Origin: Nitrospira sp. CG24E
GTDB taxonomy: Bacteria; Nitrospirota; Nitrospiria; Nitrospirales; Nitrospiraceae
Length of the DNA: 44,092 bases
Assembly (NCBI GenBank): GCA_002869895.2
Contig: NEWP02000010.1
Coordinates: 97,373 to 141,464 of the forward strand
Direction: 5' to 3'
Position numbers and translations under genes: made by a program. The stretch's first letter is position 1; every line of letters begins with the position of its first letter. Below are positions 1 through 44,092 of the stretch, one piece after another. The notes beneath the pieces were generated by a model. That model saw nothing but the letters and a program-made list of their open reading frames with translations. It was not told the DNA's origin and ran no database searches.

Positions 1-239
1 AGGAAGCAGGGTACGCAGTGGATTTAGTCAACAAGCTTGACTATTACGGATTCTTCCCCGGCGGCGACCACGTACCGTTCAAAGAGGCAGGAATTCCAAC
101 CGTCGCCATCGTGAGCGGCGGGGTCCACCCGCACTTTCATCAGCCCACCGACACCGCCGACACAATCAATCCGGAAATTCTACACACAGTAGCTCGGTAC
201 GTCTTTGCACTTACTTGGCAACTGGCGAATGATCGATGA
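1..239 (+). CDS. M28-family metallopeptidase, C-terminal part
   Basis: The reading frame is open from the first base, so the gene begins upstream of the window and only about 79 residues are seen. The segment GGDHVPFKEAGIPTV followed by a His-rich GVHPHFHQPTDTADTIN stretch matches the end of the zinc aminopeptidase (M28) fold, where an Asp-His pair and a later His bind the two metals and the H-x-P-x-D-T motif closes the active site. Family members release N-terminal residues from peptides and are usually exported; the N-terminus that would show this is missing. Its TGA stop overlaps the ATG of the next gene (ATGA), which suggests translational coupling. Confidence 0.82.
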   Translation, partial: EAGYAVDLVNKLDYYGFFPGGDHVPFKEAGIPTVAIVSGGVHPHFHQPTDTADTINPEILHTVARYVFALTWQLANDR

Positions 240-832
240 ATTCGATCGTCGCAAAAATCGGGGTAATAGCCGCCCTGCTACTTGCTCTTTGCAGCTCTCC
301 ATCCTGCGTAACCCGCCCAAATCTCGTGATCCATCAATCGGATACCCTCTCGGTCGTCCTCCGTGAGATGCCGTCCTGGCGCCCCTCGATCGAGCCCCAT
401 AACCACCCCTACCGAGTACCATCTAACGTGGTATTGGAAATACTGGCCTCACTCGATTATGGTGAAGGCTCGCTCTTGCCCTTTTCACAGGGACAGCCGC
501 GCCGTGTGTTTAGTAGGGGCCAGGCGGAATTGCTGGCGCCTGAATTGTCGATGGCGTTGGGGCAGGCACTGCCGCAGGAAGTGGCGGCTTTCAGTGTGGC
601 CGATGAGGATAGGCCTGATCGGCTCACGAAAGGCCTGAGTTTCGTACTTGGGGACGAATTGCATCTGATCGTTGACGAGCTGCGAAAACCTTCGTACCAA
701 GGAGAGCAACAGCCGTATCAGCAACCAGCGTCGCGATGGGAGTTGATTCCTGGCAACAAGCAGCGACATTACGCGACCCTCCCCGGAGGAAAGGGAATGA
801 CCACCAATTGGATCATTACCCCGTTACGGTAG
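236..832 (+). CDS. Exported protein of unknown function, possible lipoprotein
   Basis: 198 residues starting at an ATG that overlaps the stop of the peptidase gene. Residues 5-23 are hydrophobic after a single Lys, as in a signal peptide. A Cys follows at residue 24 (context SPSC), so it may be a lipoprotein, but the residues before the Cys are not a standard lipobox. The remainder is soluble, rich in Pro, Leu and Glu, with no motif I recognise. It lies 11 bp before the porin gene and is probably in the same transcript. Existence as a gene is supported by the start overlap, the signal-like start and lack of any competing frame; function is unknown. Confidence 0.65.
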   Translation: MNSIVAKIGVIAALLLALCSSPSCVTRPNLVIHQSDTLSVVLREMPSWRPSIEPHNHPYRVPSNVVLEILASLDYGEGSLLPFSQGQPRRVFSRGQAELLAPELSMALGQALPQEVAAFSVADEDRPDRLTKGLSFVLGDELHLIVDELRKPSYQGEQQPYQQPASRWELIPGNKQRHYATLPGGKGMTTNWIITPLR

Positions 833-843
833 GAAACTAGCTC

Positions 844-2184
844 ATGAGAAGACCTTGGTCATGGTCTTACAGAAGCACCCAGGCAGGAACTCGCTCAGCG
901 CCAGACTGGCGGGCGATTGCGGTAGTGGCTCTCTTCGTTTGTCTGCTCGCTCCGAACGCACTGTTCGCGCAACCGGCAAACCAGCCTGCGGGAATCCACA
1001 AGGAAGACACGTTCGAACAACTGAAGGAGCAACTCCGACAGATTGAAGAACAGCACCAGAAGGAACTGGCAGATCTGAAAGAACGCCTCGGATTAGTGGA
1101 AAAACGGCAGAGCGGCTTGTCGGATGAGCTCGCCCAGCACATCAAGGTCGGCGCCTACAGCGCTGTCGTGTTCGAAAATTTCAAAGACAGGAAAACGAGC
1201 TATGACGGCAGGTTCGAGCTATTGATCTCCGGTAACATCCACGATCGGATTAGGATCTATAACGAAATCGACCTGGGTATCCCAGGAAGATCGGCAAGCG
1301 CAGAGCAGGCATACGTCGACCTTCTGCTGACTCAGGCGTTCAACGTCCGTGCCGGTGTGCTGCTGACTCCCTTCGGCAAATTCAACCTGGATCACTTCGA
1401 TCCTCGTCGAGACCTCTCGCGTCCCCCCTCCGTTGCGCGCCTTGTGACCCCCTCCACCTGGTCCGATTTGGGAGTCGGCGCCTTCGGCTTCTTGCCGGTT
1501 TCGGACAACATCAAGGCCACCTACGACATTCAAGTGATCAACGGACTGACGGACGCGTTCACGGCCGCGGTTCAGGGAACTGCAGGTTCAAGTACGGGAG
1601 GAATCGTTTCACCAGGCATAGGTCTGCGCGACGCGCGAACAGACTTAAAACCGGACAACAACGGCGATAAGGCAGTGGTCGGCCGTGGGACCTTCAAGTT
1701 CTACGACCAGTACGAAGTCGGTTTCTCCGGATACCGTGGAGAGTATAAGGCCGGCTCCCGGGACCCCATTGTCGGCATGGCCTTCGATGCGGAATTCAGG
1801 CCTCGCAATGTAAGCATCTTGGAGGATTTCGTGCTGAGGAGCGAATTCGCCCGCTTTGTCGTCCATGGCTCGACAGCGCCATCGAGCTTGTGGGGCCACT
1901 ATACCCAGCTGACTTATCGTTTCTGGCCTACATTCTTGAACTCGACGGTGCTCGGACGCCACTTCAACAACCCCACGTTCACACTCGTCGGCCTCTACGG
2001 CTATTCAAAGATCAATACCACAGCAAGCGCCACGGGCAGCCTGATCAGCGAACAGTATATTATCGGACTCAACTATCGCCCGGTCGAAGATTACGTGGTC
2101 AAGGTGGAATATCAATTCAACCAGGGCCAACTCGGCCCAGGGTCTTCCGATGGGTTTCTCACCTCCGTCGCGTGGATTTTCTAA
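844..2184 (+). CDS. Outer-membrane porin with N-terminal coiled coil
   Basis: 446 residues. A long basic N-region leads into a hydrophobic stretch ending LFA-QP near residue 42, a typical signal peptidase I site. Residues about 54-95 are Glu/Lys/Gln/Leu-rich heptads forming a coiled coil, as in porins that trimerise or bind peptidoglycan. The rest is alternating, aromatic-rich beta strand sequence ending in W-I-F, the aromatic C-terminal residue recognised by the Bam machinery. General architecture fits the anion or phosphate-selective porin group (OprO/OprP-like), but I cannot see substrate residues. It is followed closely by a phosphate-binding-type protein and a histidine kinase, which makes an anion-uptake role plausible (inference). 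Confidence 0.75.
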   Translation: MRRPWSWSYRSTQAGTRSAPDWRAIAVVALFVCLLAPNALFAQPANQPAGIHKEDTFEQLKEQLRQIEEQHQKELADLKERLGLVEKRQSGLSDELAQHIKVGAYSAVVFENFKDRKTSYDGRFELLISGNIHDRIRIYNEIDLGIPGRSASAEQAYVDLLLTQAFNVRAGVLLTPFGKFNLDHFDPRRDLSRPPSVARLVTPSTWSDLGVGAFGFLPVSDNIKATYDIQVINGLTDAFTAAVQGTAGSSTGGIVSPGIGLRDARTDLKPDNNGDKAVVGRGTFKFYDQYEVGFSGYRGEYKAGSRDPIVGMAFDAEFRPRNVSILEDFVLRSEFARFVVHGSTAPSSLWGHYTQLTYRFWPTFLNSTVLGRHFNNPTFTLVGLYGYSKINTTASATGSLISEQYIIGLNYRPVEDYVVKVEYQFNQGQLGPGSSDGFLTSVAWIF

Positions 2185-2194
2185 CGGGCATCCC

Positions 2195-2653
2195 ATGAAC
2201 CTCCCATCCCGCACAAGAATGCGCTGGTCAGCGGCGCTGGCAATCGCGTCCATCCTGTGGGTCTGCTCTGCCTTTGGCCAGCCAGACTCCATTGCGGTGA
2301 TCGTCAACAAGAATAATTCCTCTACCCAACTGAGCGCAGCAAGCGTCGCCGCCATGTATCGAGGCGAGACCCTCCATTGGCAGGGAGGAGAAAGAATTAA
2401 ACTGGTCAATCGCGACCTCTCGACCGAAACGAGACAGCTCTTTTATCTGCACGTGCTGAATGCGAAACCGGATCAGGTATTTTATCGCCAGGGCACACCG
2501 ATTCCCGTGCAGAGCGTGATCGAACGGTCGGACGAGGCAGTCGTACGCTTCGTCGGCAGCATCGAGGGCGCCATCGGATATGTCAGCCTGTCACGGCTCA
2601 AACAGATCGACGACGGCCTCGTGAAGGTGATCCTGGTCATCGAGAAGCCATAA
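2195..2653 (+). CDS. Small PstS-like periplasmic substrate-binding domain protein
   Basis: 152 residues from the ATG at 2195, 10 bp after the porin stop; an in-frame upstream extension would overlap the porin end and lacks a signal peptide. Residues 1-28 form a signal peptide ending SAFG-QP. The mature part contains I-A-V-I-V-N, L-S-A-A-S-V-A-A-M-Y-R-G-E and a later G-A-I-G-Y-V segment, the pattern of the short phosphate-ABC-transporter substrate-binding domain (PBP-like, PF12849 type). It is much shorter than a full PstS (about 320-350 residues), so it is probably one lobe. No Pst permease or ATPase is nearby, so it is more likely a sensor accessory for the adjacent kinase than a transporter part (inference). 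Confidence 0.75.
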   Translation: MNLPSRTRMRWSAALAIASILWVCSAFGQPDSIAVIVNKNNSSTQLSAASVAAMYRGETLHWQGGERIKLVNRDLSTETRQLFYLHVLNAKPDQVFYRQGTPIPVQSVIERSDEAVVRFVGSIEGAIGYVSLSRLKQIDDGLVKVILVIEKP

Positions 2654-2663
2654 AGACAATACG

Positions 2664-4586
2664 ATGCTGATCCCACTGTTGATAAAAAACTCTTTGCCCC
2701 ACAAGCTGATGGCCCTCTTCTTTGCCGTCTTCTTCTGTGCCGTCTTCGGCTTGACCTATTTCGCCTATACATCCAGCCGCAACGCGATGTTCCAGGAATT
2801 CAAGATACGGGGGCAGACGCTCGCCAAGGCCATCGCTTCGGAAGCGCGAACCTATTATCGGGAACAGAACGTCGAGGGCTTGACCTCGCTGCTCCAATCG
2901 CTTGGTGAGGGCGAGGATGTCGTAGCCATCCTCGCCTATCGGCCCTCGAAAGACCTGTGGATCGAATTCGCCGGAATCGAACTCACCACCGAGGACCTGG
3001 GTTTCCCAGGGATAGGCGATGTGTGGCAGAGGGATGCGGTCCTCAAGAAAGGGCATAACGTTTCGGAGTTCGGGAACGCCGTGCTCGACTCGTCGAACCA
3101 AACGAAGAAGAGCAGCCTGACCGATATTCCACAAGACGGATGGATCAGGGTCTTCCTGGATCGGAGGGCGCTTGAACAGCGACTCAACTCACTGATCGTC
3201 CAAACCCTGTCGGTCAGCGCCCTCACGACCCTGTTCGGAGGCATCCTCTTCATCCTGTTGCTCAGACGATCCCTTCATGTCGTCGCCCCCCTCACCGCTG
3301 CGACCAAGAGGGTCGCGCTGGGAGATTTGGAGACGACCGTCCCCGTATCGAGCAGCGACGAGTTGGGCGAACTGGCAAAATGCTTCAACAGCATGACCGA
3401 GCAGCTATTCCACACCACCGTGTCCAAGAACTACGTGGACAATGTCATTCATTCCATGAACGATACCCTCATCGTCTTCAACCCGGAGGGCACCATACGC
3501 AGCGCCAACCGCGCCGCTTTGGATCTCCTCGGCTACGAGGAAGCAGAATTACTGGACCAAGACGCATCGATCATTTTTCCGCCGAATGAGAACCCGTTGC
3601 GCGGAACGCAGCAGCATGACCTCCTGGCGCAGGGCCCAATCGATCAGCTCGCCACGAACTATCTGGCGAAAGATGGCCGAACCTTCCCGATGCTCTTTTC
3701 TGCCGCCGTCATGCGGAACGAAGACGGAACAATTCAGGGAATCGCCTGTGTCGCGAAGGATATTACCGATCTGAAACAGGCGGAGAAGACGATCCAGGAC
3801 GCCCACCAGAAACTGAAACTGCTCGACCGATTGCGATCGCAATTTTTTGCCGATATCAGCCATGAGCTTCGAACGCCCTTGACCGTTATCCGCGGCGAAG
3901 CCGAAGTGACCCTGCGGGGCAAGGACAAACCCTTAACCGAATACAAAACCGCACTGGGCCGGATCGTCATCCTCACCAACCAGCTCAATAAGCTCGTGAG
4001 CGATTTACTATTCCTGGCACGGTCAGAGGGGAACTCCCTGGAGATCGGCAAACAGCCTACCCCGCTGATCGAGATCCTGCAGGAAGTCCATCGGGAAGCC
4101 CAAATACTCGCGCTCCACCGTGGCACCGTCGCGGACCTGGCCGCTCCGACCGACCCCCTCATTGTGGAAGGAGATCCCCAGCGTTTACAGCAATTGTTCA
4201 TGATCCTGGTCGACAATGCAGTAAACTATTTGAAGCAGGGCGGAACCGTTGAAATCCATGCCGCGAAATCAGACAAGGATGTGACGGTTATGGTCGCCGA
4301 CAATGGGATGGGAATCCCTGCTGCAGATCTTCCTCATGTTTTTGAACGATTCTATCGGGTGAAGCGGCAGCACAGGTCCACCCACCCAGGTTCTGGATTG
4401 GGCTTGCCGATCGCCAAGTGGATTACGGAAGCTCACGGAGGGACGATCTCTATTACCAGTGTCGTGGACCAAGGGACCACAGTGACCGTTCGGCTGCCTC
4501 TCAGCGAGGCCGAGACGTACCCTATTGACGATGAACATGAGGAACATCAGGTCTTCTCTCCCGACCAACAGGAGGTCCGACGATGA
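2664..4586 (+). CDS. Membrane sensor histidine kinase (HAMP-PAS-HisKA-HATPase)
   Basis: 640 residues. Transmembrane helix 1 spans about 15-36, a periplasmic sensing domain about 37-175, and helix 2 about 176-200. HAMP follows (about 200-255), then PAS (about 262-372), HisKA with the phospho-accepting His400 in SHELRTPL, and the ATPase domain with N box (VDNAVNYLKQ), G1 box (DNGMGIP), F box (FERFYRV) and G2 box (GSGLGLPIAK). It autophosphorylates and passes phosphate to a response regulator. The stop overlaps the start of the downstream regulator (ATGA), so they form a cognate pair. Domain order and the PstS-like neighbour recall PhoR, but the periplasmic domain is larger than in E. coli PhoR and the signal is unknown. 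Confidence 0.92.
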   Translation: MLIPLLIKNSLPHKLMALFFAVFFCAVFGLTYFAYTSSRNAMFQEFKIRGQTLAKAIASEARTYYREQNVEGLTSLLQSLGEGEDVVAILAYRPSKDLWIEFAGIELTTEDLGFPGIGDVWQRDAVLKKGHNVSEFGNAVLDSSNQTKKSSLTDIPQDGWIRVFLDRRALEQRLNSLIVQTLSVSALTTLFGGILFILLLRRSLHVVAPLTAATKRVALGDLETTVPVSSSDELGELAKCFNSMTEQLFHTTVSKNYVDNVIHSMNDTLIVFNPEGTIRSANRAALDLLGYEEAELLDQDASIIFPPNENPLRGTQQHDLLAQGPIDQLATNYLAKDGRTFPMLFSAAVMRNEDGTIQGIACVAKDITDLKQAEKTIQDAHQKLKLLDRLRSQFFADISHELRTPLTVIRGEAEVTLRGKDKPLTEYKTALGRIVILTNQLNKLVSDLLFLARSEGNSLEIGKQPTPLIEILQEVHREAQILALHRGTVADLAAPTDPLIVEGDPQRLQQLFMILVDNAVNYLKQGGTVEIHAAKSDKDVTVMVADNGMGIPAADLPHVFERFYRVKRQHRSTHPGSGLGLPIAKWITEAHGGTISITSVVDQGTTVTVRLPLSEAETYPIDDEHEEHQVFSPDQQEVRR

Positions 4587-5257
4587 ATATTCTCCTGATC
4601 GAAGACGACGAACGAATCTCCAGCTTCATCAAGCGCGGCCTGGAAGCAGAAGGCCACGTGATCGACCTCGCCCAGAACGGCCACGAAGGTTTTGACAAGG
4701 GCATGAATCCAGCCGATGTGATCATTTTGGACCTCCTACTGCCGGACAAGAATGGAGACGAAGTCTGCCAGGACCTGCGGCGCGAAGGGATCAAGACCCC
4801 GATCCTGATGCTCACCGCAAAGGACGCCCTCCAAGACAAGATCCACGGATTCGACTGCGGCGCAGACGACTACCTGACCAAACCCTTCGAGTTCGAAGAA
4901 TTGCTGGTGCGCCTCAAGGCCCTATCCCGTCGCCAGCCCCTCCTCAAGACCAGCGAGAAACTGCAAGTGGCTGATCTCACACTGGATCGAGACTCGCAAG
5001 AGGTGTATCGCGGAAAGGAACAGCTCACGCTGACACGCAAAGAATTCCTCCTCCTTGAATTTCTGATGGCCCAGGCCAACAAGGCCGTCAGCCGCACCTC
5101 CATACTCGAACGGGTGTGGGGCTATCATCATGACACCCTCACCAACAGCGTCGATGTCTATATCGGATTTCTTCGCAAGAAAATCGACACAGGACGAGAG
5201 CGCAAACTCATTCATACAGTCAGGGATTTCGGCTATAAAATCAAAGACCCAGACTAA
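4583..5257 (+). CDS. OmpR/PhoB-family response regulator
   Basis: 224 residues, ATG overlapping the kinase stop. The receiver domain (1-120) has the acidic pocket E7-D8-D9, phospho-acceptor Asp50 in ILDLLLPDKNG, Thr78 and Lys100 (LTKPF). The C-terminal winged helix (about 130-222) ends with the usual R-x-x-G-Y-K signature. Its partner is the kinase immediately upstream. It is a close paralogue of the regulator at 6732-7406: same length class, same EDDERISSF start and nearly identical winged-helix sequence. The Pho-box-like repeats downstream of both regulators are plausible targets of this protein, because PhoB/OmpR proteins bind 11-bp-spaced direct repeats. Confidence 0.93.
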   Translation: MNILLIEDDERISSFIKRGLEAEGHVIDLAQNGHEGFDKGMNPADVIILDLLLPDKNGDEVCQDLRREGIKTPILMLTAKDALQDKIHGFDCGADDYLTKPFEFEELLVRLKALSRRQPLLKTSEKLQVADLTLDRDSQEVYRGKEQLTLTRKEFLLLEFLMAQANKAVSRTSILERVWGYHHDTLTNSVDVYIGFLRKKIDTGRERKLIHTVRDFGYKIKDPD

Positions 5258-5319
5258 AGTAGGGATAGGTCAGCCCCGGTTTCTCTTCTCCTCTTTCTAA
5301 TCCCGACATTTTCGTTTTT

Positions 5320-5363
5320 TTTCATCCTTCTTTCATCTGCCTTTCATCTGGCGCTGCTAGAGT
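5320..5363 (+). promoter_or_regulatory. Pho-box-like triple repeat and -10 element
   Basis: Three copies of TTTCATC begin at 5320, 5331 and 5342, exactly 11 bp apart. An extended -10 (TGC-TAGAGT; hexamer 5358-5363) starts 16 bp after the start of the third copy. There is no separate -35 hexamer. E. coli Pho boxes are 7-bp CTGTCAT-type repeats separated by 4 bp and replace the -35, so layout and partial sequence agree. The binding protein is probably one of the OmpR-type regulators here (inference). It would drive the 41-residue peptide gene, the receiver protein and the PilZ gene. Confidence 0.7.
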
Positions 5364-5454
5364 GCACCCATGAGATTCGGGCGATCTCAATCGGTCCAGC
5401 GCCTGGGGGCCTCACGTATTCGCAGGGGAGCGTGATAACAAGGAGGATCTCACC

Positions 5455-5580
5455 ATGGACTTTAATCTCGTCACATCACTTCTTCTGAGCTGGGTCTGCC
5501 TGTCGCTCTCAATCGGCGCCATCATGGTTTTTGCCTCACTCGGCCAAGATGGCGAGAGCCATTTTGAGAGGCATAACTAA
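5455..5580 (+). CDS. Small single-span membrane protein, 41 residues
   Basis: An ATG at 5455 is preceded by AGGAGG (5441-5446) at 8-bp spacing, the strongest ribosome-binding site in this stretch. The frame encodes 41 residues and stops at TAA 5578-5580. Residues about 5-29 are hydrophobic (Leu, Val, Ser, Ile, Met, Phe with one Trp and one Cys), enough for one membrane helix, and the last 12 residues are polar with two His, two Glu, one Asp and one Arg. It sits about 90 nt after the Pho-box-like promoter and 4 bp before the receiver gene, so it is the first gene of that transcript. No family is recognised. A role as a kinase or membrane modulator is only a guess. Confidence 0.62.
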   Translation: MDFNLVTSLLLSWVCLSLSIGAIMVFASLGQDGESHFERHN

Positions 5581-5584
5581 CGCC

Positions 5585-6067
5585 ATGACACAAACAACGG
5601 TGGAACAGCCCCTCTCGAACAGCCGGCCCAAACGAATTCTCCTGGTTGAAGATGATGTCCGCATCGTCAACTTCATGCGGCGAGGCCTTGAGGCCGAAGG
5701 TATGACGCTGGACGTCGCCTGGGCAAAAGCCCCGGCCCTCCAGCTGGCTGAATCCCATCGCTACGACGCCATCATTCTTGACATCTATCTCGGAGACGAC
5801 AACGGCCTGGAGCTCTGCCGGAACCTCCGGCAGCGCGCGATTACATCTCCGATCCTGACCATGACGGCCAAGGACAGCATGGAGCTGCGTGAAGCCAGTG
5901 TGCAAGCCGGGGCCAGCGCGTATTTTGCGAAGCCCTTCTCTTTCGATGACCTTCTCAACACACTGGAGAAAGCCTGCCGGGGCCATTCAAAAATCGACGA
6001 AGCGACAACCAGTGGGGTTGCCGACGCAATGACGAGCCTGAATGACGGATTGCCTAGCTCTCGTTAA
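5585..6067 (+). CDS. Receiver-only response regulator
   Basis: 160 residues from the ATG at 5585, 4 bp after the small membrane gene; earlier in-frame starts would overlap that gene. A 16-residue lead is followed by a CheY-type receiver: E22-D23-D24 pocket, phospho-acceptor Asp66 in ILDIYLGDDNG, T-A-K near 94-96 and Lys116 in AKPF. About 30 polar residues follow, with no DNA-binding or enzyme domain. It therefore works by protein contact or as a phosphate sink. It resembles the receiver protein at 7580-8041 (ILDIYLG-DDGL motif in both), so the two are a duplicated pair. The dinucleotide IY after the Asp distinguishes them from the OmpR-type pair. Confidence 0.87.
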   Translation: MTQTTVEQPLSNSRPKRILLVEDDVRIVNFMRRGLEAEGMTLDVAWAKAPALQLAESHRYDAIILDIYLGDDNGLELCRNLRQRAITSPILTMTAKDSMELREASVQAGASAYFAKPFSFDDLLNTLEKACRGHSKIDEATTSGVADAMTSLNDGLPSSR

Positions 6068-6091
6068 ACCTGAGAGAGTCTGATGGACTGA

Positions 6092-6502
6092 GTGACGCGC
6101 TCATCCACCGAGCCAACAGACAGACGTTTTTCACTGCAAGTGGGGGCCGACATGGAACAGACAGAGTGGACGTGGCCGATAACCGATGGTCAGAATGGTC
6201 ATAGTGAACGGGCCTCGTTGTTGAGACCGGTCCTGTACGAGATGACGACATCCGTCGAAATCCCAGCCCGACCGGCTAGCAGTGGGAAGGTGCTCTCGCT
6301 GAACATCAGCAGCGGAGGCATGCTGGTCTTGATGGACCAATCCCCGAAGGTTGGGCAGGTCTTAAAAGTCCACATCCCTACACCGATCTTGCAAACAGAA
6401 ACCCCGACCCTCGCGGAAGTTCGCTGGAGCAGAAGACTGCCGTTCGATAGGCCCGACGGCAATGAGGCCTACTTTGTCGGATTGAAGTTCATGTTCTCTT
6501 GA
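6092..6502 (+). CDS. PilZ-type domain protein
   Basis: 136 residues from a GTG at 6092; an ATG at 6152, preceded by GGGGG, is an equally good start and would give 116 residues. The segment VLSLNISSGGMLV holds the N-x-S-x-x-G half of the PilZ c-di-GMP motif, followed by the usual run VGQVLKVHIPTP and a late FVGLKF strand. The upstream R-x-x-x-R half is not clear (only R-A-S-L-L-R, one residue too many), so c-di-GMP binding is uncertain. It lies 24 bp after a receiver protein in the same direction. A role linking c-di-GMP to the downstream glycan genes is plausible because PilZ proteins often control exopolysaccharide (inference). Confidence 0.72.
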   Translation: MTRSSTEPTDRRFSLQVGADMEQTEWTWPITDGQNGHSERASLLRPVLYEMTTSVEIPARPASSGKVLSLNISSGGMLVLMDQSPKVGQVLKVHIPTPILQTETPTLAEVRWSRRLPFDRPDGNEAYFVGLKFMFS

Positions 6503-6528
6503 GTCTCGCCCATAGACTGAGGCGAGAC
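6503..6528 (+). terminator. Hairpin after the PilZ gene
   Basis: GTCTCGCC (6503-6510) and GGCGAGAC (6521-6528) form a perfect 8-bp stem with a 10-nt loop directly after the PilZ stop codon. No T-run follows, so it may be a weak terminator or an RNA-stabilising hairpin. The next 200 bp before the regulator hold a TATTAT hexamer (6632-6637) that could be a -10 element without a convincing -35. Confidence 0.4.
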
Positions 6529-6731
6529 CCCACAAAGAGATCCTGTGTCTCAGAAACCCGTAACTGGGTAACTGTTATTTTCAGCACCTGCAATCTGCCG
6601 TTTACCTTTTCCCCGCTCTCTCGTCCAATCCTATTATAGAGGGACAGGCGCCAACAAGAAGGGCGCCCGTCCCGCTTGCACCCATTCTCAAGCAAGCCAT
6701 ACAGTCGGTGGGATCAGCCGACAGGATCGTT

Positions 6732-7406
6732 ATGCGCGTTCTGGTGATTGAAGACGACGAGCGGATTTCAAGTTTTCTCAAACGGGGCCTGGAAGCAGAC
6801 GGCTACCTGGTCGACATCGCTCACGATGGCCAAGAAGGCGTTCAGAAGGGCATGGACCCCTATGACATCATCGTCCTCGACCTGCTGCTTCCAGGGAAAA
6901 ACGGCCATGAGATCTGCCAGGAGCTGCGCCGTGAGCAGGTCAAGACTCCGATCTTGATGCTCACAGCGAAAGACACGCTCCAAGATAAACTGAGCGGCTT
7001 CGATAAGGGGGCGGACGATTATCTGACCAAGCCATTCGCTTTCGAGGAACTCCTGGCGCGTATCAAGGCATTACTTCGACGCAAACCCTCTTACGATGAG
7101 GCTGCCACCCTGCTGCAGGTGGCCGATCTCACCCTGGATCGGAACACCCGCGAAGTGTGCCGCGGAGCCCAGGCGATCGCATTGACCAAGCAGGAGTTTG
7201 ATCTTCTCGCATTCTTGATGTCCCATCCCGATAAAGCATTAAGCCGCGTATCCATTCTCGAACAGGTTTGGGGATACCATTACGACACCCTCACCAACGT
7301 CGTCGATGTCTATATCGGTTACCTCCGGAAAAAGGTCGATGGCAGCCACAAGAAGAAGCTCCTTCAAACCGTGCGTGATATCGGATACAAGATCTCCGCA
7401 AATTAG
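6732..7406 (+). CDS. OmpR/PhoB-family response regulator, paralogue
   Basis: 224 residues from the ATG at 6732, chosen because it aligns with the start of the paralogue at 4583 and has AGGA in front; a GTG eight codons upstream is possible. Receiver residues are E7-D8-D9, Asp50 (VLDLLLPGKNG), Thr78 and Lys100 (LTKPF). The C-terminal winged helix is nearly the same as in the first regulator, including the segments around VWGYHYDTLTN and VDVYIGYLRKK. No kinase is adjacent, so it may share the kinase at 2664-4586 or be fed by another. The near-identical winged helices imply overlapping DNA targets. Confidence 0.92.
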   Translation: MRVLVIEDDERISSFLKRGLEADGYLVDIAHDGQEGVQKGMDPYDIIVLDLLLPGKNGHEICQELRREQVKTPILMLTAKDTLQDKLSGFDKGADDYLTKPFAFEELLARIKALLRRKPSYDEAATLLQVADLTLDRNTREVCRGAQAIALTKQEFDLLAFLMSHPDKALSRVSILEQVWGYHYDTLTNVVDVYIGYLRKKVDGSHKKKLLQTVRDIGYKISAN

Positions 7407-7468
7407 CCTTCCCACCCTGCTTCATCGAGATCCTATTTATCCGGTTTTCATTTCGCTTTTTACCAATT

Positions 7469-7512
7469 TCTCATCTCCTTTTCATTCGACTCTCACATTT
7501 TCCGTCTACACT
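7469..7512 (+). promoter_or_regulatory. Second Pho-box-like repeat and -10 element
   Basis: TCTCATC (7469), TTTCATT (7480) and TCTCACA (7491) lie at exact 11-bp period. A -10 hexamer TACACT starts at 7507, which is 16 bp after the start of the third repeat, the same offset as at 5320-5363. The matches to TTTCATC weaken from copy to copy. A further TTTCATT at 7446 lies one base out of register. The element precedes the receiver gene at 7580 and, with no clear terminator between, may also feed the glycan genes from 8119 onward (inference). Confidence 0.6.
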
Positions 7513-7579
7513 GACCCCCTAGCGGACCAGGTTGCGGAATGACCCTCAACCTCCTCAATCATCCATATGGTGAACAACT

Positions 7580-8041
7580 GTGCATATCCTGGTTGTGGAA
7601 GACGATGAGCGGATTGTCAGCTTTATGAAGCGCGGGCTTGAAGCAGAAGAATATGGCGTGGATATCGCGTCGGGAAAGGCCCAGACCTTCGACCTGACTC
7701 AGTCCCGCATCTACGACCTTATTATCTTGGACATCTATTTAGGCTCGGATGACGGGCTCGACATCTGCCGGACCCTTCGACGGCAATCAGTGCGAACCCC
7801 CATCTTGGTCATGACGGCCGAGGGCTCCCTAGAGACCAGACGGGCAAGCGAGGAAGCCGGCGCTGATGCGTACCTGTCAAAGCCCTTCCCATTCGAAGAC
7901 CTCCTAACAACGATTACACGTCTTCACCAATCCTCCGTGCCTTCCGATACCCCCAAGAACTCCCGGCAGGATTACTCTGCTTCCCGAAGAAAAAATCGAG
8001 AGCGTTTACAAATTGCCGGTTCCAGCGTCAAACGACTATAG
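7580..8041 (+). CDS. Receiver-only response regulator, paralogue
   Basis: 153 residues from a GTG at 7580 that opens directly on HILVVEDDERIVSF, the normal start of a receiver. Phospho-acceptor is Asp51 in ILDIYLGSDDG, with T-A near 78 and the conserved Lys in SKPF. About 33 basic and polar residues follow the receiver; there is no output domain. It is the counterpart of the receiver at 5585 and sits behind the second Pho-box-like promoter in the same arrangement. It is the last regulator before the glycan locus; 77 bp separate it from the first glycosyltransferase. Confidence 0.85.
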   Translation: MHILVVEDDERIVSFMKRGLEAEEYGVDIASGKAQTFDLTQSRIYDLIILDIYLGSDDGLDICRTLRRQSVRTPILVMTAEGSLETRRASEEAGADAYLSKPFPFEDLLTTITRLHQSSVPSDTPKNSRQDYSASRRKNRERLQIAGSSVKRL

Positions 8042-8118
8042 AAAGCGAATCATGATTTATCCATACAGCACATTCGCCCACGCGGTGTCACGAACCGAAG
8101 AAGAACGGAGTTGAACAG

Positions 8119-9393
8119 ATGTTAATCATGCTCTACTCACATGATAGTTACGGCCTCGGCCATATTCGCCGCAGCCTTGAAATTGCGAAACACCTGTCCG
8201 AGAGCATCCCCCATGCATCGTTAGTCATGCTGACCGGCTCGATGCAGGCTCACGCTTACTCCCTGCCCGAACGCATGGAGTACATAAAATTGCCGGCGCT
8301 GACAAAAGACGCCGGGGGACAGTATCGTTCGCGGCTGCTCCCCCACACAATCGATATTACCTTGAAACTTCGGCAGAAGATCATTTTAGAAAGCATCCGC
8401 GATTTGAAACCCGACGTCTTCCTGGTTGACAAGGCGCCGGCAGGAATACTGGGAGAACTATTGCCGGCCCTCCATTTCCTCAAGACCAAATTGCCCAAGA
8501 CCAGGATCGTCTTAGGCATGCGCGATATCGAAGATCATCCCGACCATGTCCAGGCAGAATGGGCCAAATCCGGCGTGGTGCCGTTATTGGAAAACACGTA
8601 TCACTCCATTTTCCTTTATGGTGCGCGCTCTATCTACGATCCGGTCAAAGAATATGGGCTGTCTCCCTCCATTGAAAAAAAGCTCGTATCTTGTGGCTAT
8701 ATAGGCAGAAATCAACCAATACGGTCTACAGAATCCATTCGAGGGGAATTGATGATGCAGACCGATCGTTTGGTGTTGGTCACGCCGGGCGGCGGGGACG
8801 ATGGATATACCATCCTGGAAACCTACGTTCGAATGTTGCAGAAACAATTCACGTCAAGCCGCCCGAATTTCGATACCTTAATGGTCACCGGCCCTTTGAT
8901 GGATCTGAGCAAACGCCAGCGACTGCAGCAGGCGGCGAGTGCGGATTTGGGGCTGACTGTCACCGACTTTACCCCCTACCTGTACGATTATCTGAGCGCA
9001 GCCGATCTCGTCGTTTCGATGGGCGGATATAACACCGTCGTCGAAATATTGACCGCCAACCAACGCGGAATCATTGTGCCGCGCGTTCATCCGCGCCTGG
9101 AGCAATGTATCAGGGCTGAACGTCTTGCGGCCAAAGGCCTCATCGACATGATTCACCCGACAGAGTTGAACCCTGACAGTCTTTTCCATGCAGTCAACCG
9201 TTCACTACAGCAGCCGCGTCCTATTCGTCTACAGGATATCGGGGTGGGGCTTAACGGTGCGGTCAATGTGTCCAGGGCGCTGAAGCAATTATATCTGGAA
9301 AGCCAAACCGTCGAGCCACGCGCCGTGCCATTCCGCAGAGCCTCGGTTCTTGGCGCTGCACCGGCGCTCGTGGAAGCAGAGGCTACGGTCTAA
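8119..9393 (+). CDS. GT-B fold glycosyltransferase (COG4671-like)
   Basis: 424 residues; ATG preceded by GGAG. The N-terminus has HDSYGLGHIRRSLEIA, the G-x-G-H-x-x-R loop of MurG and related nucleotide-sugar transferases. The C-terminal half carries VTPGGGDDGY and SMGGYNTVVEIL followed by an Arg/Glu-rich segment, the UDP-sugar-binding region of this group. It lacks a signal peptide or membrane span and would act at the inner face of the cytoplasmic membrane, adding a sugar to a lipid-linked or free acceptor. The N-terminal half of the protein at 17007-19019 is a paralogue. Donor and acceptor are unknown. Confidence 0.83.
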   Translation: MLIMLYSHDSYGLGHIRRSLEIAKHLSESIPHASLVMLTGSMQAHAYSLPERMEYIKLPALTKDAGGQYRSRLLPHTIDITLKLRQKIILESIRDLKPDVFLVDKAPAGILGELLPALHFLKTKLPKTRIVLGMRDIEDHPDHVQAEWAKSGVVPLLENTYHSIFLYGARSIYDPVKEYGLSPSIEKKLVSCGYIGRNQPIRSTESIRGELMMQTDRLVLVTPGGGDDGYTILETYVRMLQKQFTSSRPNFDTLMVTGPLMDLSKRQRLQQAASADLGLTVTDFTPYLYDYLSAADLVVSMGGYNTVVEILTANQRGIIVPRVHPRLEQCIRAERLAAKGLIDMIHPTELNPDSLFHAVNRSLQQPRPIRLQDIGVGLNGAVNVSRALKQLYLESQTVEPRAVPFRRASVLGAAPALVEAEATV

Positions 9394-9396
9394 ACC

Positions 9397-12057
9397 ATGG
9401 CTACTCGCCCATCGATTAAAAAAATCGGCTACCTCATCAAGATCTTCCCGAAGGTCTCGGAGACGTTCATCCTTCAAGAGATTCTCGACTTAGAGGCCCT
9501 GGGGCTGGATCTTGAAATTTATTCCCTGCAACGGCCCACCGATGACATCACCCACGGCCTGGTCGGTCAGGCCCGTGCGTCCGTCACCTATCTGTCGGCG
9601 TCGCCCTTTGCCCTCCGCCGAAACCCCCTCTGGGCGCACCTGCGTCTCTTTATCACATCGCCCCGGCGGTACCTGTCGACGGTGCGCTTCTGGCTCCGAA
9701 CCCCGGAGCGGCCCTCGCTGTCGAAGTTTCTCCAGGCCGGTTCCCTCACCACATCGCTCCTCGACGCAAACATCAGCCACCTCCACGCTCACTTCGCCAA
9801 TGCCCCCACGAGCGTCGCTGAGCTGGCCCATCGGTTTGCCGGAGTTCCTTACAGCATGACCTGCCATGCGAAGGATATCTTCCTTGCGACCCCCTCCACG
9901 CTTCAGCGGAAAATGCGCCATGCGGAATTCGTGGTCACCTGCACCGAAGACAATCGGCAGTATCTCCAACGTCTCGCAGGCGACAGTACGCCGATTTCCT
10001 GCCTCTACCATGGTCTCAACCTGGTTCGATTCGATACGATGAAGCCGAATCGCGGGGTGCTGCGCTCGACCATCCCCACCATCATGAGCGTGGGACGATT
10101 CAAAGAAAAAAAGGGGTTCCTCACCCTCATCCGAGCCTGCCACCTCCTGGCCCTCCGTGGCTGTCAGTTCCGCTGCTGCATCGTCGGGTACGGCCCATTG
10201 CAAGCCGACATGGAGTCCCTGATCCGAGAGCTGAACCTCGAAGATATTGTCCAGCTCGCCGGCAAAAAGACTCTGGAAGAGGTGGTAGCTCTCTACCAAG
10301 AATCCGATATCTTTACCCTGCCCTGCCAGGTCGCTCAGGACGGCGATCGCGACGGAATTCCCAATGTGTTGATGGAAGCCATGGCCTGTCGCCTGCCGGT
10401 CGTCACCACGGAGGTGTCCGGTATTCCGGAACTGATTCAGCATAACCACAACGGTATCCTGGTGCCCCCGCAAGATCCAGAATCCCTGGCGTCGGCCCTC
10501 GCCCGCCTCATCGATAATCGGAGCCTACGCCAAAACCTCGGGCAGGCAGGACGAGCGACCATCGAGCAGCGATTCTCTTCGATCCAGACCAGCCATCGCC
10601 TCAAGGAACTGCTGCTCAAAGAAGCGCCCACTGCAAGAGCTGAGACCCCCTCTCATGAATCGGAGACAGCCTGCTGCCCCGACCATAGCAGCGCAGATCT
10701 GTCGTCTCATGACGGAACGGGAACGGCAGACCATCGGATCGGGTATATTCTGAAGGGGTTCCCTCGCAGGTCGGAAGCCTTTATCACCAACGAGATCTCG
10801 CTCTTGGAACAGATGGGTCTTCGGCTCCACCTATTCTCAGCCTTTCAAGGCGAGGCAGAAGGCGCAGGATCACAGGCTCGTGCCCTATTGTCGCCGCTCA
10901 CCCATCTTCCTGAAGACAACGAGAAAACAGGCAGCGGGTTTCTCCCCTGGCTGACTGCAAACCTTCCCCGCTATCTTTCCAGCCACGTTCGAATGATACG
11001 AACGTCTCCGCTCCGATATCTACGCGCTGCGTCCGAGGCAGTGAGACTCAGCATCCACTGTCGGTCCGAATTCTTCTCGTGGCCCAAGAAAGTGTTCTAC
11101 AAGGATTTCCTTCGCGCCGGATTTATCGCTGAATTCGTGGTCGAAGCGGGAAACATCCGCCACCTCCACGCGCATTTCTGTCATGGATCGACCACCATGG
11201 CGATGTTTGCAAGCATGCTGACCGGGCTCCCCTTCAGTTTCACCGCCCATGCGAAGGATATATATCTGCCGAAACTCAATCCCGGTGATCTGTTGCAGAT
11301 CAAGCTGCGCCGGGCGAAGTTCGTCGTCACCTGCACCGGCGCCAACCATCAATACCTGGAAGAGGCCTGCCCACAGGGTTCGCCAATCCATACGATTTAT
11401 CATGGAGTCGACACAGCTCGGTTCACTCCGGTCCAGCGGCAGACTCACGCGGTTCCCGTGATTCTCTCCGTGGGGCGTTTTGTGGAAAAGAAGGGGTTCC
11501 CATTTTTGGTGGAAGCCTGTCGAATCCTCAAGGAACATGGGCTAGCGTTCCACTGCCGGATCCTCGGCGAGCCGGATGAACAGACCGAAGTGGTGCAGAA
11601 CCTGATCAGCCGGTATGGACTTGAGAAGCACGTGGCGATCGAGCCCGGCGTGTCGCAGGAGGAACTGCGTGCCGTCTACCAAACCGCCACCCTCTTCGTG
11701 CTGCCCTGTCACATTGTGGACAATGGGGATCGGGACGGGATCCCCAACGTCCTTGCGGAGGCCATGGCGTCCGGCATCCCGGTGGTCTCGACCGCGATCT
11801 CAGGAATTCCAGAATTGGTCGAACACCGGCGCAACGGCCTCCTCGTCGCCCAACGAGACCCTGTAGGCCTTGCCAAAGCTATCGAAGAATTGTTGCGCGA
11901 TCCGCAACTCCGCGATAGCCTAGCCGAAGCTGGGCGCGCGGCGATCGGCCAAATCTTCGATTCGAGTACCACGACCAAACGACTATTCGATCTCTTTCAG
12001 GCGGAACTTTTCGGACCCTCCGCCCACCATAAGGAAATCCATGCTTCTCACCGTTAA
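9397..12057 (+). CDS. Fused tandem GT4 glycosyltransferases
   Basis: 886 residues made of two homologous family-4 glycosyltransferase units. Unit 1 begins at residue 7 (IGYLIKIFPKVSETFI) and unit 2 at 448 (IGYILKGFPRRSEAFI). Each contains a LHAHFA/LHAHFC motif, a HAKDI motif, an SVGRF-x-EKKGF motif, and a C-terminal DGDRDGIPNVL-x-EAMA region with the acidic GT4 nucleotide-sugar signature. Both units look intact, so both could be active, perhaps adding two sugars in sequence. A polar linker of about 40 residues joins them. The gene starts 3 bp after the preceding transferase and overlaps the next gene by 17 bp. Fused tandem GT4 proteins exist, but I do not recognise this one. Confidence 0.88.
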   Translation: MATRPSIKKIGYLIKIFPKVSETFILQEILDLEALGLDLEIYSLQRPTDDITHGLVGQARASVTYLSASPFALRRNPLWAHLRLFITSPRRYLSTVRFWLRTPERPSLSKFLQAGSLTTSLLDANISHLHAHFANAPTSVAELAHRFAGVPYSMTCHAKDIFLATPSTLQRKMRHAEFVVTCTEDNRQYLQRLAGDSTPISCLYHGLNLVRFDTMKPNRGVLRSTIPTIMSVGRFKEKKGFLTLIRACHLLALRGCQFRCCIVGYGPLQADMESLIRELNLEDIVQLAGKKTLEEVVALYQESDIFTLPCQVAQDGDRDGIPNVLMEAMACRLPVVTTEVSGIPELIQHNHNGILVPPQDPESLASALARLIDNRSLRQNLGQAGRATIEQRFSSIQTSHRLKELLLKEAPTARAETPSHESETACCPDHSSADLSSHDGTGTADHRIGYILKGFPRRSEAFITNEISLLEQMGLRLHLFSAFQGEAEGAGSQARALLSPLTHLPEDNEKTGSGFLPWLTANLPRYLSSHVRMIRTSPLRYLRAASEAVRLSIHCRSEFFSWPKKVFYKDFLRAGFIAEFVVEAGNIRHLHAHFCHGSTTMAMFASMLTGLPFSFTAHAKDIYLPKLNPGDLLQIKLRRAKFVVTCTGANHQYLEEACPQGSPIHTIYHGVDTARFTPVQRQTHAVPVILSVGRFVEKKGFPFLVEACRILKEHGLAFHCRILGEPDEQTEVVQNLISRYGLEKHVAIEPGVSQEELRAVYQTATLFVLPCHIVDNGDRDGIPNVLAEAMASGIPVVSTAISGIPELVEHRRNGLLVAQRDPVGLAKAIEELLRDPQLRDSLAEAGRAAIGQIFDSSTTTKRLFDLFQAELFGPSAHHKEIHASHR

Positions 12058-14038
12058 TCAGCCGGCGCCGGCTCAGGACACCGACCGCCGCCGCATCTTC
12101 GCCGCCCCCTATTGCGAGTTGACGGAGGAAGCCTTGCTGCGGCACTTCCAAACCAGGACTGCGATTCAATATTTTCCGGTCCCGGATGCTGTAGAGACCG
12201 CACGTCCCAAGATCGACGGCATGTTGCAGAACCAGTTTGAGTTCAACGGTGAATGTCACAGGCTGCCCTCTCCGATCCTGTGGCTCGATAATCCCAGCCA
12301 GGATCGGGAATGGCTAATCCTGCTCCACAAATTCTATTACTCCGTCGGGCTCGGAATGGCCTATCACGAGACGAACGAATCTGACTATGCCGAGAAATGG
12401 GTTGAGCTCACTAAATCATGGCTCCAAACCGTTCCGAACGATTTTCTGCCGAGCGATGTCGCCGGCCGTCGGATTCAAAACTGGATCTTCGCCCAGCACT
12501 ATTTCGTGAGCACCAGACAGCCGAGCTGCGTGACGCCGGACTTCTATCTTGCCTTCCTGGAATCGCTGCACAACCAGATATCCTACTTGCGCGACCACCT
12601 GACCCCGACCAGGAATCACCGGACGTTGGAACTCTGCGCGATCTTCCTGGCTTCTGTCGTATTCCCGGAGTTTGCTGACGCAGCGGAGTGGCTGACATCG
12701 TCCAGAGATGAACTCGTGAAAAACATTCAATCCGATCTCCTGCCAGACGGGATCCACTGTGAACAGTCCACCGACTATCACCATCTGGTCCTTAAGAATT
12801 ACCTCTGGATCAGGAAGCTCGCCCTCCTCAATCGTATCGAGATGCCCGGAGAGTTCGATGCACTGGTGAAGAAAGCCTTGGAGTTTTCTCTCTACAGCCA
12901 CAGGCCCGACGGGGCAATCCCCTCCCTGAGCGACGGAGATAGCCGCTGTTTCCTGGACCTATTGCAGCAGGGCTATGAACTCTACGGGGGAGAAGACCTC
13001 TTGTATGTCGCGTCGCGCGGCATGCAGGGGCACCCGCCCGCCGAACGTTCAAAAGGTTTCGATGCCGGAGGCTACTACATTCTCCGGAGCGGCTGGGGCG
13101 ACCGGGATGAATCGTATGAGGACGAACGCCATTTGATCTTCGATTGCGGCCCCCTCGGCGCAGGCAATCATGGGCACTTGGACCTCCTCAGCTTCGAAGC
13201 CTCGGCTTACGGCAAACCGCTCATCGTCGATCCCGGTCGTTACACCTACGACGAATCAGGCCCCGTCAATTGGCGGGCCATGTTTCGCGGTACCGCCTAC
13301 CATAATACGGTGTTGGTGGATAAGCGGAATCAAACCAGCTACGAGTGGCGCAAGGGTCGCTTCCGGATCTCCGGCCCTGAGCCGGAGCGGGAGCTTGCAG
13401 CCTTCGCCAGTCAACCAGGTCTCGATTATCTGCACGGAATCGCCAGAAGCCACGAATACCCGGTCATCCACGAACGAAAGGTGGTCTTCGTCAACGGTGA
13501 ATACTGGGTGATCGTCGATCTCCTGAAGGCGCAAGAGCCACATGAGTACGATCTCCTGTTCCACCTGTCCCCACAAGCGCAGGGTCGAATCTGGGTCGGA
13601 TCGTCGCATGACACATTGTCGATCCACTCGCCACAGCTCATTCTCGCGCACCCCTTCGTTCCGAACCTGCAGCCTTCGATCGAGGAAGGATTTGTGTCCC
13701 TCTCCTACGGCGAAAAACACCGAGCTCCGATCGTTCGGTTGAATCAACGAAACTTATGCGCGTGCTTTTTGACCGTCCTGTATCCATATAGAGACGATAC
13801 GCCGACGATCTCTATCGACATGCCGGAATCCCAGGAAGGCCTGCAGGGCTTCCTATCTGCCGAACCGGCAATGGCGAGGATCGCAATTGTGCGTGATGGA
13901 AGACAGGTTCACGACGAGTTGCTGCTTACCGGCCAGGTCGTCCCGGATGGCGGAGGGGCTGAGGCCCTCGCGACCGGCCACCTGCGCGTCTCACGAACGG
14001 ACCAGCACAACCGCCTTCTGTTTCAGTATCAGGTCTAA
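12041..14038 (+). CDS. Heparinase II/III-family protein, no signal peptide
   Basis: 665 residues; ATG at 12041 has AAGGAAATCC in front and lies inside the end of the previous gene. Residues about 35-330 are helical (alpha/alpha toroid, with FYYSVGLGMAYHETNE and NHRTLELCAIFLA), and about 340-640 form the beta-sandwich typical of PF07940, including NHGHLDLLSFEA, VDPGRYTYDESGP and AYHNTVLVD. Known members cleave uronic-acid polysaccharides by beta-elimination. The N-terminus is polar with no signal peptide, so the protein is predicted to be cytoplasmic, unlike most secreted lyases. Within a synthesis locus it may trim the polymer, act in repair or have lost lyase activity. Confidence 0.85.
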   Translation: MLLTVNQPAPAQDTDRRRIFAAPYCELTEEALLRHFQTRTAIQYFPVPDAVETARPKIDGMLQNQFEFNGECHRLPSPILWLDNPSQDREWLILLHKFYYSVGLGMAYHETNESDYAEKWVELTKSWLQTVPNDFLPSDVAGRRIQNWIFAQHYFVSTRQPSCVTPDFYLAFLESLHNQISYLRDHLTPTRNHRTLELCAIFLASVVFPEFADAAEWLTSSRDELVKNIQSDLLPDGIHCEQSTDYHHLVLKNYLWIRKLALLNRIEMPGEFDALVKKALEFSLYSHRPDGAIPSLSDGDSRCFLDLLQQGYELYGGEDLLYVASRGMQGHPPAERSKGFDAGGYYILRSGWGDRDESYEDERHLIFDCGPLGAGNHGHLDLLSFEASAYGKPLIVDPGRYTYDESGPVNWRAMFRGTAYHNTVLVDKRNQTSYEWRKGRFRISGPEPERELAAFASQPGLDYLHGIARSHEYPVIHERKVVFVNGEYWVIVDLLKAQEPHEYDLLFHLSPQAQGRIWVGSSHDTLSIHSPQLILAHPFVPNLQPSIEEGFVSLSYGEKHRAPIVRLNQRNLCACFLTVLYPYRDDTPTISIDMPESQEGLQGFLSAEPAMARIAIVRDGRQVHDELLLTGQVVPDGGGAEALATGHLRVSRTDQHNRLLFQYQV

Positions 14039-14041
14039 ATC

Positions 14042-15532
14042 ATGATGGATCATGCTGTGATCAACGGCCCCCCCCCATCTCGACCTTCCGAGGCCGACTC
14101 AATCAACGACATCCCCCGGGATGGATTGCTCCCGCAACTTGCGGAAATTCTGAATTCCGCAGCCATGAAGGGGCAGCTGCAGGAACGTATGTTTGCATCG
14201 ACCGGGGATCGAGAGCGCTTCCTCATCCGGTTCTGTGAGATCGTCCAGATCCGTTACAAGCCGGAATCCTCCTGCATGGTGAGTTACCGATTGGAGATTG
14301 AAGATGCGGTGACAGGGAACAGAGGAGAACAGATCTTGTGCGGTCGCGCCTACCCACAGGGCCGCTCGCAATCACAGTGGGAGAAGGCAGGAGCACAGGC
14401 CCTTGTTCAGCCACGATTCGGAAATCCGCTCGTCCATCTACCAGAGTTGGAGATGGTCCTTTGGAGTTTTCCCAACGACCGGAAGATGCACACGTTGCCG
14501 GATGCAATCGACCCAATTCACAGCACACCTGAATTCCTCCCGGACTGGCTCGCCTTGCATCTAGGCACAGGGTGGCAAGTGATCAACGCAATCCCCCGGG
14601 TCGTGCACTATGTCGGCGAGCACACTTGCACGGTGCGGACATCGGTAGATCTGGTGCACCGGTCCATGAACGAGCGCCGGACAATGACCATCTTCGGCAA
14701 GACTTATTACAACGGGGAAGGAGCCGAGACCGATCGCGTGATGCGACAACTGTGGGACAGTGAGGCCAGACAGAGCGGACGGTTGGCCGTAGCACAACCC
14801 CTGTGGTATGACGCGCGCCTCCTGACGCTGTGGCAACTGGGTATTCAGGGCGCCACGCTGGAGAACTGCGCTACCGAGAGCCAGGAATTTGTCCCGCTCC
14901 TCATGGAGGCAGCCCGCGCCATTGCTGCATTACATGCTATGCCCCTGTCGCACATCCGGTCGGTCACCCTGCCGGACCTGGTCGCGAAGCTCAAATCCGT
15001 CACAGCAATGCTGATCCGGCGCCGGCCATCTTGCCAGCCGGTCCTTGTCCCTCTCGTGAACCGGTTGATCGCTCAGGCCGAAACGATTCCCCTTCACCCT
15101 ACCGCGACCCTCCACGGCGACCTACATTTGAAGAACCTCTTTCTGACACAGAACAAGGTGGCATTGATCGACCTGGATAACATTTGCGAAGGTCCTCCCT
15201 GTCAGGATATCGGCAGCTTTGTGGCGGGACTGTTTACACGGGCTCTGGCAAAAGGGACGTCACCTTCTCAGGTAGCAAGTTGCGCGCAGACATTCATCCA
15301 CCAATACAGTCAGCTGGTCCCATGGCAAACTGACGAGCCTGTAGTAGCCTGGTTCACCGCCGTGGCCTTGGTGACCGAGCGCTCGTCCCGGTGCGTAACC
15401 CGTCTGAAAGAGGGGCGGCTCGCAATGGTGAACAGTCTCATCGACCTCGCCGATAGGATTTCCAAAACCCGTTCATTGGACTCGGCGGTCGGCGGGGGGG
15501 CTGACAGGCATGAGAGGACCATTGTGCCGTGA
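14042..15532 (+). CDS. APH/choline-kinase-fold phosphotransferase
   Basis: 496 residues. The C-terminal half has HGDLHLKN (His358, Asp360, Asn365) and LIDLDN about 17 residues later, the catalytic and Mg-binding loops of the aminoglycoside phosphotransferase/choline kinase fold. The N-terminal 200 residues are an extended lobe with repeated RxE/RxxY strands. Position between a heparinase-like protein and a second kinase-fold protein suggests it phosphorylates a sugar, lipid head group or amino alcohol used on the glycan (inference). Antibiotic resistance is unlikely in this setting. It is a paralogue of 15623-16984: both share the VVHYVGEHTC/VVNYRPEIRC type segment and the FGKT(Y/F) motif. 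Confidence 0.75.
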   Translation: MMDHAVINGPPPSRPSEADSINDIPRDGLLPQLAEILNSAAMKGQLQERMFASTGDRERFLIRFCEIVQIRYKPESSCMVSYRLEIEDAVTGNRGEQILCGRAYPQGRSQSQWEKAGAQALVQPRFGNPLVHLPELEMVLWSFPNDRKMHTLPDAIDPIHSTPEFLPDWLALHLGTGWQVINAIPRVVHYVGEHTCTVRTSVDLVHRSMNERRTMTIFGKTYYNGEGAETDRVMRQLWDSEARQSGRLAVAQPLWYDARLLTLWQLGIQGATLENCATESQEFVPLLMEAARAIAALHAMPLSHIRSVTLPDLVAKLKSVTAMLIRRRPSCQPVLVPLVNRLIAQAETIPLHPTATLHGDLHLKNLFLTQNKVALIDLDNICEGPPCQDIGSFVAGLFTRALAKGTSPSQVASCAQTFIHQYSQLVPWQTDEPVVAWFTAVALVTERSSRCVTRLKEGRLAMVNSLIDLADRISKTRSLDSAVGGGADRHERTIVP

Positions 15533-15622
15533 ACTTCCATACCCCTTCACGCCCAACCATAGTCTACCTTCTCACTGGCCAACGGGCCGGGCTGGGATGC
15601 AAAGACCTCACGGTGTAGCGCC

Positions 15623-16984
15623 ATGACGATCACGGCCCCTATTACCCCCAGCAAAGCCTTTCAACGCTTCACGACCCCGGCAGTTGTATCAGAGATGCTT
15701 CGATCTTACCTGCCCGAATTTTCCAACAGATCTTGGGAGATAAGGGAGTGCGCAATTGGCGATACCAAGCTGAAAACTTACTTGAGACCTGAGAGCAAGG
15801 TCAAATCTACATTGTCCGTCTGTTACCAAGTCACCCTCAGGGAGGCTGCAACCGGTGAATCTTCCCGACGCATCCTGTACGCCAAGATGTTTCTCGGCGG
15901 CCGCAGTAAAGAAGCCTTTCAACGTCTTACCGACGGCGGATGGACCGACTCGGAGCTTCAACAAGCGATAACCCATGTCCCGGACCTCGACATGATCCTG
16001 TGGAGATTCCCCCACGATCCGGGCCTGCCCCATCTACGCCATCTCATGAATCTGCACGCAGTTCGCGAACACTTACCCGCCGAAGGTCTCAGGAACCTTG
16101 GCATGAGCGGAACACCCCAGGTATTGGCCAGCCACGTGGTGAACTACCGTCCCGAGATACGCTGTACAAATCGGTATGACCTCTACGATCCGCACCATGA
16201 TCGTGCCTCCCAACTGTTTGGTAAAACTTTTCGCGCAGGAGAAGGGCAAGCGCTCAGCGAACGGCTGGAGTACTTCTGGAACCGCTCCCTCGCAGACCCG
16301 AACGCCATGGCCGTGGCTCAACCTCTCGGTTATGCCGCACCAGTCAACACCGTGTGGCAACTTGGAGTCCCCGGCATGCCGCTCCTTCAGACCCTCGACA
16401 GGTCAAATTACGAACAGTACCTCGCATCTGTCTCGAAAGGGTTGGCGTCATTACATACCAGCAACGTCGCAGATTTGGCCACCCATGCGCCTGCCGACCA
16501 TATCGTCGAGGTCCGCAAAAAACTTCTAAAACTCTCAGACGCTATACCGCGCTTGGCGATAGACTTTGAAGCCATGGCTGACCGCCTTGAACAGACCGCG
16601 CCCCATCCATCGGATATTCCATTTCGCCCCATCCATTGGGATTTTCATGTTCATCAGTTACTTGCTTGTAAGGGGAAACTCGTGTTTTGCGACCTTGATG
16701 AGCTCGTTATCGGAGACCCAGTCCAGGATCTCGCCAATTTCATGGTCGATCTTCATTTCCGCAACTTAGACCGGGAGTTTGTGCGGCTCATGGAGGGGGA
16801 ACTCTATCGCTCGTATCGGAAGCAGGCGGAGTGGAACGTGCCTCTCGAACGGTTAGCCTGGCATTCACGCCTCCAGTTTGTTAATAAGGCCTACCGGAGC
16901 TACCTGCAATTTGCTCCAGACTTCGAACAGACCGTTGAGCAGATTTTCCGATTGGCCGCAGGAGACTCGCTGTATGTTGCATGA
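15623..16984 (+). CDS. APH-fold protein with altered Mg-binding loop
   Basis: 453 residues, 90 bp after its paralogue. The catalytic loop reads IHWDFHVHQLL: His338 and Asp340 are kept, but the Asn that binds Mg in the family is Gln345. The second metal loop reads FCDLDE instead of the usual I-D-F/L-D. The general base Asp and the second Asp remain, so activity may be retained or altered. The N-terminal lobe matches the upstream paralogue over FGKTF and VAQPLGY. Cytoplasmic; no signal peptide. The 90-bp gap before it shows no clear promoter. The end of this gene overlaps possible upstream starts of the next gene. Confidence 0.7.
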   Translation: MTITAPITPSKAFQRFTTPAVVSEMLRSYLPEFSNRSWEIRECAIGDTKLKTYLRPESKVKSTLSVCYQVTLREAATGESSRRILYAKMFLGGRSKEAFQRLTDGGWTDSELQQAITHVPDLDMILWRFPHDPGLPHLRHLMNLHAVREHLPAEGLRNLGMSGTPQVLASHVVNYRPEIRCTNRYDLYDPHHDRASQLFGKTFRAGEGQALSERLEYFWNRSLADPNAMAVAQPLGYAAPVNTVWQLGVPGMPLLQTLDRSNYEQYLASVSKGLASLHTSNVADLATHAPADHIVEVRKKLLKLSDAIPRLAIDFEAMADRLEQTAPHPSDIPFRPIHWDFHVHQLLACKGKLVFCDLDELVIGDPVQDLANFMVDLHFRNLDREFVRLMEGELYRSYRKQAEWNVPLERLAWHSRLQFVNKAYRSYLQFAPDFEQTVEQIFRLAAGDSLYVA

Positions 16985-17006
16985 GCCGGCCCACAGAGGA
17001 GACCGC

Positions 17007-19019
17007 GTGGAAAGACCGCGCGTTCTCATCTATTGCCAGCACATCCTCGGGATGGGGCACCTCATCAGAAGCATGGCGATCGCGCGGGCGCTTAAGAATT
17101 GCGACGTCCTGTTTGTGAACGGAGGCGAATCGTTATCAGGAATCGACATTCCTTCCTGGGTGACGGTTGTGAATATGCCCCCCATCACTTCCGATGGGGA
17201 ATTCCAATCATTGAACGTCTCAACGGCACAGGCCACACTCGAAGAAGTTCAGCAGGCCCGCAAAGCACAGTTGTTGGATTGTTTCGATCGCCATCGCCCC
17301 CATGTACTGGTCATCGAGTTGTTTCCGTTCGGAAGAAAGCGATTCGCGTTCGAATTGCTGCCGCTACTGGCGCACATTCGCCTGTCGGGCGGCTCTACGA
17401 AAGTGGTCTGCAGCCTGCGGGATATCCTGGTCACGAAGTCGGATCAAGCCCGCCATGAGGACTGGGTCGTGAGTCTGATGAATCGATACTTCGATCTCCT
17501 CCTGATTCATTCGGATCCGACATTTCAGACCCTGGATGAGACATTCTCACGGTGCCAAGATCTCCGATGCGATGTCCAGTACACGGGCTTCGTCACGCAG
17601 GAACCTGACGAGCGGATCGGCCTTTCCGATGTGGAAAGCGAGCCGGCCTCCGATGGAATTCCCCTTGTCCTTGCGAGTGTCGGCGGCGGACGCGTGGGAT
17701 ACGAGCTCCTCGATGGCGCGGTTCAGGCCTCCTCGCTGCTGATAACAACGCGCCCACACCGGATGCTCGTCTTCACCGGACCCTATATGCCAGATCAGCA
17801 GTATGAGCAGCTTCAACGTCTTGCAGCCCAGCAGCAACACATTGAGATCCGCCGCTTCACCCCCCATTTTCAGTCGCTCATGAAACGTGCAACAGTCTCC
17901 ATCTCGATGGCGGGCTACAATACCTGCATGAACCTGTTGACGACTGGCACGCGAGCCCTGGTCTTACCCTTTACCGGTCACGCGAATGAAGAGCAAACGA
18001 TTCGCGCGAAGAAACTGGAGCGATGCGGGTTGCTTACCATGCTGGAACCGGACGATCTCCTTCCGGATCGGCTGGCTGCAAAGATAGAAGCGTCGCTGGT
18101 CGGCCCCCAGATGAATCATCATCATTCCATCAATGTCGACGGAGGCAAACAAACTGCCAACGCCATCGAAAAACTCGTTCCCAAAGCGTATGCCAGTTCT
18201 TCCGCGACAGATATGGGATCTGCTTCAAGTTCTGCATATCAGGCAGAGGGTTGGCTCTCAGACCTGCGCCGATTTCTTACATCGCAGCAAGCCCAGGGGC
18301 AAGACCTGCACCTCTTCCTCAGAGACGACGACGTCGATGAGGACGAGGAGACACTCAGGCATCTGCTGGATATTGCACTGGCGCGTAGCGTCCCGATGAA
18401 TCTGGAGATTGTTCCTGCCCGGCTCACAGCTGCCGCGATCGCCGTTCTGAAAAATACCCTCAGGGCCGATTCCTCCCTGTTGAGTCTCAACCAGCATGGC
18501 TGGATTCACGCCAACCATGAAACCGAAGGACGCAAATGCGAGTTTGGTCCTTCGCGCTCGCTGGTGCAGCAAGCCGAAGACATCGCTCGAGGAAAGGCCC
18601 TGCTGGAATCTGCATTCGAAGATCGGTTCTACCCCGCCTTCACTCCCCCCTGGAATCGTTGCACCAAGGACACCTATCAGGTCCTCGACGAACTAGGATT
18701 TCTCATCCTGTCCAAGGACCAGGGGAAAGAGCCGATCGCCGGCTACCGGTTCAAGAATATTTCCACGACCTTGGATCTCTATACGTGGAAAACAGGCGCC
18801 CGCATGAAAGCGCCGCATGAGATCGTCCAGGGTCTGATTTCGCAAATGCAGGAGCTCCCTGTAGTAGGTCTCCTGCTGCACCATAAGGTCATGGATGCAG
18901 CGGCATTTCATTTTCTAGACCAGCTTCTCCGCGAGCTTTCTGGCGTCCCGGTTGTACGGTTCCATACGTTCCAAACCTTACTCCCGCTCACGGCGGAAGC
19001 ATGGATGGTGTCACGATGA
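17007..19019 (+). CDS. Glycosyltransferase fused to polysaccharide-deacetylase-like domain
   Basis: 670 residues from GTG 17007, chosen because AGAGGAG lies 5 nt upstream and the protein then opens like its paralogue at 8119; ATG 16974, inside the preceding gene, is the alternative. Residues 1-385 are a COG4671-type GT-B enzyme (QHILGMGHLIRS and SMAGYNTCMNLL). After a Ser/Ala linker, residues about 425-665 resemble a carbohydrate esterase 4/NodB-type deacetylase: LRDDDVDED for the metal-binding Asp motif, QHGWIHANH for the His motif, FTPPWNR for motif 3 and LLLHHK near the end. One polypeptide may add an N-acetylated sugar and then deacetylate it. It has no signal peptide, so the deacetylase would act inside the cell. 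Confidence 0.78.
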   Translation: MERPRVLIYCQHILGMGHLIRSMAIARALKNCDVLFVNGGESLSGIDIPSWVTVVNMPPITSDGEFQSLNVSTAQATLEEVQQARKAQLLDCFDRHRPHVLVIELFPFGRKRFAFELLPLLAHIRLSGGSTKVVCSLRDILVTKSDQARHEDWVVSLMNRYFDLLLIHSDPTFQTLDETFSRCQDLRCDVQYTGFVTQEPDERIGLSDVESEPASDGIPLVLASVGGGRVGYELLDGAVQASSLLITTRPHRMLVFTGPYMPDQQYEQLQRLAAQQQHIEIRRFTPHFQSLMKRATVSISMAGYNTCMNLLTTGTRALVLPFTGHANEEQTIRAKKLERCGLLTMLEPDDLLPDRLAAKIEASLVGPQMNHHHSINVDGGKQTANAIEKLVPKAYASSSATDMGSASSSAYQAEGWLSDLRRFLTSQQAQGQDLHLFLRDDDVDEDEETLRHLLDIALARSVPMNLEIVPARLTAAAIAVLKNTLRADSSLLSLNQHGWIHANHETEGRKCEFGPSRSLVQQAEDIARGKALLESAFEDRFYPAFTPPWNRCTKDTYQVLDELGFLILSKDQGKEPIAGYRFKNISTTLDLYTWKTGARMKAPHEIVQGLISQMQELPVVGLLLHHKVMDAAAFHFLDQLLRELSGVPVVRFHTFQTLLPLTAEAWMVSR

Positions 19020-20893
19020 CAAGGACAGCTGTCGGTCTTCGAGGCCGTGCTCGATTTCGAGAAATCATCGCTTCCCACCTGCGGTCTGCCAAGAAACATC
19101 TCGGCCTGGCGGCTGGCTGCCTGCTGGGTGTGACCGTGATGCAACTCTTGGCGCCATGGCCGCTCAAGATTATTTTAGACCATGTCCTCCTTCAGAAACC
19201 GATGCCTCAGTCGCTGTCCTTCCTCGACGGGCTGTACCAAACCTGGCCACTGATGCTTCTGGTGGGCCTTGCCGCTTCGATAGCGGTGATCGCCGTGATT
19301 AGCGGGGCCTTGTCCTACGCACAATCGTTTGTGACCAGCAAGATCGGTCATCATTTGGTATTTGCGATCCGGCGAAGTCTGTTCTCTCATGTGCAACAGC
19401 TGTCGCTCTCCTTCCACTCGCGAACCAACTCAGGCGAACTGCTGACGAAGTTGGCAGGCGACACCCAGACCTTGAAAAGCGCCTTCACCGACATTCCGCT
19501 GACCGTCTCGGGCCACACACTCACCTGTTTCGGCATGTTTGCAGTCATGTTCTTCATCAATTGGGAGCTGAGCCTGATTATCTTGGCCACGATGCCGGTA
19601 CTTATCGCCGCTCTCTTTATCTTGAATCGAAAAATTCGCGCGACCACGCGCGACCAGCGAAACCAGGAAGGTCACGTCGCCTCTCGACTCAACGAGGTTC
19701 TCTCCTCTATCTCGGTCGTCCAGGCCTTCGGACGGGAACGGTTTGAGCAGGATCGGTTCGAGCAGGAAGGCGTAAAACACCTGCAGACCGGGCTCCGAAC
19801 GGCCAGAACCACCGCCGCCTTGACGCGAGTGGTCTCGATGATCGGCGCAGCCAGCACGGCGGCCACCGTGTTCTTCGGCGCCTGGCAGGTGCTCAAGGGA
19901 CGCATGACACCGGGCGACCTGTTGGTCTTCGTCGGCTACGTCAAGAATCTATACGGGCCCATCAAGGACCTTTCAAAGTTGTCGGCGCAATTCTCTCAAG
20001 CCATGGTCGGCGCCCAGCGTATTGCCGATCTGCTTGGGATCGAGCCGGAGATTCAGGACCGGCCTGACGCAGTCAAAGCCGGACACCTCAGCGGAGACAT
20101 TCGATTCGAGCATGTATCATTCGGATATCTGGAGGGATCCCGCGTGCTGCATGACCTCTCCTTCCAAATTGCGCCGGGCCAGCGCATCGCATTGGTCGGC
20201 CCATCGGGAGCGGGCAAGTCTTCGTTGGTTGGGTTGCTTCTCCGTCTCTATCAGCCATCAGAGGGACACATCATTCTTGATCGAATCGACCTAACAGACT
20301 ATGAGCGTCACTCGCTTCGTCGTGAAATCGGCACGGTGCTCCAAGATTCGCTCCTGTTCCAAACCAGCATCGCTGAAAATATTTCCTACGGCAAGGAAGA
20401 CGCGACGCGTGAACAGATCATGGATGCAGCCAGGGAAGCCAATTCCCATGATTTCATCATGAGGCTTTCCGAAGGCTACGAGACCGTCGTCGGAGAACGA
20501 GGCGGCACGTTGTCCGGTGGACAGAGGCAACGGATCTGTCTCGCGCGAGCCCTCGTCAAACAACCCTCTATTTTAATTCTAGACGAACCGACCGCCTCAC
20601 TGGACCCGGAGTCGGCCACCTATGTTCGAGAAGCCATCACCGGTGTGCATGCAGACCGTACCACGATCGTTATTACGCACCACCTTGTTGGAATGGAACT
20701 GTTCGACCAAATCCTCGTCTTGGAACAGGGACGCCTGGTCGAGCAGGGAACGCACCAGCAATTGCTGAACCGCCAGGGTCTCTATGCGAACCTCTATGAG
20801 CAACAAGCGCCTCGACAGCTCTGCGATCAAGAGGCCGCTACCGGCTCGCCCGTTCCGTCTACTTCTGAAGGGGAAATGAGACAGCATCCTTAA
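19016..20893 (+). CDS. MsbA-type ABC exporter, fused TM and ATPase
   Basis: 625 residues from the ATG overlapping the previous stop (ATGA). Residues about 30-320 carry six membrane helices of the type-1 exporter fold. The ATPase domain has Walker A GPSGAGKS (395-402), Q loop near VLQDSLLF, signature LSGGQRQR, Walker B ILILDEPTA and the H-loop ITHH. It is a half-transporter that works as a dimer, moving a lipid-linked or free product across the inner membrane. Placement directly after glycosyltransferases and before two outer-membrane channels marks it as the likely inner-membrane exporter of the glycan or its lipid-linked unit. No Wzx/Wzy or Wzm/Wzt genes are present in the window. Confidence 0.93.
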   Translation: MTRTAVGLRGRARFREIIASHLRSAKKHLGLAAGCLLGVTVMQLLAPWPLKIILDHVLLQKPMPQSLSFLDGLYQTWPLMLLVGLAASIAVIAVISGALSYAQSFVTSKIGHHLVFAIRRSLFSHVQQLSLSFHSRTNSGELLTKLAGDTQTLKSAFTDIPLTVSGHTLTCFGMFAVMFFINWELSLIILATMPVLIAALFILNRKIRATTRDQRNQEGHVASRLNEVLSSISVVQAFGRERFEQDRFEQEGVKHLQTGLRTARTTAALTRVVSMIGAASTAATVFFGAWQVLKGRMTPGDLLVFVGYVKNLYGPIKDLSKLSAQFSQAMVGAQRIADLLGIEPEIQDRPDAVKAGHLSGDIRFEHVSFGYLEGSRVLHDLSFQIAPGQRIALVGPSGAGKSSLVGLLLRLYQPSEGHIILDRIDLTDYERHSLRREIGTVLQDSLLFQTSIAENISYGKEDATREQIMDAAREANSHDFIMRLSEGYETVVGERGGTLSGGQRQRICLARALVKQPSILILDEPTASLDPESATYVREAITGVHADRTTIVITHHLVGMELFDQILVLEQGRLVEQGTHQQLLNRQGLYANLYEQQAPRQLCDQEAATGSPVPSTSEGEMRQHP

Positions 20894-21080
20894 CCTTGCG
20901 AAACCACCCGGCCAGCTTGATGCCACGTCGATGATGGTCGGGGAGTACGACCTGACGACGGCTATGGACGGCTAATGTGCTCGAACGGAGCTTTTTGTAG
21001 TCCGCTATTGGGCCGGCTCGCCTCTAAAACCATTTGCACAAATTGCGTGACATCATTCCTGCGTTTTGGCACCTTGCAGC

Positions 21081-22580
21081 ATGCACCGTAAGCCCTGCAT
21101 ACCACGATTAATTCTGTCGGCAGCTTTTGCGTTATGGCTCACCGATTTCGCCCATGCGGCGCCTGAGTTGACTGTTGGGGCTGCGAATCCCTCAGCTGCG
21201 TCATCTTCCGACGGTTCGTCGATAAATACTCCGGCTGTAGAACCCCTTGACCCAAATACGCCGCCGAAACCTACGATATCCACGGCTTCGGGCAAAGAGC
21301 CTTTTGACCCGAATGCACCGCTAATGCCCACGACATCCCCTGTTCCCATTAAAGAGCCCTTCGACCCCAATGCACCGCCGAGAACCACGATACCCATAGG
21401 CCCCAATTTGACGTTCGGCGGATTTGTCGAACTCCAGGCAGATACGAAACGGGGCTACAGCCTCAATACGCAGCCGGACGATGCAACCAGCATCTTTACG
21501 CCGAAACTTTCTCCTGCTTTCTCCTATGACCCCAACCGATACCTCCAGATCTACGCGAACCCGACCATCGAGACACCTGTCGCCTTCGAAGAAACCGTAG
21601 ATAATACCCAGACCCCGGCGGTGAAATTGAACCTGGCCTTTTTGACGCTGAAGAATATCGTCGATGGAGTGAGGCTGCAGGTAGGGAGGCAACGTTTCAT
21701 CGATACCAAGAGATGGTTGTTCAACGAAAGTATGGACGCGGCCAGGCTGGCCTACCAATATGAAAACATATCCCTGGAGCTTTCGGCGAGCCGGTTCTCT
21801 CTGTTTCAGACTGATTTATTGAACCGGGAACGGAAGGACACAGGGGAAACGTTCATCAATTATTATTCCTATCTCAATTACAAGTTCGGCAAGAAAAATC
21901 ATGTCGGCCTGTTTGCCATCTATCAGGATGAGCAACTGTTAGATCGGAAACATCCTATTTTTTTCGGCATCCAGTCAGACGGTAAAATATTCAAGGACTT
22001 GAAGTACTGGATTCAAACAGCCATCGTGCGCGGCACGGATGGCTCCAGACACATTCGCGGGGAAGCGATCGATGTGGGCCTGACCCAAGTCTTTGGCGGA
22101 GCTTTGGAACCCTCCATTACAGTCGGCTACGCCTATGGCACCGGAGACGGCAATCCCAACGACAATGTCGATACCTCCTTTCGCCAAACCGGTTTTCAGG
22201 GCAATTCGGATAAATTCAACGGCGTGGCGCGGTTTAAATATTATGGCGAAGTGCTGGACCCCAGACTGACCAACCTCATGATTTTCACCGGTGGGGTAGG
22301 CATCAGACCAGGCGAAAAGACATCGTTCGACCTGGTCTATCACTACTATTTGCAAGACCATGCTTCGACAAGTATTCGTGGCTCCGATCTCACAACTGAC
22401 ACGACCGGACTCAGTAAATATGTCGGCAGCGAAGTGGATCTTGTGGCTGGATATCAGGAAATAGCAGCCTTGCAGACCAAGTTTGTCCTCGGCTACTTCA
22501 TACCGGGCAGGGCCTTTACCGACACGTCCCGTGACGGAGCTTTTCTAGCCAGCATTCTCTTCCGGTACAACTTCTACTAG
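21081..22580 (+). CDS. AlgE-like outer-membrane export barrel
   Basis: 499 residues from ATG 21081; a TTG 15 bp upstream is possible. Signal peptide ends near residue 26 (DFAHA-APEL). Residues about 30-108 are Pro/Ser/Ala-rich with three 19-residue repeats. From about 112 the sequence is beta barrel, beginning FGGFVELQAD. Around residue 200 the motif VGRQRFIDTKRWLFNE matches the signature of the alginate-export porin AlgE. The protein ends YNFY with a terminal aromatic. AlgE forms an 18-strand channel that lets a charged polymer through the outer membrane; this one would do so for the glycan made upstream. It is preceded by 187 bp without a gene, in which I see no clear promoter or terminator. 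Confidence 0.82.
   Translation: MHRKPCIPRLILSAAFALWLTDFAHAAPELTVGAANPSAASSSDGSSINTPAVEPLDPNTPPKPTISTASGKEPFDPNAPLMPTTSPVPIKEPFDPNAPPRTTIPIGPNLTFGGFVELQADTKRGYSLNTQPDDATSIFTPKLSPAFSYDPNRYLQIYANPTIETPVAFEETVDNTQTPAVKLNLAFLTLKNIVDGVRLQVGRQRFIDTKRWLFNESMDAARLAYQYENISLELSASRFSLFQTDLLNRERKDTGETFINYYSYLNYKFGKKNHVGLFAIYQDEQLLDRKHPIFFGIQSDGKIFKDLKYWIQTAIVRGTDGSRHIRGEAIDVGLTQVFGGALEPSITVGYAYGTGDGNPNDNVDTSFRQTGFQGNSDKFNGVARFKYYGEVLDPRLTNLMIFTGGVGIRPGEKTSFDLVYHYYLQDHASTSIRGSDLTTDTTGLSKYVGSEVDLVAGYQEIAALQTKFVLGYFIPGRAFTDTSRDGAFLASILFRYNFY
21240..21404 (+). repeat. Three 57-bp in-frame repeats
   Basis: Codons for EPLDPNTPP (residues 54-62), EPFDPNAPL (73-81) and EPFDPNAPP (92-100) recur at exactly 57 bp (19 residues). 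The rest of each unit has diverged. They lie between the signal peptide and the barrel of the AlgE-like protein and would form an extended periplasmic linker. Confidence 0.8.
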
Positions 22581-22683
22581 CCTGCATTCTTCATGAACAC
22601 CGTTGCTACTCAGGTAGGTAGGCTGAAGGCCGGTCTGAGGAGCGGGGCAGGCAGACGGCGAAGCCAGTCCCCCTTTAGCCTTC
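22581..22683 (+). repeat. Intergenic repeat, partial copy
   Basis: It begins immediately after the TAG of the AlgE-like gene with CCTGCATTCTTCATGAA and continues through GTCTGAGGAGCGGGGCAGGC, AGACGGC and GCCAGTCCCC. The same blocks occur in the same order in the element at 24811-25049, which also begins right after a TAG. The far inverted arm is missing here. No coding potential is seen. Confidence 0.6.
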
Positions 22684-22719
22684 CGCCTTCAATCCATCCA
22701 CCTGCCCCGCAACCGGCAT

Positions 22720-23193
22720 CTAGGGAATCTCGTCGAGAATGGTCGATTGGATCGATGGCAGCGGTGCGGTCTGACGGGGAGGACCGGGAAGGATACGTGC
22801 TGAGCCGGTCTGATTGGCGCCTTGGATTAGGCCGATCGAAAGTTGCGGTCCAAGCGTGTTCACAGCCCCGCTCCATGCTTGACCGGTTGTGGGATTCCGA
22901 AAACTGAACGATTGGAAATTATTACCCGGATTATATAGAAATCCTTGGGTGCCCTGATTGTCGAGATACAGACTCCCTGGGCCAGGCCCTATAAATAGTG
23001 GCGCGACCCCTCCATCGAATGAACGGACACTGGAGATCGATTGCGCCCAAGCCTGCGAGTTCAGCGACAGCGCCGTGAACAGGAGGAGAGCCAGCACAGA
23101 CAACCCCGCAGCAGGCGCCAAGGACGACAGGATGGATGGTCTGCCCCAAGAGCCATAGAACCGCCGCTCAGTTAGTCCATGACAGGTTGGCAT
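22720..23193 (-). CDS. Exported protein of unknown function
   Basis: 157 residues from ATG at 23193. A 28-residue basic lead is followed by a hydrophobic stretch (LSVLALLLFTALSL) and an AWA-Q cleavage site near residue 50. The mature part is about 107 residues, rich in Gly, Pro, Ser, Asn and Gln, with short aromatic turns (SFDGG, LYLDNQGTQGFLYNPG, FRNPTTGQAW). This composition suits a secreted or surface-associated protein. It runs opposite to the flanking export genes and shares a divergent region with the TolC-like gene. No family is recognised. The signal peptide and a consensus -10 element support it as real. Confidence 0.62.
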   Translation of the reverse strand: MPTCHGLTERRFYGSWGRPSILSSLAPAAGLSVLALLLFTALSLNSQAWAQSISSVRSFDGGVAPLFIGPGPGSLYLDNQGTQGFLYNPGNNFQSFSFRNPTTGQAWSGAVNTLGPQLSIGLIQGANQTGSARILPGPPRQTAPLPSIQSTILDEIP

Positions 23194-23199
23194 GAAATG

Positions 23200-23229
23200 A
23201 TTATAGTATGGGCAGATATTTTTTGTCGA
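23200..23229 (-). promoter_or_regulatory. Promoter of the minus-strand exported protein
   Basis: On the minus strand TATAAT (23205-23200) is a perfect -10, with TCGACA (23229-23224) 18 bp upstream as a five-of-six -35. The -10 ends only 6 bp before the ATG, so transcription would start at or beside the start codon. Confidence 0.5.
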
Positions 23230-23244
23230 TCAAAAGGGGGCGAT

Positions 23245-24810
23245 ATGGAGCAGAGTGGCGCAATACATAAATGGTGGCGCGCGGTTGGCTATGCCGTCTG
23301 TATCGGCTTGGCTTTTTCGCCCGGACTGAGTTGGGGGTTGGAGATCGGGAAAACACAGCCCGAGGAACGACGGGAAGCCATCTCTCTCGCCGATGCGGCA
23401 CTGCAAGCGCTGAAACATAACCTGGATATCAGTGTCAGCCGCCACACGAAGGAAAGCCGGCAGGCCGACATCACCGTTGAACAGGCCAAGTTCGATCCGA
23501 CCCTAAGTGTGAACGGCCAATTCAATCGAACCGTGAACCCTCTCAATCGCCCTGTATTAGGCGCAACCGGTTCCAACTTGACCGGACTGACCACGTTCGA
23601 TCAGCGCAGCCAGTCCGTCACGTTGGACGCGACGACAAACCTACTAACCGGCGGCAACGTCGATCTAAACTATAGTCCCTCGCGAACAAGTGTAAACCAA
23701 AATCTGGCTGGAGGATTTCTGTTCAACCCTTCCTATACAGGAGGTCTCGCGCTCACCTTCACTCAGCCGCTGCTCCGCAACGCCGGCATCGACATCACCA
23801 AGACCTTCATCCGTGTCGCGCAGAATAATGCCATTGTGGAAGAGCATGTCTTTCGCGATCGAGTCCTCACAGTCCTCGCGACGATGGAACAGACCTATTG
23901 GGAAGTCGTCTTCGCCAATGAGAACCTCAAAGTCGCAGAGGCTGCTCTCAAGGCTGCGCAGGAACTCTTGGCCAGCAACCGCGCGAAGGCGAAGGCCGGC
24001 ATCATGTCCCTCGTCGATGTCTTGCAAGCCGAAGCGGCAGTCGCATCCCGAGTGGAGCAGGTCCTGGTTGCGGATAAAATAATCCGAGACCAGGAAGATC
24101 AACTCCGCCGAATGCTCAATCCCGGGGAAGAGGATCTGCGTCAAGACGTGCGCTTAACCCCGCTCGACCAACCCACTGTGAGCCTCGAACCCATCAGCCT
24201 GCAGGAGGCTATCGACATTGCCATCGAGCAACGGCCGGAAATCGTCCAAGCGAAGAAGAACATGGAGTCGAGCGACCTCACCACACAATTTGCCAAGAAT
24301 CAACTCCTCCCAACTCTCTCGTTTCAAGGAACTATGGGGCTTGCGGGACTGGGGAAAGATTATGGCGACTCGGTGAACCGAAACTTCAGCGGCGATTACT
24401 ATAATTACGGGGCGGGCCTCGTCCTCAGCTACCCGCTCGGCAACCGCTCAGCCTGGAGCACCTATAGCAAGCGGCAGCTGGAAGCAAAGAACGCAGAGGC
24501 GTCGCTCATCAGCGTGCGCCAGCAAATTATCGTAGGTGTGCGCGAAGCGGTCCGGCGCGTCCAGACGGATTTCAAGCGCATCGAAACCACGAGATCGGCC
24601 AGAATCATGGCTGAGAAACAATTGCAAGCGGAGCAAGAGCGGCTGAAAGTAGGACTGAGCACAACTCGTTTTGTCCTCGACTTCCAGCGCGATCTTGCAA
24701 CGGCCCAGGGAAACGAGTTGCGCGCCACAGTCGACTACAACAAATCGCTCTCCAACCTCGCGCGGCACAAGGCCACGACACTCGACCGTTATAATCTCCA
24801 ATTGAACTAG
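23245..24810 (+). CDS. TolC-family outer-membrane efflux/export protein
   Basis: 521 residues from ATG 23245, which has AGGGGG upstream; a longer form would start in the divergent promoter region. Signal peptide to about residue 31 (GLSWG-LE). Two homologous halves follow, each with long amphipathic helices: ISLADAALQALKHNLDISV and ISLQEAIDIAIEQRPEIVQA are the matching starts of repeat 1 and 2 of the outer membrane efflux protein domain. TolC proteins form trimers with a periplasmic tunnel. With the ABC exporter and AlgE-like barrel in the same locus, the organism would have two outer-membrane exits; no membrane-fusion (HlyD-type) partner is seen in the window. Confidence 0.92.
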   Translation: MEQSGAIHKWWRAVGYAVCIGLAFSPGLSWGLEIGKTQPEERREAISLADAALQALKHNLDISVSRHTKESRQADITVEQAKFDPTLSVNGQFNRTVNPLNRPVLGATGSNLTGLTTFDQRSQSVTLDATTNLLTGGNVDLNYSPSRTSVNQNLAGGFLFNPSYTGGLALTFTQPLLRNAGIDITKTFIRVAQNNAIVEEHVFRDRVLTVLATMEQTYWEVVFANENLKVAEAALKAAQELLASNRAKAKAGIMSLVDVLQAEAAVASRVEQVLVADKIIRDQEDQLRRMLNPGEEDLRQDVRLTPLDQPTVSLEPISLQEAIDIAIEQRPEIVQAKKNMESSDLTTQFAKNQLLPTLSFQGTMGLAGLGKDYGDSVNRNFSGDYYNYGAGLVLSYPLGNRSAWSTYSKRQLEAKNAEASLISVRQQIIVGVREAVRRVQTDFKRIETTRSARIMAEKQLQAEQERLKVGLSTTRFVLDFQRDLATAQGNELRATVDYNKSLSNLARHKATTLDRYNLQLN

Positions 24811-25049
24811 CCCGCATTGTTCATGAAGCTTCTGCTGCAAGCGTGGATACGCGACTGTGCCGGGCAGTCTCGCCGTTCAGCCCTTCGACATACTGGTGGG
24901 GGCTGGCGCCCTTCTTCTTGGCGCCTGTCCCCGTCTGAGCAGCGGGACAGGCACTGCCGCAGACGGCAGAGCCAGTCCCCTGCGCTCCAAGTGCCCGTCT
25001 CGCTTCGCGTCTGCACGCTTTCGCGACGAACCTTCATGAATAATGAGGG
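24811..25049 (+). repeat. 239-bp element with about 45-bp inverted ends
   Basis: Left end 24811-24854 and right end 25005-25049 are imperfect inverted copies: CCCGCATTGTTCATGAAG at the left against CCCTCATTATTCATGAAG read from the right, then AAGCGTG and ACGCGA in both. The interior is GC-rich, with CAGCGGGACAGGC and GCCAGTCCCC blocks shared with 22581-22683. It begins directly after the TolC-like stop codon. There is no transposase, so it is a MITE- or REP-like element that may also act as a terminator. Confidence 0.7.
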
Positions 25050-25058
25050 CTGACCTCC

Positions 25059-25775
25059 ATGATGACGCTTGAGCCTGGTTCGCACGAGACACCGGCTCAG
25101 GCTAAAGAACAGGGAGCGGCCCTCGCACTGATCCCCGCCACCGCAACGCTCGGCTACTACGTCCTTCCCGCCTCGCTCCAAGCACAGACGCTGATTCAGT
25201 TCGCGCCCCAGATCATGGCCTATCTCACCCTAGGCATTTGGGCTTTGTACAACCGGGACATCCTATCCCGGCTTGGACTGCATAAAGGGACGGTGCGGAG
25301 TGGAGTAGGCTGGGGTCTCCTGACAGGGCTGCTTCTCGGCTGCGCGAATACACTCGTGATTCTCTGGGCCTATCCACATCTGGGCTATGACATCGGCTTT
25401 CTCAAAACCACGCCCCATGGCCGACTCCCCCTCTGGGTCATGGTCCCCTGGTTCATCTGTAGCATTGCCATTTTTGTGGAACTGAACTTTCGCGGATTTC
25501 TCCTCGGACGGCTGGCCGCATGTGAATCGGGGTTGTGGAGATCCGGCTCCGCCCAACGATTCTCGCCACTCGCCCTCATCGCCGGCTCATTGGTATTTGC
25601 TTTCGATCCCTTCATGGTCAATACTTTCCAGCACCTCCATTGGATCGCCCTGTGGGACGGTCTCATCTGGGGAATCATCCGGCTACGCACAGGCAATCTC
25701 TACCTGACGATCGCCGCCCATGCAGTCGAAGTTCTCGTGATGTACAGCGCGGTGCGATTCGCGTTGTCCTCGTAG
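25059..25775 (+). CDS. CPBP-type intramembrane protease relative
   Basis: 238 residues (ATGATG start). About six hydrophobic helices are visible. The segment FVELNFRGFLLGRL at residues 139-152 corresponds to the E-E-x-x-x-R-G motif of the CPBP/Abi family, but the first Glu is Val140; Glu141 and Arg145 remain. The expected F-x-x-x-H of motif 2 reads FAFDPF with no His; a later HWIALWDG and an HAVEV are candidates for the third motif. Proteolytic activity is doubtful. In other bacteria such proteins sit beside exosortase or prenyl-processing genes. Here it closes the glycan locus behind a repeat element. The call rests on topology and the partial motif. Confidence 0.6.
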   Translation: MMTLEPGSHETPAQAKEQGAALALIPATATLGYYVLPASLQAQTLIQFAPQIMAYLTLGIWALYNRDILSRLGLHKGTVRSGVGWGLLTGLLLGCANTLVILWAYPHLGYDIGFLKTTPHGRLPLWVMVPWFICSIAIFVELNFRGFLLGRLAACESGLWRSGSAQRFSPLALIAGSLVFAFDPFMVNTFQHLHWIALWDGLIWGIIRLRTGNLYLTIAAHAVEVLVMYSAVRFALSS

Positions 25776-25809
25776 AAAACATTGATCTCTCTTCGCAAGG
25801 AGCACAACG

Positions 25810-26148
25810 ATGGGTGAACTCGGCAAGTATGCACTGTATTTTCTTCTGGGTGGAGCGATTGTCAGTGTCTCCACCTATCTCGGGTCTCAAGGCAGATCGT
25901 TTCTCGCCGCCTTTGCCAGCACCTTTCCCGCGATCACCGGCGCGACCTTCATTCTGATTTATCTGAACGGCGGCAACGATGCGATCGTGAGTTACGCAAA
26001 AAACTTACTCTGGTTCGTCCCCCCATGGATCCTCTACGTCGTGTCCATGATCGCGGGAGTGCCTCGCTTCGGTTTCTGGCCCACGATGATCGGCTCGCTC
26101 GCGTTGTATTTGGGCAGTGTGGGGCTGGTGAAGATTGCATCGAAATAG
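25810..26148 (+). CDS. Small four-helix membrane protein (DUF3147/GlpM-like)
   Basis: 112 residues; AAGGAG lies 8 bp before the ATG. It is nearly all hydrophobic, with four helices and a GELGKYALYFLLGGAIVS opening that resembles the DUF3147/GlpM group of unknown function. Short loops hold a few charged residues. It starts 34 bp after the CPBP-like gene in the same direction and is followed by converging genes. No activity can be assigned. Confidence 0.65.
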   Translation: MGELGKYALYFLLGGAIVSVSTYLGSQGRSFLAAFASTFPAITGATFILIYLNGGNDAIVSYAKNLLWFVPPWILYVVSMIAGVPRFGFWPTMIGSLALYLGSVGLVKIASK

Positions 26149-26167
26149 CCGACCGTCCGGCAGGCCC

Positions 26168-26743
26168 CTAGACCGACTCGTTGAAATGGAGTCGATTCAT
26201 TTCGTCGAGAGCCTCCACCAGGTGTTCGACGGCTGCGGTGACCGAGCGGCTCGCTGCTTGGGAAGGGCCATCGGCCCCGGCCCAAATGTTGGGAGGGTTT
26301 TCGACCTCTCGCACATTCTGACAGAATCGAACGATCGTCTGCTGCCAATGGAGCGGACCGGAGCCTTCGTCGAGAAATTGGACTCGGTCCTGCGAGAAGG
26401 GCCGGTCAAATTGCGCAGCCCGCAGCTGCCACATTCGCTCCATCGCCTGCTGCCGATCGAGGCTGAAATCCAGCCCGTTAGCCCGTTCATTGAGCGCCGC
26501 ACAGAGTCCTCCGACGATGTGGTCGACCTCCGCTTTGGGGAACACACTGACACAGGACTGCATGAGCAGATACCTGTGAAAAAGGAATACCTCGGCGCTG
26601 ATCCGCGCTTCGTCAGCGGAAGGATCGTAGGCTCGAGCCAGCTCGCGCAACAGATTGCCCGACGCTCCTTCAAGGCATGAACCCAGCAAATGTGCCAACT
26701 GACGACCGAGCCCAAGATACTCTGCCTGAGGCAGACGCTGCAT
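26168..26743 (-). CDS. Conserved-looking protein of unknown function
   Basis: 191 residues from ATG 26743, which has GGAG upstream and lies 4 bp after the stop of the YbjQ-like gene; a TTG eight codons earlier would overlap that gene. The product is soluble and mainly helical, with no signal peptide or membrane helix. Segments such as FLFHRYLLMQSCVSVFPKAEVD and HWQQTIVRFCQNVREVENPP are not recognised. It is the second gene of a two-gene unit with the YbjQ-like protein. Tight spacing and uninterrupted length support it. Confidence 0.6.
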   Translation of the reverse strand: MQRLPQAEYLGLGRQLAHLLGSCLEGASGNLLRELARAYDPSADEARISAEVFLFHRYLLMQSCVSVFPKAEVDHIVGGLCAALNERANGLDFSLDRQQAMERMWQLRAAQFDRPFSQDRVQFLDEGSGPLHWQQTIVRFCQNVREVENPPNIWAGADGPSQAASRSVTAAVEHLVEALDEMNRLHFNESV

Positions 26744-26747
26744 CGCT

Positions 26748-27074
26748 CTACTCCGGCTCCACGACAACCGCTGTGCCGCTGGCGCTCACCATCAACATGC
26801 TGCTGTTCGCGCCGATCGTTTCATAATCGAGATCGATGCCGACAATGGCATTGGCGCCGAGCTGACGAGCCTGCTCGCGCATTTCACTAAGCGCGATGTC
26901 TTTGGCCTTGCGCAACTCCGCTTCATATGCCGCCGATCGGCCGCCCACAATATCGCGAATCGACGCGAAAAAATCCCTGAAGATATTCGCGCCGAGAATG
27001 GCATTCCCGGAGACCAAACCCAGATACTCGACCGCTTTCTTTCCGTCGATGCTCGGGGTTGTCGATAGAATCAT
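26748..27074 (-). CDS. YbjQ/UPF0145-family protein
   Basis: 108 residues from ATG 27074, chosen because GGGAGG lies 6 nt upstream and the protein then opens [19 protein letters not shown] as family members do; a longer frame of 139 residues exists. Diagnostic segments are [32 protein letters not shown] and [13 protein letters not shown]. Members form pentameric or decameric rings. Their biochemical role is not settled; I make no functional claim. It heads a minus-strand pair with the hypothetical gene downstream. Confidence 0.88.
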
Positions 27075-27341
27075 CTTGTCCCTCCCGTTGAACGCCCCCA
27101 TCCTCTCACCGTTGGAAAGAATCGCCAAGCCTTTCGCCGATTCCCCCGGTCCCCAAAAACCGAACAACCCTCACCCCACCGAGAGAGAATCGGATTCCGT
27201 TCCTATTAATCAGGAGGCTACGCCAATGCTGGCAAGGCCATGATGCGTCTAGACTTGATAATTAGCTGTCCAATCTTTCAGGAGAGTGGTATAAAAACAG
27301 CAGCCGAACGGCAGGAGGGATCTGCCCGGAAAGGATACAGA

Positions 27342-27686
27342 ATGGCTGGGTTTGCCATGCGAAAGAATAGCCGGATCAAGAAATTGGTGCCGGTACGATA
27401 CCTTCGTGACGGGATTGCCGGTGAAGGCATCATCAAAGACCTGTCCTTGAGTGGGAGCTACATTACCGGGAATGCTCCGGTCTCCGTTGGGATGGTACTT
27501 AGTCTACAAATTTTTGTGCCGGGAGACCCCCTGCCGTTGCTGATCGATCAGGCCATCGTGAAATGGGTCAAGGAGTCCGAGTTTGGAGTGGACTTCGACA
27601 TCTCTCAGCCAAAGGAGGCCCAGCAAATCACAAAGGTCATCGCTTCGCTGGTCAAAGCACAACATAGTTCATCCCATAACGGGTAA
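27342..27686 (+). CDS. PilZ domain protein with complete c-di-GMP motif
   Basis: 114 residues from ATG 27342, which has AAAGG upstream; the frame is open further back to 27240 but without a better start. R7-K-N-S-R11 supplies the R-x-x-x-R motif and IKDLSLSGSYI the D-x-S-x-x-G motif, the two halves that hold c-di-GMP. The rest follows PilZ order (VGMVLSLQIFVPG, VKWVKESEFGVDF). It is a stand-alone PilZ receptor, cytoplasmic, with no linked output domain. About 1.5 kb from the glycan locus, it is a candidate effector for it but lies on a separate transcript. Confidence 0.83.
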   Translation: MAGFAMRKNSRIKKLVPVRYLRDGIAGEGIIKDLSLSGSYITGNAPVSVGMVLSLQIFVPGDPLPLLIDQAIVKWVKESEFGVDFDISQPKEAQQITKVIASLVKAQHSSSHNG

Positions 27687-27899
27687 CGGCGCTTGAATAG
27701 ATCGGCTCGGTCTCGGAATACTCGTTCATAGACCAACGCTATGGCCAGGCCATAACCAAGCCAGCCAAGCGGCTATTGGCCGATATAATACCGGCGCCGC
27801 CGCCAGTCCCCGTCACGCCCTCCTACACCAGCCGACCCACAACCGGCGCCATCAACAAGGCAGAGAGAACGGACTCGCCCCAACTGAGATGGCTTGGCC
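27687..27899 (+). other. Gene-free stretch between PilZ gene and rpsB leader
   Basis: No open frame with a usable start is seen on either strand. A TATAAT is present near 27783 but lacks a -35 partner at normal spacing. Inverted GGCGCC-type blocks (CCGGCGCC twice) could fold, but no known RNA class is recognised. Confidence 0.4.
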
Positions 27900-28101
27900 T
27901 TGCCAAACTGGCCGTCACCATGCTAGCGTGCCAAGGCTGTCACGGGTAGAGACCGTCTCCTTCCCGCACAATCTCGTGCGTGGAGGGATTGTATCAAATT
28001 CATATCGACGTCACGGACGTCGCTCGACTTGAGAATAAGGGGGTCGCCCCCCCTCGCCTGCCCGAGCAGGTGCTCTGCAAGTCTTGAGGGGAGGTGAAGG
28101 C
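27900..28101 (+). promoter_or_regulatory. Probable rpsB promoter and structured leader
   Basis: TTGCCA (27900-27905) and an extended -10 TGC-TAGCGT (hexamer 27924-27929) are 18 bp apart, a plausible promoter. The roughly 165-nt leader that follows contains CGCAC/GTGCG and the perfect CGACGTC-ACG-GACGTCG hairpin (28006-28022), then an AGGTGAAGG ribosome-binding region at the ATG. Ribosomal protein S2 represses its own leader in other bacteria, so an autoregulatory role is possible; no known motif is matched. Confidence 0.4.
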
Positions 28102-28875
28102 ATGGGAGTGGTTTCGATCAAGGAATTGTTAGAAGCAGGTGTCCATTTCGGGCACCAGACGAATCGGTGGAATCCGAAGATGAAGAAGTTCCTCTTTGGA
28201 GAACGCAACGGCATCTACATCATCGATCTTCAGCAAACACTGGCTCGGATGGAACAAGCCTATGCCTTCGTCCGCGACACCGTAGCCTCAGGTCAGTCGG
28301 TCCTGTTTGTCGGGACCAAGAGGCAAGCCGCTGAAATTCTTCAAGAAGAAGCTTTGCGCGCCAACATGTTCTTCGTGAATCAACGCTGGCTCGGCGGGAT
28401 GCTGACTAACTTTCAGACGATCCGGAAGAGCATCGATAAAATGAAGAAACTGGAGGCTAAGCTGGCAGACCCTAGCCAGTACGGGCTGAAGAAAAAAGAA
28501 ATCATGAAGATGCAGAAGGAGATCGTAAAGCTCCAAAAATATCTCAGCGGCATCAAGGATATGCGTGGCGTTCCAGGAGCGGTCTTCGTACTCGACACCC
28601 GCATCGAGCATATCGCAGTACAGGAAGCGAGCCGCTTGGAGATCCCTGTGATCGCTATCCTGGACTCGAACTGCAACCCGGACCACATCGGCTACCCAAT
28701 CCCTGGAAATGACGACGCCATTCGCTCCATCAAGCTCATCACCTCTCGCATCGCCGACGCCTGTATCGAAGGCGCCCACTTGCGGACACAGCGTGAAGAG
28801 GCGGAGTTCAAACCAGTTCCGGCAGCAGGAGACAAGGTCGCAGGCATCAGCTTCGCGAGCGCGCCGGCTTCATAA
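28102..28875 (+). CDS. rpsB: 30S ribosomal protein S2
   Basis: 257 residues from ATG 28102 with a GGAGGTGAAGG site. It opens [24 protein letters not shown] and contains [12 protein letters not shown] and PGAVFVLD, all hallmarks of S2. It binds the 30S head-body junction and is needed for S1 docking. Typical length for the family (230-260). It begins the translation operon with tsf, pyrH and frr, the usual bacterial order. Confidence 0.98.
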
Positions 28876-28932
28876 CGACCGGCACAGACATCAATCGCTA
28901 CACGTATCGATTACCCAGAAGGACCCTCACGC

Positions 28933-29529
28933 ATGGCTGGATCAAGTCAGCTTGTCAAAGAACTGAGAGAAAAAACCGGAGCCGGCATCCTCGACTGCCA
29001 GAAGGCGCTCACCGAAAACGGAGACGACGTCGAGAAGGCGATCGATTACCTGCGCCAGAAGGGCTTGGCCGCCGCGCTTAAAAAATCGGGCCGCGAAACC
29101 AACCAAGGCCTCGTGCACGCCTACATCCACATGGGCGGGAAAATCGGTGTGCTCATCGAAGTCAACTGTGAAACAGACTTCGTGGCTCGGAATGAAGAAT
29201 TCAAGATATTTGTCAACGACCTGGCCCTGCAGGTCGCTGCCGGGAAACCCTCCTACGTCAAACGGGAGGATATTCCCGCCTCGATCATCGAGAAGGAACG
29301 GTTGATTTACGAAGGACAGGCCAAGGAGATGGGCAAACCCCAGGCTGCCTGGCCGAAGATCGTCGAAGGCAAGGTGGAGAAGTTCTTCCAGGAGAGCTGT
29401 CTGATCGAGCAGTCGTTCGTCAAGGATCCGGCCGTCACGATTAAAGACCTCCTTGCATCGAAGATCGCCAAGATCGGCGAGAACATGAACATCCGCCGTT
29501 TTACCCGGTATCAATTAGGCGAAGCATGA
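28933..29529 (+). CDS. tsf: Elongation factor Ts
   Basis: 198 residues. The N-terminal UBA-like domain has [19 protein letters not shown], and the core has the nucleotide-exchange motif [12 protein letters not shown]. It releases GDP from EF-Tu. The length is the short form seen in Thermus and cyanobacteria-like lineages rather than the 280-residue enterobacterial form. It lies 57 bp after rpsB, and its end overlaps pyrH by 4 bp. Confidence 0.97.
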
Positions 29530-30251
29530 GCTCTGCCAACTATCGGCGCATCCTCCTCAAAGTGAGCGGAGAGATGTTGGCCGGTGAGCAGGGCTACGGT
29601 ATCCAACCCTCCATCCTTGAGGGTCTCGCCTCAGAAATCGCCTCGGTCGTAGCTCTCGACATCGAAGTCGCTGTGGTCATCGGCGGCGGCAATATCTTTC
29701 GCGGTATTGCCGCCAGCGCCTCCGGCATGGAACGGGCCTCCGCCGACTACATGGGGATGCTCGCAACCGTACTCAATGCCTTGGCCCTGCAAAATGCGCT
29801 CGAGCGGAACGGCATTATGACCAGGGTTCAGTCCGCGATCGAAATGCGCCAGCTGGCAGAGGGCTACATCCGCCGACGAGCCATTCGCCATCTTGAGAAA
29901 AAACGCGTGGTCATTTTCGCCGGAGGCACCGGGAATCCCTATTTCTCAACCGATACCGCTGCGGCGCTCAGGGCCATGGAGATCGGAGCCCAAGTGATTA
30001 TGAAAGGGACGAAGGTCGACGGCATCTATGACGCAGATCCCATGAAGAATCCCTCGGCCACCAAATATCAGACCATCTCGTTCCTCTCAATTTTGAATCA
30101 AAACTTGAAAGTCATGGATGCCACCGCCATCAGTCTCTGCATGGATAATAACCTTCCACTCATTGTGTTCAACCTGAAGGAACAAGGCAATTTCAAACGC
30201 GTTGCCACCGGCGAAGCGATCGGCACCATTGTCACCCCCGATCGCCGCTAA
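29526..30251 (+). CDS. pyrH: UMP kinase
   Basis: 241 residues, ATG overlapping the tsf stop (ATGA). It contains [17 protein letters not shown], the glycine loop GGGNIFRG, the Asp-rich [10 protein letters not shown]-like segment [14 protein letters not shown] and a C-terminal GTIV. It converts UMP to UDP using ATP, the first step toward UTP and UDP-sugars. Standard size and position in the rpsB-tsf-pyrH-frr order. Confidence 0.98.
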
Positions 30252-30269
30252 CTGTCCGGGGAGTCTCCT

Positions 30270-30833
30270 ATGTCCAACCCTGCCGCCATACGTCAAAAGG
30301 TCACAGAGAAAATGGAGTCCGCGCTGGAGCATCTCAAGCGAGACTTAGCAGGCCTGCGCACAGGGCGAGCGTCAGTCGCCATTTTAGATGGAGTTCGGGT
30401 GGACTATTACGGAACGATGACTCCGCTGAAGCAGGTGGCCAATATTTCGACCCCGGAAGCCCGCCTTATTACGATCCAGCCGTGGGAGCCGAGCCTGATC
30501 AAGGAAATCGAAAAAGCCTTGTCGGGATCGGGCCTCGGTGTCACTCCATCCAACGATGGAAAAATCATTCGCATTCCCCTTCCTCCCCTCACCGAAGAAC
30601 GACGGAAAGACCTGAGCAAGATCTGCAAAAAACACGGTGAAGACACGAAGGTGGTGGTGCGGGGGTTTCGTCGAGATGCAAACGAAGAGTTGAAGAAATT
30701 GCAAAAGGATGCCAAGTTAACCGAGGACGAGTTGCGAAAGGCTGAAGCCGACACACAGAAGCTCACCGACCAATACATTCAAAAGATCGATGACGTGGTG
30801 AAGAAAAAAGAACAAGAAATTATGGAAGTGTGA
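30270..30833 (+). CDS. frr: Ribosome recycling factor
   Basis: 187 residues with the three-helix bundle pattern: KMESALEHLKRDLAGLRTGRAS near the N-terminus, then VDYYGTMTPLKQVANIS and the highly conserved PLPPLTEERRKDL. It splits post-termination ribosomes with EF-G. It begins 18 bp after pyrH and overlaps the next gene by 4 bp. Confidence 0.98.
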   Translation: MSNPAAIRQKVTEKMESALEHLKRDLAGLRTGRASVAILDGVRVDYYGTMTPLKQVANISTPEARLITIQPWEPSLIKEIEKALSGSGLGVTPSNDGKIIRIPLPPLTEERRKDLSKICKKHGEDTKVVVRGFRRDANEELKKLQKDAKLTEDELRKAEADTQKLTDQYIQKIDDVVKKKEQEIMEV

Positions 30834-31963
30834 CTGCAATTTCGACCTTGCTGCCCACCTACGCCACCATCAATCTCGCGGCCCTCGCCCATAATCTTTC
30901 CCACATCAAGCGGTGCCTGTCTCCCGGCACCGACATCATGGCGATCGTCAAGGCCAATGCCTATGGGCATGGAGCGGTAGAGATTGCTCACGCGCTTGCC
31001 AGCCAGGGCATCGGGCGGTTTGCCGTGGCCTCGCTGGACGAAGGGATCGCACTCCGCCAAGCAGGTCTCTCAGAATCCATCGTCGTTCTGGGAGCGCTCC
31101 TTGAAGAACAGGTATCCGACCTGGTCGCTCACCGGTTGACCCCGGTCGTCAGCGATGGACGTATTCTTCCCAGTTTGGCCAAGGAGGCTGGTTCGCATCA
31201 GGCACCCTACCCGATTCACCTCAAGGTCGAAACCGGGATGGGACGTCTGGGGTTTTCTCCGGAAGAGCTGCTCTCCCTCCTCGACGACCCCATCATTCGA
31301 AATCCACTCCAGGTCGAAGGCATCATGACCCATCTTGCCGACGCAGACGGAGCGGACAATGCCTCTACAGAACGACAACTCAACCTATTTCGTGCCATGC
31401 TGGAACACATCCGAGAACGCGGCCTCACCATCCCATTAGTACATACGGCAAACAGCGCCGGCATCGTCAGGTTTCCCGAAACGCATTTCTCTCTCGTGCG
31501 CCCCGGCATCATGCTCTACGGATACCACACATTACCGGCATCAATACCTGCTCCAGATCTCAAACCTGTCCTTTCACTTCGAACGACAGTCGTGCAGCTA
31601 CGGACAATCCCGCCAGGAGGAGCTGTGAGCTACAACGGGACATTCGTCGCAACACGACCGACACGTCTCGCGGTGCTGCCGATCGGCTATGCCGATGGCT
31701 ATAGCCGGCGACTCTCCCACCGTGGATCGGTCTTGATTCAGGGACGCCGCGCCCCGATCGCCGGGCTGGTCTGTATGGATATGATCATGATCGATGTCAC
31801 CGACATCCCATCGGTCCAAGTAGGTGAGACCGCCACGCTGATCGGTCAGCAGGGACAGGAATCGATCTGGGCTGATGAAGTGGCAAGTTGGATCGGCACA
31901 ATCCCCTATGAAGTCCTCTGCGGGATCGGCTCCCGCGTCCCACGCCTGTACGAATCGGCCTGA
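30830..31963 (+). CDS. alr: Alanine racemase
   Basis: 377 residues from GTG 30830, overlapping the frr stop (GTGA). The PLP lysine is Lys41 in AIVKANAYGHGA. Later landmarks are KVETGMGRLGF, HTANSAGIV, RPGIMLYGY, the catalytic Tyr region VSYNGTF, PIGYADGYSR and CMDMIMIDVTD. It makes D-alanine for peptidoglycan. In many bacteria frr is followed by uppS or cdsA, so direct coupling of alr to frr is unusual and ties cell-wall precursor supply to the translation operon. Confidence 0.96.
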   Translation: MTAISTLLPTYATINLAALAHNLSHIKRCLSPGTDIMAIVKANAYGHGAVEIAHALASQGIGRFAVASLDEGIALRQAGLSESIVVLGALLEEQVSDLVAHRLTPVVSDGRILPSLAKEAGSHQAPYPIHLKVETGMGRLGFSPEELLSLLDDPIIRNPLQVEGIMTHLADADGADNASTERQLNLFRAMLEHIRERGLTIPLVHTANSAGIVRFPETHFSLVRPGIMLYGYHTLPASIPAPDLKPVLSLRTTVVQLRTIPPGGAVSYNGTFVATRPTRLAVLPIGYADGYSRRLSHRGSVLIQGRRAPIAGLVCMDMIMIDVTDIPSVQVGETATLIGQQGQESIWADEVASWIGTIPYEVLCGIGSRVPRLYESA

Positions 31964-31967
31964 GACC

Positions 31968-32069
31968 GGCGAGACGCGCGAGACTGCGGGAAAGGCGCGA
32001 CAGGCGGGACGAGGCAGCAATCTGTGCAATCCTGCATCATCTAGTCTTACACGTCGCGCGAGTCTCGCC
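31968..32069 (+). repeat. GC-rich nested inverted repeat between convergent genes
   Basis: Outer arms GGCGAGAC (31968-31975) and GTCTCGCC (32062-32069) and inner arms GCGCGAC (31995-32001) and GTCGCGC (32053-32059) nest around an AT-richer centre. The flanks contain further G-C-G-A-G-A-C units on the left and G-T-C-T-C-G-C units on the right. It lies between the end of alr and the end of the converging FadL-type gene, so it may serve as a two-way terminator. Confidence 0.55.
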
Positions 32070-32093
32070 AGTCGCGCTCGTCTCGCACCCTCG

Positions 32094-33476
32094 CTAGTAG
32101 AGCATTCGCATCGACACACTGCCGTTATAAAGCGTGCTTTCATAGATTCCATCGACGTTCCGATTGCGATTGCCGGATACGGTGCGGTCCTCGTAGAGCG
32201 CGGCTTGAAACGAAAGATCGACTCCAATCGCTTCAGGTTTCACGGAACCAAAACCGAGGTCTCCGCATCGGATCAGGCCAAGAAGCGATCCCTGCTCCCT
32301 GCACAATAACCCAAGACCGCCCCCCACGATGTGCAGGTCCGCAGAAGGAATCCCAGGATCAAAGCTTGCGTCAGGCACCTGGTTCTGTTGATTGGTATAG
32401 CCGCCACGCAGCGCCACCACCCAATGAGGGAGCGATTCAAGCGCCAACCATTTATATTCGGTTCCGACCATCACCGCATAGGTGCTGCGCCAGTTCTGCG
32501 GCTGCGGGATCGTCGTACCGTTCCCCAAGGTGACATCGAGATTTCGAAGGGACTTCCAACCGACGTAATCGACATCCAATTCCAATTTCCATTCCTGTTC
32601 ACTCGTCCGAACAGGCCAGATCGCAATCGCTCCTGTCATGATTTGCGGTAAGACCAGGGTCGCTCTGGCATCTGACACACTGGCTCCATTGGCCAATAAT
32701 GCGCCGTTTAAGTGGAGGGTCGCTTGACTCCGGTAGACGAGACCAATATTCGCAAGCGGCTTCCCAGCCTCATTGCGTAAAGCCGTATAGAGTAGGCTGG
32801 CATTGAAACCAGCCGCCGTGTCCTTGCCGAATAGTTCAATCTTTGAGCCGGCTGGAATCCCAAGCCCGCCAGGCCAAACCGATTGTCTCTCAACATGACC
32901 TTCACCGGCGAGTCCACTGAATGTGTAGATATCGGCACCCAGCCCCAGAGAAACGTTCTCTGTTGCTTTATAGGCAAGGGTCGGTTTGATATCCAAAAGC
33001 GGTAGCGCACTGAAAGTCGTGGCTGTCCTGAACGGTCCATCGTTCGGCCAGCGAGTCAGCGAGCCGAACGGCACCGTCACGCCAATTCCGATAGCTAGAT
33101 CACCCAGAGCCGTCATCCCAAGATCTTTCAAGTTCGCCGTGATATATCCATGAGTAGGAGGCGGCCAGGCCACCGTCCCATTTCGATCGCCCCTTGCCGT
33201 TACTCCTGTCGAACTGGTGAAATCTGTTGCGCCTCCGGCCATCAATGCGCCGGCCATGAACTGGACTCCCTGTAACTGTGTCATGCCGGCCGGATTGTAG
33301 TGCAAGGCCGAGGGGTCGTTGGCTTGCGCAGCAAAGGCATTGCCCATCGCGGACGCGGCGGCTCCCTGCCCCTGGATGCGCGGTACCTGTGCTGAAGCCA
33401 TGCCCGGCACACAGAGCAAGCATAGCCCTATGGTACATATAGAGGGTTTCCATACTTGAAGAATCGATCCCGTCAT
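32094..33476 (-). CDS. FadL/OmpP1-type outer-membrane channel
   Basis: 460 residues. Signal peptide ends near residue 29 (GMASA-QVPR). The mature N-terminus RIQGQGAAASAMGNAFAAQANDPSALHYNPAGM has the N-P-A-G-M hatch motif typical of FadL/TodX proteins, which take up hydrophobic molecules such as fatty acids or aromatics by lateral diffusion. A 14-strand barrel pattern follows, ending in RMLY. Five internal Cys or aromatic positions show nothing special. Its start lies 50 bp after the stop of the hybrid kinase on the same strand, so co-transcription is possible. Confidence 0.87.
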   Translation of the reverse strand: MTGSILQVWKPSICTIGLCLLCVPGMASAQVPRIQGQGAAASAMGNAFAAQANDPSALHYNPAGMTQLQGVQFMAGALMAGGATDFTSSTGVTARGDRNGTVAWPPPTHGYITANLKDLGMTALGDLAIGIGVTVPFGSLTRWPNDGPFRTATTFSALPLLDIKPTLAYKATENVSLGLGADIYTFSGLAGEGHVERQSVWPGGLGIPAGSKIELFGKDTAAGFNASLLYTALRNEAGKPLANIGLVYRSQATLHLNGALLANGASVSDARATLVLPQIMTGAIAIWPVRTSEQEWKLELDVDYVGWKSLRNLDVTLGNGTTIPQPQNWRSTYAVMVGTEYKWLALESLPHWVVALRGGYTNQQNQVPDASFDPGIPSADLHIVGGGLGLLCREQGSLLGLIRCGDLGFGSVKPEAIGVDLSFQAALYEDRTVSGNRNRNVDGIYESTLYNGSVSMRMLY

Positions 33477-33526
33477 AGGCCGGCACCTACCTCAAACGCT
33501 CATGGCCTTACGCAACATCCTCCCAC

Positions 33527-36436
33527 TTAACAGGGAACACTCGATTCCCTCGCAGACTCCGAAGACGGTCGCTCAATAGCCCCAAACCAATAGTCTGCAA
33601 CCCGTTGCAGTTCGTCGACATCGAAGGGCTTCAATATATAGGCCTGTGCACCCATCCCAATCGCGCGAACAGCCGACTCTTTGGAACCAGACGCCGTGAC
33701 TACCACGATCGGGATCTGCTGATCCCATCTTCGAATTTGCCGCAGCACCTCCATCCCATCCATGGAGGGAATGCCAATGTCCAGAATCATGCCCTCGAAC
33801 CTTTCAGTACGCATCACTTCTATTGCACGGATTCCGTCAACGACCGACTGGGCACGATAACCCATGGCGCGGAAACGATCTTGTAAAAGTTGACGAATAT
33901 CCGGATCATCCTCGACCACCATGATGCAAGGCCCTTCAGCCGATACACTGTTGCGCGGGACTGCTACCGTGGGAAGTAATGGGATCGTGAAAAGCAACTC
34001 TGCGCCATGATCCGGTTCGCTCCGCGCGGTGATCATTCCGCCTTGTAACTCCACCAACGTCCGCACGATCGACAGGCCCAAGCCCAGCCCTTTCGTTCCG
34101 CTCCTCACCTGTTTAATGCGAAAGAAGGGATCGAATATCTGATCGAGAAACTCTGCAGGAATGCCCGGGCCTGTATCCTGCACGGAGATCCCGGCGAACG
34201 TCTGATTCTCCCGCCTCACCGTCACCACGATGAGGCCCCCCTCCGGGGTAAACTTCACGGCATTATGAATCAAGTTCGTGACGATCTGGATCAGCCGATC
34301 ATGATCCGCCCAGACTGTCAGGCGGACAGAAGGAACAACCGCCTCCAATGTCTGTTGTTTCGCCTGGGCCAACAGACGCAATTGCTCGACTGCGTCCGCC
34401 ACACAGGCGCCCAGATCGATCTCGACAGGAACGAGATCCAACCTCCCGGACTGAATCTTCGTCCGATCCAACAAGGCCTCGATCATACGGATCAACCGGT
34501 CTGAATTATCCATCATCCGCGACAAATACCGTTGCTGCTTCTCATTGAGAGGCCCGGCCAATCCATCGAGTAGGTTTTGCAAAAATCCCTTGATAGATGT
34601 CAGCGGCGTCTTGAGTTCGTGCGAGACATGCGAGAGGAATTGAGACCGCAAACCATCCGCCTGCTCCAACTCCGCCGTACGTTCACGCACCTTAACTTCA
34701 AGCCCCACATTCAGCGCTTCAATCTGTTCGTAGACGGAGGCATTATCCAATGCGATCGCAACTTGGTGAGCGACCGTCATCATCAACTCAAGGTCATCCT
34801 GCGTGAGACTGTGCGCCTGGATCCGATCAACCATCAGACTTCCAAGAATCCGGTCTTTGATTTTCAACGGGACGGCGATCCAGGCCTTGGTCTGCGTCAA
34901 TAGGGCAAGCTGCTGGTTCAGCGGGTGAATGCGATCCCACACCGCTTGCACATCCCCAACCAACAACGGCTGGCCCTGGAGCAGCACGACACCCTCCAGG
35001 CTCATAGGATCTGTGATGGGAATCTCACGAGCGCGGGCAAATGCCTGGATATCAGGCGACACGCCAAGCACCCGCGCATCCATGGCAACACGACGGACCG
35101 GATCGTAGAATGAGATCATCGCGCGATCGTATTGCAGATCGCTGGTCAATGTTTCCAAAACCTTCTGCATCAGCGCCTCTCGATCCAGCGTCGAGCTGAA
35201 CAGCAATCCGGCGCGATGGAGAGCCGTCAGCTGGACGACTTTTCGACGCAATTCGACGCGCGTCTGCTCCTGTTCCAAATACACTTCTCGCAATTCTTCA
35301 TGCCGTGACTCCATGGACCTGATCTGCTCTTGAATCAGCGCCTCTCGTTGTCTGCTTTCCAGACGAAGATGGCAATTGATCAGCATCCTTGCGCCAAGTA
35401 AGGGCAGCAATCCGAGCAGGATCACTTCGGTCAAGCTGGCCGAGGGATTCAAAAGATGAAACCCCACGGCTAGAGTCAGGCTTGCGGCTACACCGCAGAG
35501 CGACCACCGCACATACCACCGTGATGGAAGAGTACCGCCCGACAGAGAGACTGGCAGCACCGCCTCTTCTCGATTGGCAAGCGTCTCGTTGGATGAAGCA
35601 GTCTCATCCAATAGATGCGACCCCTCTCTCCCCAGTCCTACCGCCATATGCCAGATCCTGTAGTACCGTCTGTTCCGTCCCCCCGCCTGCCATCGGATGA
35701 CCCATTGGCACCATTCCTCGTCATCCGCAATGCAAGAATGCTCTGTCAAAGTGGCCGGTGGCAGACCATGAACGCGAACCGGTACCGCCGTCAAAATCCC
35801 TTGCGCTGACTGACACACCATATGCGCACACCGTCTTCGATAGGGGCCGAATTGGCGCAGGGTACGAGCTGAAAACCTCATGGCCAGGGTCGCGGATGTC
35901 GGCGTGATCTCAACCACACGAAATTCGATCGAACCGGACGCGAACTTGTTCCCGAAATAGGGGAACATGCCGTAGATCTGGGAGAGAGAGAACGGCCTCG
36001 CAAGCACCTGCATGACCGACGACGCCTTCTCCATCCCGGCCTGATACAGAAAGCGAGGATCGCCGGACATTTGCTCGCAGAGTTCATACAGATAGGCCGT
36101 GAACTCAGACGAGTAGCTGTTCCATGCATTTTTCAGGACCTCAGGCGTCACATGATAGACCGGATCTTTGATACGCCGATTCAATAACCGGCACAGCTCC
36201 TCCACCGCTTGACTACCCTCCGGAGCTCCCTTCACGCGAGCCTGTAAACTGTGGAGATAGACGACGATGGCCCTGATGCTCATCCCGCTCAGATCCCGAA
36301 TCGTGTTGCCCCGCTCATCCAACCCGAAGGGACGAAATTCCATCACCTCCCGTTCAAGAATGGTATGGTCCTTCGGCAAGAGCTCATAGTCGAACTGGGT
36401 CTTGGACTCAGTCTCGTCCGCTATACTACTGTGCAT
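33527..36436 (-). CDS. Hybrid sensor histidine kinase with GAF and receiver domains
   Basis: 969 residues; GGGGGTG precedes the ATG. Residues about 30-290 form an N-terminal sensory region whose late part (FRVVEITPTSATLAMRF, then SCIADDEEWCQWVIRW) resembles V4R/heme-NO-binding-like modules; this is tentative. Two hydrophobic helices lie near 310-355, then a coiled coil (360-405), a GAF domain (about 405-570), HisKA with His606 in VSHELKTPL, and an ATPase domain (NLIHNAVKF, DTGPGIP, GLGLGLSIV). A receiver with Asp886 (ILDIGIPSMDG) and KPF ends the protein. Phosphate can move from His606 to Asp886. No partner regulator with an output domain is next to it. Confidence 0.92.
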   Translation of the reverse strand: MHSSIADETESKTQFDYELLPKDHTILEREVMEFRPFGLDERGNTIRDLSGMSIRAIVVYLHSLQARVKGAPEGSQAVEELCRLLNRRIKDPVYHVTPEVLKNAWNSYSSEFTAYLYELCEQMSGDPRFLYQAGMEKASSVMQVLARPFSLSQIYGMFPYFGNKFASGSIEFRVVEITPTSATLAMRFSARTLRQFGPYRRRCAHMVCQSAQGILTAVPVRVHGLPPATLTEHSCIADDEEWCQWVIRWQAGGRNRRYYRIWHMAVGLGREGSHLLDETASSNETLANREEAVLPVSLSGGTLPSRWYVRWSLCGVAASLTLAVGFHLLNPSASLTEVILLGLLPLLGARMLINCHLRLESRQREALIQEQIRSMESRHEELREVYLEQEQTRVELRRKVVQLTALHRAGLLFSSTLDREALMQKVLETLTSDLQYDRAMISFYDPVRRVAMDARVLGVSPDIQAFARAREIPITDPMSLEGVVLLQGQPLLVGDVQAVWDRIHPLNQQLALLTQTKAWIAVPLKIKDRILGSLMVDRIQAHSLTQDDLELMMTVAHQVAIALDNASVYEQIEALNVGLEVKVRERTAELEQADGLRSQFLSHVSHELKTPLTSIKGFLQNLLDGLAGPLNEKQQRYLSRMMDNSDRLIRMIEALLDRTKIQSGRLDLVPVEIDLGACVADAVEQLRLLAQAKQQTLEAVVPSVRLTVWADHDRLIQIVTNLIHNAVKFTPEGGLIVVTVRRENQTFAGISVQDTGPGIPAEFLDQIFDPFFRIKQVRSGTKGLGLGLSIVRTLVELQGGMITARSEPDHGAELLFTIPLLPTVAVPRNSVSAEGPCIMVVEDDPDIRQLLQDRFRAMGYRAQSVVDGIRAIEVMRTERFEGMILDIGIPSMDGMEVLRQIRRWDQQIPIVVVTASGSKESAVRAIGMGAQAYILKPFDVDELQRVADYWFGAIERPSSESARESSVPC

Positions 36437-36562
36437 GAGTCACCCCCAATGGTTATTGCTCCGCAAAGTTTCGTGACATGCCATGAATGAGTCAGCCACG
36501 GTTACGATTCCTGAAAATACCAATCCAACTGAAACCTCCACGGAACACCGGTATCAACCATG

Positions 36563-36651
36563 AGGGCGCGAAGCATACATAGGTAGGCTAGCATTAGTCA
36601 ATACTACCCACATAGTTCCTATAACTTATCAATATATTAATTTCGCGCCCT
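36563..36651 (-). promoter_or_regulatory. Inverted repeat and promoter upstream of the hybrid kinase
   Basis: AGGGCGCGAA (36563-36572) and TTCGCGCCCT (36642-36651) are perfect 10-bp inverted copies 69 bp apart, enclosing AT-rich DNA. On the minus strand TTGACT (36601-36596) and TATGCT (36577-36572) are 18 bp apart, a good promoter pointing to the kinase 135 bp away. One arm touches the -10. This fits a paired operator with DNA looping, but the binding protein is unknown. Confidence 0.5.
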
Positions 36652-36816
36652 GCAATTGACTGGACAATCCTGCAAGTTCAGCTGCTTGAATCAGGAGTTA
36701 GACGGGGGGCTCCGCTTCAAATGCTGGCAGGCCTGCGTGGAATGGCGCGTGGATTGTGCGAAGAATAAACGAGAATCACCTAAAGTGAATGGGCTGATCG
36801 AGCCTTCCAGCCTAGC

Positions 36817-36836
36817 AGGATACTGAAAAGTCCGCC
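36817..36836 (+). repeat. Fragment of a repeat-element end
   Basis: AGGATACTGAAAAGTCCGCC closely matches the end of the 117-bp element at 43779-43895, which reads GGATGCTGAAAAAGTCCGCC on the minus strand. The other end is not found nearby, so this looks like a decayed copy. Confidence 0.5.
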
Positions 36837-36852
36837 CGCGCCCTGGAAAGTT

Positions 36853-36915
36853 AAGGTTGAGGCTGCGATGGGAGGGATCTGATCTTCACTAAACCTTAAC
36901 CTCGACCTCAACCTT
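36853..36915 (+). repeat. Hexamer-type inverted repeat (GGTTRA units)
   Basis: AAGGTTGAGG (36853-36862) is repeated inverted as CCTCAACCTT (36906-36915). The right arm also contains CCTTAACCTCGA, so it is built of 6-bp units of the type GGTTAA/GGTTGA/GGTCGA on the minus strand. It lies downstream of the thiamine-binding-protein gene. Confidence 0.5.
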
Positions 36916-36950
36916 CTTCGGAAAGGCCTGCGCACAGAGCTTTTCCGAAG
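36916..36950 (-). terminator. Hairpin after the MTH1187-type gene
   Basis: CTTCGGAAAGG (36916-36926) pairs with CTTTTCCGAAG (36940-36950) over 11 positions with one G-U pair and a 13-nt loop, 4 bp beyond the stop codon at 36955. No long T-run follows on the minus strand. Confidence 0.5.
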
Positions 36951-36954
36951 CCTG

Positions 36955-37263
36955 CTAGTGCTTGATCGTTCGCTTGAGTTTCTTTTCGACGCTTGCAACC
37001 TTGCTCTGTAAACGCCCTTCGTGGCCTTTCCGATAATCGACCTTGATCGTGCAGGAAATGCGACCGCAATCTTTCTTCATCCGCTCATAACACTGTTTGA
37101 CGACGGCAAATACCTCATCCCACTCCCCTTCGAGCACCGTCCCCATCGGGTTCAATCGATAGTCCACACCGCTCTTATCGATAATGTCGAGCGAGCGCGC
37201 CACATATTTGCCGACACTCTCGCTCTTGCCTAAGGGCGACATACTGAATTCAAGCAATATCAT
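36955..37263 (-). CDS. MTH1187/YkoF-type thiamine-binding protein
   Basis: 102 residues. ILLEFSMSPLGKSESVGKYVARSLDIIDKSGVDYRLNPMGTVLEGEWDE is the family pattern (UPF0045): a ferredoxin-like fold that forms tetramers and binds thiamine-type ligands in some members. The C-terminal third is Lys/Arg-rich. Its ATG overlaps the stop of the dehydrogenase gene (ATGA), so it is translated with it. Why a thiamine-binding protein is coupled to siroheme synthesis is unclear. Confidence 0.88.
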   Translation of the reverse strand: MILLEFSMSPLGKSESVGKYVARSLDIIDKSGVDYRLNPMGTVLEGEWDEVFAVVKQCYERMKKDCGRISCTIKVDYRKGHEGRLQSKVASVEKKLKRTIKH

Positions 37264-37928
37264 TGTTTTCCTCCTATCGCCTGACGCTTCACGCTTGACG
37301 CCGCCGAGGCCCGCTCATCCAGCCAGACCTTCGGATACTGGACCTTGCCTAACAAGCGAAACCCGTCCAACGCTTCACGCAACAGGGCCCGGCGCTTTTC
37401 GAACTCCGGCTCATTCGCCTTGGTTTGTTCACGAAGTCGGCCGAGCCAGTTTACGAACTCAGCAAACTCCTCACCGAAGATCTTCTCCATATCTTCCTTC
37501 ATAAACCCCGACAAGGCCGGGGCGACCCCGCTCGTACTGATAGCCACACGCAAGTGACCGCTTGCCACCACCGCCGGCATCATGACAGTCGACGCCTCAG
37601 GCTGATCGACCGACCACAATAAGACCCTCTTCTCACGCGCCTTCGCGAAGAGTGCGCGAGAAAAATCTCGGTCCCCCCGAACCATATTCAGCACGAGGAT
37701 CGCACTCTCTAAATCGGCATCCCGAAAATGGCGCCCACGGTGCAGGACCTTTGCCGAAGCAGCCAAATCTTTTAGTATGTCGTGCAACGTCGGCGCCACG
37801 ACAGTCACTTTCGCCCCTGCCTCCAACAACCGTTGAGTTTTCTCTGCGGCCTCCTCGTCTCCCCCAAGCACCAGCACCGGATACCCCTTCACATCCAGAG
37901 ACAATGGAAAGCCGGAATTTGCAGCCAT
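37260..37928 (-). CDS. Precorrin-2 dehydrogenase (siroheme synthase N-terminal type)
   Basis: 222 residues from ATG 37928, which has GGAGGAAC upstream; the longer frame runs back into non-coding DNA. FPLSLDVKGYPVLVLGGDEEAAEKTQRLLEAGAKVTVVAP is the NAD-binding opening of the CysG N-terminal/MET8 family, and GVAPALSGFMKEDMEK matches its dimerisation region. It oxidises precorrin-2 to sirohydrochlorin, and some members also insert iron, toward siroheme or heme d1. Siroheme serves nitrite and sulfite reductases. The methyltransferase half of CysG is absent, as in many non-enteric bacteria. Confidence 0.9.
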   Translation of the reverse strand: MAANSGFPLSLDVKGYPVLVLGGDEEAAEKTQRLLEAGAKVTVVAPTLHDILKDLAASAKVLHRGRHFRDADLESAILVLNMVRGDRDFSRALFAKAREKRVLLWSVDQPEASTVMMPAVVASGHLRVAISTSGVAPALSGFMKEDMEKIFGEEFAEFVNWLGRLREQTKANEPEFEKRRALLREALDGFRLLGKVQYPKVWLDERASAASSVKRQAIGGKQ

Positions 37929-38270
37929 AACAGTTCCTCCCCGTTCGATCGTGGAATGCATCATACAACACCCGGTTTTGCAGCGTAAACCGCGCAGCCT
38001 AACATTCGGTTGATTTGGTTTGTTTAGTTCATCTAGTTGGTGGTTCGCTGGATCGAGATAGATGAGCTGGCCGAGTTGAACCAGGCGATGCTGAAGGCCA
38101 CCACGCAATACAAGGTTGAGCGTTTAATGATGAATGATTAATGAATGAGAGGGGCGGAGAGAAAATTGCGGGAGCCAAACCGAGAATGTACCATTCAACG
38201 TTGAAAGTCGAACCTTACGTGTCTGCCGGGTCTGCATCCAGTTCCATATTCCAATAGAAATAGTCATCAA

Positions 38271-38388
38271 CGTAGCCCAGAGGCTACGCCTCCGGTGCTT
38301 TCATCGGCTGCGGCCTTGCTGACGAACTATTTGAGCTTTCGGCGTGACGAGCAAGGCAGGCGTCGACGTCGGGAATAGGCCTATTCCC
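38271..38388 (-). repeat. Palindromic intergenic repeat element
   Basis: It contains CGTAGCC-CAGA-GGCTACG (38271-38288), then blocks that match, on the minus strand, the element at 43779-43895 in the same order: GCTCAAA, AGCAAGGCCGCAGC, GAGGCGTA and TACGTTGA. It ends with the perfect 18-bp palindrome GGGAATAGGCCTATTCCC (38371-38388), which the other copy lacks. The rest of the 37929-38494 gap holds T/G-rich low-complexity DNA near 38005-38045 and no supported gene. Confidence 0.6.
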
Positions 38389-38400
38389 ACACCTCGCTCA

Positions 38401-38429
38401 TTGACAGAATCTCTCCTGTCACGTAGCCT
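38401..38429 (+). promoter_or_regulatory. Promoter of the helicase gene with operator-like repeat
   Basis: TTGACA (38401-38406) is a perfect -35 and TAGCCT (38424-38429) a weak -10 at 17-bp spacing. TGACAG (38402-38407) and CTGTCA (38416-38421) are a perfect 6-bp inverted repeat across the -35 and spacer, where a repressor would block polymerase. The gene starts 66 bp further on. Confidence 0.5.
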
Positions 38430-38494
38430 GCGCCGGCATGTGAATCTGTACAAGGACTTGAAATAGAAGAAAATAGCAGGGAGGCATATGAACA

Positions 38495-41400
38495 ATGGAA
38501 CAACCGGGAGCTGAGCCCACACAGGCCCCGGTCGTCGTCCAGATCCTTGCCGACCCGACTGTCAACTACGCCTCTTACCAAAACAATGTCCCGCTTCTCC
38601 GCGGCCTGAGCATCACCAACGCCACCGACGAGCCGCTACGTGATGTAGAGATCGCTGTGCGCTGTGAACCGGAATTTGCAGACGCGATGCGCTTGCAATT
38701 TGAGCGGCTGGACCCTAGGGAAACGCGGCGTATCGACGCGGTGGACCTGAAATTCAGGCATCAGTATCTCGCGAAGCTGAACGAGGCAGAGCGCGGCCGA
38801 GTAATCGTCCAAGTCAGCTCCGCGGGTGTGGAGCTTGCCTGTATCGATCACCCGGTGGACGTACTGGCCTACGATCAATGGGCCGGTGCCCGTGCAGTGC
38901 CTGAATTACTGGCAGCATTTTCTCTGCCGAACAATCCTGCCGTCGACCGCATGATCTTCCAAGCCGGTGAACTGCTGGGCAGTGCTGGCGGCGGTCGTTC
39001 AATGAACGGCTACCAGTCGAAGAACCGCGAGGACGTGTGGACGCAGATCTCCGCTCTCTACAGCGCGATCGGAACATCCGGTCTGCTTTACAGCGAGCCC
39101 CCGGCCTCGTTCACTAATGATGGTCAGAAGATCCGCACGCCGGACCGTGTGTTCTCTGGCGGCATCGCGACTTGCATGGACCTCGCCATGCTGTTTGCTT
39201 CTTGCCTCGAACAGGCCGGCCTCAACCCAGTCGTGCTGATCAAGAAGGGGCACGCATGGGTCGGCTGCTGGCTGATTAACACGACGTTTCCGACGGCCAC
39301 CTTCGACGACGGGCAGGCGGTGCGCAAGCGAGTCACCAGCGGTGAGCTGATTGCGTTCGAAACCACAATGTTGACCCACCGGCCAAGGCCGTCGTTGCGC
39401 GTGGCCTGCGAACTCGGGCTGGAACACCTGCAGCAGGAAAGTGAATTCCTATTTGCGATCGACGTCAAGCGTGCACGCATTGAGCAGGTGAGACCACTGC
39501 CGAGCAAGATTGAGACGGCGACTACCTCGGAAGATCGGCAGTCCGGGCGCGCCGCTACGGGCGTCGAACTACCGCCGGCATTGCCGCCGCTGGATGGCGA
39601 AGCGTTCCTGCTCGACGAAAACATGCGCCAAGAGACGCCGGAAGGGCGGTTAGCCCGCTGGAAATCGAAGCTGCTCGACCTCACGTTGCGGAATCGCCTG
39701 ATCAATTTCAAGCCGACGAAAATCATGCTGCCGTTGCGCGTGCCGGACCCGGCGCATCTGGAAGATGCCCTCGCAGATGGATTGGAGTGGAAATTCCGTC
39801 CCCTGCATCAGATCATGCAGGGCGACGATCCGCGTGTCGCCGCCGTCGCCGTGCGCCGCACCGGCGAGGATCCCGTGGAGACCGCTGCAAAGCAGGCGAT
39901 GGAGCAGAGGGAGCTACTCGCCACCGTTGACCCCAAAGCCCTCGATTCACGACTCTATGAAATCTACAGCGCTGCACGTCTGGGGTTAGAGGAAGGCGGC
40001 GCCAACACGCTCTACCTGGCGCTGGGATTCCTGCACTGGGTTGAGGACGAGCGGGCGGAGAAGACTCATCTCGCCCCGATCCTGCTGGTGCCGGTCACGC
40101 TCACGCGCCAGTCGGTGCGGACCGGTTATGCCATCAAGCGGCACGACGACGAAACCATTGTCAATCCGACCCTGGTCCAGTTGCTGCGCGAGAATTTCCA
40201 GTTGACGTTGAGAGGTCTGGACCCTCTGTCGACTGATGGAAATGGCGTGGATGTGAAGAAAATCTGGCAGATCTTCCGCCTTGCGGTGAAAGAAGTTTCG
40301 CGCTGGGAAGTGAAAGAGGATGTTTACCTCGGCATCTTCTCCTTCACGAAATACCTGATGTGGAAAGATTTGCAGGATCGCACAGCGCAGCTCAAGGAGA
40401 ACCGGGTGGTTGATCACCTGATCGAGCGGCCGCGGGAACCGATGGGGGGCCGTGAAGACATGTCCCAGCGCGAAGACCTCGACGAGCGCCACGCCCCGGA
40501 GAGCCTGCTTGCCCCACTGCTCGCCGATTCCTCACAACTGAATGCGCTCAGCCGTGCCAGTGCGGGGCATGACTTTGCGCTGGAAGGGCCGCCAGGCACT
40601 GGGAAGTCTCAGACCATCACCAATCTGATCGCACACTTTCTGGGGCTCGGCAAGTCCGTTCTGTTCGTCTCGGAAAAAATGGCGGCGCTCGACGTGGTCC
40701 AGCGCCGCCTGAAAGCGATCGGACTGGGGCCGTTCTGCCTGGAACTGCATTCTGCTAAGGCGCGCAAGACAGAGGTTCTTGCTCAGCTGCGGGCGGCAAT
40801 GGATGCCGCGCACGGCCAGACAGCAGTTGGCTGGAAACGAGAAGCTGAACGCGTCGGTAGGTTGCGCGTCGACCTGAACGATTTCGTGCGTGCGCTGCAC
40901 AAGCGGCATCGCAACGGATTGATCGTGCGAGGAGCTACCGACAACGCAATACGGTATCGCGAGTGGATGCCCGCCCGTATGCCATGGGCAGATCCCGACA
41001 CCCATGATGAGGAGGGGCTGGACCGGCTACGGGAGACGGTTCGCATCATCCAGTCGATCGCAGGGGAACTAGGCAAGATCAAGAATCATCCGTTAACCCT
41101 TGTGCAGCACACCGAGTGGACAAACGCCTGGGAAGAACGCCTGCTCAAGGAGGCGGCTGTCCTGGAGGCAGCGGTTTACCGGCTTCAGGAAGCCGCAGTC
41201 GCCATTGCTCCTGCACTGGGCATCAAGCTAGACGCTCCTTCTCCCGTTCTGCTGGACGCCGTGGACGGGCTGATAGATGTTCTGCTGCAGGGGCCGCAAG
41301 TGCCCAAGGGATTCGCCGTTCACGGTGGGAACGCAGCCGTTCGCGCTCGCATGCAAGTAATTCGCGAACATGGAGAACGTCAGCAGGCTCATTGGCGGCA

Positions 41401-43768
41401 GTTGGCCGGAAAATTCAAGCCGGAGATCTCAGCGGTAAATGGCGAGCAGTTGACACAGGACTGGAGTTCGGCCTCCGCCGCCTGGTGGCCAAAGAGTTGG
41501 TTCTCGCAGCGAGCGGTGACGGGTTGCTTGGCGCTCTATGCCACCGATCAAAAGCGACCCAAGACGGAAGAAATGCCAGCCCTGCTTGAAGCCCTGAGCG
41601 GTTTGAACACGGAAGATCGGGCGATGAAAGTGTCCGAGATCCATTGTCTCGAACTGCTAGAGTCCGAATACAAGGGTACGGACACAGATTGGGCGGCGGT
41701 GCAGCGCTACGAGCAATGGGGAAAGCACTTCGAGGAAGCGATCGGACGGTTCGCGAACGGCGACGACGAGTCCGCCATGGCCGCTATGACCGAGCAATTG
41801 CGCAAGCTAGTCAGCGAGCAGCGCAGCCTGCTTCTTCCCACTGGTGCAGCCAGCGGTAGGCTGATCGCGTTTCGCGATGCCTGGCTTGTATTCAGGAATC
41901 AGATCGCGGCTGTCGCTGAACTCTCAGGTGCCGGGCAAGCCTTGACCGGAGAACCTACCCTCGCCGGGCTGCCCAGCCGGGTGAACATGATCGTGGGCGG
42001 ATGGATCTCGTCTCGGCGCTGGCTGAGGTTGTGGTGTCGGTGGCGGCAGTTGCGTGGACAGGCTCTGTCTGGGGGACTAGAGGCCGTTGTTCGCGCATTG
42101 GAAGAGGAACAGATATCTGCCCAGGATTTCTATGCCTATGCCGAATATTCTTACCAGAACTGGTGGTTGAAGGCCGTGATTGACCGTGAACCTGCTCTGC
42201 GCAATTTCGCGAGCGCCGATCACGATCGGAAAATCCTCGAGTTCCGGCAGGCCGACGAACGTTTCCAGAAGCTCACTGAGAAATATATCGTGGCCGTCTT
42301 GGCGGGAAAGGTGCCAAGGCAGCAGACGGGGCAGAGACCCGACCAGGAAATGGCTCTTGTGCTGCGCGAGCTTGCAAAGCAGCGGGCGCACCTGCCGGTG
42401 CGGCAACTGGTTCACCGCATTCCCAACTTACTTCCCGAGCTCAAACCGTGTCTGCTCATGTCTCCGCTGTCGGTTGCGCAATACTTGGATGCCGCGCATT
42501 CTAACTTCGACGTCGTGGTGTTCGACGAAGCATCCCAGATTCCCGTCTGGGACGCGGTTGGTGCCATCGCGCGCGGCAAGCAGCTCATCGTGGTGGGCGA
42601 TCCCAAGCAGCTTCCTCCTACCAATTTTTTCAATCGGGCAGACGATGCCGAAGATACCGCTCTCGGTAATGAAGAAGACGCACCAGTTCAGGACCTGGAA
42701 AGCATACTGGATGAATGTCTGGGAGCCGGACTCCCGACCATACGCTTGGAATGGCACTATCGCAGTCGCTACGAAAGCCTGATCACGTTTTCGAACCACC
42801 GGTACTATGATTGCAGATTGATCACTTTTCCGTCTCCCGTTACGAACGACCTAGCGGTGAAATTGAACCTGGTGGGCGGTATTTACGATCGCGGCGCCAC
42901 CCGTACAAACCGGACCGAAGCTGATGCCATCGTCAAAGAGATCGTGGAGCATTTTTCAGACGAGTCGCGGCGCAAACTGACGATGGGGGTGGTGACGTTC
43001 AATCAGCCTCAGCAGCGACTCATCGAAACGCTGCTGGATGAGGAATTACGCAAGCATCCTGAGATCGAACACCGCATCGCAGAGCATGGATCGGAACGGC
43101 TGTTCGTCAAGAACCTTGAAAACGTGCAGGGTGATGAGCGCGATCTCATTCTATTCTCGATTGCTTATGGCAAAGACGCAGCAGGGAAAATGGCTATGAA
43201 TTTCGGCCCAATAAACCAGGAAGGGGGACAACGTCGGCTGAACGTGGCAATCACCAGGGCACGGACCGGCGTGACGATCTACAGTTCCATCCACCCCGAT
43301 GACATCGATCTATCGAAAACCCGGTCAGCAGGCGTCACTGATCTGAAAAATTATCTCGAATTCGCGATCAGAGGTCCACGCGCCATAGTAGAGCAGGCCC
43401 TACCGACCGGCCTGGAGCCTGAGAGCCCACTGGAAGTCGAGGTTATTCGCGCCTTGCGTAGCAAAGGTTGGACCGTACATCCGCAGGTCGGTTGTTCTGG
43501 CTACCGGATCGACATGGCCGTTGTTCATCCGCAGGAGCGGGGAAAATATCTTCTCGGCATCGAGTGCGACGGGGCGACATACCACTCGTTGCCCACCGCA
43601 CGTGACCGGGATCGCCTGCGTCAATTCGTTCTGGAAGGCTTGGGCTGGACGCTGCATCGGGTATGGTCAACGGACTGGTGGAACGATCCGGAACGGGAAA
43701 GTGAGAAACTGGAAACGTCTCTCAATAAACAACTAGCCGCTAGTTTGAAGTCGAGCGCTTCCGGTTAG
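38495..43768 (+). CDS. DUF4011-helicase-Vsr-like nuclease protein
   Basis: 1757 residues; GGGAGG lies 11 bp before the ATG. Residues about 200-280 look like a transglutaminase-type module with Cys227, His253 and Asp271/272. DUF4011 begins near 385 (WKSKLLDLTLRNRLINF). Superfamily-1 helicase motifs follow: Walker A GPPGTGKS (698-705), DEAS (Asp1344-Glu1345), GDPKQLPP, NVQGDERDLI and LNVAITRAR. An insert of about 640 residues separates motifs I and II. The C-terminus (about 1640-1750) is a Vsr/PD-(D/E)xK-like nuclease with Asp1673 and E1690-C-D1692. This architecture is known from predicted and tested single-gene phage-defence systems (DUF4011-helicase-Vsr, called Hhe). It probably unwinds and cuts foreign DNA; the trigger is unknown. 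Confidence 0.88.
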   Translation: MEQPGAEPTQAPVVVQILADPTVNYASYQNNVPLLRGLSITNATDEPLRDVEIAVRCEPEFADAMRLQFERLDPRETRRIDAVDLKFRHQYLAKLNEAERGRVIVQVSSAGVELACIDHPVDVLAYDQWAGARAVPELLAAFSLPNNPAVDRMIFQAGELLGSAGGGRSMNGYQSKNREDVWTQISALYSAIGTSGLLYSEPPASFTNDGQKIRTPDRVFSGGIATCMDLAMLFASCLEQAGLNPVVLIKKGHAWVGCWLINTTFPTATFDDGQAVRKRVTSGELIAFETTMLTHRPRPSLRVACELGLEHLQQESEFLFAIDVKRARIEQVRPLPSKIETATTSEDRQSGRAATGVELPPALPPLDGEAFLLDENMRQETPEGRLARWKSKLLDLTLRNRLINFKPTKIMLPLRVPDPAHLEDALADGLEWKFRPLHQIMQGDDPRVAAVAVRRTGEDPVETAAKQAMEQRELLATVDPKALDSRLYEIYSAARLGLEEGGANTLYLALGFLHWVEDERAEKTHLAPILLVPVTLTRQSVRTGYAIKRHDDETIVNPTLVQLLRENFQLTLRGLDPLSTDGNGVDVKKIWQIFRLAVKEVSRWEVKEDVYLGIFSFTKYLMWKDLQDRTAQLKENRVVDHLIERPREPMGGREDMSQREDLDERHAPESLLAPLLADSSQLNALSRASAGHDFALEGPPGTGKSQTITNLIAHFLGLGKSVLFVSEKMAALDVVQRRLKAIGLGPFCLELHSAKARKTEVLAQLRAAMDAAHGQTAVGWKREAERVGRLRVDLNDFVRALHKRHRNGLIVRGATDNAIRYREWMPARMPWADPDTHDEEGLDRLRETVRIIQSIAGELGKIKNHPLTLVQHTEWTNAWEERLLKEAAVLEAAVYRLQEAAVAIAPALGIKLDAPSPVLLDAVDGLIDVLLQGPQVPKGFAVHGGNAAVRARMQVIREHGERQQAHWRQLAGKFKPEISAVNGEQLTQDWSSASAAWWPKSWFSQRAVTGCLALYATDQKRPKTEEMPALLEALSGLNTEDRAMKVSEIHCLELLESEYKGTDTDWAAVQRYEQWGKHFEEAIGRFANGDDESAMAAMTEQLRKLVSEQRSLLLPTGAASGRLIAFRDAWLVFRNQIAAVAELSGAGQALTGEPTLAGLPSRVNMIVGGWISSRRWLRLWCRWRQLRGQALSGGLEAVVRALEEEQISAQDFYAYAEYSYQNWWLKAVIDREPALRNFASADHDRKILEFRQADERFQKLTEKYIVAVLAGKVPRQQTGQRPDQEMALVLRELAKQRAHLPVRQLVHRIPNLLPELKPCLLMSPLSVAQYLDAAHSNFDVVVFDEASQIPVWDAVGAIARGKQLIVVGDPKQLPPTNFFNRADDAEDTALGNEEDAPVQDLESILDECLGAGLPTIRLEWHYRSRYESLITFSNHRYYDCRLITFPSPVTNDLAVKLNLVGGIYDRGATRTNRTEADAIVKEIVEHFSDESRRKLTMGVVTFNQPQQRLIETLLDEELRKHPEIEHRIAEHGSERLFVKNLENVQGDERDLILFSIAYGKDAAGKMAMNFGPINQEGGQRRLNVAITRARTGVTIYSSIHPDDIDLSKTRSAGVTDLKNYLEFAIRGPRAIVEQALPTGLEPESPLEVEVIRALRSKGWTVHPQVGCSGYRIDMAVVHPQERGKYLLGIECDGATYHSLPTARDRDRLRQFVLEGLGWTLHRVWSTDWWNDPERESEKLETSLNKQLAASLKSSASG

Positions 43769-43778
43769 AATTCGAGAA

Positions 43779-43895
43779 GATGCTCAAAAAGGCCGTCCAG
43801 CAAGGCCGCAGCGAGTGAAGGCCCGAGGCGTACCCTTGCGGTACGTTGAGGGTCTGAACGATGCGAGAACGACGCTGGCGGACTTTTTCAGCATC
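43779..43895 (+). repeat. 117-bp element with 22-bp inverted ends
   Basis: Left end GATGCTCAAAAAGGCCGTCC and right end, read inverted, GATGCTGAAAAAGTCCGCC are terminal inverted repeats. Inside is CGTACC-CTTGC-GGTACG (43829-43845). Related but diverged copies are at 38271-38388 and 36817-36836. No transposase is present. It separates two converging genes, starting 10 bp after the helicase stop. Confidence 0.7.
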
Positions 43896-43910
43896 CTGCC
43901 TGCACGCAGC

Positions 43911-44092
43911 CTACGGTGTTGGCGGAGTCGGCGGTGCAGGGACTGATTCCTTCCTTGCCCAATTCGTTGCCGTGACACAGAGCCCCACTTCCTGGGCTGG
44001 GGCTGGAACGTTGTGAATCGTGACAAGCGCTCCCCCATGTGGGTCGTTTGTCCAGATGCGAATGGCCTGGGCTGCGCTCTGAAGCGCATTCA
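43911..44092 (-). CDS. C-terminal end of an unidentified protein
   Basis: A minus-strand frame enters from the window edge and runs about 60 codons to TAG at 43911. It reads SAAQAIRIWTNDPHGGALVT, then HNVPAPAQEVGLCVTATNW, and ends in a Pro-Thr tail (PAPPTPPTP). This has balanced protein-like composition, unlike the Arg-rich alternative frame on the same strand. The fragment may be the end of a secreted or beta-sandwich protein, but that is a guess. The rest lies outside the window. Confidence 0.55.
   Translation of the reverse strand, partial: NALQSAAQAIRIWTNDPHGGALVTIHNVPAPAQEVGLCVTATNWARKESVPAPPTPPTP

Follow-up and report, generated by a model that had tools for sequence, protein, structure and literature searches.

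The window, meaning the whole stretch of 44,092 nucleotides from Nitrospira sp. CG24E analysed here, carries on its forward strand two promoter boxes, A and B, each lying between a gene for an OmpR/PhoB-type response regulator and a gene for a receiver-only protein. The features of the locus are as follows.

2664-4586 (+): sensor histidine kinase (HAMP-PAS-HisKA-HATPase), with a 4-bp overlap with the regulator gene
4583-5257 (+): OmpR/PhoB-type response regulator, the best candidate for binding box A, in a clade of its own from four box-A genomes
5308-5314 (+): decayed fourth and most distal half-site of box A, ATTTTCG, as aligned with relatives
5319-5347 (+): box A, half-sites TTTTCAT / CTTTCAT / CTTTCAT with 4-bp spacers
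5355-5363 (+): extended -10, TGC-TAGAGT, with the hexamer position kept in 19 aligned sites
5455-5580 (+): putative membrane peptide of 41 aa with a strong Shine-Dalgarno sequence, present in four genomes
5585-6067 (+): receiver-only response regulator (Pfam Response_reg only), the first conserved gene past box A, with box-linked orthologues
6152-6502 (+): PilZ-domain protein, likely cotranscribed with receiver gene 5585 and kept behind the receiver gene in L002, L042 and L043
6732-7406 (+): second OmpR/PhoB-type regulator, 67% identical to regulator 4583
7446-7496 (+): box B, five half-sites TTTCATT, TTTTTAC, TTCTCAT, TTTTCAT and CTCTCAC at an 11-bp period
7507-7512 (+): box B -10 hexamer TACACT, 10 nt past the proximal half-site
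7580-8041 (+): second receiver-only protein, directly ahead of the polysaccharide operon
8119-24810 (+): predicted exopolysaccharide synthesis/export cluster, its first genes syntenic in relatives

The kinase-regulator pair that the initial annotation placed before the repeats is thus present as the first two genes listed. The cluster at 8119-24810 encodes a GT28-type and a double GT4 glycosyltransferase, a heparinase II/III protein, two APH-type kinases, a further GT28-type protein, an ABC exporter, an Alginate_exp outer-membrane protein and an OEP protein, families that suggest that it makes and exports an exopolysaccharide. The two receiver-only proteins share 57% identity over 112 residues, and the one at 5585 matches the receiver domain of regulator 4583 at 43% identity. 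With two boxes, and regulators and receivers that are 67% and 57% identical, respectively, the locus is a tandem pair of units, each consisting of an OmpR-type regulator, a box and a receiver-only gene. Upstream, a 151-aa PBP_like_2 protein is encoded between the porin and histidine kinase genes (2198-2653, +); this order is kept in many relatives, the porin and PBP genes occurring twice in G002, and the protein might assist the kinase as an accessory sensor. Towards the other end of the window, a 1757-aa protein (38495-43768, +) combines DUF4011, AAA_11/AAA_12 helicase and MTES_1575 nuclease domains; in PADLOC it scores 1246 bits with PDC-S37, a candidate defence model, and 612 bits with Hhe.

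Three exact copies of TTTCATC are found at 5320-5326, 5331-5337 and 5342-5348, with 4-nt gaps and an 11-bp period, just as the initial annotation had described. Box A alone matches the TTTCATC triple at up to three mismatches in the whole window (chance mean 0.01) and is likewise the single such site in the 3.45-Mb genome, where two copies with at most one mismatch do not recur either. When homopolymer-like and two-base words are left out, the window has no other exact 7-mer in three copies evenly spaced with a period of 8-25 bp. Since the surrounding region is rich in T and C, the repeats could be seen as incidental to a pyrimidine-rich stretch, with no regulatory role. However, none of 20,000 composition shuffles of box A's own intergenic region reproduced an exact triple at period 11, and the register, the spacing to the -10 and the linkage to the locus are kept across two genera, making this reading barely credible. 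The register that matches the family lies one base to the left of TTTCATC, giving YTTTCAT at 5319, 5330 and 5341, which is the PhoB register. At the position of the fourth half-site, a well conserved TTCTTAY is seen in most box-B relatives, and TTTTTAG or TTTTTCT in box-A relatives.

The third TTTCATC copy is followed by TGGCGCTGC-TAGAGT, which places the -10 hexamer at 5358-5363, exactly 10 nt from the proximal half-site of box A. A sigma-70-like -35/-10 pair was looked for at the box A promoter and none was found, as expected of an activator-dependent promoter; the extended -10 with the repeats in place of a -35, as previously proposed, is therefore upheld. The transcript would start at around 5370. 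As no terminator was found between the kinase-regulator operon and the box A operon, the latter could also be transcribed by read-through. The leader gave no structured-RNA match in Rfam at E<=0.1. The box B promoter is situated 3' of the second OmpR-type regulator gene (6732) and 5' of receiver-only gene 7580. In several box-B promoters, a GGTTGCG/ATTGCG-like word recurs in the untranslated leader around 20 nt past the -10 (e.g., window 7528-7536).

A genome search for the run of three TTTCATC words with N4 spacers had been suggested to reveal which genes follow. It returned the unique site described above and no regulon, and the strict triple was accordingly rejected as a genome-wide regulon box, being also absent, at up to two mismatches, from 31 further genomes of the genus. 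As the strict triple is too rare, a degenerate form, (YTYTYAY-N4)x3-N10-TANNNT, was needed. At up to two mismatches, this pattern finds only the box A and box B promoters in the genome. It also picks out the orthologous locus in at least 19 related genomes, and the 10-nt spacing to the -10 hexamer is constant in 19 aligned sites. In a survey of 118 family genomes, the pattern occurred at up to one mismatch in 14, comprising 12 of the 14 genomes with a close receiver-only gene (E<1e-30) versus 2 of the 104 others (Fisher p ~1e-12). The remaining two genomes with the receiver-only gene, G016 and G019, have weaker versions of the box at the same place, and the reversed pattern, used as a control, had no match in the family genomes. 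Extending the search to 396 genomes of the phylum, the pattern newly found five family genomes (G325, G331, G343, G368 and G429), all five with a receiver-only gene and a glycosyltransferase of the 8119 type downstream and four of them with a regulator immediately upstream of the box. Outside the family, the matches were scattered in AT-rich DNA at a rate similar to that of the reversed-pattern control, and a wider distribution was rejected as chance.

In relatives, the usual order is a gene related to window 236-832, a porin, a short PBP-like protein, a histidine kinase, an OmpR-type regulator, the box, a receiver-only gene and glycosyltransferases. The box thus typically follows an OmpR/PhoB-type regulator gene directly and precedes an exopolysaccharide synthesis/export cluster. 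In five genomes (G003, G008, G064, G069 and G098), insertions separate the regulator and receiver genes, and the box still precedes the receiver gene. This argues that the box serves as the promoter of the receiver operon rather than being incidental to the 3' end of the regulator gene. In Nitrospirota, the box is also a computable DNA signature by which a dedicated two-component system can be recognised next to a polysaccharide cluster of the alginate-export type. In G003, an 80-aa ORF after the first box (L044:3629-3871) resembles the receiver-only protein over 31 residues only, and a complete receiver-only copy with its own box is located 5 kb further downstream, which looks like duplication followed by decay. 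In a related genus, further promoters of the same class were observed at L085 (G082 C3:165331), L047:5792, L052:6202 and L053:13542, with genes behind them that have no Pfam name where scanned, and the box regulon may be larger there than here.

The initial annotation had assigned the promoter to the membrane peptide gene. The 41-aa peptide is maybe the first gene downstream, and its relatives, which are 38-41 aa long and found behind box A in four genomes, retain the start region and one hydrophobic helix, making a small membrane protein plausible. However, it is restricted to these four genomes, and clear purifying selection was not established by dN/dS (0.16/0.09 for the closest pair, with lower ratios for the other pairs). 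The constant follower is instead the receiver-only gene, which is the conserved target of the box.

Taken as a site class, the boxes show 7-bp direct repeats with a 4-bp spacer that replace the -35 at a fixed distance from the -10, linked to a regulator with REC and Trans_reg_C domains. The PhoB-type site that had been proposed is hence retained as an OmpR/PhoB-family architecture, present in about 19 genomes with 10 nt to the -10, while the link to phosphate is not. If this were instead a true Pho box, with the genome's PhoB as its binder and phosphate limitation as the inducer, that would account for a geometry identical to that of Pho boxes, for a TCA core in common with CTGTCAT and for the porin and short PBP/PstS-like genes nearby. 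Yet the PstS-like neighbour is not borne out, as the 151-aa protein matches the PstS model only in part, its 34 bits falling well short of the cut-off of 206.6. The true pstS lies at C2:21473 on the window's own contig, followed by pst permease and PstB genes, and a separate pair like PhoB/PhoR (L070), together with a pst operon (L069), is encoded elsewhere in the genome behind promoters with different half-sites (NTGTAAC/NTGTAAT/CCGTAAC). Among the four full-length OmpR/PhoB regulators of the genome, the best PhoB match is on contig 14 (242 bits, below the TIGR02154 cut-off of 296.2); it has a PhoB-like helix and adjoins a kinase scoring above the cut-off for PnpS, whereas regulators 4583 and 6732 score 181 and 200 bits. 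All regulators of the polysaccharide locus have the recognition helix N.(V/I)DVYIG[YFS]LRKK (N.VDVYIG[FY]LRKK in the two local ones), in contrast to RTVDVHIRRLKQK in the contig-14 PhoB.

The promoters of the pst locus read CCGTAAC-N4-CCGTCAT-N4-TCTTAAT-N10-TATCCT and TTGTAAC-N4-ATGTAAT-N4-TGGTAAC-N10-CATTCT, and roughly a dozen further genomes of the genus have pst promoters with the form NTGTAAC/NTGTAAT/NGGTAAC. Because these promoters carry NTGTAAY, versus YTTTCAT in box A, at the same 10-nt spacing, the genus uses a phosphate box of the same geometry with a different half-site. Moreover, the box studied here is confined to the polysaccharide locus, with two promoters genome-wide, and is not found at phosphate genes. 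Phosphate control of the box A promoter is consequently not supported; membership of the phosphate regulon was rejected on the pst promoter and PhoB comparisons, and we consider a true Pho box very unlikely. The two Pho-box promoters at L069:1880-1920 and L069:3340-3390, before a porin-like gene and pstS and with N10 to the -10, can serve as a Pho box reference for this lineage.

We therefore favour the repeats as the binding site of another OmpR/PhoB-family activator, which is probably regulator 4583-5257, encoded immediately ahead of the box, possibly also regulator 6732-7406, and would drive a small operon; we hold this with good confidence. Adjacency by itself is no proof that a regulator binds the box, and because the recognition helices of 4583 and 6732 are almost identical, the binder of each box cannot be assigned from the sequence. 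The same likeness, together with the position of box B directly behind regulator 6732, would allow 6732 alone to control both boxes while 4583 works elsewhere. However, G016 (L002) and G019 combine box A and a receiver-only gene with just a 4583-type regulator. In addition, the 4583-type regulators form a clade of their own from four genomes (100/100 support) that coincides with box A, box B going with 6732-type regulators. Control by 6732 alone is thus unlikely, though less so than a Pho box.

With regulator 4583 as the preferred activator, we propose that kinase 2664 phosphorylates the regulator, which would then line up head-to-tail on three to five half-sites spaced by 11 bp, as PhoP does, and recruit RNA polymerase to an extended -10 without a -35. 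Box A would switch on an operon of the 41-aa peptide, the receiver-only protein, the PilZ protein and perhaps regulator 6732, while box B would drive receiver-only gene 7580 and the adjoining exopolysaccharide operon. The receivers may compete for phosphate or relay the signal. A further extension, put forward tentatively and with considerable doubt, is a private two-tier circuit running from the kinase through regulator 1 and box A to the receiver-only protein, PilZ protein and regulator 2, and from there through box B to the second receiver-only protein and the exopolysaccharide. Here, each receiver-only protein, descended from the receiver domain of the regulator that switches it on, would feed back as a phosphate sink and render polysaccharide production pulse-like, and the unit would have arisen once and been duplicated in tandem. 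The box promoter itself is genuine, conserved, locus-specific and of the OmpR/PhoB type, an ordinary kind of promoter in a circuit that, like the locus itself, is undescribed in the literature searched.

Compared with known systems, the boxes resemble the Pho box bound by PhoB at the E. coli phoA promoter (CTGTCAT-AAAG-TTGTCAC-N10-TATAGT, ahead of the annotated phoA) in the 7-bp half-sites, the 4-bp spacers, the replacement of the -35 and the N10 to the -10. They differ in the half-site, YTTTCAT / TTCTCAT versus CTGTCAT, in the recognition helix of the regulators and in being restricted to one locus and unlinked to pst, and Pho-box-like geometry need thus not imply phosphate control. Regulator 4583 has its second-closest solved relative in Mycobacterium tuberculosis PhoP. 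This protein sits as a compact tandem dimer, with a trimer or tetramer possible, on direct repeats of 7 bp whose spacer is strictly 4 bp, and contacts bases through Asn212, Val213, Glu215, Ser216, Tyr217 and Tyr220 (PMC4832192). These contacts fall on residues of the local helix. Both regulators share the Asn and the first Tyr, and regulator 6732 has Val213 and Tyr220 as well; the PhoP sites (TCACAGC-N4-TCACAGC) differ in half-site sequence, genes and an unrelated lineage. CusR/CopR-type heavy-metal regulators (TIGR01387) are the best NCBIfam model for the two regulators (226 and 238 bits), but both score under the curated cut-off of 279.2, and no metal-resistance genes were found among the Pfam-named genes of the window. 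Finally, VemR-type receiver-only regulators of Xanthomonas, which are linked to exopolysaccharide, are likewise tied to polysaccharide control (PMC9923393). The parallel lies in this association, and the receiver gene differs here in being the target of the box beside its own kinase and regulator. The conserved pairing of an activator site with a receiver-only gene offers a clean, testable case for stand-alone receivers in polysaccharide control.
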